Positions 1-64,000 of a stretch of 64,000 nt of DNA are shown one piece after another (position 1 is the stretch's first letter; each line of letters begins with the position of its first letter). The position numbers and the translations under genes are program-made. Location: NCBI RefSeq assembly GCF_007741495.1, contig NZ_CP036262.1:6634001-6698000 (forward strand). Reading direction: 5' to 3'. A model generated the notes under the pieces. The model saw only the letters and a program-made list of their open reading frames with translations. It was not told where the DNA came from and did no database searches. This stretch comes from Roseimaritima multifibrata. Its GTDB lineage: Bacteria; Planctomycetota; Planctomycetia; Pirellulales; Pirellulaceae.

Positions 1-1026
1 TACACCTACGATCCACCCGAGGTTTACGACAATTCCGGACATAGCTTGGCCGGTCCAGACAAAAATGGAAACCGAGCGGGTCGCTTGATTCGGGTGACCG
101 CCGATGCGTCGACCAACTACACCACGGCCGTCGCGGGAAGCGAAGTCATCCTATTGGGCGCGAATAGTACCTGGGACAACTTCAATGGATTCGCCAACAG
201 CACCTCCGACTTTAACGAACCACCTGCCGGGATCCTCCCGGACGGTTCCAATGTGCAAGATTTTATCGCCAGTGATAGTGAATCGCACACCGTAGGTTCG
301 TTGGCGTTTGGAGCGGACGGAAATCTGTTTGTTTCGATCGGTGATGGGGCCAGCTACAACCGAGTCGACCCGCGGGCCGTCCGCGTCCAAGACATCGACA
401 ATCTCTCTGGCAAAATCTTGCGAATCGATCCACTGACCGGAGCCGGCCTGAGCGACAACCCTTTCTTTGACGTCAGCGATGCCAACGCAAACCGGTCCAA
501 GGTCTACCAACTGGGGCTTCGCAATCCCTTCCGAATCACCGTCGCCCCCAATAGTGGCGACCTGTTTGTCGGTGACGTTGGCTGGACCAAATGGGAAGAA
601 ATCAATTCCGCAGCGGCCGGAGCCAATTTCGGTTGGCCCTATTATGAAGGTGGCAGCGGAACCAGCGTGCAAACCAACGGCTACAAAGACCTAGCCGAAG
701 CGATTGCGTTTTATAACAGCGGAGAAATTGTCACCCCGTCGCAGTTTGCGTTGAACCACGGAGCCGACGGAATCAATGCGATTGTCCTTGGAGCGGTCTA
801 CAGCGGCGACGTCTACCCAGAAGAGTACCAAGGCGACTTATTCTTCAATGACTTGGGCCAAGGCTTGGTCCGCAACGCCAGCCTGGACGTCGACGGAAAC
901 GTCATCAATGTGCAGAACTTCACCACCGATGCCGGCGTGGTCGTGTCGATTCAGCAAGGCCCCGATGGGACGTTGCACTACGTCGATCTAGATGACGGAT
1001 TGATCGGACATTGGTACTTCGCCTAA
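1..1026 (+). CDS. Glucose/sorbosone dehydrogenase-like beta-propeller, 3' part
   Basis: The reading frame is open from the first base of the window to TAA at 1024-1026, so the gene starts upstream and only the C-terminal 341 residues are present. They look like the soluble PQQ-dependent glucose/sorbosone dehydrogenase (GSDH) propeller: a block with GSLAFGADGNLFVSIGDG, then NLSGKILRIDP, then VYQLGLRNPFRITV, then GDVGWTKWEEIN and NFGWPYYEG, all in the order usual for that family. Such proteins are exported and oxidise sugars or act as carbohydrate-binding modules in larger secreted proteins. No anchoring or sorting tail follows; the protein ends shortly after the last blade. The N-terminal part, signal peptide and any extra domains cannot be seen, so the substrate is unknown. 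Confidence 0.8.
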   Translation, partial: YTYDPPEVYDNSGHSLAGPDKNGNRAGRLIRVTADASTNYTTAVAGSEVILLGANSTWDNFNGFANSTSDFNEPPAGILPDGSNVQDFIASDSESHTVGSLAFGADGNLFVSIGDGASYNRVDPRAVRVQDIDNLSGKILRIDPLTGAGLSDNPFFDVSDANANRSKVYQLGLRNPFRITVAPNSGDLFVGDVGWTKWEEINSAAAGANFGWPYYEGGSGTSVQTNGYKDLAEAIAFYNSGEIVTPSQFALNHGADGINAIVLGAVYSGDVYPEEYQGDLFFNDLGQGLVRNASLDVDGNVINVQNFTTDAGVVVSIQQGPDGTLHYVDLDDGLIGHWYFA

Positions 1027-1072
1027 ACCACAACCCTGAAACGAATCGCGTCGATCCTAAATCTCCTTGGGT

Positions 1073-2065
1073 TTAGGAGGCCTGTTTTCTTTGGCCAAAT
1101 TTCTCGAATGCCAGGACGGCGAAAAAGGCGGCGGCCGCTAGGCAAATCAAACCGGCGATCGAACCTTCCCATGCGGCCGGAGGAACCAATTCCCAGGTCC
1201 GCTGGGAAAACTTCTCGGCGGCGGTCTCCGCGGTCGCTTGCTGCAGCGGCCACAATTTCCGCAGCGATCCCAACATCAATCCCAACAACATCGCAAACGT
1301 TGCTCCGGGGCGATGGTCTAACAACCAACGCAGGATTCGGCTGAACAAGGCCAAACCGGTCAAGCATCCACAGCCAAACATCACCAGCTGTAAAAAACCG
1401 GGCATCGTGATTTCTCTTGCGACAAAAGCTTTGATCTGCTCCATGATCGGCTGGTAGGCGCCCAGCAGCAACAACACGAAGGCCCCACTGATTCCTGGCA
1501 AAATCATCGCACAGATCGAGATCATGCCCGCGAAAAAGATGAATCCTAGCGACGTATCACTACCCGCCGCGGTCAGGCAACTTAATTGGTACGCTCCGGC
1601 CGCCCCGGCAATCAACAAACACCCTCGCTGGATGTTCCACGTGCCGATCTCTTTGGCAACGATCACGCTGCTGCCCAAAATCAGGCCGAAAAAGACAGCA
1701 AACGTTTCGGCCATCCGGTGATCCAGCAACCAATGCATCAGGCTGGCCAGCGAGAGAATTCCGCCAGCGATACCGATCGCTAAACCGATCAAGAACCTCA
1801 AATCACAATGTTCGCCAACCGCCCGCCAGCGGCGTTCCCGCAGCAGAGCAAGCGCCGTCGGATCGAAGTGACTGATCGCCGTCACCAGCCGCTGGTAATG
1901 GCCAAGAACCAATGCGACCGTCCCACCACTGACCCCGGGAACCGTGTCGGCGGCTCCCATGCAGTAACCGCGCAGCACGTTCATTCCATCGGAGTGCCAA
2001 GAAACTGCGGGAGAAGCCTTGACCGTACTTCCTTCAGCCACGGGATCGATTGTCGAGAGATTCAT
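1073..2065 (-). CDS. DUF368 membrane protein (PopT-type polyprenyl-phosphate translocase)
   Basis: A 330-residue polytopic membrane protein. It has the duplicated DUF368 signature: PGVSGGT at residues 43-49 and the related PGISGAF at 190-196, each at the start of a hydrophobic half, as expected for an inverted-repeat transporter. The DUF368 family (PopT) is known to move undecaprenyl phosphate from the outer to the inner leaflet of the cytoplasmic membrane so that the lipid carrier can be reused for peptidoglycan and glycan synthesis. It is divergent from uppP with 166 bases between the likely starts. The family usually starts close to the FLRG..MG motif, so Met28 (start near base 1984) is an alternative to the ATG at 2063-2065. 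The family call is firm; the function follows from family work. Confidence 0.85.
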   Translation of the reverse strand: MNLSTIDPVAEGSTVKASPAVSWHSDGMNVLRGYCMGAADTVPGVSGGTVALVLGHYQRLVTAISHFDPTALALLRERRWRAVGEHCDLRFLIGLAIGIAGGILSLASLMHWLLDHRMAETFAVFFGLILGSSVIVAKEIGTWNIQRGCLLIAGAAGAYQLSCLTAAGSDTSLGFIFFAGMISICAMILPGISGAFVLLLLGAYQPIMEQIKAFVAREITMPGFLQLVMFGCGCLTGLALFSRILRWLLDHRPGATFAMLLGLMLGSLRKLWPLQQATAETAAEKFSQRTWELVPPAAWEGSIAGLICLAAAAFFAVLAFEKFGQRKQAS

Positions 2066-2231
2066 AAAGATGGGTCGTAATAAACGAAAACGAAAATTTT
2101 TCTTCAGTCCTTCGCGATCACCATTGACGTAGCCTTTTCGTTCGAAAAACGCTACTGTTCGGCTTCTAACCAGCGGAACCTCTGCGAACCGCTAGCTTCC
2201 CACCGTCTTTGTTTTGCGGGATTTGTTTCCG

Positions 2232-3002
2232 ATGCCCTGGTATCACGTCGTCATCTTAGCCATTGTCCAAGGAATTGCCGAGTTCCTTCCGATCAGTTCT
2301 TCGGGCCACTTGGTTCTGCTGGGCGCATTGATGGAAATCAAAGACGAATCGGCATCGCTGGAAATCATCCTGCACACCGGAACCCTGGCGTCGATCCTGG
2401 TTGTCTACTGGAAACGCATCCTGGCGATGCTAAAGTCCGACGCTCGGGTGATTCCCTTGTTGGTGATCGGAACCATCCCTGCGGCGGTTGTCGGCCTGAC
2501 GATCAAAAGTCAGTTTCCCGAATTGCTTAAGAACCCGCTGCTTGCCGGCTGCATGCTGCTGGTAACCGGCTGCCTCTTGATTTTGCTCCCCTGCATTCCT
2601 GTTGGAAAAACCGCATACCAAGGACTCTCTTGGCGAAACAGTTTGCTGGTCGGCTGCTTCCAAGCCGTTGCCATTCTCCCCGGGATCAGCCGAAGTGGAT
2701 CGACGATTGTCGGAGGCCGTTTATTGGGTTTAAAAAACGATGACGCGGTAACGTTCTCGTTTCTGTTAGCCATTCCCGCGATCATGGGTGCAACGGTGCT
2801 GGCGCTGAAAGATCTAATCAAAGAACCACCAAGCGGCGAAAATATCGGGATTCTAGCGATCGGAGCCCTGGTTTCCTTTGTCGTCGGGTTCTTCGCCCTC
2901 CACTGGATGATCAGGTGGAGTCGCCAAGGTCGGCTGGACTGGTTTGCCTACTGGTGCATCCCCGTCGGCCTAATCTCCATCGCCTACTGGGCCTTCGCAT
3001 AA
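2232..3002 (+). CDS. uppP: Undecaprenyl-diphosphatase (BacA/UppP)
   Basis: This 256-residue integral membrane enzyme removes one phosphate from undecaprenyl diphosphate to give the monophosphate carrier. Both family signatures are visible: [14 protein letters not shown] at residues 13-26 and [13 protein letters not shown] at 150-162, the two re-entrant active-site segments. I chose ATG 2232 because the family starts directly before the first helix; a TTG at 2214 would add six residues. The partner on the other side of the divergent intergenic region is a DUF368 carrier translocase, so the pair covers dephosphorylation and flipping of the same lipid. The stop TAA at 3000-3002 is itself the start of an AACTCCC tandem array, so the gene runs straight into a repeat without any spacer. 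Confidence 0.95.
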
Positions 3003-3102
3003 CTCCCAACTCCCAACTCCCAACTCCCAACTCCCAACTCCCAACTCCCAACTCCCAACTCCGTGTCTCCGTGTCTCCGTGTCTCCGTGTCTCCGTGTCT
3101 CC
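3001..3102 (+). repeat. Tandem array AACTCCC x8 then GTGTCTCC x5
   Basis: Eight perfect copies of the heptamer AACTCCC (3001-3056) and a partial one are followed by five perfect copies of the octamer GTGTCTCC (3063-3102). The first heptamer overlaps the uppP stop codon. The same words occur at several other loci in this window, mostly at gene ends. Function is unknown; no hairpin is formed by the array itself. Confidence 0.95.
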
Positions 3103-3230
3103 CCCCAACCCCACCGCCCCTGGTCAAGCCGATACCATAAAAGAAACAGCCAATCCCGCGGATCGCCCTCCCCAAGCCTGATCATTCGCGGCAAAACGTC
3201 ACAACCTTATAAGTAAGGACGTAAAACCCG

Positions 3231-4196
3231 ATGAACCGACAGCTTGCAACCGACGCCGTCCGTGACATCTTTCGGCTCGACGTCCTCAGCGGGTTGTCAA
3301 AGAAAAACAAGTCGCTCCCCTGCAAGTATCTGTATGACGAACGCGGTTCGCAACTGTTCGACCGGATCTGTGAAACCGACGAATACTATCCGACCCGCAC
3401 CGAACTCCAGATCATGGAAGAGAATGCGGATTCGATTGCGAATCAGATTGGCGAACGGGTGATGCTGGTCGAATACGGCAGCGGCAGCAGCATCAAAACA
3501 GTCAAATTGCTTGAATCGTTACGGGATCCGGCCGCCTACGTCCCGGTCGACATCTCTGAGGAACATCTGCTGCGAACGGCCGAAAACCTCCGGTCGGCTT
3601 TCCCTGACATTGCCGTCCTGCCGGTGGTTGCCGATTTCACTCAGCCATTTGAACTGCCAAAGACGGGATGTGATTTCTCGCACATTGCGTTGTATTTCCC
3701 GGGTTCTACCATCGGCAACTTCACGCCCGCGGCCGCCGGCGAACTGCTGGAATTCATGTCGTCCATGCTTGGCGACCATGGCGGACTACTGATCGGAATC
3801 GACTTACAGAAATCCCCCGCCGTGATCGAAGCGGCCTACAACGACGCTTTGGGAGTGACCTCTGAATTTAGCCTGAACCTGCTGAAACGAATCAATTCAG
3901 AACTGGATGGAAATTTTGATTTGGATCAGTTCAAACACAAGGCGGTTTACCAGTCAAACGAACATCGCATCAAAGTTTCGATCGTCAGCGGGCGAGCCCA
4001 AACGGTCATGATCGCCGGACAGGAATTTGATTTCGAAGAGGGGGAAGAGATCCTGACCGAGTATTCGCACAAATACACGATAGACGGCTTCGCAGACTTC
4101 GCGGCACAGTATGGATTTTCGCTACATAAACACTGGACCGATCCGAGACAGTACTTTGGGCTTCTGCACCTAGTCCTTGATGCCCCGTTACCGTAG
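3231..4196 (+). CDS. egtD: L-histidine N-alpha-methyltransferase EgtD
   Basis: A 321-residue SAM-dependent enzyme that trimethylates histidine to hercynine, the first step of ergothioneine synthesis. The EgtD family layout is clear: the N-terminal substrate-binding block with SLPCKYLYDERGSQLFD (residues 28-44) and YYPTRTE (52-58), the SAM motif EYGSGSSIKT (81-90), PVDIS at 105-109, and FPGSTIGNF at 156-164. Length equals that of characterised EgtD proteins. ATG 3231 is preceded by AAGGA about 11 bases upstream, a possible ribosome site. It is followed by a DUF427 gene and egtB on the same strand, which together form a compact ergothioneine operon. Confidence 0.95.
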   Translation: MNRQLATDAVRDIFRLDVLSGLSKKNKSLPCKYLYDERGSQLFDRICETDEYYPTRTELQIMEENADSIANQIGERVMLVEYGSGSSIKTVKLLESLRDPAAYVPVDISEEHLLRTAENLRSAFPDIAVLPVVADFTQPFELPKTGCDFSHIALYFPGSTIGNFTPAAAGELLEFMSSMLGDHGGLLIGIDLQKSPAVIEAAYNDALGVTSEFSLNLLKRINSELDGNFDLDQFKHKAVYQSNEHRIKVSIVSGRAQTVMIAGQEFDFEEGEEILTEYSHKYTIDGFADFAAQYGFSLHKHWTDPRQYFGLLHLVLDAPLP

Positions 4197-4218
4197 TGGA
4201 TCGTCCCAGGAACGTTTC

Positions 4219-4272
4219 CGGCTGACCAAACGTACCAAGCTGACCAAACGTTCCAAGCTGACCAAACGTTCC
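4219..4272 (+). repeat. Three copies of an 18-bp tandem repeat after egtD
   Basis: Three direct copies of the unit AAGCTGACCAAACGTTCC (first copy diverged) start 23 bases after the egtD stop. A reversed GGAACGTTT at about 4210 precedes them and could pair with the last bases of a unit. The array fills most of the egtD to DUF427 gap. Confidence 0.85.
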
Positions 4273-4310
4273 TTGCCAAACGACCTCCATTTCACCCCAG
4301 AGCAAAATTG

Positions 4311-4592
4311 ATGAAAGCCATCTGGAACGGCAGCGTCATCGCGGAAAGTGAAGCGACCGAAATCGTGGAAGGGAACCACTATTTTCCTCCGGGATCCGTC
4401 AATCCGTCATTCCTGACAGAATCGACGAAAACGTCGACGTGCCCCTGGAAAGGGCTGGCGAACTATTACAACATTGTGGTGGACGGCAAAACAAACTCGG
4501 GTGCCGCGTGGTATTACGCGAACCCTCATTCCCAAGCTTCGCAAATCAAGGGGCATGTCGCCTTTTGGAAAGGTGTCGAAATTCAATCGTGA
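4311..4592 (+). CDS. DUF427 family protein in the ergothioneine operon
   Basis: A 93-residue cytoplasmic protein of the DUF427 family, recognised from the N-terminal strand MKAIWNGSVIAES, the NHYFPPGSVN turn, the TCPWKGLANYYNI block and the C-terminal VAFWKGVEI. The family has a small beta-rich fold and no established activity that I can name. ATG 4311 is preferred over the adjacent TTG at 4308. Its TGA stop (4590-4592) overlaps the GTG start of egtB by four bases, so the two are probably translationally coupled, which points to a role in or near ergothioneine synthesis. That role is inference only. Confidence 0.85.
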   Translation: MKAIWNGSVIAESEATEIVEGNHYFPPGSVNPSFLTESTKTSTCPWKGLANYYNIVVDGKTNSGAAWYYANPHSQASQIKGHVAFWKGVEIQS

Positions 4593-5908
4593 GCGAACCA
4601 CTCACCCCCGCAGAATCAGACGGCGCGGCGTTGGCCAAAGCGTACTGCGACACGCGACAATTCACCCAACGGATCGTCCAGCCTCTCTCGGCTGAAGACT
4701 GTATGGTCCAATCGATGGACGACGTCAGTCCCACGCGTTGGCACCTGGCCCATACGACTTGGTTTTTCGAAACCTTTGCGCTGCGAGAGGAACCGGACTA
4801 TCCGATCTACGACGAATGCTACAACTTTCTATTCAATTCGTACTACAACACGATCGGCCAGCAATTCAATCGATCACGTCGCGGCACGATCTCTCGGCCC
4901 GGCCTAGCCGACATTCAAAAATACCGCCAGCATGTCGATGCCGAAATCACAAAACGTCTGCAGTCACCGGAGTACGTCGCCCGTAAGCGTGCCATTTTGG
5001 AAGTCGGCATCCAACACGAACAGCAGCACCAAGAATTGATCCTGACCGACATCAAGCATGTTCTCTCGAGCAACCCAGTGCATCCCGTTTACCAGGACGT
5101 TCCGTTTGATCCATGCTGCAGTCCCCACCAAGATCACCCTATACGCATCGACGCAGGCCTTCACGAAATCGGGCACTGTGGAAACGGTTTTGCCTTCGAC
5201 AACGAATCCCCACGGCACCCTATTTACCTTCCCGACGCCCAGCTATCGAATCGCTTGGTGACCTGTGGTGAATTCTTGGCGTTTATGGAAGAGGGCGGTT
5301 ATCAGCGGCCTGAATTCTGGTTGTCCCTCGGCTGGAACACGGTGAATCAAGAACGCTGGCAGGCTCCGCTTTACTGGACAAAGCAGAACGACAAGTGGAT
5401 GCAATTCACGCTGGCGGGACTTGTTCCGGTAAACCTGGACTGGCCCGTCTGTCATGTCAGCCTATTCGAAGCCGACGCGTTTGCGCGATGGTCTGGCAAG
5501 CGACTGCCAACCGAATTTGAATGGGAAATCGCCGCGACTCAGAACCTGCAGGATTCGGATTCCACAAAGCACGGTTCCAGCCCTGATCCCATTACCGACC
5601 CACCGTTTACCAATCCACCGTTTGCCGATCATCTGCTTGCGGATCAACGAGCGATCCATCCGACCCGCTCGCCAGCATCGCTTATGGGAAGTGTCTGGCA
5701 ATGGACCAGCAGCAGCTACGCCGCCTACCCCGGCTACACTCCGGCCCCCGGGGCGATCGGAGAATACAACGGAAAATTCATGTGCAACCAATACGTCTTA
5801 CGTGGCGGCAGCGTCGCGACGCACAGCACTCATATCCGCCCGACCTATCGGAACTTTTTCCCCGCCCAGACACGCTGGCAATTCACCGGCATACGGCTGG
5901 CCGAATAA
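4589..5908 (+). CDS. egtB: Ergothioneine sulfoxide synthase EgtB
   Basis: A 439-residue non-haem iron enzyme that couples hercynine to a thiol (cysteine or gamma-glutamylcysteine) with O2. The N-terminal DinB_2-type domain carries HLAH at residues 52-55 and the HEQQHQE iron-binding motif at 143-149; the C-terminal third is an FGE-sulfatase fold with VWQWTSSSY and a final RGGSVAT..IRPTYRNFF block. GTG 4589 is chosen because it overlaps the DUF427 stop by GTGA and places the DinB domain at the usual distance; the frame is open further upstream but overlaps DUF427. A Pro/Asp-rich insert with internal PPF repeats lies just before the FGE core. No egtA or egtC homologue is seen nearby, so the thiol donor is open. 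Confidence 0.93.
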   Translation: MSEPLTPAESDGAALAKAYCDTRQFTQRIVQPLSAEDCMVQSMDDVSPTRWHLAHTTWFFETFALREEPDYPIYDECYNFLFNSYYNTIGQQFNRSRRGTISRPGLADIQKYRQHVDAEITKRLQSPEYVARKRAILEVGIQHEQQHQELILTDIKHVLSSNPVHPVYQDVPFDPCCSPHQDHPIRIDAGLHEIGHCGNGFAFDNESPRHPIYLPDAQLSNRLVTCGEFLAFMEEGGYQRPEFWLSLGWNTVNQERWQAPLYWTKQNDKWMQFTLAGLVPVNLDWPVCHVSLFEADAFARWSGKRLPTEFEWEIAATQNLQDSDSTKHGSSPDPITDPPFTNPPFADHLLADQRAIHPTRSPASLMGSVWQWTSSSYAAYPGYTPAPGAIGEYNGKFMCNQYVLRGGSVATHSTHIRPTYRNFFPAQTRWQFTGIRLAE

Positions 5909-5959
5909 GCGAGGCGGCGTGAAATCAATAAGTGACGGTTTCCGAGGCAGTCATGTCGG

Positions 5960-5983
5960 AACGCTCGCCAGAGCGTGGGCAGA
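5960..5983. repeat. Interspersed repeat with CGCTC-GCCA-GAGCG palindrome
   Basis: This short palindrome-centred repeat (CGCTCGCCAGAGCG followed by TGGGCAGA) occurs again, inverted, at 8639-8662 and 15494-15524. It lies in the gap between two convergent genes. It looks like a REP-type element. Confidence 0.6.
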
Positions 5984-6013
5984 CTGCAACGGCGGTTTGC
6001 CAATGCGTTTGCT

Positions 6014-6358
6014 CTACTTTTCGACGCGTGGACCCACCGTCAGCACTTCCCAAGGCTTCGGGTACATGTACATCGGCTCAATTCGCCCGGCGTGATTGCG
6101 GTAGCTGCCGCGATGAACGTTCTCGTGCCAGCTCATCGCTCCCTGACTACTGGGGGCAATAATATAGGCGACTTTACCACCCAGATAGGTTGGCCTGTTA
6201 TAGACCCGGCGGTGGGACGGCGGGAGTCGATTCCCGAGCGGCGGAATGGGATTAAAACGCTCTCCACCCGGCCGAATCGGCGGAGAATGCTCGTGCGGTG
6301 GGTGTCCCCAGGACGTGGAAAAGACCGCTAATGTGAGCATCAAAGCAATGATTCGCAT
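6014..6358 (-). CDS. Small secreted protein of unknown function
   Basis: A 114-residue protein with a clear N-terminal signal peptide (MRIIALMLTLAVFSTSWG, residues 1-18) followed by a Pro/His/Arg-rich mature part with HPPHEHSPP near the new N-terminus and a PTYLGGKVAYIIAP segment in the middle. I place the start at 6358 because that Met begins the signal peptide; the frame extends 18 residues further but that extension is polar and unlike a leader. No domain is recognised. It is convergent with egtB. Confidence 0.6.
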   Translation of the reverse strand: MRIIALMLTLAVFSTSWGHPPHEHSPPIRPGGERFNPIPPLGNRLPPSHRRVYNRPTYLGGKVAYIIAPSSQGAMSWHENVHRGSYRNHAGRIEPMYMYPKPWEVLTVGPRVEK

Positions 6359-6576
6359 GATTCCGCTTCCTTTTTGATCAGGGAGACTTGGCCGCCTGGC
6401 CCGCATAGCCATCTTTATCGGCGATTCCGGTCTTTGTCTGCCAATCGAACCGCCGAAGGTTCGGTCCTAACGATCTTACGTTTTCGCCTGGGCGAATCTC
6501 CCTTCTATTCGCTATAGTATTCCATCGTCCCCTTCTTGTTTCCCTACCATTAACAAGCGATTCTGCCCCCAAGCCG

Positions 6577-7203
6577 ATGGCCCTTGACCCCCGCTACAAA
6601 CCGATTTTAATCGCCATACTGGCTGCACTGGGAGGCTGTTTTGCCTCAGGCCCGGCACCTGGCGAATCGGTTTCCACGTCGGTTTCGGTCCCCTCCGCAC
6701 AGCTGGAACAGCGTGCGATCGAGCAGATTCAGCGTTTTGGCACGACCAGTTTTCGCAATGCGGGGATGCCCGCATCGGAGTGGCGTGATTCCACGCAGCA
6801 ATTGGTCGTGGAACTGCTCGAACGACTTCCCCGCCGCGACCTCGCCTCGCCGCTACCTCAGCAGCCCTCCGAGACTCGGCAGGAACTAAACCGAGCCGTT
6901 TGGCGGATCGTGAAACGCTGGAAACGCCAGCGCCGGCACCAATCCCTTTTCGTTGAAGAAGCCTACCAACAATCGGCGCACGATAACCGCCGCCGAAACC
7001 GTTGGACGCTGAAGGATCTTGAGCAACTGCCCGACACCCTTCTCACCGAACGGCAAACGAGTATCCTCAGACGCTTGAGCGAAGGGGAAAGTCCTCAGCA
7101 AATCGCAACCGCGCTGAACCTTGACCCACCGCAGGTCAGCCGGGAAAAGTACCTTGCCATTCACAAACTGCGTCGAGCCTGGCTCCGCAGCCAACAGGTT
7201 TAA
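6577..7203 (+). CDS. Sigma-70 region 4-like HTH protein with an N-terminal hydrophobic segment
   Basis: A 208-residue protein whose C-terminal half resembles region 4 of ECF-type sigma factors: a Trp/Arg-rich WRIVKRWKRQRRHQS stretch near 110-125, then LTERQTSILRRLSEGESPQQIATAL and SREKYLAIHKLRRAWL (about 153-205), a typical helix-turn-helix that ends in the LRRAWL helix. The first 22 residues are hydrophobic and end in LGGC, which reads as a lipobox or membrane anchor. That is unusual for a sigma factor. Either the protein is membrane-tethered or the true start is downstream (for instance ATG 6766). It ends 3 bases before the start of an ABC-2 permease gene, so they are probably co-transcribed. 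Confidence 0.6.
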   Translation: MALDPRYKPILIAILAALGGCFASGPAPGESVSTSVSVPSAQLEQRAIEQIQRFGTTSFRNAGMPASEWRDSTQQLVVELLERLPRRDLASPLPQQPSETRQELNRAVWRIVKRWKRQRRHQSLFVEEAYQQSAHDNRRRNRWTLKDLEQLPDTLLTERQTSILRRLSEGESPQQIATALNLDPPQVSREKYLAIHKLRRAWLRSQQV

Positions 7204-7206
7204 ATC

Positions 7207-8067
7207 GTGCCGACCCCACATCGTCCGCACTACGGCCGCGTCTTTTTGACGTTTGCAAGAAACAGTCTGATTCGAGACATGACGTTTCGGACCAACTTTA
7301 TCTTCCAATGCATCAGCAGTGTCTCCTGGACGCTGATGAACATTGGCTTCTACATGATTATCTTTCAGTTCACCCGTTCGATTGGTGCGGACACCGGGTG
7401 GGAGAAGTACCACTTCTATATCTTCCTGGCGACCACCTGGCTGATCAACAGTTTGGTCCAAGCCTTTTTCATGCCCAACGCAGAAGAGTTCAGCGAACTG
7501 ATTCGGACGGGGGGCCTTGATTTTGCGCTCTTAAAACCGATCGATACGCAGTTCTTGATTTCCTTTCGCCGCATCGACTGGAGCGCCCTGTCAAACTTTT
7601 TTGTCGGTTTGGCCCTGCTGTTCTGGGCGGTCTATCGACTGATGACCGATCCGGTGAACCCGATGACCTTTTCGCTCCTAGCAGCGTTTCTGTACGTGTT
7701 TTATATCGGCTGCGGGGCGCTGATCATGTACAGCCTGATGATCTGCCTGTCCGCCACAAGTGTCTGGCTAGGCCGCAACCAAACTCTCTATAACTTTTGG
7801 TTCTACATCACCAATTTCAGCCGTTATCCGATGGAAATCTATCAACGGAGCTGGGGCTGGTCGCTATGGGGGTTGTTCACGTTTGCAATCCCCGTCCTGG
7901 TGGTCGTGAATGTCCCCGCACGCATCCTAGCGCGCCCCCTCGATCCTCGAGCCTGGTGGGAAGTCCCGCTGGCCGTCTACGCCCTGTTCGCCACCGTGAT
8001 CAGCTTGGCCGCCAGTCGCTGGATCTTCAAAAAGTCACTAGGCGCGTACCGCAGCGCAAGTTCCTAG
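7207..8067 (+). CDS. ABC-2 family transporter permease (DUF990-like)
   Basis: A 286-residue membrane protein with six predicted hydrophobic segments. The N-terminal FLTFARNSLIRDMTFRTNFIFQ and the central ELIRTGGLDFALLKPIDTQFLISFR are typical of the ABC-2 permeases of the DUF990/PF06182 type, which usually work as hetero-pairs with a second permease and an ATPase. The start is GTG 7207, three bases after the stop of the sigma-like gene. No cognate ATPase or second permease lies next to it; the next gene downstream is a self-contained ABC exporter after a 790-base repeat-filled gap. Substrate unknown. Confidence 0.8.
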   Translation: MPTPHRPHYGRVFLTFARNSLIRDMTFRTNFIFQCISSVSWTLMNIGFYMIIFQFTRSIGADTGWEKYHFYIFLATTWLINSLVQAFFMPNAEEFSELIRTGGLDFALLKPIDTQFLISFRRIDWSALSNFFVGLALLFWAVYRLMTDPVNPMTFSLLAAFLYVFYIGCGALIMYSLMICLSATSVWLGRNQTLYNFWFYITNFSRYPMEIYQRSWGWSLWGLFTFAIPVLVVVNVPARILARPLDPRAWWEVPLAVYALFATVISLAASRWIFKKSLGAYRSASS

Positions 8068-8858
8068 CAAAAAAAGCAACGAGACTACCGTCGCCAGACG
8101 GTGGACCAGCGACCAGCGACCACGCCATCTACCTTCTTAGCGGAACGGCGCGAGCCGTCCGGCAATCGCATCGGAAACACAATGAACTTGCCGGTCGGCT
8201 TGTTGATTTAGTGATTGTCGCCTTTCGCTCGGGACGTGAAATGGGTTTGCAGCGGTGGACGAGTCTAAATGGGGCCGAGCGAACACGTAGCCCGGAGGGC
8301 GGCAGATACTTGCCGGCGGTGTTAGCCGCCGGAGTGGGTATCGCAAAAAGGAAAGCCCAGCGGGCGACAGAACCATACTTATCTGTCGCCCGCTGGGCTT
8401 TCATACGCACGCTAGGTTTCCGTTGGCTTACACCAACGGCAAGTATCTGCCGCCCGCTGGGCTAAAAGCATTGCACTCAGACTCCGATGGGCAGGGTTGA
8501 AATCGTCACCTATAAGCTTTACGCCCCGAGCGAAAGGCGACAATCTTTCTCCGCTTTCAATTAAATCAACAAGCCACTCGCGCCGATCCGCTAGGAAATC
8601 CGCACGCAGATGCCAAAGAAGATGGCGTGGGCCCGTACCACGCTCTGGTGAGCGTAGCCACAAAACTAGCTCTCGGGTGAGGAAATTACCAAACGGCCGT
8701 CCCTACTGGGGATTTAGCACTTTGCATTTTGCTATTCTCATTTTGCTATTTACAGTCTCTCACGCAGCTCGCGGAAACTCGCACTACGCAACACGACCAG
8801 CCTCCCCTCAAACTCCGTTACCCTTCCCTCCTCAGCTTCCCCTTCGTATCCTCTGAGG
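8068..8858. repeat. Gene-free gap packed with interspersed palindromic repeats
   Basis: No gene is visible here. The gap holds: a TTCTTAGCGGAACGGCGCGAGCC element (8134-8163) joined through GTTGATTTAGTGA to a GTCGCCTTTCGCTC element (8216-8242); a GCCCGGAGGGCGGCAGATACTTGCCGG-type element (about 8289-8330); a 19-bp perfect inverted repeat reading AAAGCCCAGCGGGCGACAG (8352-8370) and its complement (8383-8401); the reverse of the joined element (about 8525-8607); and a CACGCTCTGGTGAGCG copy (8639-8662). Relatives of each lie elsewhere in the window. Confidence 0.85.
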
Positions 8859-10808
8859 ATGCCAAATACCCAACCATCACGCACTCGCTTCCGCGAGTAT
8901 CGTCAACAGATCCGTCAGCGCAAGAGCTCCCCTTCGTCGCCTCATTCCAGTGAACCGGCGACAAAAATGGTCGGAGGCAAAGAGCGTCACGCGAGGAAAC
9001 TGGGGAATCGCCAACGCGGCTTTTTTGAGCTGGTCGGCGCCTTCTGGTTCCTTGTTCGCGGCTATCGTTTATCGATCGTTCAGGCGATCCTGCTGATGGC
9101 CCTTTCGGTGGTCCTCAGCCTGATCCCGCCGGCGGGTACCAAATTGGCGATCGACTGCGTCTTGACCGACCCGCCGCGCCCACTTCCTGACTTCCTTCTT
9201 CAGCTGCCCCTTCCCGAATCCAAGATGGGGTTGCTGTTTGCGATCGCTGTCACGGTCACCGTCCTGACTCTGATCGCCACCATGATCCGCTTGGGTGGAC
9301 GCTGGCTGGCAACCAAAGCGGTCAACCGAACGCAGGTATCGATTCGCAATCAAGTCTTCGAGCATGCCGTTCGCTTGCCACTGCACAAGGTTTATGACCT
9401 CAAAAGCGGCGGCGTGGCCAGCCTGATTCGTGAAGATGCAGGGGGCGTGTCCGACCTAATTTTCAGCATGCTTTACAATCCGGCTCGAGCGATCATTCAG
9501 TTCGTCGGCAGTTTGATCATTTTGATGTGGGTGGACTGGAAATTGATGCTGGGCGGGTTGGCTTTGCTGCCAGCGGTCTGGATCACGCACCGAACCTGGA
9601 TCGCCCGAGTCCGACCACTGTTCCGCGATATCCGTCGCCAGCGACAACATATCGACAGCACGGCTACCGAAACCTTTGGTGGCATCCGAGTCGTCCGCAC
9701 GTTTGCACGTGCCCGCAGCGAAGCGGCTCGCTTCGTTCGCGAGGGGGACTTCATGGTCCGCCAACAACTATTCACTTGGTGGTGGACGCGGATCATCGAA
9801 ATCATCTGGGAAGTTCTTATCCCGTTGGCTTCGACGGGACTGCTGCTTTACGGTGGATATCAAATCATCAATGGGCAGCTCACCCTGGGAGACCTGATGA
9901 TGTTCTTGGTCTACTTGACGATGCTGCTGGATCCGCTGGCGACGCTGGCCGGTAGTGCGGTCACATTCCAAAACAACTTGGCCGGGCTGGACCGAATCCT
10001 GGATGTGATGGAAATGGAACAGGAACTGCCGACCAATCCCGGCGCGATCGCGGTCGAACGCGCCAGCGTTCAAGGGACGCTTCTGCTGGACCAGGTTTCC
10101 TTCCGTTATCCCGACACCGAATCCGTAGTCTTGTCAAACATTCAGCTGGAAATTCCGGCGGGGCAAACCGTTGCATTGGTAGGGCGCAGCGGAGCCGGCA
10201 AGACGACTCTGACGAACCTGGTCGCTCGCTTTTACGATCCGACCGAAGGGACAATTCGGCTGGACGGACGCGATCTAAAAGACATCCAACTAGACAGCTA
10301 TCGGCAGCTTCTAGGAATGGTCGAGCAGGACGTCTTTCTGTTCGACGGAACGATCGGCGAAAACATCGCTTACGCTCGCCGAGGTGCTGACCCGCAGGAC
10401 ATCCAAGCGGCCGCAGTTGCCGCCGCCGCCGACGAATTCATTGTTCGGCTTCCTAAAGGCTACGAAACCCTGATCGGCGAACGAGGCGTTAAACTATCCG
10501 GTGGTCAACGCCAACGAATTGCGATCGCCCGCGCGATCCTGGCAGATCCAAAAATACTGATCTTGGATGAAGCGACCAGCAATCTGGACAGCGAAAGCGA
10601 ACGTTTGATCCAAAGCAGTCTGGAACATTTGTTGACCGACCGGACCGCTCTGGTGATCGCCCATCGCCTGAGCACGATCCGCAACGCAGACAAAATTGTC
10701 GTTCTGGAGGATGGACGAATCGTCGAATCCGGAACCCACGATGAACTGATCGCCAAAGGGTCGAAATACAGTCAAATGGTCGAACTACAAACCGAATTCC
10801 AACCTTAA
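8859..10808 (+). CDS. MsbA-type ABC exporter (fused permease and ATPase)
   Basis: A 649-residue half-transporter: a polar N-terminal extension of about 60 residues, six transmembrane helices (about 60-350) and a C-terminal ATPase. The ATPase has Walker A GRSGAGKT near 444-451, the signature LSGGQRQR near 546-553, Walker B ILILDEATSNLD near 566-577 and the switch His in IAHRLST near 600. Homodimers of this class export lipids, lipopolysaccharide precursors, peptides or drugs from the inner leaflet. The Arg/Ser/Lys-rich N-terminal extension is not a signal peptide. It stands alone between two repeat-bearing gaps, so its substrate cannot be read from context. Confidence 0.9.
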   Translation: MPNTQPSRTRFREYRQQIRQRKSSPSSPHSSEPATKMVGGKERHARKLGNRQRGFFELVGAFWFLVRGYRLSIVQAILLMALSVVLSLIPPAGTKLAIDCVLTDPPRPLPDFLLQLPLPESKMGLLFAIAVTVTVLTLIATMIRLGGRWLATKAVNRTQVSIRNQVFEHAVRLPLHKVYDLKSGGVASLIREDAGGVSDLIFSMLYNPARAIIQFVGSLIILMWVDWKLMLGGLALLPAVWITHRTWIARVRPLFRDIRRQRQHIDSTATETFGGIRVVRTFARARSEAARFVREGDFMVRQQLFTWWWTRIIEIIWEVLIPLASTGLLLYGGYQIINGQLTLGDLMMFLVYLTMLLDPLATLAGSAVTFQNNLAGLDRILDVMEMEQELPTNPGAIAVERASVQGTLLLDQVSFRYPDTESVVLSNIQLEIPAGQTVALVGRSGAGKTTLTNLVARFYDPTEGTIRLDGRDLKDIQLDSYRQLLGMVEQDVFLFDGTIGENIAYARRGADPQDIQAAAVAAAADEFIVRLPKGYETLIGERGVKLSGGQRQRIAIARAILADPKILILDEATSNLDSESERLIQSSLEHLLTDRTALVIAHRLSTIRNADKIVVLEDGRIVESGTHDELIAKGSKYSQMVELQTEFQP

Positions 10809-10880
10809 CAGCCCCCCCGTAGCAGCGGCTCTCGGGACGTGCGATAAAATAAGTCACGAGCAAGGTCGTGGGCAGCCGAC

Positions 10881-10953
10881 ATCCCAACCCGCTGCGTAAG
10901 CGAGGGACCGAAAGAACAACCCGCCATCCCTCGCATACGCGGCGGGTTGGGAT
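10881..10953. repeat. Imperfect 28-bp inverted repeat
   Basis: The left arm 10881-10908 (starts ATCCCAACCCGCTGCGTAAG) pairs with 10926-10953 with three mismatches across a 17-base loop. A half copy of the same arm lies at 27894-27924, just beyond the end of mlaE. The surrounding 350-base gap (10809-11160) holds nothing else that I can recognise. Confidence 0.8.
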
Positions 10954-11160
10954 TTTGATCTCTTGCCACACCACTGCAATCCACCAACTTATAAATCGCT
11001 CGTCCCCCAAGACGCTGGATTTTCGATTCTCGCACAGAATCGACTACGTGACCTTACCTTCAACGACATGCACAACGGTCTCCGCAAAAGTGTTGCAGAA
11101 CAGCGATGCCCCTGTGTAAGACAAACCTACCTGCCCCTCTACACACGATAGGCTCTACCA

Positions 11161-12450
11161 ATGCGTACCCTCCCTGCGTTCCTTTCCCTCTCTCTTGGTT
11201 TGCTTGTTTCCATTCCTAGCTGGTCGGCCGACGGTGACTGGCATCAATGGCGTGGCCCCAACCGGACCGGGCATGCCGCCCCTCAAGCATTGCTGCAAAC
11301 CTGGCCCGCCGACGGACCTTCGGTGATCTGGTCCTTCGCCAACGCAGGCACGGGATACAGCAGCATGTCGATCGACAACGGTCAGCTGTTCACGATGGGG
11401 ACGATCGATGACGAATGTGTCGTCCTCTGTTTGGACGCCAACAACGGCGAACTGAAATGGAAGCAGGCGATCAGTCGTGCCGCCAAAGAGGACGAGTACC
11501 TGCAGAAATGGGGCGGAGGCCCACGCAGCACCCCGACCGTCGATGGCGCTTCCATTTATGCCATCAGCGATATCGGCACGTTGGCGAAACTGGATCGCAA
11601 AACCGGCAAAGTGCAGTGGTCGGTCGACTTCCTTTCCCTGCCCGAAGCTCAAATCCCGAAATGGGGTTACGCCGAATCCGCACTCATCGATGGCGACCGA
11701 GTGGTTGTCACCCCAGGCGGCGAGAACTTCATGGTCGCTTTCGACAAAGAAACCGGCAAACAGGTTTGGACCAGCAAAGGGGTCAATGAAACGGCCGCTT
11801 ACGCTTCGATCATCAAGCACACCTTCGACGATGTCACGTTCTACACCACCGCCGGCCCCGGCGGACTCTACGGGTTTGACACAACCTCCGGCGAACAGCT
11901 GTTCCATAGCCCGGTCACCGGCAACCCGACGGCCGTCATTCCAACTCCAATCGCCGACGGACCTCACGTCTATCACACGTCCGCTTACGGAGCTGGGAAT
12001 GCTTTGCTGGAACTGAAATCGGATGCAAACGGCAAACTGACCGCCTCCCAGCAATACCACATCGACGAAAAGAGCATGCAGAACCATCACGGCGGAGTCG
12101 TCTTGGTGGACGGGGTGATCTACGGTTTCAGCAAATCCGACGGCGGACAATGGATGGCTCAAGACCTACAGTCCGGCGAAACCCTGTGGCAAGAACGCCT
12201 CCGCGGGAATCGCAGCGGATCGATCGCCTACGCCGATGGCCGTCTGTACTGCTACAACGATGGCGACGGAACCGTCTACCTGATCGAACCAAATCGTGAC
12301 GGCTGGAAAGCGACCGGCGAATTAACGATCCCCGAAGAAACCGAACTGCCTCGAGGCAGCGGTGCCATCTGGACGCATCCCGTCATCGCGGGGCAAAAAC
12401 TATACATCCGCGACCAAGACCGAATCTTCGCATTCGATATCGCAAGATAA
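11161..12450 (+). CDS. Secreted PQQ-like beta-propeller protein (BamB-like)
   Basis: A 429-residue exported protein: signal peptide at residues 1-22 (MRTLPAFLSLSLGLL..WSA), then DWHQWRGPNRTGHA, the usual opening of planctomycete outer-membrane-biogenesis/PQQ-repeat proteins. Repeated blades follow, each with a D..tG...W motif, for example LDANNGELKWKQ, LDRKTGKVQWSVD, FDKETGKQVWTSK and LQSGETLWQERL. There is no enzyme motif and PQQ binding is not shown. Such proteins are numerous in planctomycetes and their role is not settled. It converges on the downstream gene with 17 bases between stops. Confidence 0.85.
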   Translation: MRTLPAFLSLSLGLLVSIPSWSADGDWHQWRGPNRTGHAAPQALLQTWPADGPSVIWSFANAGTGYSSMSIDNGQLFTMGTIDDECVVLCLDANNGELKWKQAISRAAKEDEYLQKWGGGPRSTPTVDGASIYAISDIGTLAKLDRKTGKVQWSVDFLSLPEAQIPKWGYAESALIDGDRVVVTPGGENFMVAFDKETGKQVWTSKGVNETAAYASIIKHTFDDVTFYTTAGPGGLYGFDTTSGEQLFHSPVTGNPTAVIPTPIADGPHVYHTSAYGAGNALLELKSDANGKLTASQQYHIDEKSMQNHHGGVVLVDGVIYGFSKSDGGQWMAQDLQSGETLWQERLRGNRSGSIAYADGRLYCYNDGDGTVYLIEPNRDGWKATGELTIPEETELPRGSGAIWTHPVIAGQKLYIRDQDRIFAFDIAR

Positions 12451-12467
12451 ATGCGAGAAACCGTGGA

Positions 12468-13238
12468 TCAACGCATCGCGGCAGCGATTGCAAAAATCAG
12501 GTAATACTGCACGAGATAACACGTCAGCGGATACTGACCGATCGTCTCCAATCCTGCCACATGCCACTTCGGACGCTTTGCCGCCCAAGCAACCATCCCG
12601 GTTGCGGGCAAGATGAAGTAGCAGAGCATGTAAGAAACGCCTCCGGATTGCCCCATTCCCAGCCAGGCAACCCCCGAGGCCAACAGACAGCCACTGACAA
12701 GTGCAGCAAGCGTCCCATAACGTTCAAGAATCATTCCCTGCGCGACGAACGGGACGACCACCGACAAGGGATAATCCAACCATGCCGCCGTCGGATCGAC
12801 CGAATAGAAGAACAACGCGAGGACCAACGCCACGAAATATCGACCGGTGACGACGGCCACCACGTAGGCCAGCGTCAAACTAGCCAGAATTTCTAGCTCC
12901 TGATACCAAGCATAAAAAGCGACATTGATCACGATCGTCGCGAGCACCAATTGGATAAACCGCTTCCTCGGCAGCAACGTCATCACGCGGCCGGTGAACG
13001 ATCGGTCTTCAAACGCCGCGGGCAAAAAGTACCCCATCAAAACACAGAACAGCGGCATGCTCAGCCGAGTCCAAAACCGGACGGTGGAGTAATCGATACT
13101 GACATGCATCAATATTCCAGCAACGTGGTCAACGACCATTAACAAGATCGCAAACCCACGCAGCGTATCGAGTGCACGATTCCGCTGGCCAAACTGAGAC
13201 ATCAAAGCCAAGCGACTGGCAATCTGATTGGAACCCAT
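12468..13238 (-). CDS. TraX/acyltransferase 3-like membrane protein
   Basis: A 256-residue polytopic membrane protein. The opening RNRALDTLRGFAILLMVVDHVAG matches the first helix of the acyltransferase 3 / heparan-alpha-glucosaminide acetyltransferase-like superfamily, and the end QYPLTCYLVQYYLIF fits TraX-type members. These proteins transfer acyl groups to extracytoplasmic substrates; the substrate here is unknown. Met13 (start near 13202) is an alternative start, since the superfamily begins right at this motif. It converges with the BamB-like gene. Confidence 0.65.
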   Translation of the reverse strand: MGSNQIASRLALMSQFGQRNRALDTLRGFAILLMVVDHVAGILMHVSIDYSTVRFWTRLSMPLFCVLMGYFLPAAFEDRSFTGRVMTLLPRKRFIQLVLATIVINVAFYAWYQELEILASLTLAYVVAVVTGRYFVALVLALFFYSVDPTAAWLDYPLSVVVPFVAQGMILERYGTLAALVSGCLLASGVAWLGMGQSGGVSYMLCYFILPATGMVAWAAKRPKWHVAGLETIGQYPLTCYLVQYYLIFAIAAAMR

Positions 13239-13914
13239 CAGGGGCCTCGAACAAGAAGAACGTCAGAAAGACCGCAAACCTAGCACACCCACAGCGTCAG
13301 GCGAGACGGCAGTTTTTGTCGTTGAGTTGCTTGAAGGGCGGACGCGACGTAGGGCCGGGTTCCCACCGGCCAATCGCAAGCCATCGCGCGAGTCACAAAC
13401 AGCCCGGAGGGCGACAGATACTTGCCGGCGGCGTGAGCCGCCGGGGAAGAACAAGCGGAAAGCAAAGCCCAGCGGGCGACAGAATTTATCCATCACCAAT
13501 TCTGCCGCCCGCTGGGCTAAAAACCAAATCAACACAACCCGCTTCGCAGCAGATCAAATATCAGGCAGCCAGGCCGGACGGCTCGCGCCGTTCCGCTAAG
13601 AATTCAGCCCGCTGGGCTAAAACCAAATCAACACAAACCGATTTGCAGCAGGTCAAATTTCAGGCAGCTCGGCCGGACGGCTTGCGCCGATCCGCTAAGA
13701 AGCATTCGGACTCGAAAATGCCAGATCCGGCCTACGGACAGTCCCCAAAACCGGAAAATCTGCTACTTCAGGCCTTTTTTCACTTCTCCACTGGCAAGCG
13801 GGCAGGAAATTGTTGCCCGATCGCCAATCTCCAATTAAGCTCGGGGAAGGACTTTTCTGTTCCTGCTCCGATCCCTTTTTGGCTCAGATTCTTTTGACAA
13901 AGGCAAATCTTCCG
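13239..13914. repeat. Gene-free gap with three kinds of interspersed repeat
   Basis: No gene is supported. Repeats: AGCCCGGAGGGCGACAGATAC followed by a CCGGCGGC/GCCGCCGG pair (13400-13444); an inverted repeat AGCCCAGCGGGCGACAGAA (13466-13484) against 13500-13518 with one mismatch; and two tandem-like copies of a unit with AAACCAAATCAACACAA..GCAG..GGTCAAAT that each end in GGCCGGACGGCTCGCGCC..CCGCTAAGAA (13572-13602 and 13671-13701). The last 150 bases before the next gene hold no repeat I recognise and may contain its promoter. Confidence 0.8.
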
Positions 13915-15327
13915 ATGCGACGCCGTCCGACCTTCGCACTCTTCGCCAAATCTGCCCTTTGTTGCTTGGTTGCACTCGCTGTAACCTGCTTCTCGACAAC
14001 CGCAGAAGCGCAAGACGACAACAATAATAACGACAACAACAACGATACGAATGTATTCGTCCAACCTGTTGCTGGAGTCGAAGTGGACGCCACGGGTGTC
14101 CTTCGAGTTAAACACTTCGATCCACGACTTGCGATCGCACGTGCTCAAGCGGCGGTCCAGGCCCTTCCTGCCGACCTGAAAAAACCTTCCGAACTGCGAA
14201 AAATCTCGCTCAATCGCTTGGAAGCAGCCATCGAGAAAGCCGAAGGGGCCGACGATGTGATGCAAGCGATGGCCGGTTTGACGCGAATCGAGAACGTCTT
14301 TTTCTACCCCGAAACCAACGATGTGGTGATCGCCGGCCCGGCAGAACCCTTTGCCTCGGACGCCTCAGGGCGAGTCCGCGGAACGATCACAGGGCGACCT
14401 GTCATTCTCTTGGAAGATATGGTCACCGCCCTGCGAGCCTACGCTCCAGGCGATCGCCCCACCAACGTGATCAGCGTCTCGATCGACCCCACCGAAGAAG
14501 GCCTGAAACGACTGCAACAAGTCCTTCGAACCGTCCGCAGCGGCCTTCGTCCCGGCGATGCGGCTCGCCTAGCGATGACTCTGAAGAACAACCTTGGCCT
14601 GCAAAACGTGACAATTCAGGGAATCCCTGCCAACACCCACTTCGCTCAAGTACTGGTCGAAGCGGATTATCGAATGAAATTGATCGGGATTGGCCTTGAG
14701 CAACTTCCGATCCGCATGGCCAGCTACGTTGAACGAGCCAGCCCAACTCAAATCGCTTCGAATGCGATGGAACGTTGGTACTTTGTGCCCAATTATGACG
14801 GCGTCAAAGTCAGCCCCGACGGGCACGCCATGCAACTCAGCCAACATGGCGTCAAACTGGTTGGTGCAAACGAACGAGTCGCCGCCGATGGACAGCGAGT
14901 CGCTGCAGGCCGCGGCAACCGCGCCAGTGAAGCTTTCTGCAAAGACTTTACCGAGAAATACGACCAAATCGCAGCCGTTGCCCCTGTTTACGCTCAAATG
15001 CGAAACCTGATCGACGCTTCGATTGCCGCCGCCTACATCCAACAGCAGGACTTCCACACCCAAGCGGGTTGGCAGATGGAACTATTCGGCGACGAAGCCC
15101 GCTTCGCTGTCGAATCGCATCACTCGCCCGTCCAGGTAGAAACCGCCGTCAACGCGGTCTGGAAAGGAAACACACTAATGACGCCACTCGGTGGTGGAGT
15201 CAACGTGCAGCCTCGCAGTGCCCTCAGGAGCGATCGTAAAACGGTCGATTCCAGTGGTGAAACCGAAGCCAGCCGCCAAGCCCAAGCTCCACACCAGCTA
15301 CAAGACGGCCAGTGGTGGTGGGACTGA
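13915..15327 (+). CDS. DUF1598 family secreted protein
   Basis: A 470-residue exported protein. Residues 1-35 form a signal peptide (Arg-rich start, hydrophobic core, TTAEAQ cleavage site), followed by an Asp/Asn-only linker (DDNNNNDNNNDTN). The rest matches DUF1598, a family I know almost only from planctomycetes: GVLRVKHFDPRLAIARAQAA early, NVISVSIDPTEEGLKRLQQV in the middle and RMKLIGIGLE.. further on. ATG 13915 is chosen because it begins the signal peptide; the frame is open upstream but into a repeat gap. The protein ends in DGQWWWD. Function is unknown. Confidence 0.85.
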   Translation: MRRRPTFALFAKSALCCLVALAVTCFSTTAEAQDDNNNNDNNNDTNVFVQPVAGVEVDATGVLRVKHFDPRLAIARAQAAVQALPADLKKPSELRKISLNRLEAAIEKAEGADDVMQAMAGLTRIENVFFYPETNDVVIAGPAEPFASDASGRVRGTITGRPVILLEDMVTALRAYAPGDRPTNVISVSIDPTEEGLKRLQQVLRTVRSGLRPGDAARLAMTLKNNLGLQNVTIQGIPANTHFAQVLVEADYRMKLIGIGLEQLPIRMASYVERASPTQIASNAMERWYFVPNYDGVKVSPDGHAMQLSQHGVKLVGANERVAADGQRVAAGRGNRASEAFCKDFTEKYDQIAAVAPVYAQMRNLIDASIAAAYIQQQDFHTQAGWQMELFGDEARFAVESHHSPVQVETAVNAVWKGNTLMTPLGGGVNVQPRSALRSDRKTVDSSGETEASRQAQAPHQLQDGQWWWD

Positions 15328-15723
15328 TCCGAGTATCACCTTTCGCTCGGGACGTGAAATTTACCGGTGACGTATTATCGGTCTGCCCATCCGAGCCTGA
15401 GTGCAGTGCTTTTAGCCCAGCGGGCGACAGACAAGAATGGTTCTGTCGCCCGCTGGGCTTTCCTTTTCGCGACACCCACGGTGGTTCTTGTAATCTGCCC
15501 ACACTCTGGCGAGCGTAGCTACGTGACTGCCTCGGAAACCGTCACCAATCGACTTCACGTCCCCCACGAACGAACCGTAGCAACCAAATTCCCGTCACCT
15601 GACGGGAATTTTTTGGCGCCTTTCGCTCCACCAAAGAACGTTTTCTTGTGAGCATTCTTTCGCGGAACGAAAGGCGACATAGCAAGCCGCTCCGCTAAGA
15701 ATGCTTTCCTCTGCTGCGGTTTT
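15328..15723. repeat. Gap with repeats between the DUF1598 gene and the response regulator
   Basis: It holds a CACCTTTCGCTCGGGACGTGAAAT element (15335-15362), the palindrome AGCCCAGCGGGCGACAGA (15414-15431) against 15442-15459, a CACTCTGGCGAGCGTAGCTACG element (15494-15524), a terminator-like hairpin (listed apart), and a half-decayed copy of the long CGCCTTTCGCTC palindrome (15615-15680) that runs into AGCAAGCCGCTCCGCTAAGAA. No gene is visible. Confidence 0.8.
15587..15614 (+). terminator. Intrinsic terminator-like hairpin
   Basis: An 11-bp perfect stem (AATTCCCGTCA, 15587-15597, against 15600-15610) with a 2-base loop is followed by an unbroken run of T (15609-15614). It lies 260 bases after the DUF1598 stop on the same strand. 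Stem, loop and T-run fit a rho-independent terminator, although the two-base loop is tight. Confidence 0.5.
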
Positions 15724-16359
15724 TTAGACGACGCCGAGCTTTACCGCTTGCACGGCCGCGTCGGTCCTGTCCGAAACGCTCCACTTGCGCAGTATGTTCT
15801 GGACGTGCTCTTTTACCGTTTCGACACTGATCTGAAGCGACAGCGCAATCTCTTTGTTGCTTAACCCCAGCGCGACGTGCCTCAAGACCTGCATTTCTCT
15901 TGCGGTCAGGGGCAATTCAGGATCGTCCGTTGACATCCCGCTTTTTCGCATCGTATCGCGAACTTTGCCAAACATGCCCTCTGCGGGGGGAGTTACCTGC
16001 AAACTGGCATGGCGGAGTGCCAGCAGCAATTCGTCGCGTGAGTCGCCCTTCAGCACGTAATCGCTTGCCCCCAAAGCGACCGATCGAGCGACATAGGTGG
16101 GATTCTCGTAACTGCTGATCATCACGTAACGCGCTTCGGGACAGACCTCGCGAAGCAGTGCAATCCCTGCAATCCCATCAACCTCCACCATCCGCACATC
16201 TAACAAAATCAAATCGGGCTGTACCGAATTTGATAGCTCCACGGCTTCTGCGACGCTGCCCACTGCCCCCACAATCTCGTAATCGTCCGCTTGAAGAAGC
16301 TCTCTCAAACCTACTCGGACGACCTCATGGTCGTCCACAATCAATAATTTAGGAATCAT
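15724..16359 (-). CDS. NarL/FixJ-type response regulator
   Basis: A 211-residue two-domain regulator. The N-terminal receiver has the acidic pair in IVDDHE (residues 7-12) and the phospho-acceptor Asp54 in ILLDVRM. The C-terminal LuxR-type helix-turn-helix spans about 149-203 (LTAREMQVLRHVALGLSNKEIA, then VSVETVKEH-like ISVETVKEHVQNIL). It is divergent from an NtrC-type regulator with 253 bases between the starts. No histidine kinase is encoded in the window, so its input is unknown. Confidence 0.92.
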   Translation of the reverse strand: MIPKLLIVDDHEVVRVGLRELLQADDYEIVGAVGSVAEAVELSNSVQPDLILLDVRMVEVDGIAGIALLREVCPEARYVMISSYENPTYVARSVALGASDYVLKGDSRDELLLALRHASLQVTPPAEGMFGKVRDTMRKSGMSTDDPELPLTAREMQVLRHVALGLSNKEIALSLQISVETVKEHVQNILRKWSVSDRTDAAVQAVKLGVV

Positions 16360-16477
16360 TACATCTCAAGAAGCAAAGAAAAGACCGCTGTCGGCGGCGT
16401 TCAAACAAATAAGAACCCAATCAATACAAATCGAAAAATCGGCACACCTTCCCCAAAACCACCCGTCTAGAGGGGAC

Positions 16478-16538
16478 GTTGCGGTTCTTAAGGACCAGCA
16501 CAAAACACTACGCGTTTTGACGAACGCTAAACCGCAAC
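16478..16538. promoter_or_regulatory. Spaced 9-bp inverted repeat between divergent regulators
   Basis: GTTGCGGTT (16478-16486) and its complement AACCGCAAC (16530-16538) face each other across 43 bases that include a smaller AAAAC..GTTTT pair. The position between two divergent response-regulator genes makes a binding site for one of them plausible, but this is only inference from symmetry. Confidence 0.25.
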
Positions 16539-16612
16539 CTAAATCCTTATGTGCGATTTTTTTTCTCGCTGCCCTTATTTGCTTTATCCATTTCTTTTTG
16601 TCTGGCGTCACA

Positions 16613-18067
16613 ATGCGGGATACCACTGCGATTTTATTGGTCGACGATGACCGATACCTAGCTGAATCGATGGCACTTTGGCTGGAAGAACAAGGGTATT
16701 TCGTTCAAACGGCCGGTTCGCTGCAGGCTGCAAAGCTAGCGATCCAAGCTCAAACGTTCGATTTGCTGATCACCGATTTGCGATTGGACGATGGCGATGG
16801 CTTCGATCTGATTGCCCACTCCAAAAAAGCGGCTCCCAGCTGCGAAATCCTGGTCGTTACGGGATACGCCACCCCTCAGACGGCCATCGATGCGGTCCGA
16901 GCCGGGGCATTTGACCTGCTGACCAAACCGCTGATCGACGAAGAACTAACACTCGCGATCGATCGCGCCCAATCCCAGCGATTGATCCAAACCGAAAACG
17001 AAAGCCTCAAACAGCAACTCGACCGCCGGTTCGGGATGGAGAACATCCTCAGCCACGACTACCGGATGCTCAAACTGTTTGATGTGGTCGATAACGTTGC
17101 CGATGCCAAAGCCTCCCTGCTGGTGACGGGCGAAAACGGAACCGGAAAATCGATGATCGCCCGCGCGATCCACCGTCGAGGCAACCGGCGCGACAAACCG
17201 TTCATCGAAGTCGCCTGCGGTGCGCTTCCTGACAACCTGCTTGAAAGCGAACTGTTTGGGCACGTTGCCGGAGCCTTTACAGGGGCGTCCAACAACAAGG
17301 TTGGCAAATTCAAATTGGCCGACGGTGGGACCATTTTCCTGGACGAAATCGGCACGGCCAGCCCGGCCATGCAGGTCAAACTCCTTCGCGTCCTGCAAGA
17401 ATTGCAGTTCGAACCGCTCGGCGGCACCGAAACCGAAACGGTCGATGTCCGCGTAATCCTAGCGACCAATGAAGACCTCACGGCCAACGTGGCGGCCGGC
17501 ACTTTTCGACAGGATTTGTACTACCGAATCAACGTCGTCAATATCGAACTACCTCCTCTGCGTGAACGCGTCGGCGACATCCCATTGCTCGTAAAACACT
17601 TTTTAGAAGTGTCGATGGAATCGTTGAATCGAAAAATTGAGGGTTTCGACAGTCAAGCAATGCAAGTCCTACAACGCTACTCATGGCCGGGCAACGTCCG
17701 CGAGCTGGAGAACATTGTCGAACGAGCTACCTTGCTCTCGCGATCTCCCGTCCTCACAACCGAAGATTTACCAGCCGATATGGTCCGCGGTGAAACCCCG
17801 ACGCACTCGACCAGCCAACGCCCTGCCCCAACGGTCGCCGGCAATCGCTCCGCCTCCGAAATCGCCTACTCCATCAGCGAGGGACGAGTCGCCAGCCTAA
17901 GAGAAGCCCTAGAAGAACCAGAGCGTCAGATCATCCTGGAAACGCTACGCATGTTCCAGTGGAACCGAGCCGCCACAGCAGACGCACTAGAAATCAATCG
18001 AACAACGCTCTACAAAAAAATGAAACGACTAGGCCTAGACGATCCAAGACTCCAGTTCGCAAACTAG
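16613..18067 (+). CDS. Sigma-54-dependent response regulator (NtrC family)
   Basis: A 484-residue regulator with receiver, AAA+ and Fis-type HTH domains. The receiver has LLVDDD at 8-13 and the phospho-acceptor Asp55 (LLITDLRL). The AAA+ domain shows Walker A GENGTGKS near 172-179, the sigma-54 contact loop GAFTGA near 219-224, Walker B GGTIFLDEIG near 238-247, and the arginine-finger area ..FRQDLYYRINV. The C-terminal HTH (AATADALEINRTTLYKKMKRLGL) is Fis-like. ATG 16613 is chosen because it starts right before the receiver; 32 upstream codons of open frame are hydrophobic and not part of the family. It therefore activates sigma-54 promoters on phosphorylation; no target is visible here. Confidence 0.94.
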   Translation: MRDTTAILLVDDDRYLAESMALWLEEQGYFVQTAGSLQAAKLAIQAQTFDLLITDLRLDDGDGFDLIAHSKKAAPSCEILVVTGYATPQTAIDAVRAGAFDLLTKPLIDEELTLAIDRAQSQRLIQTENESLKQQLDRRFGMENILSHDYRMLKLFDVVDNVADAKASLLVTGENGTGKSMIARAIHRRGNRRDKPFIEVACGALPDNLLESELFGHVAGAFTGASNNKVGKFKLADGGTIFLDEIGTASPAMQVKLLRVLQELQFEPLGGTETETVDVRVILATNEDLTANVAAGTFRQDLYYRINVVNIELPPLRERVGDIPLLVKHFLEVSMESLNRKIEGFDSQAMQVLQRYSWPGNVRELENIVERATLLSRSPVLTTEDLPADMVRGETPTHSTSQRPAPTVAGNRSASEIAYSISEGRVASLREALEEPERQIILETLRMFQWNRAATADALEINRTTLYKKMKRLGLDDPRLQFAN

Positions 18068-18103
18068 CAACCGGAATTCCCAACAAAACCCAAACAGCGC
18101 TCC

Positions 18104-18198
18104 TTCACTCCTTCACTCCTTCACTCCTTCACTCCCAAACGCAGCAGGCTAAATCAACAGGCAGCGAGGCCGGACGGCTCGCGCCGTTCCGCTAAGAA
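18104..18198. repeat. TTCACTCC x4 array followed by an interspersed GC-rich element
   Basis: Four perfect TTCACTCC octamers (18104-18135) start 37 bases after the NtrC-type gene. A GGCCGGACGGCTCGCGCCG..CCGCTAAGAA element follows at 18168-18198, the reverse of the copies at 8134 and 27716. Confidence 0.9.
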
Positions 18199-18250
18199 GA
18201 GGAAGACAGAATCAAAAATCGATACTCGATTTTTTGGCAAGCCACCACCA

Positions 18251-19213
18251 CTAAGATGCGACTAAGCGATTCGTCTGCTGCCGACACCATAGCTTGAATC
18301 GGTTTTTTCGAGGCAACAATTCGACCTTCTTGGCGGGTGAATTCGTTTGCCTTTCACGGATCCACTGGACCATCAACGGGAAGAAATTGTGCTCATCCAG
18401 CACTCGTTGACGTTGTGTGATGACCGCCTCCGCAGCCTTGCGGTCGCGTTCTTCCTGAATCGCTTTTTGAATCTCTTCGATCGCTGCTTCGGGCTTGTGG
18501 ATATCGATCGCGGTAAAAGCCTCTTCCGAAAAATAGTCACCGACGTTTTGGCATCCGTAATAAAACGGATAGGCACTCGCTAAGAACGCATCCGACAATT
18601 TCTCCGTCATGTAATTCGGAAGACGCTGATTCTCTAGCGCCAAATGAAATCGATATGGGGCAATCGCATCCCACTTATCGGCGATCTCGCGGAAGCCACG
18701 GCCGTACAGATGAAAGTCATCCCCGAGAGCTTCCTTTAACATCGAAACAAACCGCTGCCGCTGTACATGATCAGGGGTGATCGCCTTGGTCGATATCACC
18801 GCACTGATCAATCCGCTCTTTTCAGGCGCGGAATCCGCAATTTCGTCGTACCCCCAAGCCGCTCGCTCATCCTGGTCGCGGTCCACTCCGACGTGCCACG
18901 GATGGGCTTGGTGATAATCCAACCGACGTGGGTGGCGGACGGAATGACAGGTTATAAACCAACGGAACTGAGCGACAAAACACTCGCGATAACGTCGCAG
19001 CGCAGGCGGCTCTGCAGAAAAGAAATAGGTTTGATCCGGCGGGACATTCACCGTCATCCGCTCGGGAACCTCTTCATAAACCACCCACGCGTCACACGAT
19101 TCAAGCGGTTCGTTGACCACAAACTGAAAATCTTCCCAGACACCCTTGCCACCAGGAGTCTGCCTGAGCAAGGGCCAATCGGGAAACGGAGTGGTCACTA
19201 GAACTCGAGGCAT
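18251..19213 (-). CDS. Glycosyltransferase family 10 (fucosyltransferase-like)
   Basis: A 320-residue protein that fits GT10, the alpha-1,3/1,4-fucosyltransferase family. The diagnostic C-terminal block is present at about 190-225: PYRFHLALENQRLPNYMTEK followed by LSDAFLASAYPFYYG, which corresponds to the GDP-sugar binding FHIAFENS..DYVTEKLW.A..AGTVPVYWG region. It would transfer L-fucose or a related GDP-linked 6-deoxy sugar to a surface glycan. It lies downstream of a DegT-type dehydrase and a GDP-fucose/colitose synthase-type gene on the same strand, which suggests that the three make and use one sugar. Confidence 0.75.
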   Translation of the reverse strand: MPRVLVTTPFPDWPLLRQTPGGKGVWEDFQFVVNEPLESCDAWVVYEEVPERMTVNVPPDQTYFFSAEPPALRRYRECFVAQFRWFITCHSVRHPRRLDYHQAHPWHVGVDRDQDERAAWGYDEIADSAPEKSGLISAVISTKAITPDHVQRQRFVSMLKEALGDDFHLYGRGFREIADKWDAIAPYRFHLALENQRLPNYMTEKLSDAFLASAYPFYYGCQNVGDYFSEEAFTAIDIHKPEAAIEEIQKAIQEERDRKAAEAVITQRQRVLDEHNFFPLMVQWIRERQTNSPAKKVELLPRKNRFKLWCRQQTNRLVAS

Positions 19214-19315
19214 GGACTCTACTTCCTACAGAGGTAAATCAGTTCAAGACTTCCATCCAAACCCGAAAGGTCATGGGGTTCGTTCCGATTGGCGATCGTT
19301 TTACGACTCGCCCGC

Positions 19316-20596
19316 TTAAGCGACTTTGTGGATGGATGATGTCCGAGACACCTTGGCGATGCTGGCATCCAACGTCTCCAGCATCCGCTGGAACACCACG
19401 TCGTCGAACCCGGGGCTTAGCCCCAAGTAAAACCCGCGTTGATGGATCTGATCGGCTCCTCGATAGGCGGACGGATCAACATCGCCCAGGATTGCGGCGG
19501 CTGGCTGACGAGCCAGATTGCCTGCCACGATCGGACGGGTCTCAATCCCTTTCGATTCCAATTCCGTCGTCAGTTCGCCACGACGATCGGCCAAAGCTCC
19601 AGAAAGCATCACGGGCAATGCAAAAGGACTTCCTTCGCCGCCGCGTGGCACCTTGGGAGTCGACAGCCCTGGATGAGCCGCAACAAAGTCGTCGAAACGG
19701 GTGGCCAATTCACGGCGTCGATCATTCATCGCTGGCAGCTTGACCAACTGATGCATCCCAAATGCGGCCTGCAATTCAGTCGGTCGCAAATTGAATCCCC
19801 AATTCACGAACAGGTAACGAGAATCGATCGCTGGCGATGCGTCGGCAACCTGATTCTGCAATCCACGACTCCAGCCGTGCGCTCGCAGCACTCGCAGTTC
19901 GTCCGCCTGTTCCTCGCTGGTGCAGGTAACCATCCCTCCTTCCATCGTCGTCATGTGATGGGAAAAGAAGAAGCTAAAGCTGCCTCCCAGGCCAAACGTC
20001 CCGACATGCTGATCATCGAACTTCGCGCCCAATGCTTCGCAGCAATCCTCAATCAACAACAGATCGTGCTCATTGCAGAATGCACGGATCGCATCCATCG
20101 CACAGGGATTGCCCATCAAGTGAACGGCAAAGAAACATTTGGTACGCGGAGTCAAACGGCGTCGCATGTCGTCCAAATCGACGTTTAACGTCTGCGGATC
20201 AACATCGACCAATTCGACTTTTAACCCAGCCATCGCAATCGACCAGACCTGAGTCGGCCAAGTCACAACAGGCACCAAGACTTCGTCACCCGGCTGCAAT
20301 TTTGGATTCAGTGGATTGACCAACTGATAAGCCAACAACAGATCGGCAGACGACCCACTGTTTACCATCACCGCGTCGGTGGCGCCAACGTAATCAGCAA
20401 ACTGACGCTCGAAAGCTCGCGTTCGCTGGCCCATGGATGTCTGAAAATCGACCATGCACTCGATGGCTTCCCCGATCTCATCAACGCCGTAAGTCGGCAT
20501 GGTCAGAGGAAACCAATACTTCGGATTGGACTGGGTCGCATCCGGAAGAGCGTCCTGCAACCAAGTCTGCATCGTCTGTCGTGTCGCGTCGTTCAT
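19316..20596 (-). CDS. DegT-fold PLP-dependent sugar 3-dehydrase (ColD/E1-like)
   Basis: A 426-residue member of the DegT/DnrJ/EryC1/StrS family. The PLP-site motifs NSGSSADLLLAY (79-90) and IEDCCEALGAKF (182-193) match the family, but the lysine that normally binds PLP is replaced: the segment reads FSHHMTTMEGG (211-221), with His213/His214. Histidine at this place is known for the 3-dehydrases ColD (GDP-4-keto-6-deoxymannose) and E1/RfbH (CDP-4-keto-6-deoxyglucose), which remove the C3 hydroxyl instead of transaminating. IEDCC also matches E1. So I call a 3-deoxysugar dehydrase, not an aminotransferase. The substrate nucleotide is not visible; the GDP-sugar neighbours favour the ColD reaction. 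Confidence 0.8.
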   Translation of the reverse strand: MNDATRQTMQTWLQDALPDATQSNPKYWFPLTMPTYGVDEIGEAIECMVDFQTSMGQRTRAFERQFADYVGATDAVMVNSGSSADLLLAYQLVNPLNPKLQPGDEVLVPVVTWPTQVWSIAMAGLKVELVDVDPQTLNVDLDDMRRRLTPRTKCFFAVHLMGNPCAMDAIRAFCNEHDLLLIEDCCEALGAKFDDQHVGTFGLGGSFSFFFSHHMTTMEGGMVTCTSEEQADELRVLRAHGWSRGLQNQVADASPAIDSRYLFVNWGFNLRPTELQAAFGMHQLVKLPAMNDRRRELATRFDDFVAAHPGLSTPKVPRGGEGSPFALPVMLSGALADRRGELTTELESKGIETRPIVAGNLARQPAAAILGDVDPSAYRGADQIHQRGFYLGLSPGFDDVVFQRMLETLDASIAKVSRTSSIHKVA

Positions 20597-20707
20597 CCCT
20601 GAAATTCTCAGTAAGAGTCCATTGTCAGGCCAAGCCTACGATGGGGCTGGCCACTAACTTGTCATCAATTTTGTAATCAACCGCTGCTGGAATGTGAGTC
20701 TTTCCAG

Positions 20708-20773
20708 TGTCGCCTTTCGCTCCGCGAAAGAACGTTTTCTTGTGAGCATTCTTTCGCGGAGCGAAAGGCGACA
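20708..20773. repeat. 66-bp perfect palindrome (25-bp arms)
   Basis: Left arm 20708-20732 (TGTCGCCTTTCGCTCCGCG...) and right arm 20749-20773 are perfectly complementary; the 16-base loop is CGTTTTCTTGTGAGCA. Diverged copies with the same loop lie at 15615-15680 and related ones at 21895-21950 and 45967-46025. It fills the gap between the SDR gene and the 3-dehydrase gene, 6 bases from the SDR stop, and could end or attenuate their shared transcript. Confidence 0.95.
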
Positions 20774-20779
20774 AACACC

Positions 20780-21715
20780 CTACTTATTTTTCACCAGTTC
20801 TCTGTATTCTTTGACGGTTCGCTGAATCCCTGTGTCCAAATCAACCTGAGCCTCAAAGCCGAGGGATTTCAGACGCGTGGTATCAGTACATTTTCGAGGC
20901 ATCCCGTCGGGCTTGGTCACATCCCACTCGATGCGTCCTTGATACCCTGTCGCTGCAGCGATCCGAGTTGCCAATTCTGCGATCGACAGGTCGACACCGG
21001 TCCCCAAATTGACAATCTGACCATCGTCCGTCGATTCAAACAGGTACAGCATCCCGGCAACCACGTCATCAACATGGATGAATTCACGTCGAGCCGATCC
21101 GGTGCCCCACAGCGTGATCACCTCCACTCCCTGATCAACCGCGTCACAAAACCGGCGGACCAAAGCACTCAATACGTGGCTATTTTTCAGATCGAAATGG
21201 TCGCCCGTCCCATAGATATTGCACGGCATCGGCAGGACACACTGCATCCCGTACTGCTCACGATAAGCCTGAGCCAACCGGAGCGCCGCAATTTTGGAGA
21301 GGGCATACCCTTCGTTTGTCGGTTCCAGCGGACCGCTCAGCAACGCCTCTTCCTGCATCGGTTGCTCGCACGCGCGAGGATAGATACAGGTGCTACCCAG
21401 CAGGAGCAATTTTTCAACGCCAAATCGATGGCATGCGCTCAACTGATGGACGGCGATCCGCAGATTATTTTCAAGAAAGCCAACAGGATCGGCAACGTTT
21501 GCCGCAATCCCACCGACCTGAGCCGCCAACAAAAAAGCAAATTGCGGGCGATGTGCCTCAAACCAAGCATCCACACTCCTCGAATCACACAGATCCAGCT
21601 CATCACGGCCAGGCGTGAGAACGTCGGTGAAACCAGCACCTCGCAATGACTGCGCGAACTGGCCGCCCACCATTCCCGTGGCACCTGTCACCAGTATGCG
21701 ATCGCTAAGTTCCAT
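20780..21715 (-). CDS. GDP-L-fucose/colitose synthase-type epimerase-reductase
   Basis: A 311-residue extended SDR. It has the NADP motif GATGMVG (11-17) and a catalytic set that matches GDP-fucose synthase residue for residue: Ser108 and Cys110 in GSTCIYP, Tyr137 and Lys141 in YALSK, and His180 in NSHVL. Cys and His are the epimerisation pair. The enzyme would epimerise and reduce a GDP-4-keto-6-deoxyhexose. The colitose enzyme ColC belongs to the same family, and the next gene is a ColD-like dehydrase, so GDP-colitose is a real alternative to GDP-fucose. Start: ATG 21715, with AAGGA six bases upstream, in preference to Met at 21736. No GDP-mannose 4,6-dehydratase lies in the window. Confidence 0.85.
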   Translation of the reverse strand: MELSDRILVTGATGMVGGQFAQSLRGAGFTDVLTPGRDELDLCDSRSVDAWFEAHRPQFAFLLAAQVGGIAANVADPVGFLENNLRIAVHQLSACHRFGVEKLLLLGSTCIYPRACEQPMQEEALLSGPLEPTNEGYALSKIAALRLAQAYREQYGMQCVLPMPCNIYGTGDHFDLKNSHVLSALVRRFCDAVDQGVEVITLWGTGSARREFIHVDDVVAGMLYLFESTDDGQIVNLGTGVDLSIAELATRIAAATGYQGRIEWDVTKPDGMPRKCTDTTRLKSLGFEAQVDLDTGIQRTVKEYRELVKNK

Positions 21716-21894
21716 GGGAATTCCTTTTCCCGGCATTAATTTAAATCCATTGAGCCGGAATCATGAGTAATCCCCTCAAAAGCGTCAAGAGGAAACTGCA
21801 GGTTCCAGGATCGAGCAGCCTTCGGAGAGGTTGAATTGCTGGAGGAAGCGGCTGAAGCCCGATGCCAAGTACTTTCTTAGCGGAGAAAGAATGT

Positions 21895-21950
21895 AGCCTT
21901 TCACGCCGCGAAAGTAGCTTGAAAGGAGCGTTCTTTCGCTCGGGAGATGC
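21895..21950. repeat. Diverged copy of the CGCCTTTCGCTC palindrome
   Basis: AGCCTTTCACGCCGCGAAAG (21895 onwards) is followed by GTTCTTTCGCTCGGGA; this is a degraded form of the 66-bp palindrome at 20708. It sits directly before the 213-bp tandem array. Confidence 0.6.
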
Positions 21951-21968
21951 AAAGAACAAGTAAAAAAA

Positions 21969-22950
21969 CCTGGCTCCCCTCGCCCTCAAAACAAGCTCGC
22001 TTAAAACAGGTTGGATATTGAATCAACGGTTCGCCAGCTAGTTCAGTTGAATGCGATTCAAAGGCTTGTTTAGGGGCGAGGGAAGCCAGATTTTGATCAG
22101 TTATAAACTTCACCTCCCCCGCGAAAGCCCCCTCCCTCCAGGACGCGTTCGCTAGGGACATGGAAAGAATAAGCAAAAAAACCTGGCTCCCCTCGCCCTC
22201 AAAACAAGCTCGCTAAAAACAGGTTGAATATTGAATCAACGGTTCGCCAGCTAGTTCAATTGAGTGCGATTAAAAGGCTTGTTTAGGGGCGAGAGAAGCC
22301 AGATTTTGATCAGTTATAAACTTCACCTCCCCCGCGAAAGCCCCCTCCCTCCAGGACGCGTTCGCTAGGGACATGGAAAGAATAAGCAAAAAAACCTGGC
22401 TCCCCTCGCCCTCAAAACAAGCTCGCTAAAAACAGGTTGAATATTGAATCAACGGTTCGCCAGCTAGTTCAATTGAGTGCAATTAAAAGGCTTGTTTAGG
22501 GGCGAGGGAAGCCAGATTTTGATCAGTTATAAACTTCACCTCCCCCGCGAAAGCCCCCTCCCTCCAGGACGCGTTCGCTAGGGACATGGAAAGAATAAGT
22601 AAAAAAACCTGGCTCCCCTCGCCCTCAAAACAAGCTCGCTTAAAACAGGTTGGATATTGAATCAACGGTTCGCCAGCTAGTTCAGTTGAATGCGATTCAA
22701 AGGCTTGTTTAGGGGCGAGGGAAGCCAGATTTTGATCAGTTATAAACTTCACCTCCCCCGCGAAAGCCCCCTCCCTCCAGGACGCGTTCGCTAGGGACAT
22801 GGAAAGAATAAGCAAAAAAACCTGGCTCCCCTCGCCCTCAAAACAAGCTCGCTAAAAACAGGTTGGATATTGAATCAACGGTTCGCCAGCTAGTTCAATT
22901 GAGTGCGATTAAAAGGCTTGTTTTGGGGGAGAGGGGCTGGGGGAGAGGGG
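21969..22950. repeat. 213-bp tandem repeat, five units
   Basis: Units begin with CCTGGCTCCCCTCGCCCTC at 21969, 22182, 22395, 22608 and 22821, an exact 213-base period. Each unit holds a hairpin-like element of about 120 bases, with CTGGCTCCCCTCGCCC..AAACAAGC at one end and GCTTGTTTAGGGGCGAGGGA..CCAG at the other, then a conserved spacer of about 90 bases with TTTTGATCAGTTATAAACTTC. Units 1 and 4 share one set of variants (GCTTAAAAC, TTGAATGCGATTC), units 2, 3 and 5 another (GCTAAAAAC, TTGAGTGC.ATTA). The fifth unit breaks off at about 22920 into a G-rich GGGGGAGAGGGG stretch. Because 213 is a multiple of three, open frames of 91 and 110 codons appear but have no other coding support. Confidence 0.95.
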
Positions 22951-23040
22951 GCCGACAGAGGAAGACAAGGCGTGACATAACCGCTTGAAATGCAGGGCGT
23001 TATCCAGGCCTGCACTGCAAAATCGCCTCGCGGAAATCCC

Positions 23041-23238
23041 CCCTCTCCCCCAAGCAAGCTCCGCCAAATTAAACGAAAAGGCCGAGACCACGGAATGAGC
23101 TAGCTAAGGTTTCTTCCGCAACAAAGAGCTTGCTTAGGGGCGAGGGGAGCCAGACTTTCGCCAGTTATAAATTTCACGTCCCCCACGAAAGGCGACAATC
23201 ACTAAATCAGCAAGCCGCTCGCGCCGTACCGCTAAGAA
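23041..23238. repeat. Diverged relative of the 213-bp unit joined to interspersed elements
   Basis: CCCTCTCCCCCAAGCAAGC (near 23040) and GAGCTTGCTTAGGGGCGAGGGGAGCCAG (near 23126-23153) repeat the end motifs of the tandem unit, followed by the same GCCAGTTATAAATTTCAC spacer start. The spacer then passes into CGAAAGGCGACAATCACTAAATCAGCAAGCCGCTCGCGCC..CCGCTAAGAA, the joined element also seen at 8134-8242. Confidence 0.7.
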
Positions 23239-23270
23239 AAATCGCAAAACAAACCATGCGGCGAATTCTT

Positions 23271-24560
23271 TTAAAACTCGACCGTTGGTTCTTCGTTCCC
23301 TCTTTGGTGCCGCAGCTGCTGCATGGTGGAGATAATCGCTTCGGCTTGCCAGGCTACGGCTTGTCGCCAGTCCCCTTTTTTCACCGCGGCTTCAGCTTTT
23401 GCTTGCTGCTCGTCAATCGTTTCCCAGCGCACCTGCCAGCCCTTCTCTTCGGCGGCATCTCGCAGGGCTTGAACCGTCCCGGCCAGCCGCTCGGCGAACT
23501 CTGCGGTTGGCTTCGCCGAATAACGTCGATACGGTCCTCGGCCTCTGGGACCACTTCCCCCGCTCTGCCCGCTGGCGCCCGCAGGTGGTCCGCTGCCAAA
23601 ACAATACCACGCAGTAAACAAAGCCAACCCGGCCGAAAAAACCAAAGCCCCTCCGACCGCTGGCCAAATCCCTTGAATCGCAAACACGATTGCTAGCAAA
23701 GCGCCAACAATCATCATCACCGGCAGCAACACCGGCGGGGAACGACGTATTCGAGGCCCAGAGACGGAGACACCGCTTTGATTAAAATTCGCATTCACGC
23801 AAAGCGAGATGACGGTGATATTGTCCGGTCCTCCACGTAGGTTCGCCAGATCGACCAAGACTCGATTGACTTTTTCCGGCGGCAAACAGCCCAGCAAGAT
23901 ACCGATCTCTTCGTCTTCGACCGGGCCGGTCAGACCATCGCTGCACAACAGGTAGCGGTCTCCCTCAAGCGCCGGCCAGGGACCTTCCATATCGACCTGC
24001 AGTTCAGGACTGGGGCCCAATGACCGGGTGATCACGTTTTTGGGGATCGCTCGGCTGAGTTCACTATTTGGCTGGACGTGACCATTGGCTTCCATTTCCC
24101 AAGCCAAACTGTGGTCAAACGTCAGTTGTTCGAACACGTCGCGGCGCAAGCGATAGACTCGGCTGTCTCCCACGTGCCCCACCACAATCCCATCGGGCAC
24201 CAAGGCAAGTGCACTCAGGGTGGTCCCCATATTATGGAATTCGGGGTTACTCTGCCCTTTTAGATAGACCTCACGATTCGCTTCATGAATCGCTCCACGC
24301 AGGGCTTCGGGGATCGGAGCCATCGAATCGCGGAGGTAGTGCTGAGGAATTCGCTCCGCCGCCATCTGGCTGGCCAATTCGCCCGCGGCGTGAGCTCCCA
24401 TGCCATCGGCGACAACAAACAGATGTCCCCGTTTTGTAAAGCGAGCCTCCGAATCGGCCACCACGGTCGCCGCGGAATCTTGGTTATTCGCACGCCGCAT
24501 CCCAATGTCCGATAGCATCGCATGCTCAATCGCGGCGTTCCAGTAATCGGAGTCGGACAT
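23271..24560 (-). CDS. Membrane-anchored PP2C-type Ser/Thr protein phosphatase
   Basis: A 429-residue protein: a PP2C catalytic domain (about 1-255), two hydrophobic segments (about 272-320), a Gly/Pro/Arg-rich linker and a C-terminal helical region with AEAAVKKGDWRQAVAWQAEAI. Metal-binding motifs are present: DIGMRRANNQD near 18-28, VVADGMGAHAAGE near 50-62, GHVGDSRVYRLR near 123-134, LLCSDGLTG and a final GGPDNITVI. It removes phosphate from Ser/Thr (Mn/Mg dependent) and is tied to the membrane. An FHA-like protein lies 4.7 kb away, but no Ser/Thr kinase is in the window. The C-terminal part has no family name that I recognise. Confidence 0.9.
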   Translation of the reverse strand: MSDSDYWNAAIEHAMLSDIGMRRANNQDSAATVVADSEARFTKRGHLFVVADGMGAHAAGELASQMAAERIPQHYLRDSMAPIPEALRGAIHEANREVYLKGQSNPEFHNMGTTLSALALVPDGIVVGHVGDSRVYRLRRDVFEQLTFDHSLAWEMEANGHVQPNSELSRAIPKNVITRSLGPSPELQVDMEGPWPALEGDRYLLCSDGLTGPVEDEEIGILLGCLPPEKVNRVLVDLANLRGGPDNITVISLCVNANFNQSGVSVSGPRIRRSPPVLLPVMMIVGALLAIVFAIQGIWPAVGGALVFSAGLALFTAWYCFGSGPPAGASGQSGGSGPRGRGPYRRYSAKPTAEFAERLAGTVQALRDAAEEKGWQVRWETIDEQQAKAEAAVKKGDWRQAVAWQAEAIISTMQQLRHQRGNEEPTVEF

Positions 24561-24868
24561 ACTTACAGGGATTCAAAGGGAGTTTTAGGCAAAGGACCAG
24601 TGTAACCTGTCCGACGCCAGCATTGTATCGGTTGGCAAAATCGATCTGGATCGCTCCCCTCCGACTTTGCTACGGTCCCCAATACGTCGGCTCCCCTTCC
24701 GTCTGAGGACCGTCGATACAACCAATGTCGCCTTTCGCAGCGCAACAATCGTCACGAAAGAACTCAACCGTTGATTCAAGCGGGGCTGGAACGGTTGCGA
24801 ACCCGACCATTCCGTTCAGATAACCGTCAAACGCTCACCTCCCAAAAACCTTCAAACCGAACGCCAGC
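24561..24868. other. Divergent intergenic region, no gene
   Basis: It separates the PP2C gene from the PEGA lipoprotein gene. The only recognisable element is a short TGTCGCCTTTCGCAGCGCAAC copy at 24727. It must carry the promoters for both directions, but I cannot point to clear -35/-10 boxes. Confidence 0.5.
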
Positions 24869-25390
24869 ATGGGAATTTCCTACATCCCCACCCGAAAGGC
24901 AGGGCTGATAGCCACAATCGCGATGACGGTTGTCGCTAGTGGCTGCGTTCGCCGCCGGATGACGGTCCGTACGACTCCCCCCGGAGCGATCGTGTCGGTC
25001 GACAACCAAACGATCGGAACCTCGCCGGCCTCCTCCTCGTTTACCTACTACGGCACCCGCGAATTCCGAATCGAAAAAGACGGCTACGAAACCGAAACGA
25101 TCCAGAGGCGATTAAATCCACCCTGGTACGAATACCCACCGCTCGATTTCATCACCGAGACGTTGTGGCCATGGGAGATCCGCGACGAACGGATCATCGA
25201 CATCGAACTAGTCCCTAAAAAGATCCCAGCAATAGATGAAGTGCTAGGACGAGCCGACCAACTCCGCGGACAAGCAAGATCAGGAGTCGTCACCGCCCCC
25301 CTAGAAACAACTTCACCGCCAACCCTGCCGCTCCCATCCACCCCCCAAGGCCTCCCACAAGGAGGAGTCCCCGCGGTCATCGGGAACTAG
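24869..25390 (+). CDS. PEGA-domain lipoprotein
   Basis: A 173-residue lipoprotein. The N-terminal hydrophobic stretch ends in the lipobox VASGC (Cys26 becomes the lipidated residue). One PEGA domain follows (VRTTPPGAIVSVDNQTIGTSPASSSFTYYGTREFRIEKDGYE.. region, about 32-80), with the PPGA..V..NG..G.tP pattern. The tail is Pro-rich. PEGA domains bind or pack against envelope components in surface proteins; no specific partner is visible. It converges with mlaD. Confidence 0.85.
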   Translation: MGISYIPTRKAGLIATIAMTVVASGCVRRRMTVRTTPPGAIVSVDNQTIGTSPASSSFTYYGTREFRIEKDGYETETIQRRLNPPWYEYPPLDFITETLWPWEIRDERIIDIELVPKKIPAIDEVLGRADQLRGQARSGVVTAPLETTSPPTLPLPSTPQGLPQGGVPAVIGN

Positions 25391-25467
25391 GAAGGCATCA
25401 AACGATCCCAACCCGCTCGGAAACCGTCACCAATACATTGCACGTCTCGAGCGAAAGGCGACAAACG

Positions 25468-26688
25468 TTACTTCAGCCCTAGCCCAGTCGAACGTTTATC
25501 CAATGCTCCCTTCAACCCCAACTGCCTTGGATCGCGAGCCAATTTATCGCTGAGGATTCGGACATCGTCTAAGATCGGGCGGATTCTGGTCGAAGCTCCT
25601 TCGACATTGTCGACGACTCGTTTGATCTGCCAGTACAGCTCGTCATCTTCGATCAAGCGACGCAGCGTCCCGTCCCCCTCGTTCAAGCGTTTGCTGAAGA
25701 CGCCGACTTCATGCAACGTCACCTGCAGATTGTCCAGGTTGACCAACAATCCATCCACCAGTTCATCACTCCGCTCGGCGAACGGACGCGTAATCTCTTC
25801 GACGTTTCTAACGGTCTGGCTCATGCTATTGACCGTTTCCTCCGCTGCGATCCCGACCTTTTCAAAACTCTGCATCGTCCGCTGAGTCGACGCGAAGGCT
25901 TGCCCGGCTTCGTTTAAGACCTTGGGAAACTCCTGCATCGAATCTTTGATCGCTTGCTGCATTTGAGGATCTCCAACCAATGACCGGACCTCCTGCAACG
26001 TATCACGGAAGTCCTGCACGGCAGCTCGAGTCTGATCGGTCATCTCGTTGATTTGAGTCCCCGTGCCACCGATGGCGGTCCGAGCATCGCCCGCCAACAT
26101 CGTGATCGAATCACTTGCCTGAGCCACCGAATTGCCGGCGGTCTGCATCGTCGCCAACGTCTCGCGGACCTGGTCTTCTAAACCGACCAAGACAGCAAAC
26201 GGATCCCCCGCAACTTTGCCACGTCCGATGAAATCGCCATCCGAAGCCCGTACCGAAATCAACTTGCGTTCGGCAGGTTCCAGCAATCGATTGGGCGGAG
26301 TCCCCGCTTGCCCGTCCAGCAAACTAATCAACTCATGCTGGCTGCGGCGAACGAATTCTAGGTTCGCGTCGCCGGTCACAAACGACCCCATCGAAATTCG
26401 AGGGATGTAGGCCGGCGTCGGCGCGTACTTTGATTCGATCTCCATCGTCAATTCCACTCCCCCGTCCAGCATCAGCTTGATATCGCTGACGCGGCCGATC
26501 TTGACACCGTCGCGAAGGACCGGAGTGTTCGCACTGACACCTGGAGCCGAATCGAAGATCGCTGTCACCTGCACATCACTGGACAACAGCGCAGGGAAAG
26601 CCCCGAACAGGAACATCAAAATAATGAAGACGGCCACCGAGGCGACGACTAATACGCCGACTCCAAACCGCAACCGATTCTCATCCAT
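25468..26688 (-). CDS. mlaD: MCE-domain lipid transport protein (MlaD family)
   Basis: A 406-residue protein with one N-terminal membrane helix (about 8-32), an MCE domain (about 38-115, with VRDGVKIGRV-type PVLRDGVKIGRVSDI and ISMGSFVTGDANLEFV) and a long helical C-terminal part rich in Gln/Thr/Glu that resembles the needle-forming region of long MCE proteins. In the Mla system MlaD hexamers bind phospholipid in the periplasm next to MlaE/MlaF. It is the third gene of an mlaE-mlaF-mlaD order; the gap to mlaF is 145 bases and holds an octamer array. No MlaA, B or C is seen here. Confidence 0.88.
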   Translation of the reverse strand: MDENRLRFGVGVLVVASVAVFIILMFLFGAFPALLSSDVQVTAIFDSAPGVSANTPVLRDGVKIGRVSDIKLMLDGGVELTMEIESKYAPTPAYIPRISMGSFVTGDANLEFVRRSQHELISLLDGQAGTPPNRLLEPAERKLISVRASDGDFIGRGKVAGDPFAVLVGLEDQVRETLATMQTAGNSVAQASDSITMLAGDARTAIGGTGTQINEMTDQTRAAVQDFRDTLQEVRSLVGDPQMQQAIKDSMQEFPKVLNEAGQAFASTQRTMQSFEKVGIAAEETVNSMSQTVRNVEEITRPFAERSDELVDGLLVNLDNLQVTLHEVGVFSKRLNEGDGTLRRLIEDDELYWQIKRVVDNVEGASTRIRPILDDVRILSDKLARDPRQLGLKGALDKRSTGLGLK

Positions 26689-26770
26689 GATTCAAAAACT
26701 CCTAGGCCGAAAAACAACAACTCACACAAACTTTCCAGTTTGCTCTAGCCCGAAAAAACCGGCTCACTCC

Positions 26771-26834
26771 TTCACTCCTTCACTCCTTCACTCCTTCACT
26801 CCTTCACTCCTTGTCTCCTTGTCTCCTTGTCTCC
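26771..26834 (+). repeat. TTCACTCC x5 then TTGTCTCC x3 array
   Basis: Five TTCACTCC (26771-26810) and three TTGTCTCC (26811-26834) octamers end exactly at the mlaF stop codon (complement of CTA, 26834-26836). They sit inside the mlaF-mlaD gap. Confidence 0.95.
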
Positions 26835-27673
26835 TACCCTCTTGCCGCAATCAACTCGTTCAATCTCTCTCCTGCTTCTCCTCGCACAAACTGCCGCACG
26901 CGTCGATCTTCGGCATGTTCCAAATCGCTTGGAGGCCCATCGAAAAGGACCTGCGATTCATGCTCGGCCAGCCGAGTCCTTGGGAACAACATCAGCACGC
27001 GGTCGGCAACTTTCCTTGCCGTATGCATGTCGTGCGTCACCACGATACTGGTCACCGGAAAACGCCGCCGAGTCCCCAAGATCAGTTCGTTAATGACGTC
27101 ACTCATGATCGGATCCAACCCGGTCGTCGGTTCGTCGTAAACCAACAGCTCGGGTTCCATGATCAGGGCTCGAGCCAACCCGACACGTTTCCGCATCCCT
27201 CCCGACAACTCCGCCGGCCGTTTCTTAGCGACTTCCGGAGGCAACCCGACCTCGGCCAAGCGGTCCATGACTCGTTCGTTGATTTCGTCGTCGTCTGCCA
27301 TCCGATGCTGTTGCAACGGGAACGCCACATTCTGGCGAATGGTCATACTGTCGAACAAAGCCGCATTCTGGAAAACGAAGCCCATTCGTTTGCGGACTTC
27401 CGTCAACCGCTTGTCATCCAGCTTGGCCAAATCATCATCATCAAACAGGACGCGCCCCGAGATCGGTTTCACCAGCCCCACCAACGTCTTCAGCAGGACC
27501 GTCTTGCCACATCCGCTCTCGCCGATGATCGCCAGAGTCTGACCACGGGGGATACTCAACTGGATATTTCGCAAAACCATTTGCCGGCCAAACATCACCG
27601 ACAGATTCTCAGCGCGAACCAAATCCGCCCCCGGTTCGTTCTCGTCATCCCGATCCAGTTCATCAAGATTCAT
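26834..27673 (-). CDS. mlaF: MlaF-type ABC transporter ATPase
   Basis: A 279-residue cytoplasmic ATPase for phospholipid transport across the inner membrane. Visible motifs: Walker A GESGCGKT near 54-61, Q-loop VFQNAALFDSMT near 98-109, signature LSGGMRKRVGLARAL near 155-169 and Walker B LLVYDEPTTGLDP near 175-187. LSGGM and the DPTTGLDP wording are typical for MlaF/Ttg2A. The last residues (RLNELIAARG) run into an octamer array that begins at the stop codon. It follows mlaE, with a 262-base gap that contains interspersed repeats. Confidence 0.93.
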   Translation of the reverse strand: MNLDELDRDDENEPGADLVRAENLSVMFGRQMVLRNIQLSIPRGQTLAIIGESGCGKTVLLKTLVGLVKPISGRVLFDDDDLAKLDDKRLTEVRKRMGFVFQNAALFDSMTIRQNVAFPLQQHRMADDDEINERVMDRLAEVGLPPEVAKKRPAELSGGMRKRVGLARALIMEPELLVYDEPTTGLDPIMSDVINELILGTRRRFPVTSIVVTHDMHTARKVADRVLMLFPRTRLAEHESQVLFDGPPSDLEHAEDRRVRQFVRGEAGERLNELIAARG

Positions 27674-27715
27674 CGTATAAGCCAGTAAAGAAACAACAAA
27701 AACGAAAACCAGAAT

Positions 27716-27924
27716 TTCTTAGCGGAACGGCGCGAGCCGTCCGGCCCTCCCCACCACCATCAACCGAACCACCACCACCTAGCCCGGCCTTCACATGCCC
27801 GACCTTCCTATGCCTCCCTCACACATCAGCCGAGCATGAATGTCTCACGCTTGTCACCTCTCGCGAAAGACGTCGATTCATAAGTGCCGGCCAAAAATCC
27901 CAACCCGACGCGTAAGCGAGGGAC
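27716..27924. repeat. Two interspersed elements in the mlaE-mlaF gap
   Basis: TTCTTAGCGGAACGGCGCGAGCC.. lies at 27716-27746 and half of the 10881 inverted repeat (ATCCCAACCCGACGCGTAAG..) lies at 27894-27924. Both are inside what should be one operon. Between them a short run of CCACCACC words is visible, without coding potential. Confidence 0.85.
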
Positions 27925-27935
27925 AACAGCCCACC

Positions 27936-28829
27936 CTACAAAATCGAAGCCCCTTCCGGATAGAAAGCAAAATACAGCGAATCGAGCACGATATTCAAAA
28001 ACAAATCGATCGCCAGGATCAACACAAACGAGTGGACGAACGAAGCCGTCGCAGCTCGCCCCACTCCATCGGCACCAGGCTGACAATTGAAGCCGCGATA
28101 GCAACTAACAACCGCAATCGTCCCCCCGAAGAAAAAGCTCTTAAAGATCCCACTACAGAAATCAAACCCACTAACAAACTCTCTGGAGTGATTCAGATAG
28201 GGAGCATGATCGATCCCCAGCACGATCACGCTGTAAAAGTAGCCACCGACGATCCCCATGAAATCGGCCATCACCGTCAATGCCGGGATCAACAAGATAC
28301 AAGCCAAAAAACGGGGGACGACCAGGTAGTGAATCGGATCGGCGCCCATCGTCGTCAGAGCATCGATCTGCTCAGTCACCCGCATCGTGCCCAAAACCGC
28401 CGCCATCGCACTACCGACACGCCCTGCTAGCATTGTCGCGGCAAGCACCGGCCCAAGTTCCCGCACCAGCGACATATTGATCACGGCGCCCAGTTGATTT
28501 TCCAGCCCAATCGACTGGAACTGGTAATAGCTTTGAACCGCCAAAACCATCCCGATAAAGGTTCCGGTCAGGGAAACGACTGGCAGACTGAGCACGCCGA
28601 CCTGATAAAAATTCGTCAGCAAAGTCCCCCGCGGAGGCAATCGCGTGAACAGCCAAACCATCATCCGCCAAGTAAAAATCCCCATATCGCCGACCAGCAT
28701 CAGCCCATCAACGGTACCGGCCCCCCAAGCCGAAACCCAGCGCACCAAGCCACTTGCTTGGGGAATCGAAGCCGAGCGTTTATCGGAAGCAACGGTAGCC
28801 ATCGCAGAATCCATCCTTCCCAGCAACAA
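27936..28829 (-). CDS. mlaE: MlaE-type ABC transporter permease
   Basis: A 297-residue membrane protein of the MlaE/TrbI-like permease family: LPPRGTLLTNFYQVGVLSLPVV near 64-85, GAVINMSLVRELGPVLAATMLAGRVGSAMAAVLGTM-type core near 130-165, then TEQIDALTTMGADPIHYLVVPRFLA near 168-192. These are the family's most conserved stretches. It forms the transport channel with MlaF and passes lipid to or from MlaD. It carries an N-terminal extension of about 40 residues before the first helix. The gene starts the mla set; an octamer array lies 130 bases upstream. Confidence 0.93.
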   Translation of the reverse strand: MLLGRMDSAMATVASDKRSASIPQASGLVRWVSAWGAGTVDGLMLVGDMGIFTWRMMVWLFTRLPPRGTLLTNFYQVGVLSLPVVSLTGTFIGMVLAVQSYYQFQSIGLENQLGAVINMSLVRELGPVLAATMLAGRVGSAMAAVLGTMRVTEQIDALTTMGADPIHYLVVPRFLACILLIPALTVMADFMGIVGGYFYSVIVLGIDHAPYLNHSREFVSGFDFCSGIFKSFFFGGTIAVVSCYRGFNCQPGADGVGRAATASFVHSFVLILAIDLFLNIVLDSLYFAFYPEGASIL

Positions 28830-28962
28830 AGGGGCGCAAACCGACCACCAACAAAGCAGCCTGTTAAACTGTATCGACCACGCAAACCCAACCGATCAAC
28901 AAAAAAAGAATAAAGACCCACCACCCCACCACCAATTGTCTCCTCCACCACTCCACCACTCC

Positions 28963-29135
28963 TTCACTCCTTGTCTCCTTGTCTCCGCACCCTACCAACT
29001 CCACAGAGGGATCCCTGTTTTGTTTTCCCAAGCTACTACGTACAGTAAACAAACGACTTCCGGAAAAAACCGATATCCAAGCAGCCTAGGTTTTTAGGCA
29101 GCGCGGCCGGACGGCTCGCGCCGTTCCGCTAAGAA
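28963..29135. repeat. Short octamer array and an interspersed element upstream of mlaE
   Basis: One TTCACTCC and two TTGTCTCC octamers (28963-28986) are preceded by a CCACCACTCC-rich stretch. A GGCCGGACGGCTCGCGCCG..CCGCTAAGAA element lies at 29105-29135. The 465-base gap (28830-29295) between mlaE and the FHA-like gene holds no gene. Confidence 0.85.
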
Positions 29136-29263
29136 CCCTAGTAGGGCCGGCTTTCCACCTGCCAAAGCACGAAGAGGTCCGGAACCACGTCGGAGACACC
29201 TCGATGTCTCCGCGAGCACACAGATTAAATCGACGAAAGATCCGAACAAGAACTGAAAACGAC

Positions 29264-29288
29264 AACAGCAAGCACGGTGCTTGCTGTT
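29264..29288. promoter_or_regulatory. Perfect 12-bp palindrome just upstream of the FHA-like gene
   Basis: AACAGCAAGCAC and its complement are separated by one G, and the right arm ends 7 bases before ATG 29296. It could be an operator or a hairpin that limits translation of the downstream gene. The symmetry is certain; the role is a guess. Confidence 0.4.
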
Positions 29289-29295
29289 AAACCAA

Positions 29296-30273
29296 ATGGT
29301 TAAGCAGTTGCCTACAAGGTTGGGTGCAACGGTGAATCAAGTCTCTTCTCCGCTCTGGGCCGCCTCCGCTTGGTCCGTATCGATCGCTGCCGCGGGAGAA
29401 ACGCGCGTCGTCACACCGCGGCTTCCGTTTGCTCGAGTCGGCTCTCACCCTAAATGCGAGATCTCGCTCCCCGCATCGGGGCTACCCGACGTCGCATTCC
29501 TGCTGATCGTGCACGGGACATCCGCCGAAGCTTGGCCGCTGGCGTTGATGGAGCCTGCCGCATGGGGGCCTCTTGCCCCCGAGCAAGTCCTATCCGTCGG
29601 CGCCTGCAAACTGACGGTAACGCTGAACCCAAAGGCCAGTTCAAATGCCCAACAGCCGGCACCACATTTTCCAGGGTTAGAATTCTCCGGCCCCAAAGGC
29701 CGCTGGGACACGCAACTGAAACGCCCAGTCACCATCTTTGGCAGTGCCCCGCCCAGTGCCATGCGGCTGAAACACGACTCACTGGCCCCCTGTCACGGTT
29801 GTTTTGTATCTCTAACAACGGGCCTCTGGTTTCTAAAGCTAGCCAGCCGAATCACCCCACAAGGCAAATGGACGCTAAGCGAAAAACCAAGCCTCACGCG
29901 AGTCCAATCCAACACCGGCCTAGACCTAGGCAGCGTCCAAGTCCGACAACTAGCCCCCCCAGCGAGCAAGAAGAACAGCGCAGCAGATAAGAAAACCAAG
30001 GCGGCGGCACAAAAAACCAGCGTAGCCACGAAAACCAAGCCACCTGCGCCACAAACTCAACCAAGCAGCACCGAGAGCGGCGCAGCAAGAATCGTCAGCG
30101 CCGAGCAACTAACTCACAACGTCACCGGCAGCATCGTCCACCTAAGCCGCCGCAGGCACTGGAAACGAAGACTAGCCGTCGGGATCGTCCTAGCCCTAGT
30201 AACCTTCGTAGCCACCGCCATCATCCTCCAAATCTGGAAAACCGTCCAAGCGGAAGTAGCAGGATGGGCTTAG
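29296..30273 (+). CDS. FHA-like protein with C-terminal membrane anchor
   Basis: A 325-residue protein. The N-terminal 100 residues look like an FHA fold ([22 protein letters not shown], near 51-72 in the chain, matches the G.s..cdI.lp...VS.. pattern); a second, weaker half with [15 protein letters not shown] near 140-155 may be another FHA-type repeat. A Lys/Ala/Pro/Thr-rich linker (about 220-265) leads to one C-terminal helix (about 297-317), so the protein is probably tail-anchored. FHA domains bind phosphothreonine. The usual Ser-x-x-His/Asn details are only partly preserved, so binding is not assured. ATG 29296 is used; a TTG at 29281 is also in frame. Its stop is followed at once by an octamer array. 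Confidence 0.55.
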
Positions 30274-30280
30274 GGAGTGA

Positions 30281-30440
30281 GGAGACAAGGAGACAAGGAG
30301 ACAAGGAGACAAGGAGACAAGGAGACAAGGAGTGAAGGAGTGAAGGAGTGAAGGAGTGAAGGAGTGAAGGAGTGAAGGAGTGAAGGAGTGAAGGAGTGAA
30401 GGAGTGAAGGAGTGAAGGAGTGAAGGAGTGAAGGAGTGAA
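30281..30440 (-). repeat. Octamer array, TTCACTCC x14 and TTGTCTCC x6 on the minus strand
   Basis: On the plus strand: six GGAGACAA (30281-30328) then fourteen GGAGTGAA (30329-30440), all perfect and in phase. A single GGAGTGA (30274-30280) joins the array to the TAG stop of the FHA-like gene (30271-30273). This is the longest array in the window. Confidence 0.97.
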
Positions 30441-30548
30441 GGAGCCACGCATGCAGTGGCCGTCAGTTGGATTGCGAAACAAAGGATTTCCTACCAACGA
30501 CCAACAATCTATTTCAGCACCGCCCCAAAAAAACGCCCGCCCCTCTCC

Positions 30549-30699
30549 GTGTCTCCGTGTCTCCGTGTCTCCGTGTCTCCGTGTCTCCGTGTCTCCGTGT
30601 CTCCGTGTCTCCGTGTCTCCGTGTCTCCCAACTCCCAACTCCCAACTCCCAACTCCCAACTCCCAACTCCCAACTCCCAACTCCCAACTCCCAACTCCC
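30549..30699 (+). repeat. GTGTCTCC x10 then AACTCCC x10 array
   Basis: Ten perfect GTGTCTCC octamers (30549-30628) and, after one C, ten perfect AACTCCC heptamers (30630-30699). The array ends 7 bases from the stop codon of the FemAB-like gene (complement of CTA at 30707-30709). The order of the two words is the reverse of that at 3001. Confidence 0.97.
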
Positions 30700-30706
30700 A
30701 GCTGCG

Positions 30707-31876
30707 CTAGGGAATCCCTCTTACAATCTCCGGCCCCATTAGCTTCGTGACCCACACGGGTAATCGCTGCCAGATCTTGATCAGCTTTTGGTTTCCGTCC
30801 GAATCGGGACGCATTGCGTCGGCGGATCCTTTTCGGATGTAGTATTGCCAGACGGCCGGGAACGGCTCGGCTCCCCATTGAGCCTTGAACTTATACGTCC
30901 CGCTGCCGACGCTACTGCGGCCAAAGTCGAACGTGTGGCTTTGCTTCTCGATCGCTCGAGCCAACAAGTGGCGGTACATCCACATATTGGCTCCGGTGTA
31001 ATTGAACGCCCGCAAACAGCTTGCACTCGGCACTTCAGTCACTCCGTCACAGTGAACCAGCAAAGCCCCTGCAACCGCTTGGCCATCTTTACGGACCACG
31101 CACAGCTCCGCACTCCCGGCGAACTCTTTCAGCGTCGCGGCGAACAGGCGCCGCGAGAAAACGGGAGTCCCCAAATCGCGCATGTTGACCGCGAAGACGG
31201 AGTAGAAATCAGACAAGAGTTCCTCGCCGCCCCAGACAACCGTCAACTCCGACTGCCCCGCCTTCCGAACCTGACTCCGCAGCTTTGACTTAAACGACTT
31301 GTCCAGCGCCTCATCCGAAGCCGGCAGCGCAAGTCGCATATGCACCTTATCGGTCCGCGAGAAATTCAATTTCGGGTGCCCCTCCACAGGAACTTCATGC
31401 CGAAGCTCCAGATAGCGAACATCCAACTCATCCGCCAGCGCACAAGCCCGATCAACCAACAACCCAGCGCCAACTCCTCCTCCACCGCCACCTCCTAGCG
31501 GAACGGCGCAAGCCGTCCGGCCCTCATCAACTCCACAAACCGAACCGCCACCCCAAACCCCACCGGTATTCAAATACGGCAACGAGACCAAAAACTTCCC
31601 AAACAGCGGCCCTTTCACCAGCATCAACGGCAGCACACCCAGGACGTCATCACGATCGCGCAAGACAAGCAAATAAGTCCTATGCCGCAGTCCCGCCGAG
31701 ATCGCCCGCCACCATTCCGCCCGGTGGCCAGCCAGCCGAGGCATCCCACCGGCATCCTGACCTTCATCCTCACCACGGCGCAGCAGAAAATCACCAAAAG
31801 CCGCTTCCGCAGCCCCATCACTCCCCCACCGCAAAACGTCCACATTCAAAGACCAAACTCCAAAGAAGCACAACAA
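30707..31876 (-). CDS. FemAB-like acyltransferase, PEP-CTERM-associated type, with translated repeat
   Basis: A GNAT-fold protein of up to 389 residues that resembles the FemAB-related proteins found with exosortase/PEP-CTERM and exopolysaccharide loci: [25 protein letters not shown].., [62 protein letters not shown], and [20 protein letters not shown]. Between LNTGGVW and LLVDRACAL, where relatives have a short loop, this protein has about 30 extra residues with GRTACAVPL and a run of seven Gly; the underlying DNA (31494-31521) is a copy of the interspersed repeat. No ATG exists near the start; TTG 31876, TTG 31849 or GTG 31843 are possible, and the later ones fit relatives better. Confidence 0.75.
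31494..31521 (+). repeat. Interspersed repeat copy inside the FemAB-like gene
   Basis: CCTAGCGGAACGGCGCAAGC.. matches the TTCTTAGCGGAACGGCGCGAGCC element at 8134 and 27716 with two or three changes. It is read in frame on the minus strand and gives the GRTACAVPL stretch; one change removes the in-frame TAA that the standard element (CCGCTAAGAA) would carry in that frame or shifts it away from it. Confidence 0.85.
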
Positions 31877-31961
31877 GACAGCAAACTCTAGAACATTCTA
31901 ACCAAGAACAAAGGATCCCAGCCGCCCCAAGCACAAGCCACAACCTCCGCACCTCCGCACC

Positions 31962-32027
31962 AACTCCCAACTCCCAACTCCCAACTCCCAACTCCTTGTC
32001 TCCTTGTCTCCTTGTCTCCTTGTCTCC
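31962..32027 (+). repeat. AACTCCC x4 then TTGTCTCC x4 array
   Basis: Four AACTCCC heptamers (31962-31989), a partial AACTCC, then four TTGTCTCC octamers (31996-32027). It fills the divergent gap between the FemAB-like gene and the acyltransferase gene, 54 bases upstream of ATG 32082. Confidence 0.95.
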
Positions 32028-32081
32028 CCTATACTCCCATTCAAACAATCAACCCACTGCCCCAATCCCGAACAAACCAAA

Positions 32082-32981
32082 ATGCCCCGAGCCCCATGGC
32101 TTGACATCACCCGACTAATAGCGATGGCGATGGTCGCCGTGCAGCACGTGCTGTCAATATGCGATTTCCCGACTCCCCATCTACTATTCCAACTAGACTT
32201 AGGACAGATCGGTGTTGCAATCTTCTTTGCGATCAGCGGATTCCTGGCCCTCTCACCAAGTCCCTTAAACACACGCCAATGGCTCTTTAGGCGACTACTG
32301 CGAATCTACATTCCCTACTGGATTACTGTAGCAGGCTTGCTTACAGCAAACGCGATAGCGGGATACAAGCCAGTTTCAACATCCTTAGTCATCTCAGAGT
32401 TCCTCGGCTTAGCAGGCTGGACTCATCGCGGCCAATTGATAGGCGTCCATCTTTGGTTTATTTCCCTCCTACTATTCTGCTACCTTCTAGCTGCATTGAT
32501 TCGTAAATTCCCGGCCTTACTACCGCTAACCATCATCATTTCAATCGCATCCTTAGCAGCGGATGCACACTTTGCACAGCATACGATAGCCTTCCTAACC
32601 GGCGTCACATTATCGACCAACCCACACGCCATCAGGCCGCGATACCAGATACCAATCATCGCAATTGCTAGCCTAGCCGCATACAGTATCCACCCGGGGT
32701 TCATCACAATTGCGGTTGCAATAGTCGCCATCGGCACACAATTCCTCCCTGGATCCTTCTCACCAGCAACCATCACAAAACTTGCCAGGACATCCAACCT
32801 CTCCTACCACTTCTACTTGGTTCACGGCCCGGTCTACCTAGCGACCGCAAAGGGGCTAGACAAGTCGTTGCCAGCAACACTAATCATTGGAACCATCGCT
32901 GCAATTGCCGCCGCGTTAGTGCTTCACAAAATCGAGACCTTTATTCGCACACGGTTCTCCAAGCCTACAACAAACAAATAG
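32082..32981 (+). CDS. Acyltransferase 3 family membrane protein
   Basis: A 299-residue polytopic protein with about ten hydrophobic segments. The opening WLDITRLIAMAMVAVQHVL and the following FFAISGFLALS and FRRLLRIYIPYW are the conserved first-helix, second-helix and loop motifs of the acyltransferase 3 / OafA family, and HLWFISLLLFCYLL is the middle HxWFl motif. Such proteins O-acylate surface sugars in the membrane. ATG 32082 is used; the frame is open further upstream only because it runs through the octamer array. The base composition is richer in A/T than that of genes to its left. Confidence 0.85.
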   Translation: MPRAPWLDITRLIAMAMVAVQHVLSICDFPTPHLLFQLDLGQIGVAIFFAISGFLALSPSPLNTRQWLFRRLLRIYIPYWITVAGLLTANAIAGYKPVSTSLVISEFLGLAGWTHRGQLIGVHLWFISLLLFCYLLAALIRKFPALLPLTIIISIASLAADAHFAQHTIAFLTGVTLSTNPHAIRPRYQIPIIAIASLAAYSIHPGFITIAVAIVAIGTQFLPGSFSPATITKLARTSNLSYHFYLVHGPVYLATAKGLDKSLPATLIIGTIAAIAAALVLHKIETFIRTRFSKPTTNK

Positions 32982-33052
32982 CGAAGCCCCCCCTCGGGCA
33001 GCCTCTCGCTCCAGAACGGATACCGCACGCCGTTACCATACATCAACGAAAA

Positions 33053-33083
33053 AAGGCAGACCCTCCATTCGAGGACCTGCCTT
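33053..33083 (-). terminator. Intrinsic terminator of the PEP-CTERM gene
   Basis: On the minus strand a stem AAAGGCAGGTCCTC / GAGGGTCTGCCTTT (two mismatches, loop of about 5 bases) is followed by a run of six T (complement of 33049-33054). It lies about 54 bases after the stop of the PEP-CTERM gene and reads in the same direction, a standard rho-independent layout. Confidence 0.75.
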
Positions 33084-33136
33084 TCGTTCTATGTGCGGAA
33101 CCTGAAAATCAAGGCCCGTCAATTACTAATGACTCA

Positions 33137-33841
33137 CTAAGCAGCAGCAACCTTGCGACGACGACGTCCCATAACGCACGCTCCTGCAACACATCCCAAC
33201 AAAGTCAGGATCGAAGCTGGTTCGGGGACAGGATTGACCAAACCTTGGGCGACACCACTACCGACGACACCAGTAGTAAAATTCACGTTGAAAGATGAAC
33301 CATTCGCACTAGATCCAGACCCCAGGAAAAAATCCGAAGTCGAGCTAAAGAAACCCGGAGCATCAAAACTTACCGGAATAAAGCTAATTGAACCAGGCTC
33401 GATGGGAGGATCGACAGTCGTTGCACTAAAACCAAGGTACAGAGAACTGCTTGCTGCCAACTGCAAATATCCATCAGTTACGGTCAGGTTCAGTTCATCA
33501 AAACCATCCCCCAAAACCGTGGCAGTACCTGTCACCAGATTACCAATAAACGGACCCGCGCCAGTCAGGGCGCCGATTGTGCCGACAAATTCAACAGTCA
33601 AATTGCCCACGGGTCCTCCATCATTTCCCGTTAACATATAGTTAACAGTGATGCCCCCCCCTACATCCGCAACCCCCAAACCATCCATCGTCACCAGCCC
33701 ACCTGTGACGCTAAACGCTAAATCATTCTCCACGCTGTCAAATGGACCACCGTCGATTTGCGGAAAAACTCCCCCTGCATTTGCCTGAACGCAAACGGCC
33801 AACATCAAAATGGCTTGAATCGCCAATACTTTCATCTTCAT
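33137..33841 (-). CDS. PEP-CTERM sorting-domain secreted protein
   Basis: A 234-residue exported protein: signal peptide (about 1-22, MKMKVLAIQAILMLAVCVQANA), a Gly/Ser/Thr/Asn-rich body with beta-strand character, and a C-terminal sorting tail at about 205-234: VPEPAS, a hydrophobic helix (ILTLLGCVAGACVMG) and a basic RRRRK end. In PEP-CTERM systems an exosortase recognises this tail and the protein is moved to the surface, usually together with exopolysaccharide. No exosortase is in this window, though a FemAB-like protein of the same system is near. The body has no named domain. A clear terminator follows the gene. Confidence 0.88.
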   Translation of the reverse strand: MKMKVLAIQAILMLAVCVQANAGGVFPQIDGGPFDSVENDLAFSVTGGLVTMDGLGVADVGGGITVNYMLTGNDGGPVGNLTVEFVGTIGALTGAGPFIGNLVTGTATVLGDGFDELNLTVTDGYLQLAASSSLYLGFSATTVDPPIEPGSISFIPVSFDAPGFFSSTSDFFLGSGSSANGSSFNVNFTTGVVGSGVAQGLVNPVPEPASILTLLGCVAGACVMGRRRRKVAAA

Positions 33842-33901
33842 AATTCAAATTCTTTCATATCGAGAACATCGAGAAAAATACATCAAAGCAGATATTTTTC
33901 T

Positions 33902-34246
33902 CTACGTCCGCGGTATATCGTCGATCGGCAGACCCCAACAGCGAACATTGACGCGGGCTGGCTGGCGACCGAGCCAGACAGCAGGCTCTTCGCCAACAAC
34001 GGCTTCGATACCGCTCAAGGCAAAAATTGATACGGAAGAGATTCCGTTATCCGAAACACCTAATTCCAGGCCGTCACTTTTCTCGACGACTGGCATCGAT
34101 TCTGCCGGCTCACCTATCACTTCGATTCCCGGCTGATCACTTTCCGCCCCAAGCTGCAGCGCAGCCTCCGCCCGGCCTGCCATTGCGGCAAAAGCCGCTA
34201 CGACAAACAAAAACGACAAAACGGTTCGGTGAACAGAATTTTTCAT
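33902..34246 (-). CDS. Small secreted protein of unknown function
   Basis: A 114-residue protein with an evident signal peptide (MKNSVHRTVLSFLFVVAAFAAMAGRAEA, cleavage after AEA near residue 28). The mature part is acidic at first (LGAESDQPGIEVIGEP) and ends with VWLGRQPARVNVRCWGLPID. I place the start at ATG 34246, right before the leader; the frame allows Met at 34255 and 34282. It lies 60 bases upstream of the PEP-CTERM gene on the same strand and may be co-transcribed with it. No family recognised. Confidence 0.6.
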   Translation of the reverse strand: MKNSVHRTVLSFLFVVAAFAAMAGRAEAALQLGAESDQPGIEVIGEPAESMPVVEKSDGLELGVSDNGISSVSIFALSGIEAVVGEEPAVWLGRQPARVNVRCWGLPIDDIPRT

Positions 34247-34788
34247 TAAAAGCATTATGCACCGCCCACATGGGGAGTGCAACCCCTACACACGGAAAAA
34301 CCTTACCCAAACCACCAGGATTCGGGCTTTGTACGAAACAAAGAAGCTTAGGGCGTGCGAATTTGCGGCCTGGCGACTTGCTTCAGACGCCTTCACGTTG
34401 CTTCCGGCGGACAGTCTGAGCACTTGCTTTTCTCGCCTTTCGCACTGGACGTCCCCTCGTCGGTTTACCCGACAGGATCGAAAGATTTGCAATTAGAAAG
34501 GGTCACCCTCAGCGTTTTGCTTCCGGTTCGGTTTGCCGCTTTCAGCGGCAAACCGAACCGGAAGCAAAGTTATCCAAAACATGCGATCTAACTTCAAATC
34601 TTTGCTTCATGCCAGGCAAGCTGGCACGGGGCCGATTCCCTTCGGAAACCTGCAAGCAGGACATTTATAAATTGCACGCCCAAGGGAGAGTGAAGACCGA
34701 AATCACTTCAAAAACTTGAGCAATAGAATCGACGTTCCTCGCGAAAGAATGCTTAACAAAAACGATACTTTCGGGGCGGAGGAGGCAG
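34247..34788. other. Gene-free gap with a perfect long palindrome
   Basis: No coding frame here has support. The gap holds the 25-bp-arm palindrome listed apart, a small GCCAG-GCAAG-CTGGC hairpin near 34613-34628, and A/T-rich flanks. The small secreted protein gene needs a promoter in its left part. Confidence 0.6.
34516..34568. repeat. Perfect palindrome with 25-bp arms and 3-base loop
   Basis: TTTGCTTCCGGTTCGGTTTG.. (34516-34540) pairs without mismatch with 34544-34568; the loop is TTC. It lies 220 bases beyond the VanZ gene on the minus strand. No T-run follows on either side, so it is not a standard terminator. I see no other copy in the window. Confidence 0.95.
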
Positions 34789-36159
34789 TTACAACTCGCC
34801 TATTCGTAGCTCCGTAGCCTCCATCCCGATCGCCCAGGCCTTCCAACCAACCGCCGCGCCCGCGGCGTAAATAATCACATCCGCTGCATCCGGCACCAGG
34901 GGCACCAAATAGATCTGCGTTACCTCAATTACGACGCCCAACCCAAGCACGAGAGCGATCGACACCACATACCCAAGCACTGGCATTCGCTCGCGGCCGT
35001 AGCCGAACAGATTGGCGAGCGCAGCTCCCAGAACCGCAAAAGTCAGTAACTTGCCGGCGAAATTCGACCCGGCACTAAATTCACTGCCGTAGTAATACTT
35101 TACGAATGGTGCCGAGAAGAAAGAGTCGACCCCGGCGGCGATTTCCTTCGCGTCCGCCCACCGCTCGGCCCCCCCAAAAAATCCGACGGCAATCCCAGCA
35201 ACAACGACCATCACCACCCCTAGCCGCAAAATCAGAAACCGATTCCAGCCCCACAGCCTCTGGCGATTCATAGCGATCACCACTCCGGCCATCCCGCCGA
35301 ACCAGCCCAGCAAGACTTCAGAGACCGAGGCATAGCGAGTGAAGACGGGCAACTGCAACGCCTCCACCAGCACTGGCACTCCAAACACCAGGAGGCGTTG
35401 CCACTTCGCCGAAAGACACAGCCACGCTAGAAATCCAACCGGAACGATCCGCACGCCCGACATGAACAGCGAAAACAGATCGCTCCACCCACCATTCCCT
35501 TGCAGCCAGCGAAACGCTTCACCTCCGGGAATCACCTGGATCCGCCCCGACGCCCATTTTGCGTGCCACTCTCCACTACTTAAAACCAAATCCAACGGCA
35601 TCACCGAATAGACAATCAGCATCATCAAGTACGCGGCCAGGTTCAACCGCAGCACCAACTGCCGGCGCTGCGCCCCCAGAGAGGCACCTTGAATCCGCGC
35701 CCAAGCGGCCAACAAAGGAGCCCCAAAGATCGGCCAGGCGAAGGGCCCGAGAATGGCGCCAGCACAACCAGCGGCGATATCATTCTGAGAAACGGTCCGG
35801 GGCGGAAACCAGACCTGAACAAATTCGATGCCGAAAACCAACAGCATCGTCGCCAGAACTACCGCAATGACTGCGCCCCAAACACGGAGCAAGCCAAATC
35901 GACCACGAGCAAAACTGACAGCCCCTGCAGCAAAGAAACCGATCGGCATCACCACCAACGCGTTGGCCACCCAGTCGGCCCGCTGGTATAGCGATAGATT
36001 TAGCCAGGGTGTCTTCCCGAATTTCGCGACCGCATCGTCAAAGGCAAGCGGTTGATAGTGCAAGGGGACGACCGAAGCATAGACCAACGCTACGGCACTA
36101 AGACAGGCAAGAACTAGCAGCCACCCACGTAAAGGTGCACGGATTTCATATCCTGACAT
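34789..36159 (-). CDS. Membrane protein with three VanZ-like modules
   Basis: A 456-residue polytopic protein in which the VanZ pattern occurs three times: DWVANALVVMPIGFFAAG..GIEFVQVWFPPRTVSQNDIAAGCAG (about 60-140), DLFSLFMSGVRIVPVGFLAWL..LVEALQLPVFTRYASVSEVLLGWFGG (about 230-300) and NFAGKLLTFAVLGAALAN..VIEVTQIYLVPLVPDAADVIIYAAG (about 370-440). Each ends in the typical E..Q.......S..D/E...n..G line. Most VanZ-like proteins have one module of about 150 residues. VanZ-like proteins are linked to glycopeptide tolerance and often occur in exopolysaccharide/exosortase loci; the biochemical role is unclear. Confidence 0.85.
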   Translation of the reverse strand: MSGYEIRAPLRGWLLVLACLSAVALVYASVVPLHYQPLAFDDAVAKFGKTPWLNLSLYQRADWVANALVVMPIGFFAAGAVSFARGRFGLLRVWGAVIAVVLATMLLVFGIEFVQVWFPPRTVSQNDIAAGCAGAILGPFAWPIFGAPLLAAWARIQGASLGAQRRQLVLRLNLAAYLMMLIVYSVMPLDLVLSSGEWHAKWASGRIQVIPGGEAFRWLQGNGGWSDLFSLFMSGVRIVPVGFLAWLCLSAKWQRLLVFGVPVLVEALQLPVFTRYASVSEVLLGWFGGMAGVVIAMNRQRLWGWNRFLILRLGVVMVVVAGIAVGFFGGAERWADAKEIAAGVDSFFSAPFVKYYYGSEFSAGSNFAGKLLTFAVLGAALANLFGYGRERMPVLGYVVSIALVLGLGVVIEVTQIYLVPLVPDAADVIIYAAGAAVGWKAWAIGMEATELRIGEL

Positions 36160-36558
36160 ATAGTTTCACTCGAGAACCGTCTTGTACCGCCCAAAGCGGC
36201 AATGGAGCCAACCATTTCTGCGACGCCGCCGAGATTTTGATGACATCGAGACTATTTCAATCACTCGACAAATAATTCACGATAATGCTCGTGCCTCACA
36301 CAGCAACACACGATCCCACACTGAATTGCAAGGAACAGCGATTTACAGCTGTCCGCTAGTATCGCTCAAGACATGCACAAAAAATCAAAGTACGCACTAC
36401 CAGTGAATTCAGTTGACGAAAAACAATCGTAAGCACTCGTCATTATCATGCACAACGAGGTATTCCCCTAGATCGGCCGTGCCTGGCTAAGCACGCCCCT
36501 ATCAATCGATCCCTTCAATGCTAAATCACATTACCCAGCACCCTAAAACCACCCGCAT
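36160..36558. other. Intergenic stretch, nothing recognised
   Basis: Nearly 400 A/T-rich bases between the VanZ gene and the first GT4 gene, without a supported frame, repeat or hairpin. Confidence 0.5.
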
Positions 36559-37767
36559 TTACCGTGTTAGACAATCCAAAGATCCGTACACCTGAACGAT
36601 TTCCTTCATGCGCGAATCAAAGCTAAAACGGTCTTCAATTGTCTTACGCCCCATCATGCCACGACGCCTACTCTCAGAAGCAGAATCGATAGCCACTCCA
36701 ATCGCTGCTCCTAGTTTTTCAGCGCTACCAGGCTCGACCAGCCAACCATTTTCGACACCATCGATCAACTTAGGAATTCCGGCCACTGCGGTTGCTATAA
36801 CTGGAATTTCATATGCCATTGCCTCCAACAAGACATTAGGTAGTCCCTCACGCAAACTGCTGAGAACATACAAATCCATTGCCTGGTAATACTTCGAGGG
36901 ATCGGCAACGAAACCGGCAAAATGGACACTATCCTCCAAGCCCAACTCGCGTACCTGCGCACTTAGCTCTTCTCTGGACGGTCCATCACCAACAATGACC
37001 ACCCCTACATCGATGCCTTTACGACGAAGAATTGAAACCGATTCAACTAAATAGTCAAATCCTTTCTCGGCAGACAGTCGCCCCACCGCTCCAAGCAGAT
37101 ACTTAACCTGCGGCGCGCGAATAAGCGTCCGGGCAGCCTCTCGAGAAACCGTTCGCTGATATTGCTCCAAATCGATCGCATTGTCGATCAAATGCAGGCG
37201 TTCATCAGCGAGCCCCAATCGTTGACAATCTTGATGTAAATCTGTCGACACACAGACCACTTGGTCATAACGCTTCAGACTCCATCGATCTAGCGAGTAG
37301 TACAGTGGCGTCTTCCAGGTCTTCAATACCCAACCATGGACGGTGCTCACCAACGCCATTGAGTACTGCTTACGCAACCGCAGACCAACAAAATTACTTT
37401 TGTAATCATGCCCGTGCCAAATTAACTTGCGTCCCTGAAAATTTCCCAGCGCGCGTCTGACTCGACCAAGCAAGCGACAGTCTGCAGCTCCTCTGTCATC
37501 CACCCCGATCAATGGGGCCTCCAACTCGTCCGCACGCTGTTCAACAATACTAAATCCCTCGTCTTCCGGATCACGAAAGTACAGACAGACCGAATCATAA
37601 CCATGACGCGCGAGAAAACGTGGCGAGTTCAAAATGGTTTTTTCTGGGCCTCCGCCGGTCCCACTAATCACACGCGCATGAATCACCAACGGGCGATCAC
37701 AAGACGATGTCAACAATGCCTGGGCAGCCGAGTTAAACACACTTGAGTCTGCAGCGTTAATGGTCAA
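36559..37767 (-). CDS. Family 4 glycosyltransferase
   Basis: A 402-residue GT-B retaining glycosyltransferase. N-terminal VISGTGGGPEKTIL (about 33-46) is the glycine-rich acceptor-side loop. The C-terminal half has LGAVGRLSAEKGFDYLVESV near 227-246, VVIVGDGPSREEL near 258-270 and the E-x7-E motif in SSLREGLPNVLLEAMAYEIPVIAT near 316-340, which contacts the nucleotide sugar. It sits 7 bases downstream of another GT4 gene. It acts at the cytoplasmic membrane on a lipid-linked glycan; donor and acceptor cannot be read. Confidence 0.9.
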   Translation of the reverse strand: MTINAADSSVFNSAAQALLTSSCDRPLVIHARVISGTGGGPEKTILNSPRFLARHGYDSVCLYFRDPEDEGFSIVEQRADELEAPLIGVDDRGAADCRLLGRVRRALGNFQGRKLIWHGHDYKSNFVGLRLRKQYSMALVSTVHGWVLKTWKTPLYYSLDRWSLKRYDQVVCVSTDLHQDCQRLGLADERLHLIDNAIDLEQYQRTVSREAARTLIRAPQVKYLLGAVGRLSAEKGFDYLVESVSILRRKGIDVGVVIVGDGPSREELSAQVRELGLEDSVHFAGFVADPSKYYQAMDLYVLSSLREGLPNVLLEAMAYEIPVIATAVAGIPKLIDGVENGWLVEPGSAEKLGAAIGVAIDSASESRRRGMMGRKTIEDRFSFDSRMKEIVQVYGSLDCLTR

Positions 37768-37774
37768 AGAAGCC

Positions 37775-38917
37775 TCATTCCAAAATTAGTTTACGAAACT
37801 GAGCCGCTTTTGCAGCCCAGGATTCGTTAGATAAACGCTCACGAACTCGCTCCACCCGCGACTCTTGTTGAGCACCATTCGAACCAGCAGCTAAAACTTG
37901 CAAAACTGACTGAACAAATTGCTCTTCGGTCCTAGCAATTTGCAGACAGTCATCCCACGGCAACACAGCTGGCAATGGTGACGCGATGACCGGGCGCTCG
38001 GTCGCCAAATACTCTTTCAGTTTCAACGGCTGCATCGCCCGCGTGACAGGCAGATCGGCGTAAGGCATGATTAACGCGTCGGCCATCTTCGCCAAGGCTG
38101 GCAACTGCTCAAACGGCAATGCCCCTGTCAAGTGGATCCGAGAGTGAGCAAGCAAGCGAGAATCGGGATTTTGCTGTGGCCCCGCCAGCACGACGCTGCC
38201 CGAGGTCAATTGATCAGCCAGTGCCAGCACCCACTCGGCATTCATCCGCTGGTCAACGACCCCCCAAAAAACGACTCGTGGTCCGGGGATCGCAGCAACA
38301 CCGGCAAACTCTCCTGATTCGCCCCGCCGCCAAAATGCACGATCGACACCGTGAGTCAATACCGACACATCGGAGTGCTCTGCACAAGAATGGCTTGCCA
38401 AAAAATCACTTGCAGCGACAACTCGATCAACCTTGGCGATTAGCTTTTTTTCCATTTGCGCCATGACAGAACCAGCAAGCCCAGGCCAGACGGAAAAATC
38501 ATCGACGCAGTAATAAACCCAGCGACGAACCGGCAAGCGATCGACTAAGTCAGCGACAATGGGGATCGTTGTAACGGCGACATCTACATCCGACTCGACA
38601 GCCAACTGCTTTGCCAACAACGAAGCATTCAAACGACGATCCCAGGCGTGGGACATCCAAGGCCACATATGGGGATTTAACACGCGAGGCGAGATTTCCG
38701 CACACGGATCGCCCACTCCCCTTGCCTGTTGCCCTGCCCCTCGCAGCTTCTCCCACCCACGCCGAACGGTCACCCAATCAAGCCTGGGAGGGCGCATCCC
38801 AATCGTATTGACCCAGACAACGTCTGTAGCGGCCAGCATATGTGAAACAAGATGCTGGCAACTACTGGGATGACGTCCCCAATCGTCGGAAAAAAAAATC
38901 GCTGATGAATGATTCAC
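37775..38917 (-). CDS. Glycosyltransferase, GT4/TuaH-like
   Basis: A 380-residue GT-B protein. The N-terminal block SAIFFSDDWGRHPSSCQHLVSHML is like that of TuaH/exosortase-associated transferases that start with a short W/D-rich motif. Later VYYCVDDFSVWPG, VVFWGVVDQRMN and PLKLKEYLATERPVIAS are typical for this group. I choose GTG 38917 because the upstream 33 codons of open frame are Cys/Trp-rich and unlike relatives. Like its neighbour it presumably adds a sugar to the glycan made by this locus. Confidence 0.82.
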   Translation of the reverse strand: MNHSSAIFFSDDWGRHPSSCQHLVSHMLAATDVVWVNTIGMRPPRLDWVTVRRGWEKLRGAGQQARGVGDPCAEISPRVLNPHMWPWMSHAWDRRLNASLLAKQLAVESDVDVAVTTIPIVADLVDRLPVRRWVYYCVDDFSVWPGLAGSVMAQMEKKLIAKVDRVVAASDFLASHSCAEHSDVSVLTHGVDRAFWRRGESGEFAGVAAIPGPRVVFWGVVDQRMNAEWVLALADQLTSGSVVLAGPQQNPDSRLLAHSRIHLTGALPFEQLPALAKMADALIMPYADLPVTRAMQPLKLKEYLATERPVIASPLPAVLPWDDCLQIARTEEQFVQSVLQVLAAGSNGAQQESRVERVRERLSNESWAAKAAQFRKLILE

Positions 38918-39019
38918 GTTCAATGCTAAATTCGAAATACACCATGCACACGTGCATGCAATCCATCGCCAACTATCGCTGCAGTTAACGCGAACGACTG
39001 CGACAACCACAGGCAATCG

Positions 39020-41659
39020 CTAAAAAGGACCGACACCAAACATATAAGTGACCAGCACCAGAAGTGCTGCAACAGCTAAACCCGCCCCGACTACCACCAG
39101 ACGCTTGAACCGACGCACTGCAATGCTCCGCTGCGGAACAAATTCAACATACGGTCCGAAATCATCCAAAATCGGCTGCTGAATCCGAGATTGACCTTTA
39201 CGATTCTTAAACCACCCTCGCTGCCAACCAAAGTTAAGCATTAACACGACTGGTCGACACAAGGCCTTGGTAGGCGAACCCGTTAGCGTTTCACACACGT
39301 TATCGAAGAAGAAGTCCGCCTTCTGCTGATACGCATCCCTGCGGGCGGGATCACACTGATAGAGTGCCGCGTGCTCCAACACGTGCCATTTCCGCATATC
39401 CTGTGCAGCCCAGGTTTCGTTGGGATACTGCAGTTTTTCGGGCTCCGACAAAGTTGGCCGCTCATGCTGGACCATCCAATCGGCATAATGCAACAAGGTA
39501 GCGACTCCATACCGAAAATCGTCGTCCTGCTGCCCTAACCCAAACTTATAGTCGACCAAGCGTCCCAAAGCCTGCAAATACATCGTGTAAAACCAACGCA
39601 ACTCCGCGTTCAACAGGTCCAACGCATCAAGATTTTGGCGTGGATGCACCGTCCTTCGCATGAGAACACCGGCCCGATCAAGATACCTTGAATCACCAGT
39701 TAATTCATGTCCAGTGAGAAGTGCATGCGTCGAGTTCGCCGCAGCACGCCCCGGCCCGAAATACCCTTCGGAACTACAAGTCGAATACCCGGTATCCGAC
39801 CGGCAAAGCCAGCGAAACGGGGTCCCGTTCCCATCGTCGATCGCCAGCACATAATCGGCTGCATTGATCGCTGCATGACGATAGCGATCCTTACCGGTCA
39901 AGTAATAAGCCAACATCCATCCGGTGCTGTAGTTGTGGGAGGCCGCAGGCCCACCACCAACTGCATAATTCTTAGCGAGTTCCTCGCCGGTGTCTCCCAA
40001 TTCTTCAAGATCCTGCCCACCATCGAACAACTTCGACACTCGCAGTCGTTTCGGGTAACTTCGATGCGTGGCGGTATGAGCGTCGGCATAATGGTAGGTG
40101 TGCCAAAACAACCCGCGACTATAAAGCAGCTTGTCATCATCCGTGTGGTAGGTATCGATATCCCATGAATGATCCGCCATTCGGATCATCCAATCGAACC
40201 ATCGACGGTCTCCACTCCGCAGAAACTGAAGTGCGAAGCCGAGCGTGCAATCGTACTGGTTGTTGTAATGAGAAATCAGCGGGTTCGCACCACGATGGTG
40301 CACCGCCTCATGATCCCCATAGAGATCGCCATAATTTCGCCAACCGAACTGATCGATAACCTCGGACTTCTTATCGAAGGTGTCGTCACCTTCGATTGCA
40401 AGCGCAACCAATTCCTCATAACGAGCGTCTAGGTGCGCTGCGTCATTCGACAAGTAGGGAATGGCGTCAGCACTTGCATAGCACTCAGGCTCCAGCGATA
40501 AGACTGGCGATTGCGTCAGGCACTCAATCGATGACGAATCGTCAGCCGACCTCCACTCCACAGCAAACTCATGCGTCTTCTGTTCGCCTCCCTGCAATTC
40601 GTGCCCACCAGGCGTCTGCCCAGGGAACAGCTCAATTGTTAGCCCCTGAGCATCCGCTTGGAGCGATTTGGGAAAATTCTGCCAAAAATTCCGATAAGCA
40701 ATTGCAGTCACAATGCCGTTGCCAGTCGACCGCAACACCGGCTGGGCTCGATGCCCCTCAAATCGATTGCCATCCGCTGTCCCGCGGTACCCACGAAATG
40801 AAACCGAAAGTTGCTCCTGCGCGGTCAGATGATTCTGACTATTCCAATTTTCGCCGCCGCTGGAATCTTGATAAATTTCAAGTTCCTTGCTTGCAGCAAT
40901 CGGCGAACTCGAATCGCCTAGATTCGCGATTAAGCACTTATCTGTGCCTGTTTCAGTAGAAACATGGACAGCAAGCCGATCGATATGAACCGCTCCCTGC
41001 GAGCCGAGATCCCAGTTCCCCCCAGGATGGTCCATCGCTTGCGGATTTTGCACAGAGAACGTGAACTGCACAACCGGCACATCGGCATAGCTATCCGCTG
41101 TTAACTGCCCAATTAACGGAGACTTGCCTTGCCCCACTTCAACAAAACTAACTGCCCAAGTACGAGTCCAGCGAACCGAACCACTCGCAACATCAACCGC
41201 CGCAGCCAATTGCCCCAGATAGTGCTTCCCGCCGTGAGTCAGATGAATCGTTAAAGACGATTCGCAAGGCAGGTCTAATGAGTCAAACTTAAGGCACTCC
41301 GAGGCAGCTTTCTCCCCCGTCTGACAAACTACCGCAGGCCGGCCTACGTCGACTGCGTCCCGCTTCGCATCAGCCACCGCCCCCAAAGAGACCCAATAAC
41401 TACGACCAAGTTCACAGACGAAATCCAACTGGCACCACCTGACGGATCGATCAGACCACCACGCCAGCACATCAGGCTGAACGACCGAATATCGCTTTTC
41501 ATCATCAACAATTGCGATTTCGCTTGCATCTAAAACCAATCCCTCAGGACAAGGTAACGAAACCCGTGAGGGAGCAACTCCACGGCGACCTTTTACAGAC
41601 GGCCCATCTACCGAAAGCTTCCATCGCAGCAAACCAGCATTTTTAGCAGCAGAATTCAT
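39020..41659 (-). CDS. YetA/exo-rhamnogalacturonan-lyase-like protein with C-terminal membrane anchor
   Basis: An 879-residue protein. The N-terminal part begins with a RIFT-barrel-like motif (APSRVSLPCPEGLVLDASEIAIVDD.., then VLAWWSDRSVRWCQLDF), followed by a beta-sandwich region and an alpha/alpha-toroid from about 400 (GDLYGDHEAVHHRG, SHYNNQYDCTLGFALQFLRSG, HTYHYADAHTATHRS, GPAASHNYSTGWMLAYYLTG). This order matches the PcRGLX/YetA family of polysaccharide lyases. A single hydrophobic helix ends the chain (about 852-873), and there is no obvious signal peptide, so topology is unclear. Its place between an O-antigen ligase and glycosyltransferases suggests trimming or editing of the locus's own polysaccharide. 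ATG 41659 is preferred over Met five codons upstream. Confidence 0.72.
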   Translation of the reverse strand: MNSAAKNAGLLRWKLSVDGPSVKGRRGVAPSRVSLPCPEGLVLDASEIAIVDDEKRYSVVQPDVLAWWSDRSVRWCQLDFVCELGRSYWVSLGAVADAKRDAVDVGRPAVVCQTGEKAASECLKFDSLDLPCESSLTIHLTHGGKHYLGQLAAAVDVASGSVRWTRTWAVSFVEVGQGKSPLIGQLTADSYADVPVVQFTFSVQNPQAMDHPGGNWDLGSQGAVHIDRLAVHVSTETGTDKCLIANLGDSSSPIAASKELEIYQDSSGGENWNSQNHLTAQEQLSVSFRGYRGTADGNRFEGHRAQPVLRSTGNGIVTAIAYRNFWQNFPKSLQADAQGLTIELFPGQTPGGHELQGGEQKTHEFAVEWRSADDSSSIECLTQSPVLSLEPECYASADAIPYLSNDAAHLDARYEELVALAIEGDDTFDKKSEVIDQFGWRNYGDLYGDHEAVHHRGANPLISHYNNQYDCTLGFALQFLRSGDRRWFDWMIRMADHSWDIDTYHTDDDKLLYSRGLFWHTYHYADAHTATHRSYPKRLRVSKLFDGGQDLEELGDTGEELAKNYAVGGGPAASHNYSTGWMLAYYLTGKDRYRHAAINAADYVLAIDDGNGTPFRWLCRSDTGYSTCSSEGYFGPGRAAANSTHALLTGHELTGDSRYLDRAGVLMRRTVHPRQNLDALDLLNAELRWFYTMYLQALGRLVDYKFGLGQQDDDFRYGVATLLHYADWMVQHERPTLSEPEKLQYPNETWAAQDMRKWHVLEHAALYQCDPARRDAYQQKADFFFDNVCETLTGSPTKALCRPVVLMLNFGWQRGWFKNRKGQSRIQQPILDDFGPYVEFVPQRSIAVRRFKRLVVVGAGLAVAALLVLVTYMFGVGPF

Positions 41660-41739
41660 ATAACAGCACAGCAATACAACAAATTAGACGCGGAAAAAGA
41701 ACCAGCATTGACAGTTGCCCAATCAGAAACGTCCGCCAG

Positions 41740-43065
41740 CTAGCCGCCCTTCGCGGGACAAGGCAAATGAGCGTCATCATGGGCCCCCCCGGGCAACCAA
41801 CTCGCGTCTTCCTGTCGCTGACGAGCATCAATATTCGACAACGCAAAACCAGCAACAACCAAAATATAGCAAGACTCAAACAAGACTCCGCTGGAGAACA
41901 TACTAGCTACTAAATAGCCAAAAATACCGGCAAACACCGCCAGTCTAATCGCGCCGCCCTCAACATCATCACGGCGATAGGTTTTCCACGCATAGAACAT
42001 AGGCATAAAATAGAGAGAAAAATAGCACAAAAAACCCGGAATCCCAACACCAGTCGAAACATCAAAAAACAGATTATGCAGTGCTTTATCCGGCTGATCT
42101 AACCCACCCTCATAGTACTGAGGCCTAGGAACCAGCACACGGGCAGCATTGGGACCGACACCTAGCCACGGGTATTCCTGTGTGATGCGCATCCCCGCCT
42201 GCCATAACTTGAAACGAGAGTCGGCGGAGCTATCACGCTCTCCGGAACCAGCGAAAGACGACGTAAACTCATTTACCACTGAAGGTCCCGCAAGAATTGC
42301 TGCCATCACAAAAGCCGCTGCAACCGTCATCACATTTCCATTCCTCCGTGGCATATACCACACCAAAATCGGAACCATTGCGATTCCAGCTAACATACAC
42401 CCGCGCGACTCAAGAAGCATGATCTGATGAACCTGCAACATGCCTACGCCTAGATACAGAACACGAAAGAAAATTTTGTTCTCAAACAGCGCTAAAGAGA
42501 AAGCAGCGCCAAGGATGGGGACTGTCAGTATCGAATAACCATTATTATCTACCATGGCACTCCCCCATGCAGTACCATGCGCGAAACGCGAAAAGCCGGT
42601 CTGAAAGTAGTCTACATTGATTTGGTATGCATTGTACCCTTGCGCCAGAACAGCAATTACCAAGAGCCACTTTAGCGTACGCCAGTCTTTCAAAACAAAC
42701 AGGCCAATAGCAACTACTAAAAAGTGCTTCCAAACTACCGACATAAAAAAATCTGTATCAACACGTGAAACCGTGTTTTGCGCACTAATCCACGCAATCA
42801 ACAAAAACAGCATGGACATAACTAGCGCAATCCACGACCAACGACTCAGCCGCATCCCCCCAAAACCAGACAGAACAAAACCGACGAACAGCGAGTAAAA
42901 AATATACTTTTGATAAGTTACGCCGGGCTCTAATGACCACCGCCAGTTCCAGGCGGGGTCAAGCAGGACAAAACCATAAAATCCTACAATCCCGAAAGCG
43001 GGCCGAAAAATGGCGAGCGCGCACACGAAAACGAGCAGTGAGTAGACGAATACGGGACCTAGCAC
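41740..43065 (-). CDS. O-antigen ligase/polymerase family membrane protein
   Basis: A 441-residue polytopic protein (about twelve hydrophobic segments) of the Wzy/WaaL superfamily. The N-terminal LLVFVCALAIFRPAFGIVGFYGFVLLDP matches the putative O-glycosylation ligases tied to exosortase systems, and the large external loop has SRFKLWQAGMRITQEYPWLGVGPN with the family's R..W..g......PlfGvG pattern, followed by KALHNLFFDVSTGVG (His in the H-N/S-xfL motif). It would join lipid-linked repeat units or attach a glycan on the outer face of the membrane. The polar tail ends in an Asp/Gln-rich stretch. Confidence 0.85.
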   Translation of the reverse strand: MLGPVFVYSLLVFVCALAIFRPAFGIVGFYGFVLLDPAWNWRWSLEPGVTYQKYIFYSLFVGFVLSGFGGMRLSRWSWIALVMSMLFLLIAWISAQNTVSRVDTDFFMSVVWKHFLVVAIGLFVLKDWRTLKWLLVIAVLAQGYNAYQINVDYFQTGFSRFAHGTAWGSAMVDNNGYSILTVPILGAAFSLALFENKIFFRVLYLGVGMLQVHQIMLLESRGCMLAGIAMVPILVWYMPRRNGNVMTVAAAFVMAAILAGPSVVNEFTSSFAGSGERDSSADSRFKLWQAGMRITQEYPWLGVGPNAARVLVPRPQYYEGGLDQPDKALHNLFFDVSTGVGIPGFLCYFSLYFMPMFYAWKTYRRDDVEGGAIRLAVFAGIFGYLVASMFSSGVLFESCYILVVAGFALSNIDARQRQEDASWLPGGAHDDAHLPCPAKGG

Positions 43066-43723
43066 AAAAACTCCTTGACGCTGCTACCGACACAAACAAA
43101 CGCGTCTTAAAAATAATGGGAATTAGTATTCAAACCGAATCGCAACCACTTACACACCAAACGCTGAAACAACAAAAATCCGCCAGAAACACAGGCGCAC
43201 AACAAACAAGCCTATTTGCTGCACTACGTTCACACCAAGACACCAAAACCAGCCGTCGAAAAACACTTTGCCTCTTACTTACGCTCGCCCAGAGCGATCG
43301 CGCTCCCTCGACTGCGCCCGTCGCAAAACCAATAGCGGCCTACTGGAACCTCAAGATTAACAACCTACGCTTGAACCAGAGCGACGACCACGAGCTTTAA
43401 CAACAAATCCCATGCAAGAACACAGAAGCCGGTGCCTTTTGCAATCAGCAGAATTCACCTATCTCCTTCGTCCAGAATCTCACCAAGCTAACTTCCCCGC
43501 CAGAATGAAGCTCGAAAGAAAATGGCCCTAAGTTCGAACAAGTCGCCCAATGTCAATCCAGGCCGACCTGCCGCAGTACTTGTTATGGGCATACCACATT
43601 CCTTCGCCCGAATCGGGCAAAGGCCCCCACATACGGTGCACCCTTTCCATTCACATCGAATCGCCGACCTGTGACGGTGACCTTACACGAACAGGACGCG
43701 CCGCCCCCCCTTAAACAGATGCC
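43066..43723. other. Gene-free gap within the glycan locus
   Basis: About 660 bases between the ligase gene and the sulfotransferase gene. Plus-strand frames exist but show no domain or leader. No repeat family of the window is found here. It may be a remnant of a lost gene; I cannot show it. Confidence 0.5.
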
Positions 43724-44632
43724 TTATTTGGACAAAAATTTATATTTCTGCCAACGGTACTCCCGAACGAAGCGATCATGAACACGGGCGATGAGAAAGC
43801 GTGTCGCGCTGACGCGACCACGAGAGAACATCGGCTGGTAACCAAACGCCTGCATAGAGTCCAAGGCGATAGCCTCTACGGTTTTTACCTGCCGATCCGT
43901 TAGCGTCCTCTTCCACTTTTCGGCCTTACTTATATCTGGAGCAGTAAGAATATTCTCATTACCACTGTGAATTTTCATGTCCGTCTGATGCTTATAGTAG
44001 AACTGCATCGCAGGCTCATACTGAATGCCAATGAACTGACAAACACGCCCTAGCTCTTTATCCAACTGCGAAACCATGGACTCGTAGTTAACGAAAAGGA
44101 CACGCCCAGGGCACTTTTGAGCGAAAGCCAATTGTCGCTGCATCTCACGGTGACACCGCTGAGCAGCAGAAACCCAGTTCGCAGGCCTCCCAACAGTGAA
44201 CCCGACCGGAGAAAGATAGGATCGACAAACCGCGCGAGGATCACGAACCATAATAACAAACCGAGCGTTGGGGAACGCCTCCGCATATTCATCCAGATAA
44301 TAAGTCACCGCAGGGTCCTTCAAACACCACCGTGGCTTATTCGCCCTTGCCGCCGCAAGCTCCATCGCTGTCGCGAGCAACGCCACAGGATCGTCCTGCC
44401 CCTCTCCGTAATTGAAATCCTCCACCTGGACATCCAGGAATTTCCCCAGCTCATTGCGTAATCGAGCGAGCCTATCTCGAGAGCGTCCACCGAAAACGAA
44501 TTCGTGCACTTCGTACATCTCGTTGCAGCTCCACACATCACTTGAGCATTCCAAAATCCGATGCATCAAAGTGGTACCGGATCGCTGCGTTCCGCTCACA
44601 AATATCGGGAACTTTTTGGCATCCACCGTCAT
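43724..44632 (-). CDS. PAPS-dependent sulfotransferase
   Basis: A 302-residue soluble sulfotransferase. The 5'-phosphosulfate loop is VSGTQRSGTTLMHRIL (about 12-27) and the 3'-phosphate-binding motif is VIMVRDPRAVCRSYL (about 126-140); both are complete. KPRWCLKDPAVTYYLDEY (about 99-116) lies between them as in family Sulfotransfer_3/1. It would transfer sulfate from PAPS to a sugar hydroxyl of the surface glycan. Sulfated glycans suit a marine planctomycete. No PAPS-forming genes are in the window. Confidence 0.9.
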   Translation of the reverse strand: MTVDAKKFPIFVSGTQRSGTTLMHRILECSSDVWSCNEMYEVHEFVFGGRSRDRLARLRNELGKFLDVQVEDFNYGEGQDDPVALLATAMELAAARANKPRWCLKDPAVTYYLDEYAEAFPNARFVIMVRDPRAVCRSYLSPVGFTVGRPANWVSAAQRCHREMQRQLAFAQKCPGRVLFVNYESMVSQLDKELGRVCQFIGIQYEPAMQFYYKHQTDMKIHSGNENILTAPDISKAEKWKRTLTDRQVKTVEAIALDSMQAFGYQPMFSRGRVSATRFLIARVHDRFVREYRWQKYKFLSK

Positions 44633-44661
44633 TCACTTCCCTTTCAATACAAAAAAGCCCC

Positions 44662-45819
44662 CTATACATTGCCCACTGAACTGAACAACTTGCTGGCTTG
44701 CCCCCCTAAAGTCGCCCAATCAAAACCGTCCACCGCGTGTTGCCGCCCTCTTTCGCCGATCAACTTTCTCGTGTCTTCATCAGCCAACTTTTGCTTCAAG
44801 ACCTGAACCAGCTCATCAGGTGTCTTACAATCCACTAAATAGCCAGTTTTACCAGGCACTAACGTGTCACGCGTTCCACCACTACTACCAGCAACGACTG
44901 GTTTGCCGCACGCTTGCGCTTCCAGCAAAACAATTCCAAACCCTTCCGCATCGCGTCCAATCTCTCGGTTGGCCAACACAAAGACGTCGCATCCTTGAAA
45001 ACAAGCGAGCAGTTCCACATCATCGACCTCCCCTAGAAATTCCACATGCGAGGAAACACCTAACTCCCTGACGATCGCTTCCAACCTAGACCTCTCCTCC
45101 CCCTCACCCGCAATTAAGTACAACAACTGTGGAAAACGAGGAAGCAATCTAGGAATCGCTCGAATAACGGTGTCGTGCCCTTTCCGCTGCTGCAACCGCC
45201 CAACCGTTAATATCACAAAACGATCTTTCCATCTCGACTGCTTACTAGAATCGTCCGCAGGGCGGAAATAAGTCGTGTCCACTCCGGGATGCATCACCTG
45301 AATCCGCGACGGATCGATTCCCCACTCATTTTGCAGCATCCCAGCGGTGAAGTGCGAATTAGCGATCAACATTTCCGCACCGCCCAGCACAGGCTGAGTG
45401 ATAAATTTCAATTCCCGGCTAGTTGTTGCCACTGCAACATCTTCGCCATGCACGTAGCACAAGTACGGAATGCGATAACGTTTACGAATTGCCCATGCTA
45501 CCACTCCTTCAGAGAGAGGCCGAGCAGCGTGGAGAATACCTACATTGTATTGCCTCGCAATCTTTCCTACATCACGAATCTGTCGAGCGTAGGAACAGAG
45601 ACTACTGAACGACCGAATACCTCGGAATCTCATTGAAAGGTTGCGTCGCAAAACAGGCTGTGGATACGACAATTCCGAATCACCCTCCCGTAGCGACTCT
45701 CCTGCAACAATGACATATTGCCCCTTAGCCTGACGCCTATAAATTTCAAACAGCCATTTCCCACTTCCGCCGGTTTGGGGAGGGAAAACCTCGCTCAGGA
45801 CCAATGCCTTGCAACTCAT
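44662..45819 (-). CDS. Family 4 glycosyltransferase
   Basis: A 385-residue GT-B enzyme: LSEVFPPQTGGSGKWLFEIYRR at 8-29 is the N-terminal acceptor loop, ILTVGRLQQRKGHDTVIRAIPRL near 205-227 opens the donor domain, LIAGEGEERSRLEAIV near 236-251 follows, and the E-x7-E motif lies in IGRDAEGFGIVLLEAQACGKPVVAGSSGG near 290-318. IGRDAEGFGIV places it with the PimB/Pgl-like GT4 group. It lies 29 bases upstream of the sulfotransferase gene on the same strand. Confidence 0.92.
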   Translation of the reverse strand: MSCKALVLSEVFPPQTGGSGKWLFEIYRRQAKGQYVIVAGESLREGDSELSYPQPVLRRNLSMRFRGIRSFSSLCSYARQIRDVGKIARQYNVGILHAARPLSEGVVAWAIRKRYRIPYLCYVHGEDVAVATTSRELKFITQPVLGGAEMLIANSHFTAGMLQNEWGIDPSRIQVMHPGVDTTYFRPADDSSKQSRWKDRFVILTVGRLQQRKGHDTVIRAIPRLLPRFPQLLYLIAGEGEERSRLEAIVRELGVSSHVEFLGEVDDVELLACFQGCDVFVLANREIGRDAEGFGIVLLEAQACGKPVVAGSSGGTRDTLVPGKTGYLVDCKTPDELVQVLKQKLADEDTRKLIGERGRQHAVDGFDWATLGGQASKLFSSVGNV

Positions 45820-46412
45820 TCTATCACTTCCTTAAATACCCCGATCGATAACGGAATGGTTAAAAAAAAACATCGCTACCTCGCAATCACATACATTAAC
45901 CAGAAATGCAAGGCAAACAGAATTCCTTCAGGCGGCGAAGACCATAGCGTCGAGCGGGAAATAGGTGCCGCCTTTCGCTCCGCGAAAGTTCGAAAAAACT
46001 CAGCTTTCACGGAGCGAAAGACGACTATAAAAACCGCTCGACCCTTGCCGCATATCTGTTAGGCATGCTCTAACAAACCTCGATAGACGACAAGACCACT
46101 CATCACCCGCATTCCACCAACCGGTCGGAACACTCCACAATCGGCCAATCGAATAACCTGGCTGCCTTCACGCAGCTAGGAAACGGATCCGAACAGACTC
46201 AGGCGATCACCGTGGCGAGAAAGGAACCGGTTACGCTAACTGCTCCTCCGGACAAGGAATACGCGGACACGTACTCCCAAAAACAAAGCGAACTGCAAGA
46301 TACGAAAGTAGATCGCCAGACACCTGAGAAATTGAGAAGGGAAAAACATGCATTGGCTCTGCAGATGGCAATACCTGCATCTGCGAAAATTAAAACCAAG
46401 ACAAAGAATTGA
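45820..46412. other. Gene-free gap with one interspersed palindrome
   Basis: About 590 bases without a supported gene. At 45967-46025 lies a CCGCCTTTCGCTCCGCGAAAG palindrome related to that at 20708 but with a different loop. It is the only copy of the window's interspersed families that I find to the right of 35 kb. Confidence 0.65.
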
Positions 46413-47366
46413 TCACGACTTGCGTTGCCCTAATTTCCAAGCTTTAGCCAGAAGCACTTTAGTCCTTAACTTCCAATCCCAATCGCCTGCTTGCACATAT
46501 GGCAGTACATCCAACATCGATTCAAAATCTCGAATCTCGAACAAACTATGCAACAATGCTGCAGCACGACGCTCACACTCCTTCCTTGTGGGCTCTAAAA
46601 AGCGGGCTGGAACAAAGTTACGGAGGAACAGGTCTCTTAAGATCCACCAATCACCGTAAGCGACACGAGGATAATTCGCAGAAAAATTATTTCCATCTCG
46701 ATAAATCGTAACTTTAGTCTCTGCCGCGCCTACAACTTGTGTGCGGGACGCCAGACGCTTCGTCAAATGAGCGTCTTCAGCGGGCATCCGAGCAACACGA
46801 TCATCAATTCCTCCGATCTCTTCGTAAACGGTCCGCTTGAATGCCATACAAGACTGAAACACCGGACTGAACTCCAGCAGTGGCAAATAGGCATCCATTC
46901 CCAAATTAATCGCAAACCCATCGTCTGTAAGATACGCCCGCCACGAAGCCGGTGCACCCATCAGCTTATCCGCCAGCTCAATCGATCCTCCCTCACGACA
47001 TATTCGGAAATTAGAGAACAGCAAACCAGCGGAAGTGAATCGATTACGCAATTGCTGCAACGTTTCAATAAAAGAAAGATCCCACTCATCGTCACTATCA
47101 AGCGGACAGACCCACTCAGCACTTGTTGCCTCAATCCCCAACTTCCTGGCCGCGGCGGGTCCACTGTTCTCGATGCGCAAGACCTTTATTTTCGATGAGA
47201 ATTGACGCGCAACTTCAGCCGTCTGATCGTCCGATCCATCATCGACGACCACAACCTCAGATGGTACGTGAGGCTGCGCAAATACGGATTGAAGCGCGCG
47301 AGGCAAGACCAGCTCTCGATTGTAGGCCGGAACAACCACTGCGTAATCAAATTTAGCACTCCTCAT
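46413..47366 (-). CDS. Family 2 glycosyltransferase
   Basis: A 317-residue GT-A enzyme. The N-terminal YAVVVPAYNRELVLPRALQSV (about 7-27), VVVDDGSDDQTAEVAR near 40-55 and CPLDSDDEW near 87-95 (the DxD that binds the metal and nucleotide sugar) are complete. After the catalytic part there is the usual GIDDR..AEDAHLTKRLA stretch. ATG 47366 is chosen because it starts just before the first strand. The next upstream gene is another GT2, 68 bases away. Confidence 0.9.
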   Translation of the reverse strand: MRSAKFDYAVVVPAYNRELVLPRALQSVFAQPHVPSEVVVVDDGSDDQTAEVARQFSSKIKVLRIENSGPAAARKLGIEATSAEWVCPLDSDDEWDLSFIETLQQLRNRFTSAGLLFSNFRICREGGSIELADKLMGAPASWRAYLTDDGFAINLGMDAYLPLLEFSPVFQSCMAFKRTVYEEIGGIDDRVARMPAEDAHLTKRLASRTQVVGAAETKVTIYRDGNNFSANYPRVAYGDWWILRDLFLRNFVPARFLEPTRKECERRAAALLHSLFEIRDFESMLDVLPYVQAGDWDWKLRTKVLLAKAWKLGQRKS

Positions 47367-47434
47367 CCACTGCCTCCCTTCCCATTGCAACCGAGGTACT
47401 GCTGGCAACAAACATCTCAGCCCACCTTACTCGT

Positions 47435-48355
47435 CTATCGCCCCAGACTTTCAGAAACACCCCACCAGAGCCGTCGCGGCAACCCGGGCCAAAGACCGTA
47501 ACATAGCCCAGTTCGCAAAATTCGCATGAGTAGTGGCCAGTTACCCCTTCGCACCAACAACGGAGCGACCGCCGGCCAATCGTTCCGCACTCTTTGCCGC
47601 CATGCCTCCAAAGAGACACCACCGTCGCTACGCAACTTAGAATAAACTTCCGCTGCAGACGCCAATGCGTAAGCTCGCTGGATCGTTGCTCCGTATGTCG
47701 CCGAAATCCCAGCCCCCCCTTCTTGATAAAAGGCAGTGACACTCGCCACATAAACAAAGGGTCCACATACTGCCATCCTCATCTGCAAATCATAGTCATT
47801 TGCGGCTGCGTAAAATTGGCGGTCACGGATCTGCTTCAACAACAGCGATCGATAACTGACCAAATTCATTGCTGAAGCCAAGGGCCATCCTTGAGTCAAC
47901 ATACGCTGCAACGCATCTTGGACAACAAAATACTCACCTTGCTTGAGGTCAGCAAACCCAGGTGCAACACGCGGCTCGGTCAATTTCATGTCCCAAGTCA
48001 TCCCGTATGCAAGAACACATTCCGGATTCTGCAACAATGCATCGACTAGATCCGCTATACGATTGGGAGGCATTGGAGGATCATCTGCATCCGCAAACGC
48101 AACTAGATCGCAATCGGATGCTTCAACGCCCCGATATCGCGCCACCGCTGCACCTCGATTACCCTGCCGAATCACCCGCACTTCCGCACCGAAAGACCCA
48201 AGGGCCTCGACGGAACCATCCGTTGAACCGTCATCCACCACAACAATCTGATCCGGAGGGCGAGTCTGCCGCAGCGCAGACTGCACCGTACCCAGCAGTG
48301 CCTGCCCTGCGTTGTAAGTAGGAATGACCAGCGAAACGGCTTGCTCGTCGTTCAT
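47435..48355 (-). CDS. Family 2 glycosyltransferase
   Basis: A 306-residue GT-A enzyme: VSLVIPTYNAGQALLGTVQSAL at 7-28, IVVVDDGSTDGSVEAL near 37-52, and the donor-binding AFADADDPP near 85-93. The C-terminal quarter has hydrophobic and Trp-rich stretches (VAPLLVRRGNWPLLMRIL, GLWPGLPRRLWWG) that may rest on the membrane. Direction and spacing place it in the minus-strand glycan operon. Confidence 0.9.
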   Translation of the reverse strand: MNDEQAVSLVIPTYNAGQALLGTVQSALRQTRPPDQIVVVDDGSTDGSVEALGSFGAEVRVIRQGNRGAAVARYRGVEASDCDLVAFADADDPPMPPNRIADLVDALLQNPECVLAYGMTWDMKLTEPRVAPGFADLKQGEYFVVQDALQRMLTQGWPLASAMNLVSYRSLLLKQIRDRQFYAAANDYDLQMRMAVCGPFVYVASVTAFYQEGGAGISATYGATIQRAYALASAAEVYSKLRSDGGVSLEAWRQRVRNDWPAVAPLLVRRGNWPLLMRILRTGLCYGLWPGLPRRLWWGVSESLGR

Positions 48356-48417
48356 AAAATCGTCACGAATTCGCAGACATCAACACGCAGGAAATACAAC
48401 TCACCATTCCTTGAAAG

Positions 48418-49581
48418 CTAAACCGAAGCATCACTTAAAAAAGTCCCAGCAATCTCGTCCTGAACTTCAACAAGGTCCTCCCCATTGGCCGCCGCCTCCA
48501 AAACACGCTGCAGTCGAGCAATACTTTGATGCATAGTAAAACGGCCAGCGACGCGAACACGAGCTTGCCGCCCGAGTCGACCGGCTAACTCTGGATCGCT
48601 CAAAACTCGCTCCATCGACTCCGCCATCTGATCGACGTCCCCTTCATCACAGAGAAGCCCGGTTTCGTTATCAACAACCACATCTGGAATACCCGCATGC
48701 CTTGTGGCAACAACGGGCAAACCGGACATCCCTGCCTCCAAAACAGCAACTGGAGTTCCCTCGCTGTCGCCATTGGATGCGACAACCGAATGTTGAACAA
48801 AAGCACGAACCGAATGCATTTCCCGCTGCACAACGTTGTGCGACTGTGCACCAAGAAATCGAACCGAACTCTGCAACCCCATCGCCTGAACAAGTCGCTG
48901 GCACACCGGGAGCAAGGGCCCATCGCCAATGAAGGTAAGCTGTGCATCCGCAACCTGCTGTTTCGCGCGGCTGAATGCGAGCAGTGTAAGATAGGGAGCC
49001 TTCTTCTCAACAAAACGCCCCACTGCGAGCAAGTGAGGAGGTGCATCGCCAGGCGCTGCGCGAGAAAATTTTGTAGGATCAACGCCGTAAGGTGAATAGA
49101 TCAACTTCTCCTGCGGGCACCCAAGTTCCAGCAAGCGTTCATGCATGGCCCACGAGACGGCAATCACCACCGCGGATTCCGAGAAGACGCCTTTATAGAA
49201 ATTAGCATCAAATTCGGTGGAACTTGCGTCATAGCCATGAAAATGGGTCACCAGCGGAACACTCAGGCGGTGACACGCCGAGGTAACTTTCGCGGCGACC
49301 GATCCATATTCTGCGAGAACTACATCGGCGCGTCCATTCTGGATACCGCGGACTACTCCATCTTCAATTTCCTTGGTCCACGGGGCGCGTTGCACCACCC
49401 TCTTTATTTTTCGCCAACCTCGCGGAACAAGACGCTGCGACAGGGCCACCTTACCATCAAGGGCAGGCCGTCCATTCAAAAAATGAACGACACCGGTAAC
49501 TTCTCGCAAATGTTCCGCATGCGCCGCAATAAAAGTTTCGGAGACCGCACCAACAGATGGTTGGATAATAACAATATTCAC
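48418..49581 (-). CDS. Family 4 glycosyltransferase
   Basis: A 387-residue GT-B enzyme. It starts with IVIIQPSVGAVSETFIAAH, the SETFI motif common in colanic-acid type GT4 proteins. The donor half shows LLAVGRFVEKKAPYLTLLAFS near 185-205, LTFIGDGPLLPVCQ near 215-228, and the E-x7-E motif in EGTPVAVLEAGMSGLPVVATRHAG near 288-311. SRAKQQV and the preceding EKK form agree with the WcaL/AmsK-like group. Confidence 0.92.
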   Translation of the reverse strand: MNIVIIQPSVGAVSETFIAAHAEHLREVTGVVHFLNGRPALDGKVALSQRLVPRGWRKIKRVVQRAPWTKEIEDGVVRGIQNGRADVVLAEYGSVAAKVTSACHRLSVPLVTHFHGYDASSTEFDANFYKGVFSESAVVIAVSWAMHERLLELGCPQEKLIYSPYGVDPTKFSRAAPGDAPPHLLAVGRFVEKKAPYLTLLAFSRAKQQVADAQLTFIGDGPLLPVCQRLVQAMGLQSSVRFLGAQSHNVVQREMHSVRAFVQHSVVASNGDSEGTPVAVLEAGMSGLPVVATRHAGIPDVVVDNETGLLCDEGDVDQMAESMERVLSDPELAGRLGRQARVRVAGRFTMHQSIARLQRVLEAAANGEDLVEVQDEIAGTFLSDASV

Positions 49582-49696
49582 TGATTTAAACTAGCGTTTG
49601 CATGGAACTACAACCCGGCAAATGTTAAACCATCGGTTTATACATCTCTGCCCTATCAAATTATCACGCAGGCCAACGCGTGATGTCTCCCCCTGA

Positions 49697-50401
49697 CTAA
49701 ACGCTGCTCGCGACCAGAACATACACACAAGCATCTTTATCTCGCCACTCCTTCGAACATTTTTTATCTGCACGCTCAATCCTTCGCTGCATCGACCACA
49801 AGAAAGCCTTACGCAATTTTGCAGGTACTGAAGTGATCGTCGCATCTTGCCAAAGTTGGAGTGCGGTAGAAGCGGGTCCCATCATACCTTCGAAATCGAG
49901 GATCTCGTATCCAGCTTCAGAAACCACCTTCCTTAACCCATCGCAAGTCCATCGCCAGTAATCCGTCGGATCAGGGTGATATTTCCAAACACCATGAGTA
50001 GAAAGAAATAGCTTGCCTCCCGGCTTCAGCACGCGTTTCGCTTCAGCGAGATAGCTAACGGGATCGATGACATGCTCTAAAACTTGCGAAGATAAGACAT
50101 AATCAACGGATTTCGCTTCAACCTGCATACGGCCCAGCTCATCTATAAGACCATCTGCTAGATCATTTCCTGCCAAATCGAACCCTCTATATTTTTTCAC
50201 ATGGGGCTCAAAAATCGGCCGATACGGCATATTGCCACAACCGAAGTCAATCAAATCGCCAGATCCTTGATCAACGTGATTAAGCGCAAATCGCTCGTAC
50301 AAAAGACGTAAACAGGTCAAATGCCAATAAAGCCTATGTGAGCGAGAGGGGTAAAGCCGCTCTCCCCGATGCCCCACAGGATTACTCATACCATTTTCCA
50401 T
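49697..50401 (-). CDS. Class I SAM-dependent methyltransferase
   Basis: A 234-residue methyltransferase. Motif I DLIDFGCGNMPYRPIF lies near 49-64, YRGFDLAGN (motif II area) near 71-79, SVDYVLSSQVLEHVIDP near 97-113 and LKPGGKLFLSTHG near 124-136, as in Methyltransf_11. In this place it probably methylates a sugar or glycan end; the acceptor is unknown. The start may be ATG 50401 or 50389. Confidence 0.88.
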   Translation of the reverse strand: MENGMSNPVGHRGERLYPSRSHRLYWHLTCLRLLYERFALNHVDQGSGDLIDFGCGNMPYRPIFEPHVKKYRGFDLAGNDLADGLIDELGRMQVEAKSVDYVLSSQVLEHVIDPVSYLAEAKRVLKPGGKLFLSTHGVWKYHPDPTDYWRWTCDGLRKVVSEAGYEILDFEGMMGPASTALQLWQDATITSVPAKLRKAFLWSMQRRIERADKKCSKEWRDKDACVYVLVASSV

Positions 50402-50462
50402 TACGCAATCAACTTCAGAATAGATTTAAACGAAATCGTTTTCGCCAAGCGTTTATACAACG

Positions 50463-51692
50463 CTAGCGAACCCCGATCATAGACGCGAACTTTGAAAGCC
50501 AGCGTTGACGACCACCACCTACCACAATCCTCTTATCCTCAGGCCCCAATTTTTCATATGCGTCTGGAAGCACAAATGTCTTCGGTGCCACAAATCGGTC
50601 CTTAAATTCCCCCCTGTCCGTCCATAGCTTGCGAAACAATCGCTCCCACCTATCAGCCGATTCCGCAAGCGAGAAGCCTGCCTTAATGTGCTTAATCGCG
50701 TTATGCGATAATCGCTTACGAAACTCTATATCATCAGCCAAACGCTGCACTGCCGCCATGAAGGACTCGTTCCGATCATTCACCAAGATACCAGTCTCCC
50801 CATCCACCACTAACTCTCGCAATCCGCCTTCAATATTCAAACACAAGGGAACCAAACCGACGGCCATTGAATCCATTACCGCGCCCGGAACCCCCTCGTA
50901 ATCCGACAGTAGCACGAAGACATTTCCCCACCGCATCTCATCCTGCACGCTATCTGGCTCAACAAACCCAGTGAAATGAACTCGACCACCTAGCCCAGCT
51001 TTCTTAAAAAGCGTCTCAACGTCCTGTCGCTTGCTACCATCACCGATAAATTTAACCTCAGCATCACTCCTATGCTGCAAAACCGCACGCAGGGCTTTGG
51101 CCAAATCCATAACCCTCTTCTGGTTGTCTTCCATCCGCCCCGCAAACACAAATCGCAACGGCCCGAGTGGGTCAGCCGTTAGGGCGGGAACCTCCACTCC
51201 GTGACAAATATCCACAACATGCGTGCGGTCAGGCCGCCAACCTCGAACGATGTCTCCCAACTCTCGCCCCATGCAGAACATCCCGGAGACAGCCCACTCA
51301 TCTTGAAATTTACAGAAACGTTCCGCCATTCCCCAATTAAAATCATCATCGCTTAGATGCCCCACAATCGTAGGACGACCCGAATCACGAAAATACCGCC
51401 CTGCATAGCAACCTGCGACCGAAATATTGGGGACATAAAGATCCGGCTGTGCGTCCTCCAACGCATCAAGAACAAACCGAGTGCGAGCCTGCACCAGCGG
51501 CTCGTACTCTTTTGCAATTACCTTGATACCATTCGAGACAAGGAATTCATCTGAAGCCAGAGTACCGCGGAACAGCACGATGGCTGTAACATCGTACCCA
51601 CGGCGCTTCAACTCAGGCAACAACCGCAAAGCGTTAATGCGCGGACCTGCACAATAACCAGGCCAATCATAGAATGTGTATGCAATATGCAT
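50463..51692 (-). CDS. Family 4 glycosyltransferase
   Basis: A 409-residue GT-B enzyme. The N-terminal FYDWPGYCAGPRINALRLLPEL contains the GP-rich acceptor loop. The donor half has FVFAGRMEDNQKRVMDLAKAL near 177-197, VKFIGDGSKRQDVETLF near 210-226 and the E-x7-E stretch LSDYEGVPGAVMDSMAVGLVPLCLN near 260-284. ATG 51692 is chosen since upstream 11 codons are polar and the family starts with a beta strand at this Met. Confidence 0.9.
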   Translation of the reverse strand: MHIAYTFYDWPGYCAGPRINALRLLPELKRRGYDVTAIVLFRGTLASDEFLVSNGIKVIAKEYEPLVQARTRFVLDALEDAQPDLYVPNISVAGCYAGRYFRDSGRPTIVGHLSDDDFNWGMAERFCKFQDEWAVSGMFCMGRELGDIVRGWRPDRTHVVDICHGVEVPALTADPLGPLRFVFAGRMEDNQKRVMDLAKALRAVLQHRSDAEVKFIGDGSKRQDVETLFKKAGLGGRVHFTGFVEPDSVQDEMRWGNVFVLLSDYEGVPGAVMDSMAVGLVPLCLNIEGGLRELVVDGETGILVNDRNESFMAAVQRLADDIEFRKRLSHNAIKHIKAGFSLAESADRWERLFRKLWTDRGEFKDRFVAPKTFVLPDAYEKLGPEDKRIVVGGGRQRWLSKFASMIGVR

Positions 51693-51757
51693 TTGCTCTA
51701 TATTTTCTCGCAATTTATTACACAAACAACAAAACAGACAATTCTAAGGTATCAGCA

Positions 51758-53080
51758 CTAGATCAAAGAACAATCTTGAACAAGATCAATCAAAAATTCG
51801 CGAAATCGCAAAGACCTAAACTCGGGAACATTCGACGAATGCCGATTGTTTGCGTTTGACAAAATCGACTCAACATCGTTCCAAGCCAAATCGACACTTT
51901 GCTTTACAGTTAAATGCTCTAGGCGAATATCCTTATCCCCTGCCAGTTGAATTACGGGAATTCCATTAAACAAGGCCTCTACCAGAACCGACGAAGCCGT
52001 TCCCACAACAATACGACTATTCGCCAGATCGTTTTCCAATGTGTCTTTTCTAAGAATCACATCGAAATCGCAGAAAAAATCGGCAACGACACTCAAATAT
52101 TTCTCTGAAGGATGAACCCGCAACTTAACCAACCATCCGTGGTCGCAAAACATTCTTAAGACATGGGACATTTCTGAATGATAAATCTCTCGCTCGCGTA
52201 CAGACATTCTTGAAATGGGATTAACCAAGACTAGCGCCTGCCTAAATCGAGGGAGTGGACATCTGCACACAAGCGATTTTGGAAAACCAAAACTCACAAC
52301 CCGGCAACGATCACTGGGTAGCCCAAAGCATCTTATGCGACTCGCAAGCTGGTCGGACCACACGACCTCGACAGACGCTATCACTGGAGAAACCGAGATC
52401 AAATTGGGACACTGCGTGTAACCGTGGGCAACTTCAACCACCGGAATGCCACATTGCTCGGCGGCAGCACAGATAATTCGACCAGCGACATGATGTGCGT
52501 CATGCACAACAAGCAAAGCAATCTTTTCCTGCGACAAGAAATTGCGAACAGAAAAAACATTTTTGCGAACTGCGCGGTTGAACTGCAACATGAATCGCTC
52601 ATTCTTCAGCAATGAACTAAACTCTTCATGAGTTGAAATCCTCCCCAGCAGAGAGAACGCCGTCCCTTTTGTGGCAACCTCCTGAAGGGAAAGTGTCACG
52701 CCCAGTGGCAAGGAACATTCAGTAAAACGCTCTAATCCTTCTTCGTCCAAAAAATCAACAACCTCCGTTTCTATTACTGGCGTCCTCGACAACGCTACTT
52801 GATAACGCAGTTTGTTCTTAGCGAAAAACCTATTCGACACCTTCCAAACCAACCAACGACCCATTTTTTTCAATTGAGATCTCAACCGAAAATCAGCGTA
52901 ATTGTTCCTTAGCACTTGATTGACATGCGGTGCACCAGAAAGCGACATACGCACTTCGTTCTCAAGTGCAAGAACTGCATAAGGAAAACGCGTCTTCCTC
53001 TCCTGGAAAAACCCACGTACTTCCTGGTCAAAAATGACCGAGCACTCAAATGGATCAATCATAGATCCGTCTTTTCGCAT
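51758..53080 (-). CDS. Capsule/polysialyl-type glycosyltransferase-like protein
   Basis: A 440-residue GT-B fold protein that I place with capsule polysaccharide synthase/polysialyltransferase-like families. Visible: LVVHDAHHVAGRIICAAAEQCGIPVVEVAHGY near 195-226, LVLVNPISRMSVRERE near 290-305, LVKLRVHPSEKYL near 323-335 (HP..k pattern) and SRIVVGTASSVLVEALFNGIPVIQL near 363-387 (S/T-x-x-E). Such enzymes use CMP-sialate-like or glycerol-phosphate donors in some families. The exact donor is open. The gene is followed upstream by a long gene-free region. Confidence 0.65.
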   Translation of the reverse strand: MRKDGSMIDPFECSVIFDQEVRGFFQERKTRFPYAVLALENEVRMSLSGAPHVNQVLRNNYADFRLRSQLKKMGRWLVWKVSNRFFAKNKLRYQVALSRTPVIETEVVDFLDEEGLERFTECSLPLGVTLSLQEVATKGTAFSLLGRISTHEEFSSLLKNERFMLQFNRAVRKNVFSVRNFLSQEKIALLVVHDAHHVAGRIICAAAEQCGIPVVEVAHGYTQCPNLISVSPVIASVEVVWSDQLASRIRCFGLPSDRCRVVSFGFPKSLVCRCPLPRFRQALVLVNPISRMSVREREIYHSEMSHVLRMFCDHGWLVKLRVHPSEKYLSVVADFFCDFDVILRKDTLENDLANSRIVVGTASSVLVEALFNGIPVIQLAGDKDIRLEHLTVKQSVDLAWNDVESILSNANNRHSSNVPEFRSLRFREFLIDLVQDCSLI

Positions 53081-54791
53081 TCTTCACTCTCTAAGCAGTA
53101 TTTAGAGCACAAATTAATATAAGTTACGGCGAGTCCCGAAAAACACGTGATTGCATAAAAAACAGATGCCAGATTCCGAGGCGGTGGCAACGCCGAAAAA
53201 CAAACTCAAAAGAAATTCGCCCACAAGAAATGCAATGAAACTCCGTACTCCGGTCACCTTCCGCATCCATCGCAATCTCGACTATCCAGCTAGCCAAAAA
53301 CGACATCAATACAACAAAAAGTCGCATGCATCTTTCCGCAAATCAATCACAAAAAACCGACAACCAGCGACAGCGCCAAGTTGCAATCACATCTCACTTC
53401 TGCGCCACCAACCTTGGAATGTCCTACCGCACATCGAGCACCATCGATTTATACAAACAATCCACGAAAAGAAAACAGTATCGTGCCCACGCAAACCCAC
53501 GCTTCTCATCTCGCCTGGCAACCAAACTTACCGCATGGTTACTTCATGGAAACCACGCGACAATATCACTCAGACGCCTGCTTTTCAGGAAAACCAGTGC
53601 TCTAACCGACGCGTCCCCCTTCCCGCCGAACTGGAACGGGAAGTGCGATGGTTAACCAAGTTCGGGACGAAGTCGCGAAGAACACCCATACCATTCGTCG
53701 CACCACCTTGCAAGAATGCAATTACGACCGTAATTAAAATCCACACCCAAACTCCGATGCATGCGATCGACTTCCCAGTGCTTGTAAAACGACGTAGAAA
53801 AACCGCAAACAATTGCCTGCCGCCCTTACACAGTAACGTACTGTCGCGATTTGCTTACCGCCATTAATGACTTTAGGAATGGCCCGACCGATCCACTGGA
53901 CGCCAAACGGTTTTTCACAAATCCAAGAAAGCTCACGTGAACAGGAAAGACGAAATAACTTCGCCCTCAAAGCTGGCAGCAATGCACTTATAGCTTCCAT
54001 TGAAACGCAAGCCTTGACCAACCAACATCTTGATATATCCACCCCAAAGGACACCAAGAAGTTTTTAATGCCTATTTCTCACACCAAAAAGGCAGCCCCT
54101 CAACTACTACAATACCTTGCAATAGATTTCACACAAATAAGCGATATGATCACACTACGAAGATCCATCATTTTGAGCTCCTGAGGAAACGCTGCATATT
54201 AACTTGACGCTCGAACCTACAGTGTACAGTGACCCGACCAAGCACGATGCCGTTGCCCAACCACAGTAAATACGCAATGCACCCAACTTCTCGGCATCAG
54301 TCCGTCAACATGAGCGAAGATCGAGCGACCAGCGCTACGCTCACTAAAGAGCCGACCGACGTAACCGCTCAGGCCTGCTGGAAGTTAGCAGGCCTGAGCA
54401 AGGACAGAATTCGGCCGACAGTGCCATGCGATAGCACGGCGTGAGGAACATGAATGACCTTCACCCACCAGCTCCTATCTTTACCCAACCACCGAATGCC
54501 GCTTGAATAACCACCACAGAAACCACTAAAGCCACAAACTTAAAAAAACGCGACCAAAGCGTGCGGGCTGGATACACATGCCTTTTAAAAACGCAAAGTG
54601 TTAGCACCTGCCTGCGAAACATCAACAAAGCCGCCCAGGGAAAAACATTCAACCTGCCTTAACAAACCTTTTCATTGACGCTCCTCCCTCACGCCGAACA
54701 CCCGCGAACACCTATACCCGAATTTTAAAGCCATGACCGTGGTGGCCTTTTCCATCACCACACCAGGAAACATAAGTATAAGTCTTCACCT
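53081..54791. other. 1.7-kb region without convincing genes
   Basis: The longest gene-free stretch in the locus. It is A/T-rich. Short minus-strand frames include hydrophobic pieces (VWVWILITVVIAFLQGG near 53735-53685; MRLFVVLMSFLASWIVEIA near 53327-53270) that could be scraps of a membrane protein, but stops and frame changes interrupt them and I cannot assign a family. A plus-strand frame of 238 codons (53151-53867) is Lys/Arg/Pro/Thr-rich throughout and not protein-like. No repeat family of the window is found here. Confidence 0.55.
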
Positions 54792-55811
54792 CTACTTAAA
54801 ATCGCCCCAATCTAAAGGCTCGTAGGCGACTAGATCTCGAGACGCAACCTTTCCAACTACTTTAAAGTACTCCGACGCTGAAATCCCACGTAACGGGCGT
54901 AGCGTAGTCAAAAGATCTTCCGAGACAACAGTCCCTGCAAGACAATCCCGCCGAAGATAAACAGCCCTACGAAACTCAGCGATGCGATCCGATGTTTCTA
55001 CCTCAAACACCGGCACCTTAACTGCCCTGCCCAACATCTCCTGACGCCGACGTAGATAAACAACAAAATCGTTGAGTTCTTCTTTAGTGTGGGCAAAATG
55101 ATGATCACGAAAATCACGGCTATTGTCATCGGTAAAATGAGTCTCGATAACTCTCGCTCCGCGTTCTACCGCAACCTTAACCGCTACATTACCCAGAGTG
55201 TGATCACTGTACCCAACCACAACCTGAGGCGGCAACGCTGCTGCCAACGCATCAATCGCTGCTAAATTGGCGTACTCGTCTCGTGGGTCACCATACATAG
55301 CCACACAATGCATTACACACAGACCTCCACTCTCCACAATCGCAGGATTGACGTCACGAACAAATGCGACCGCTGCGAGGACCTCCTCCATGTCAGCCAT
55401 CGCAGTCGCAATACAGATCGGCTTACCAGTTTCGGCCATAGGCTTGAGCAAGCGATAGTTCGTGAGATCACCTGAACCAATTTTGTGAACCGCAATCAGA
55501 GGATCCAAAAACCTGAACGCCCCCATGTCCCACACGGAAGCCATAAAGTCAACTTCAACCTCAACGCACATCTCAGCAAGCTCACGATACTGCTCGAGCG
55601 ACAACGTGAACTTGCCAAAATGCTGATGCCGCTCCGGATCCTGCAACTTATTCACAATTTTGTCAGGACTATACGCCTGGAACTTCACAGCGTCTGCACC
55701 AGCTTCTGCAGCATCCAGCAACAATTTTCTCGCAAAATCCATGTCTCCTTCGTGGTTACCACCAATCTCAGCTATAACATAAGGACGATCAATTTCAAGA
55801 AAAGAATTCAT
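54792..55811 (-). CDS. Nonulosonic acid (sialic acid-type) synthase, NeuB family
   Basis: A 339-residue enzyme with the NeuB layout: TIM-barrel (YVIAEIGGNHEGDMDFARKL at 11-30, DAVKFQAYSPDKIV near 39-52, HKIGSGDLTNYRLLK near 108-122, VGYSDHTLGN near 195-204, HFTDDNSRDFRDHHFA near 221-236) and a C-terminal SAF/antifreeze-like domain (FRRAVYLRRDC.., then PLRGISASEY). It condenses phosphoenolpyruvate with a 6-carbon sugar to give a 9-carbon 2-keto acid such as Neu5Ac, legionaminate, pseudaminate or Kdn. I cannot tell which. The TTG-free start at ATG 55811 is clear. No NeuC-type epimerase/hydrolase is in the window. Confidence 0.9.
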   Translation of the reverse strand: MNSFLEIDRPYVIAEIGGNHEGDMDFARKLLLDAAEAGADAVKFQAYSPDKIVNKLQDPERHQHFGKFTLSLEQYRELAEMCVEVEVDFMASVWDMGAFRFLDPLIAVHKIGSGDLTNYRLLKPMAETGKPICIATAMADMEEVLAAVAFVRDVNPAIVESGGLCVMHCVAMYGDPRDEYANLAAIDALAAALPPQVVVGYSDHTLGNVAVKVAVERGARVIETHFTDDNSRDFRDHHFAHTKEELNDFVVYLRRRQEMLGRAVKVPVFEVETSDRIAEFRRAVYLRRDCLAGTVVSEDLLTTLRPLRGISASEYFKVVGKVASRDLVAYEPLDWGDFK

Positions 55812-55849
55812 ATTGCAAAAATTTCGCTATCTGAAAGTGAAAAAAACAA

Positions 55850-56473
55850 TTAGCGATTTCTCAAAACGCGAGCAGGAACACCTGCAACGACATCAAAAGC
55901 ACTAACATTTTTAGTTACAACAGCATTACTACCAACAACCCCACCTTGCTCAATCCGAATTCCCGGCAGAACGGTCGAGTGGGCACCAATCCAGACATCC
56001 TCACCAATAAAAATTGGCGAATGGCTATAGCCCTGATCCTGTATATTTGCATTTCGCTCATGCCGATGCATACTTGTCTGCAGATACACGAAGCCGGACA
56101 CCAGCGAACCCGAACCAACCGTAATTGAATCACCACCGTTCAAGACAGAATAGAAACCAACTCGAACTCGCTTCCCCAACCGAACCATACTCGCATTCCC
56201 CGCGATAATGCGCACGCCGCGATCGAGCCGGACATCATCATCAATAATCACATGAGCATTTCCAAAAGCCCGAATCTCAACATCACGTCGAATCTCAACC
56301 CTATCTCCAATCTCAATTTTTCCACCGTCTCGAACCAATAACTTTACGCCCCTCTCGCATTTCAGCTTCTTACCAATGGAAAAGCATTTACCGCGTAAAA
56401 GAATTCGCAGCATCAATCCGCGCGAATGTGCAAGCCTGTCACACGTGGCTATAAACAGACGGTAGAAAATCAT
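55850..56473 (-). CDS. Left-handed beta-helix (hexapeptide) acyltransferase
   Basis: A 207-residue protein with hexapeptide repeats through most of its length (IEIGDRVEIRRDVEIRAFG, VIIDDDVRLDRGVRIIAG) and the C-terminal catalytic-type block IFIGEDVWIGAHSTVLPGIRIEQGGVVGSNAVVTKNV..VVAGVPARVLR, as in WcaF/NodL/maltose O-acetyltransferases. It would O- or N-acetylate a sugar. A hydrophobic/Arg-rich N-terminus (about 1-30) precedes the helix. It lies 9 bases downstream of the GT2-NeuA-like gene. Confidence 0.88.
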   Translation of the reverse strand: MIFYRLFIATCDRLAHSRGLMLRILLRGKCFSIGKKLKCERGVKLLVRDGGKIEIGDRVEIRRDVEIRAFGNAHVIIDDDVRLDRGVRIIAGNASMVRLGKRVRVGFYSVLNGGDSITVGSGSLVSGFVYLQTSMHRHERNANIQDQGYSHSPIFIGEDVWIGAHSTVLPGIRIEQGGVVGSNAVVTKNVSAFDVVAGVPARVLRNR

Positions 56474-56482
56474 TTCCTTGCC

Positions 56483-57874
56483 CTACAATTCCTTAAGGAG
56501 ATGCAACTGCATCGCAAGCTCGACTATCGGAAGATCTGCCATTGCCTTTATTTGATAATTAAATTCTCGCGGCATTACTATATGCCCTAGCCGCCCCTTA
56601 TACAGGTCTTCACAACTCACGAAATCCCTCCACATCGCATGAACAGCACCATTACCTACATAGAGAGACTCTCGCTCATAACGCAATTTAGAAATCATCC
56701 CTGGATTCAACGGCACCAAGCCATTTTCACCATGAACGAAATGCAGCTCTATGTCTTCACAAGTGCTAACGACATTTTCAACGTCATACAACAAAAGAGT
56801 ATCGACAGCCTTCTGAATATGCTCATGAGTCCTCAAAGGAGAATGCACACTCAAAGCGACAACAATATCCGGAAAGATTTGATGCGCCATCTCTAAGCGA
56901 GAAACAGCAGAAGAAACAATCTCTGAGAGTCTCGACCTTGGTCCAGACAAATCTGGGTCTCGCACTTCAGCAAGAACACCTTCCTTGCCACTACAATGAT
57001 CTACAACGTCGTCATCATCAGTGTACACGTAAATCTTTTCGAACAACCTTGACTCGACTGCTGCATCCAGCGTGTGATCAATCAAAGGCTTGCCGCCCAC
57101 GTTTTGCAAAACTATGCCCGGAAGATCTCTGTATGAATTTTTCGCGGGCACAACAGCAACAGACCTAGGCCGTACTGCTCCCTCTAGCCTTGCAGCCAAC
57201 ACTCTTTTAATCTTTTGTCGAGACTCAAGCATCTTCCGCTGATCACGCGACATCGACTCGCTGTGCTGCCGATAATAAAAAAGAGGCGTCGACACATTCG
57301 CGACACCAAAACGATGAAGCACTTTAATCCAAAGCTCGTGACCATCCTGTGAATCATGCTGCACATCATACCCCCCCACACTTTTCAATATACGGCGCCG
57401 CACCATCGTGCATGCACCATGAGCGGGCAAATCGAGCACTTTCGCTTCGACCCCCACTTTCTTTCTTTGCTCAACACCGAGGACCTCACCGTTTTCACCT
57501 ACGTATATCCAATTCGGATACACCAAACCAACACTTTCGTTTCCATCCAAAAAAGCAGCTAAAACTAACAATGCATTTTCATCAAAATAATCATCAGCAT
57601 CAAGCCGTATTACATACTCTCCACATGCGGACTGAAGAACCTCATTCGCACTAGATCTTAATCCGACTGGCACCGAGTGCCGAATGAAATGCAGATTTTC
57701 ATTTCCCGCAACATACTTCCTGGCAATTTGTTCAGTATTGTCAGTTGAGCCGTCGTCAACAATCCAAAGCTCCCACGAACATAACGTTTGCGCAATCACG
57801 CTTTCGATAGCCTGAGCGAGAAAACGACCGTAATTATGAGAGGTGATATATACCGTCACTTTTTTACGATTCAT
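56483..57874 (-). CDS. Fusion of a family 2 glycosyltransferase and a NeuA-like cytidylyltransferase
   Basis: A 463-residue two-domain protein. Residues 1-230 are a GT2 domain (VTVYITSHNYGRFLAQAIESV, WIVDDGSTDNTEQIARKY, IRLDADDYFDENALLVLAAF with the DxD, and QDGHELWIKVLHRFG). From about 236 a second domain begins with RSVAVVPAKNSYRDLPGIVLQNVGGKPLIDHTLDAAVESRLFEKIYVYTDD, the order of CMP-acylneuraminate synthetases (PAR.GSK..p.KN....gkPLI..ti..a..s..f....v.tdd), and continues with ALSVHSPLRTHEHIQKAVD in place of LQPTSPLR. Several active-site residues of NeuA (the GSKR loop, Gln before PTSPLR) are changed, so activity is not certain. It overlaps the upstream acyltransferase gene by 4 bases. Confidence 0.82.
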   Translation of the reverse strand: MNRKKVTVYITSHNYGRFLAQAIESVIAQTLCSWELWIVDDGSTDNTEQIARKYVAGNENLHFIRHSVPVGLRSSANEVLQSACGEYVIRLDADDYFDENALLVLAAFLDGNESVGLVYPNWIYVGENGEVLGVEQRKKVGVEAKVLDLPAHGACTMVRRRILKSVGGYDVQHDSQDGHELWIKVLHRFGVANVSTPLFYYRQHSESMSRDQRKMLESRQKIKRVLAARLEGAVRPRSVAVVPAKNSYRDLPGIVLQNVGGKPLIDHTLDAAVESRLFEKIYVYTDDDDVVDHCSGKEGVLAEVRDPDLSGPRSRLSEIVSSAVSRLEMAHQIFPDIVVALSVHSPLRTHEHIQKAVDTLLLYDVENVVSTCEDIELHFVHGENGLVPLNPGMISKLRYERESLYVGNGAVHAMWRDFVSCEDLYKGRLGHIVMPREFNYQIKAMADLPIVELAMQLHLLKEL

Positions 57875-58455
57875 GACCGCCCCTCCATTCGTTCACCAAC
57901 AACTTTTGCGGGACTACCCGAAACAATCGCATAATCCGGAACATCACTAGACACTACAGCACCAGCGGAAACTACGGCCCCCTCACCGATTGAGACTCCT
58001 TTTAACACGACGGCGCCAACACCAATCCAAACATCGTCCGCGACTGCGATAGGGGCAGCAGACATTGGCTGCTCGCGTATAATTTGACCACGCCTAATTC
58101 CGTGATTCGCGTCGACAAAATAGCAAAAAGGTGCGATCAAACAGTTTTTGCCGATACTAATCTGAGATGTAGCAAACAAATAAGTTTGATACCCCACAGT
58201 TGTCCAGTCACCTATCTCGATTTCTGCGTTTTCATGTGCAGGACAAATACGCACTCCTTCTTTCAATATGACATTGTTTCCCAACCGAACCCTTTCAGGA
58301 TGACGCCACACACTAACATCTTGCTCGACAAAGACTCCTGCACCAAAAGCCCCTAAACGACGCAGCAACCTCCACTGGTGATACCGCTGCAGAAAACTTC
58401 TGCTCTGATATTTCCTAACGCCGCTCTCTCGACGCACAACATTTTTACTGTCCAC
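57871..58455 (-). CDS. Left-handed beta-helix (hexapeptide) acyltransferase
   Basis: A 194-residue protein, basic N-terminus (about 1-30) followed by hexapeptide repeats (VRLGNNVILKEGVRIC, IEIGDWTTVGYQTYLF, ISIGKNCLIAPFCYFVDANHGI) and the end block IAVADDVWIGVGAVVLKGVSIGEGAVVSAGAVVSSDV..IVSGSPAKVVGER. The DANHGI segment has the catalytic-type His. It fits the sugar O-acetyltransferase group. It overlaps the GT2-NeuA-like gene by 4 bases (ATGA) and the SpsF-like gene by 11, so the three are translated from one message. Confidence 0.88.
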   Translation of the reverse strand: MDSKNVVRRESGVRKYQSRSFLQRYHQWRLLRRLGAFGAGVFVEQDVSVWRHPERVRLGNNVILKEGVRICPAHENAEIEIGDWTTVGYQTYLFATSQISIGKNCLIAPFCYFVDANHGIRRGQIIREQPMSAAPIAVADDVWIGVGAVVLKGVSIGEGAVVSAGAVVSSDVPDYAIVSGSPAKVVGERMEGRS

Positions 58456-59134
58456 AACTATGGCTAAGCTTCACGAGTTCCTCGACTGTATAACTCCAAT
58501 GAGGACGTGTCATCACAGAAAGCATTCGTGACACCTTCGCGAAGTCAATTCCATCATCGACGGCGAATCGAATCGCCGAATAGTCCACCGCAGATTTAAT
58601 ATTCTCTATTTGAAATTCGGCCGAATTACGATAAAGATACTGCGTAACATGCTCCCTATCACTCGGGATGCCAGGGCGACTAAGTACACACTCAATCGCT
58701 TTCCTAGAAACCAATTCAACTGACTGCCCCACTGGAAAACTACGCGGGAAAATATTCGAAACCAAATCTACCTGTGTCGATCGGTAACGCTCTGCAGCCA
58801 GTGAAAACAATTCAAGCGGCACAAACGGACTATCTCCGTTTACACGAAAAGCTGCATCAGCCCCCGATCGCTTAACCGCCATGAGAAAACGAGTCGCTAC
58901 GTCCTCCAATGGCCCCTGGACAACCGAAACGCTACTCTCCTTGGCAAAATCGACCAGCGGAAAATCTGAAGCTGTATCACTAGTCGCTAAGAAAACCTCT
59001 CCGATTGCCTCTGATTGACGAAGTGTATCCAACAGATACGCCAAAAGCGGCCTACCAGCCACTTGCCGCAATCCCTTTCCGGGCAACCTTACTGAAGTCA
59101 TTCTTGCAAGAACAACAGCGGGAAACTTTTTCAT
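58445..59134 (-). CDS. SpsF-type cytidylyltransferase
   Basis: A 229-residue nucleotidyltransferase that resembles SpsF / CMP-sugar synthetases of spore-coat and flagellin glycosylation loci: AVVLARMTSVRLPGKGLRQVAGRPLLAYLLD at 5-35 (nucleotide-binding loop), EVFLATSDTASDFPLVDFA, VVQGPLEDVATRFLMA and FRVNGDSPFVPLELF (metal and sugar site) and SDREHVTQYLYRN. It would activate a 2-keto acid sugar as its CMP derivative, which fits the NeuB-type gene nearby; B. subtilis pairs SpsE (NeuB-like) with SpsF in the same way. ATG 59134 lies 7 bases after the Wzt stop and starts at the first strand; an upstream start at 59197 would overlap Wzt. Confidence 0.85.
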   Translation of the reverse strand: MKKFPAVVLARMTSVRLPGKGLRQVAGRPLLAYLLDTLRQSEAIGEVFLATSDTASDFPLVDFAKESSVSVVQGPLEDVATRFLMAVKRSGADAAFRVNGDSPFVPLELFSLAAERYRSTQVDLVSNIFPRSFPVGQSVELVSRKAIECVLSRPGIPSDREHVTQYLYRNSAEFQIENIKSAVDYSAIRFAVDDGIDFAKVSRMLSVMTRPHWSYTVEELVKLSHSCGQ

Positions 59135-59141
59135 ATCACAC

Positions 59142-60380
59142 TCACACGGAAAGTGGCGACACCTTAAAACACTTGGCGAGCGGTAAGTACGGTGCACTAT
59201 TTAACGGGCGAGCCCCCGACAAAACCTCAAAGTTTCCGCCTGCGCTTATACTCACCGGCCTATCAATCGTTTTGCGACGACCAATCACCAAACTCCATGA
59301 GTACACTCCGTCGTGCAAATGCAATGGTTCTACAGAGAACAAGATCTCTTGAGTCCCTTCAAGCAACTCAAACTCTATTCCATTTCTTGTGCTACTCCAG
59401 CACATGACGGGCCTTTGCGAAACATCAAAAGCGGTAAAAAACATTTCTGCACCTGCAAAAACATCTTGTGTATTTAACAAAACTCGCACCTTCAACTCTC
59501 CACCATACTCGACAACACTAGACTCTAAAATTACCTCTGCAGAACTAACCGGGTACTGCAGTGATTTCGCATCCTTACTGCTCACTGAGCACCCCTGATG
59601 ATCTTGAGCGACTGCCCTGTTGTATGCCTCAACTCCGACAGACACTTCACCAAACAACTCAAATCGCCCCTTTTGCATTACCCCAACTGAGTTTGCACAT
59701 TGCGATATATTCTCCATCGAATGGGACACAAGAATCACTGCAGCGTTGGACATTAGACTGGAGATCTTTTTATAACAACGATTTCGGAACCCCACATCTC
59801 CCACCGCCAATACTTCATCAAGAATCAACACATCCGGGTGCATCAGTATAACTGCAGTGGAAAACCCCAATCTCACCTGCATTCCGGAACTATAATTTTT
59901 CACCGGCGTGTCAATAAAATCTCGCAAGCCGGCAAACTCAACGATCTCGTCCAAACGATTGCTAGTTTCACGCTTAGACATTCCCAATATTGAACCATTC
60001 ACATAGACATTCTCTCGGCCAGTTAAGACAGGATTAAATCCTGCACCGAGCGCAATAAGTGCGCCTACGCGTCCTCGCATTTGAATTACACCAACATCCG
60101 GCTTAATCAAGCCATTTAGCATTTTCAACAGTGTTGTCTTGCCAGCCCCATTCCCTCCTATCAGACCTAAACACTGTCCGCGTTTTACTTCGAAAGTAAT
60201 TCCTTGGTTTGCCCAGAACTCTCCCTCTCTTAAAGACACACTCGTCGAATCACTTATACTTGCACCACCAACTAAATCTTTCGCAGAGTCCTTTACTCCA
60301 TACCAAAGACTTTTTTTAAGATCCCGACAGAATTTTTTACTGACGTTTTCAGCACGAACCAAAATATCTTTATCACTCAT
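59142..60380 (-). CDS. Wzt-type polysaccharide ABC exporter ATPase
   Basis: A 412-residue ATPase: Walker A GLIGGNGAGKTTLLKML near 72-88, signature YSSGMQVRLGF near 164-174, Walker B VLILDEVLAVGD near 185-196 and VSHSMEN with the switch His near 218-224. The region before Walker A is long (an insert with SLWYGVKDSAKDL), as usual for Wzt/TagH. Residues from about 275 form a Wzt_C-like beta-sandwich (EVILESSVVEYGGELKVRVLL..), which in relatives recognises the finished glycan. It works with the permease encoded 3 bases upstream and pumps lipid-linked polysaccharide across the inner membrane. Confidence 0.93.
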   Translation of the reverse strand: MSDKDILVRAENVSKKFCRDLKKSLWYGVKDSAKDLVGGASISDSTSVSLREGEFWANQGITFEVKRGQCLGLIGGNGAGKTTLLKMLNGLIKPDVGVIQMRGRVGALIALGAGFNPVLTGRENVYVNGSILGMSKRETSNRLDEIVEFAGLRDFIDTPVKNYSSGMQVRLGFSTAVILMHPDVLILDEVLAVGDVGFRNRCYKKISSLMSNAAVILVSHSMENISQCANSVGVMQKGRFELFGEVSVGVEAYNRAVAQDHQGCSVSSKDAKSLQYPVSSAEVILESSVVEYGGELKVRVLLNTQDVFAGAEMFFTAFDVSQRPVMCWSSTRNGIEFELLEGTQEILFSVEPLHLHDGVYSWSLVIGRRKTIDRPVSISAGGNFEVLSGARPLNSAPYLPLAKCFKVSPLSV

Positions 60381-60383
60381 TGC

Positions 60384-61274
60384 TTACATCCCCATCCGAG
60401 CGACTAAGTGAGGCATCACAACCCTCAGGCTTAACAAACATACGAATATCACTAAGCAACAGCATGGCAATACTGCCAACATCGCCCGCAGGTGCTCCAT
60501 CCCTCCGGACACCAACTGCTCTCGTGCACTCATCAAAATTGGAGACACCGGATTCCAAGCAATAACCGCGGATGCCGCCCCCTCCGATGGAGGCGGATAC
60601 ACCACCGGTGCCATGTACATCAGAAACCCCAAGATGACCGGAACCGCTTGCTGGATGTCGCCATACAAACTACCAAGAGGTACCAATAGCAATCCGCAAG
60701 CGGTTCCCAGCACCATCAGCGATAGGATCGTGATCGGCAAGAAGACAATTTCCCACGGTGGCACAACCTGAAAAAAGAAAAAGACGGGAATTAGGGTTAC
60801 TGCGTAAATCAAAAACTCGAAGATCGCACGCGCCGTCCCGGCCGCGATAAATGCCTCCGGCGGGACCTTCAACTTCATAAACACCGGTTTCCCAGCGTTA
60901 AATGACACCAATGGACTTTGAACTAATTTGATAAAGGTTTGCCAAAACGTGCTGCCGATGATCACAAACAACGGATAAGGCATCCCGGTGTCGGTTATCT
61001 CAATGACTTTTTGACCGTTCAAGAACATCCACACCGCGGTGGTCATCACGGGTGGCAGAAACAGCCAGACGTAACCCAGCAAGCTCTGGCGAAATTGGGC
61101 TTTGAGATCGCGCTGAAACAGAATCCAGATCAGCTCACGACTACGCCACAAATCTCCAAACACCTCGCGTACCAACTTGCCGGGATTGGCGAGCGGCGAT
61201 TCGGGAGAGTAGACAACAACAGGCAGTTCACTTGCCTGCGACGTGTATTCAATTGAAGTTGGCTGTTCGGTCAT
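60384..61274 (-). CDS. Wzm-type polysaccharide ABC exporter permease
   Basis: A 296-residue ABC-2 permease. LVREVFGDLWRSRELIWILFQRDLKAQFRQSLLGYVWLFLPPVMTTAVWMF (about 34-84) is the amphipathic interface helix plus first membrane helix seen in Wzm/TagG, and six hydrophobic segments follow; PVVYPPPSEGAASAVIAWNPVSPILMSAREQL is the conserved loop near 220-251. With Wzt it forms the export channel for the glycan. The gene lies directly before wzt. Its base composition is more GC-rich than the genes to its left. Confidence 0.93.
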   Translation of the reverse strand: MTEQPTSIEYTSQASELPVVVYSPESPLANPGKLVREVFGDLWRSRELIWILFQRDLKAQFRQSLLGYVWLFLPPVMTTAVWMFLNGQKVIEITDTGMPYPLFVIIGSTFWQTFIKLVQSPLVSFNAGKPVFMKLKVPPEAFIAAGTARAIFEFLIYAVTLIPVFFFFQVVPPWEIVFLPITILSLMVLGTACGLLLVPLGSLYGDIQQAVPVILGFLMYMAPVVYPPPSEGAASAVIAWNPVSPILMSAREQLVSGGMEHLRAMLAVLPCCCLVIFVCLLSLRVVMPHLVARMGM

Positions 61275-61396
61275 TGAAATTAATAAAGGGTTGCGATTCG
61301 CATTCCCAGATTGGTAGCGATGCTAGACTTCTGTTTATCTGTTGATTTGGAACCGCTGCAGAAGATACCTCCGCATCGTCTCTCAAAAAGCGAAAA

Positions 61397-63286
61397 TTAG
61401 CTTTCGACACCGATGGAGGCGTCTGCTGACAGAGCGAGACGATCACGCCGCTTTGGGTGCGGCACCAAGCAAGTCCCGATCGCTAGATAGTCAATATTCC
61501 CCAGCATAAATGCGCGAACCGCGTCCGCTGGCGAACCGACAATCGGTTCTTCATGCATATTAAAGCTTGTATTGATCAAGACAGGAATTCCTGTCAGTGA
61601 TTTGTAGTGTGTAAGAATGCCATGAAAACTGGGATTGGATTCAGCGGTAACCAACTGTGGACGCGCGGTCCCGTCGACATGGACCGCTGCAGGACTGTGC
61701 TGTTTCATTGCTTCAGTGCAATCAAACGTAACTGTCATGAACTCGGAGGTTTTCGCACACCCTGGCCCCATATTAACAAAGAGGCTCGGTGCATCTTCGG
61801 CGAGCACGGAGGGTGCGAACGGCATGAATTCCGTTCTTCCCAACTGGTCATTTAACCATTGATTCACTGCGGGATCTTTGGCGGGATACAAGATCGACCG
61901 ATTCCCCAGTGCGCGTGGCCCATATTCCATGCGTCCGTTAAATCTCGCGACGATCCCATCATCCGCCAAGACTTCAGCAACCCGTCGTTCCAAATCGGCT
62001 CCACAATCCTCAAACGTCAAGCTTTCCGCTTCTAGCGCGGAGCGGATTTCCTTATCGCTATAATCGGGCCCCAAGTAAGCATTTGGCAAAGGGCTACTTT
62101 GCGGCATCTGATCCTCAAAAGCAAGCATCGCGGCCCCCGATCCGCAACCGCCGTCGCCCATATTTGGATAGATAAAAACGCTTTCGACTTCATCGATCTC
62201 AAAAATACGTTGGTTCAATTTGACGTTGGCGTGAACGCCACCCGACATCACGACACGCTTCAGACCTGTTTTCTTCAGCCAATAGCTGGCACTCTGACAG
62301 GCGACATATTCCAGGACACTTTGATACGCAGCCGCAATATCCCGTTTGGAAAAGTGCAACGCCATTGCACGGGTGATTAGATAGTTCTGCGCACCAAGGA
62401 TTTTAATATCTCCTTGTTCACATTCAAAGCGACTTTTCAATAGATCCGAAAGCAGCTCCGGACGCCCATAAGCGGCCAACCCCACAATTTTTCCCTCGTG
62501 CCGACTCGGGCGAAAGCCTAGTGCGCTTGTAACCTGTTCGTAAAAGATCCCAAGCGAATACGGAAACCGGTAGCGATGCAAATTGGTAATTCCACTAGCA
62601 CCCGCACGATAGACCCCTCCACAACAACCGGAACCATACCCATCCAAAACCAGGCAGAGTGCATCGTCAAACCCTGAGGCATAAAAAGCGTTCGCTGCAT
62701 GGGTGTCGTGATGCTGAAACCGTTTCAACTTGTCCTTCAGGCCGTAAGCATCCAGCCCCTCTTCTAGCTCGTTTGACCATTTCCCGTGATCTGCGACGGC
62801 GGTTTGGACCCACTCACCGAAGTATTTGCCATGCGCAAAATGATCCAGTGCTGGCACTCGGGCAGTCGCTTCATAAACTGCACGCTTCCACCAAGTTTTA
62901 GGCGGCATGAACTCATCGGCCTTGGATTCCAATCCAGGGATCTTAATCTGTTCATCCAGTTCATAGTCTTTTGACCGCAGGGCACGGTAACGATCGGCTG
63001 ACGCCCTTAGCTTCTTCGTTGACTGAAACGCCTTATCGTGTGCAGCGGCTTCATGAATCAGTCTTGCCTCTTCATTTCCGTCGAAAAATGCGTATGCAAC
63101 GGTATCAATACTCTCCGGAGTCCAGCCAGTACGCTCGAGGCCCAGCTTCAAGGCTTGGTGCGGAAATCCACTTTGTAATTTCACCCGGCTCAACCGCTCT
63201 TCACCGCAAGCGAAAACGATCTGCCCATCTTCCATAAATGAAACAGAAGAATCCTTATCCAAAGGACTAATTCCTAGAACGCGCAT
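61397..63286 (-). CDS. NodU/CmcH-family carbamoyltransferase
   Basis: A 629-residue enzyme that transfers carbamoyl from carbamoyl phosphate to a hydroxyl. The N-terminal Kae1-like domain has MRVLGISPLDKDSSVSFMEDGQIVFACGEERLSRVK-type opening, HHDTHAANAFYASGFDDALCLVLDGYGSG (metal and ATP site, about 191-219) and KIVGLAAYGRP. The C-terminal YrdC-like domain has FNGRMEYGPRALGNRSILYPA near 455-475 and FAPSVLAED. Length equals NodU/CmcH. In this locus it likely decorates the surface glycan. It overlaps the upstream deacetylase gene by 20 bases. Confidence 0.93.
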   Translation of the reverse strand: MRVLGISPLDKDSSVSFMEDGQIVFACGEERLSRVKLQSGFPHQALKLGLERTGWTPESIDTVAYAFFDGNEEARLIHEAAAHDKAFQSTKKLRASADRYRALRSKDYELDEQIKIPGLESKADEFMPPKTWWKRAVYEATARVPALDHFAHGKYFGEWVQTAVADHGKWSNELEEGLDAYGLKDKLKRFQHHDTHAANAFYASGFDDALCLVLDGYGSGCCGGVYRAGASGITNLHRYRFPYSLGIFYEQVTSALGFRPSRHEGKIVGLAAYGRPELLSDLLKSRFECEQGDIKILGAQNYLITRAMALHFSKRDIAAAYQSVLEYVACQSASYWLKKTGLKRVVMSGGVHANVKLNQRIFEIDEVESVFIYPNMGDGGCGSGAAMLAFEDQMPQSSPLPNAYLGPDYSDKEIRSALEAESLTFEDCGADLERRVAEVLADDGIVARFNGRMEYGPRALGNRSILYPAKDPAVNQWLNDQLGRTEFMPFAPSVLAEDAPSLFVNMGPGCAKTSEFMTVTFDCTEAMKQHSPAAVHVDGTARPQLVTAESNPSFHGILTHYKSLTGIPVLINTSFNMHEEPIVGSPADAVRAFMLGNIDYLAIGTCLVPHPKRRDRLALSADASIGVES

Positions 63287-64000
63287 CGTATTGGCTCTCC
63301 AATTTTTGGGCGACTTCTGTCACGGTAGCTGATTGAAATTCAGGCCATTGCCCCAATTGCTCTAACGAGGATGCCAAACGTCGATACAGTCGACTCAAGT
63401 CTGCGTCCGTTTTGGTATAGGCATTCAACCCAGGAACCAATGAAGAACTGTGCATGGTAAAATTGATGCAGGGCAACTGCTCACGGCGCAAAACAGGCAG
63501 TAAACGATTGGCAAATTCCCCCAAGGGATGCTCTAAATTCAACCAAATTCGCTTCACAAACAACCGCTCTGCGATCCCAATGCAGCGCAATTGCCGCAAT
63601 GGAGCAAACTCACCCACTTGATAAAATTTTTGCCAAAATGACCACGGCTTTCGAGTATACGCAAGCGTCAGAGGAATCTCCCACATGCCAGCCGCACCTT
63701 CCTTGATCGACCGACGACGAGGCATCAAATTTCGATCACGAAAGTCGGGTGCTCCGTCATCCGGCCATGTCGTAAATGGCAAAATGGAGGCATCGGCGAT
63801 GAAGCCGTGGGAGTGCAGATATTCTTGAATCCAGTCGCTTGTCGAATACCGCCCACCTCTAAAACTTGTTGGCTTCAGATCACAGGCATGAAACGCATCT
63901 AACACGCTGTCAAGTTTTGCAATTGCTTGATCACGAGGAAGATTCTGCAAAAAACTATTGCGAACCGACTCTTCTGCTTTGTCGGCGAGCGGTGGCGTAT
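63267..64000 (-). CDS. Polysaccharide deacetylase family protein, 3' part
   Basis: The frame is open from the right window edge to the stop at 63267, so at least 244 residues of a longer protein are seen; the TTG near 63950 is not the true start. LKPTSFRGGRYSTSDWIQEYLHSHGFIADASILPFTTWPDDGAPDFRD matches the second half of NodB-type deacetylases of the exopolysaccharide group (the SFR.G.y... motif). The rest, with a LEHPLGEFANRLL and a TMHSSSLVPGLNAY block, also resembles WalW-type members. It would remove acetyl groups from a glycan. The N-terminal metal-binding TFD/H motifs lie outside the window. It overlaps the carbamoyltransferase gene by 20 bases. Confidence 0.75.
   Translation of the reverse strand, partial: TPPLADKAEESVRNSFLQNLPRDQAIAKLDSVLDAFHACDLKPTSFRGGRYSTSDWIQEYLHSHGFIADASILPFTTWPDDGAPDFRDRNLMPRRRSIKEGAAGMWEIPLTLAYTRKPWSFWQKFYQVGEFAPLRQLRCIGIAERLFVKRIWLNLEHPLGEFANRLLPVLRREQLPCINFTMHSSSLVPGLNAYTKTDADLSRLYRRLASSLEQLGQWPEFQSATVTEVAQKLESQYDARSRN

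Follow-up and report, generated by a model that had tools for sequence, protein, structure and literature searches.

Distantly related bacteria share a five-gene block predicted to make, decorate and attach a sialic-acid-like sugar

How might a planctomycete assemble a sialic-acid-like sugar from a gene block that carries no precursor pathway? Nonulosonic acids are usually predicted from the phylogeny of their synthase together with the genes making its precursor. The window, a stretch of 64,000 nucleotides of the Roseimaritima multifibrata genome, raises this question with five tightly packed genes at positions 54792-59134, adjacent members of which overlap by at most 11 bp or lie at most 38 bp apart (Table 1). 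All parts named in the original prediction (synthase, cytidylyltransferase, GT2 fusion and two hexapeptide acyltransferases) are present in this interval with the domain matches expected. That no NeuC, LegB or PseB-type precursor gene was in view also holds, as no frame of the window exceeded the BLAST thresholds for NeuC-/PseG-type hydrolases or LegB-type dehydratases, and a Pfam scan of 19 neighbouring proteins revealed no precursor-type hydrolase or dehydratase.

Table 1. Features of the module and of the adjoining glycan genes
Feature	Coordinates	Strand	Match
Glycan genes downstream of the module: GT2 (two), GT4-type (two), one methyltransferase, one without Pfam match	46413..53080	-	
NeuB-type 2-keto-3-deoxy acid synthase, clade uncharacterised	54792..55811	-	PF03102 193 bits + SAF
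AT1, hexapeptide acyltransferase	55850..56473	-	Hexapep 45 bits
GT2 glycosyltransferase + NeuA-like domain fusion	56483..57874	-	GT2 99 bits, CTP_transf_3 50 bits
AT2, hexapeptide acyltransferase (WcaF/WbbJ-like)	57871..58455	-	Hexapep 54 bits
SpsF-type cytidylyltransferase	58445..59134	-	PF02348 (CTP_transf_3) 85.9 bits
Wzt-like ATP-binding subunit, polysaccharide ABC exporter, adjoins module upstream	59142..60380	-	ABC_tran 78.7 bits
Wzm-like exporter permease	60384..61274	-	ABC2_membrane 42.8 bits

The module is directly preceded by Wzm/Wzt export genes, the Wzt-like protein finding its best NCBIfam matches, below their cut-offs, in the ATP-binding subunits of teichoic acid and galactan export. 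The ATG at 59134 was taken as the SpsF start rather than the GTG at 59197, because the latter would make the gene overlap Wzt. On the other side, 1.7 kb (53081-54791) with neither repeats nor a long reading frame of recognisable product separate the module from further glycan genes, among which those at 47435-48355 and 48418-49581 were assigned by eye only and the one without a Pfam match lies at 51758-53080.

From its sequence, the synthase is predicted to be of the nonulosonate type, with the key active-site residues. It exceeds the cut-offs of PF03102 (22.1 bits) and of the SAF domain (30.1 bits, cut-off 21), and remains below those of the equivalogs for N-acetylneuraminate synthase (TIGR03569, 228.6 bits, cut-off 399.65) and pseudaminic acid synthase (TIGR03586, 180.4 bits, cut-off 340.25). 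When aligned with Neisseria meningitidis NeuB (residue numbers of that enzyme), it keeps the equivalents of the PEP-, metal- and sugar-binding residues E25, K53, Q55, K129, S132, Y186, S213, H215, E234, H236, D247 and R314. T110 is replaced by Ser and N184 by Ala, N74 falls within a deleted loop, and the position of Phe288 is ambiguous. The structural model (pLDDT 90.9) matches NeuB, PseI and SpsE, DAHP and Kdo8P synthases being far more distant.

In the phylogeny against Neu, Leg, Pse and Kdn clades that had been proposed as a check, the window synthase forms a distinct clade of 16 rows on a long stem (support 100/99), apart from the Neu, Pse and SpsE references, the synthases of Leg loci and the synthase beside a Kdn-9-phosphatase gene. 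A wider group including the NeuBs of other GT2-fusion loci (L062, L074, L079) is delimited by a branch with support 100/95, which separates the window synthase from SpsE and from the synthases of LegB/C/G/H/PtmE loci; no grouping with Leg was thus recovered. The window and sister clades are further marked by Arg61 and Arg235, both present in 37 of their 41 rows and together in none of the 75 others, the Asp that follows Arg235 being conserved in 115 of 116 rows. The final tree uses 60 of the 116 rows on which two earlier trees draw, the second of these trees differing from the first by the removal of six long-branch rows (L087_1153, L123_9989, L045_12356, L121_11830, L109_18515, L116_9962) and the addition of five.

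The predicted module recurs in distantly related bacteria. Fifteen other distant loci carry the same synthase type and, among the matches listed, AT2 accompanies it at 11, SpsF at 12 and the GT2 fusion at 12, associations that exceed what chance would bring together. These loci belong to a set of at least 80 loci collected by scanning genome contigs, and their gene labels rest on BLAST score thresholds set by the analyst; the 12 fusions include those of L046 and L055, which lie under the thresholds and were added from a separate comparison. Between the synthase gene and the GT2 fusion lies a methyltransferase gene at six of the 15 loci and AT1 at four, and SpsF is absent from the locus at L048, L049 and L053. 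Plasmid matches to the module all remain below 60% identity (the best 15 of 96 below 40%) and the three phage matches do not exceed 31%. Among 295 genomes of Marivirga's class, the clade was found at E 1e-100 in Marivirga itself and in no other, and the module is therefore rare in this class.

The SpsF protein is likely the CMP-ulosonate synthetase of the module. Its best PDB chain is 6oew (E 7e-23), and the Arg, Ser and Lys columns of the CMAS motif are kept in all 39 sequences compared, the window protein included, these having been chosen by similarity to the window SpsF. Relatives occur in each of the 16 genomes with this synthase type, with best matches per genome of 79-511 bits. According to the accessible part of a Bacillus subtilis study, legionaminic acid synthesis needs spsE and transfer to the spore surface needs spsF, as judged from a deletion presented there without complementation, and SpsF is put forward as the CMP step (PMC7439481). 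Likewise, the accessible part of a work on a Vibrio cluster suggests an SpsF-like domain as a replacement of NeuA (PMC7371886).

The fusion protein combines a GT2 domain (amino acids 7-164) with a CTP_transf_3 domain (amino acids 240-370), and its model (pLDDT 88.5) matches both GT-A enzymes and CMP-sialic acid synthetases, the NeuA-like half aligning with 6ifd (TMt 0.80-0.84) and 1eyr (0.80). In the GT2 half, D41, D92, D94 and D95 are invariant across 17 fusions. The fused domain has the fold of a cytidylyltransferase and appears to be an inactive version of the activating enzyme: the motif Lys is kept in none of the 17 sequences and the motif Ser in two, the window protein having neither. 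The two cytidylyltransferase-type domains originally predicted are thus both present by fold, but a pair of working enzymes is not what these losses suggest. Neither the module nor a comparable GT2-NeuA fusion was found described among the papers listed by the literature search, including the accessible parts of PMC7439481, PMC7371886, PMC7845648 and PMC8053191.

As predicted, two hexapeptide acyltransferases accompany the synthase, and both travel with the module in related loci. AT2 shares 38-53% identity with its counterparts at ten related loci, the eleventh (L046) being recognised by score only, and its best NCBIfam match is the WcaF family (80.7 bits, cut-off 192). AT1 shares 42-52% identity with genes located between synthase and GT2 fusion at L047, L053, L055 and L058. 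The suggested N-acylation of the sugar is unsupported, because no recognised gene of the module makes an amine.

Could the precursor be made elsewhere? None of its genes lies at the module, and in the surrounding DNA a NeuC/PseG-type hydrolase was detected, among the matches listed, at none of the 16 window-type loci, none of the 25 sister-clade loci and 32 of 61 others (L045, L051, L057 and L062, with two NeuBs each, count in two locus groups). Genome-wide, however, the proposed search for precursor genes did succeed in the host: about 740 kb from the module lies a complete legionaminic-acid-type locus with a 4,6-dehydratase, an aminotransferase, a NeuD-type acetyltransferase, a NeuC-type hydrolase (451 bits), a PtmE-type nucleotidyltransferase and its own NeuB and CMAS, all named by eye. 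A third NeuB match of this genome was set aside by eye as an AroF-type DAHP synthase. Six of the 16 genomes with this synthase type, the host included, have NeuC over the cut-off, and two others have PseG. In four related genomes (G294, G305, G306, G308), the module synthase is the sole NeuB apart from DAHP-synthase-sized matches, and no NeuC or PseG exceeds the cut-off, absences that may be gaps since these are drafts. Weak NeuC matches in G306 and G308 proved WecB-like; in the genomes carrying L050, L053, L056 and L058, the matches short of the cut-off are closer to WecB than to the host NeuC. Of two PseG matches below the cut-off, that of the L055 genome falls, by eye, in a MurG-like gene, and that of Thalassotalea loyana (93.6 bits) lies in another cluster, which has a NeuB and an SpsF of its own.

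In our preferred reading, to which we give about an even chance, the module is responsible for both the synthesis and the use of a decorated nonulosonate-like sugar, its CMP-ulosonate deriving from a housekeeping sugar. The synthase would join PEP to that sugar, probably a negatively charged one such as a hexose phosphate, and no NDP-sugar hydrolase pathway would then be needed. Decoration of the acid would fall to AT2 and AT1 or, in genomes other than the host's, to a methyltransferase, and SpsF would convert the acid into a CMP-sugar. The GT2 fusion may transfer this sugar, or its neighbouring residue, onto a glycan leaving the cell here through Wzm/Wzt, with the dead NeuA-like domain serving as a binding or docking module. 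The original idea of a sialic-acid-like sugar, perhaps with an unknown precursor, stands in so far as the module has its synthase, its own cytidylyltransferase, two travelling acyltransferases and no precursor gene; a second working cytidylyltransferase and N-acylation are unsupported. Points against the housekeeping-sugar reading are the legionaminic-type precursor pathway of the host, the NeuC or PseG over the cut-off in some of the other genomes, the lack of a phosphatase in the module, a Kdn-9-phosphatase over the cut-off in one genome of 16 and there next to a different synthase, the three loci lacking SpsF, and AT2 missing from four of 15 loci. The fuller version, an undescribed nonulosonate route pairing a new synthase clade that acts on an anionic housekeeping sugar without NDP-sugar hydrolase with a dead CMP-sugar synthetase as donor-handling domain of a CMP-ulosonate-dependent GT2, is conceivable but doubtful.

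The complete precursor gene set of the host invites another reading, in which the distant locus feeds the window synthase to yield a second, differently acylated legionaminic acid. The place of B. subtilis SpsE and SpsF in a legionaminic acid pathway, as given in the accessible part of PMC7439481, would fit. We nevertheless judge it unlikely, given that the distant locus already has its own NeuB and CMAS, that the window synthase stands outside the Leg/SpsE group and deviates at residues that all 20 Leg-cluster synthases compared have in common, and that the four drafts have the module with no NeuC or PseG over the cut-off.

A 9-phosphate pathway, in which mannose-6-phosphate (or ManNAc-6-phosphate) and PEP would give Kdn (or Neu5Ac) through a phosphatase before SpsF acts, appears improbable too. 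Kdn requires no dedicated precursor gene, the two clade-specific arginines could bind phosphate, and in Marivirga sericea a Kdn-9-phosphatase-type gene (NF058599, 261 bits, cut-off 180) adjoins another NeuB with SpsF next to it; that NeuB (L212_8697), however, groups outside the window clade. NF058599 exceeds its cut-off in this one genome of the 16 (118 bits at best in the host), and NanE in one, barely (28.8 bits, cut-off 27). KdsC-family phosphatases, over the cut-off in 12 of 16 genomes, leave room for a shared enzyme; a motif scan of the loci located one near the module, at L054. A shorter product, i.e. a 7- or 8-carbon 3-deoxy-ulosonic acid made from a shorter or other aldose, would agree with the separate clade and its long stem, the absence of precursor genes and the clade-specific changes close to the sugar site, yet the NeuB-type fold with its SAF domain, the equivalent of NeuB Arg314 kept in 16 of 16 clade synthases and the remoteness of DAHP and Kdo8P synthases make it very improbable.

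Homology alone would misname this precursor-less module with its own synthase clade as sialic acid synthesis. Its few genes can be cloned in the search for a new sugar acid, and its GT2 fused to an apparently dead cytidylyltransferase lets the use of CMP-ulosonates by GT2 enzymes be tested.

Among known systems, N. meningitidis NeuB/SiaC (1xuu) and Campylobacter jejuni PseI (8h2c) have the fold of the window synthase, which shares most active-site residues with the former. It differs from both by its 25-26% identity in structural alignments, its separate clade, a shorter substrate loop and the additional Arg61 and Arg235. The Kdn-9-phosphate synthase and Kdn-9-phosphatase of the Bacteroides thetaiotaomicron type likewise need no NDP-sugar hydrolase, but include a phosphatase, and the NF058599-linked synthase of Marivirga belongs to another clade. 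The bifunctional CgtA-NeuA protein of Campylobacter, on which our literature search returned nothing, has an N-terminal glycosyltransferase and a C-terminal NeuA, the domain order of the window fusion; both its halves are active, whereas the window NeuA-like half has lost its motif. B. subtilis SpsE and SpsF also place a NeuB-type synthase and an SpsF-type cytidylyltransferase within a surface-glycan operon, but that pathway includes dedicated enzymes for the precursor (SpsM, SpsC, SpsD and SpsG), and the accessible part of its description makes no mention of a GT2 fusion (PMC7439481); SpsE moreover groups outside the window clade. The synthases nearest to that of the window come from sister-clade clusters of the type SpsF-Gfo/Idh-DegT-SDR-GNAT-NeuB-AsnB-amidotransferase (for example L028, L068 and L073). 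Unlike the window module, these have amination and amidination genes, while the sister-clade loci share with it the association with SpsF (18 of 25), no NeuC/PseG hydrolase detected nearby, and both Arg61 and Arg235.

The nonulosonic acid module that the original prediction placed at 54792-59134 of the window stands, with five genuine and tightly packed genes (see Table). Immediately upstream are the export genes for Wzm and Wzt, and the carbamoyl-, sulfo- and several glycosyltransferase genes around the module mark a polysaccharide locus. The module genes have a GC content of 46-49% against 53% for the window; neighbours such as Wzt and 51758-53080 are equally low (45%), so that this value says little on acquisition of the module alone. 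No convincing gene was found in 53081-54791, the 1.7 kb that separates the synthase from the next glycan gene. Also within the glycan locus, 39020-41674 encodes an 884-aa protein with no Pfam match at E 1e-4.

Table. Genes of the window module, listed 5' to 3', and the second nonulosonate locus of the host
Feature	Position	Strand	Remarks
SpsF-type cytidylyltransferase	58445-59134	minus	first of five genes
AT2, hexapeptide acyltransferase	57871-58455	minus	second
GT2 fused to NeuA-like domain	56483-57874	minus	third
AT1, acyltransferase	55850-56473	minus	fourth
NeuB-type synthase	54792-55811	minus	fifth
Legionaminic-acid (Leg)-type locus	L004 6817-15567; genome 5.945-5.954 Mb		740 kb from window; own NeuB, NeuC-type hydrolase, CMP-sugar synthetase (CMAS)

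The synthase model shows a NeuB fold with an SAF domain (pLDDT 90.9), best matched in the PDB by NeuB, PseI and SpsE. It keeps 12 of the 16 N. meningitidis NeuB positions checked and falls below both NCBI equivalog cut-offs. Among 294 genomes of the phylum, host included (E 1e-40), the best-scoring match outside the host reached 39% identity and none of the matches listed exceeded 40%. Across genomes of 84,980 species, at least 80 loci were found, 15 of which (L044-L058) were set apart as the window type at 35-45% identity. Their source genomes are labelled as Bacteroidota, Gammaproteobacteria, Pelagibacteraceae, SAR86, a Gemmatimonadetes, a Planctomycetaceae and one unassigned bin. AT2 is present in 11/15, SpsF in 12/15 and the GT2 fusion in 12/15, counts that include two short contigs (L049, L056) and a genome (L048) with its fusion on another contig (L174). 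An SpsF relative occurs in all 16 genomes, host included, even where the locus has none (L048, L049, L053); that of L048 is weak (82 bits) and lies in another cluster. In Thalassotalea loyana, SpsF and NeuB form one 569-aa frame (L047 9278-10987), and a Pelagibacteraceae genome carries the reverse NeuB-SpsF fusion of 587 aa (L045 12356-14119).

The phylogeny proposed with the original prediction gives the synthase a group of its own. A careful tree was built on 60 selected rows out of 116; in it, the 16 window-type rows form one group (100/99), which unites at 100/95 with another SpsF-associated clade and the NeuBs from two further GT2-fusion loci (L074, L079). This assemblage is apart from the Neu, Pse and SpsE references, the Leg-locus synthases and a synthase adjoining a Kdn-9-phosphatase-type gene. 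Two quick trees supported the group at 99 and 100 and its join with the other clade at 86-94 and 79, making the join less sure than the group itself. Arg61 is found in 16/16 window-type synthases and 24/25 of the sister clade, Arg235 in 16/16 and 22/25, and both together in none of 75 other synthase rows. Arg235 immediately precedes the equivalent of NeuB Asp247. From this residue pattern we infer a negatively charged substrate, for example a sugar phosphate or uronic acid.

The original interpretation was largely sensible, except that only one of its two cytidylyltransferases appears by motif to be a working one. The fused domain is a CMAS by fold (6ifd, 1eyr) and by Pfam. The motif lysine, present in 39/39 SpsF and in 21/21 alignable Leg-type CMAS (1 of 22 is truncated), occurs in 0/17 fused domains, the motif serine in 2/17 and the motif arginine in 14/17, with lysine there in the window. 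The GT2 half retains its aspartates. On these motifs, we interpret the fused domain as a probable non-catalytic module for CMP-sugar binding or docking, with SpsF as the probable working enzyme. The GT2 fusion is also found in a haloarchaeon (Halomicroarcula, L074 7100-8575), near CMAS and NeuB genes.

With BLAST thresholds of our choosing, no NeuC/PseG-type hydrolase was found near any of the 16 window-type or 25 sister-clade loci, in flanks of at most 10 kb or, for the host, in the entire window; 32 of 61 other loci had one. The search elsewhere in the genome added a separate locus: the host genome, a 7.2-Mb single contig with the window at 6.634-6.698 Mb, has a second NeuB at 5.948 Mb inside a full Leg-type locus. 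Its NeuC scores 451 bits; a NeuD-type acetyltransferase, PtmE-type enzyme, 4,6-dehydratase and aminotransferase were assigned by eye, as were its other gene names. Since this locus has its own NeuB and CMAS, the synthase and cytidylyltransferase of the window module are an additional pair, distinct from these. A third PF03102 match in the host looks like a DAHP synthase.

NeuC exceeds the cut-off in 6/16 genomes, host among them, PseG in two others, NanE in one (28.8 bits, cut-off 27) and Kdn-9-phosphatase in one. The module synthase is the sole NeuB beyond DAHP-synthase-sized matches in the genomes of L044, L055, L056 and L058, and neither NeuC nor PseG exceeds the cut-off there. These are drafts in which each single absence is weak; taken together, the absences argue against a precursor from these hydrolases. 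Sub-cut-off NeuC matches in the L056 and L058 genomes are WecB-like. The SpsF-Gfo/Idh-DegT-SDR-GNAT-NeuB-AsnB-amidotransferase cluster is widespread (L028 3155-14120; also L059, L068, L072, L073, L099), and in the sister synthase clade it likewise showed no NeuC/PseG-type hydrolase close by. Marivirga sericea has a match to the Kdn-9-phosphatase equivalog at 261 bits (cut-off 180) next to another NeuB and an SpsF, likely a Kdn locus (L212 7717-10719).

We propose that the synthase would condense PEP with a housekeeping sugar into a 2-keto-3-deoxy acid, which AT2 and AT1 would acylate and other genomes methylate. SpsF would form the CMP-sugar, and the GT2 fusion may add this sugar to a glycan that Wzm/Wzt would export; the sequences show the enzyme classes, and substrate, product, step order and linkage are all putative. 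Literature support is limited to two sources: in B. subtilis, legionaminic acid synthesis needs spsE and its transfer spsF, the latter from a deletion without complementation (PMC7439481), and an SpsF-like domain of a Vibrio cluster was proposed as a NeuA replacement (PMC7371886). Other papers report a Kdn route from mannose-6-phosphate and PEP (PMC7845648) and state UDP-GlcNAc as the branch point of nonulosonates other than Kdn (PMC8053191). A CutC-like gene lies between NeuB and AT1 in one module (L058 8781-9515; NF008603 210 bits, cut-off 311). Gene order usually runs AT2, SpsF, NeuB, followed by a methyltransferase (6 loci) or AT1 (4 loci) and finally the GT2 fusion; the module of the window is an AT1 version with its genes arranged differently.
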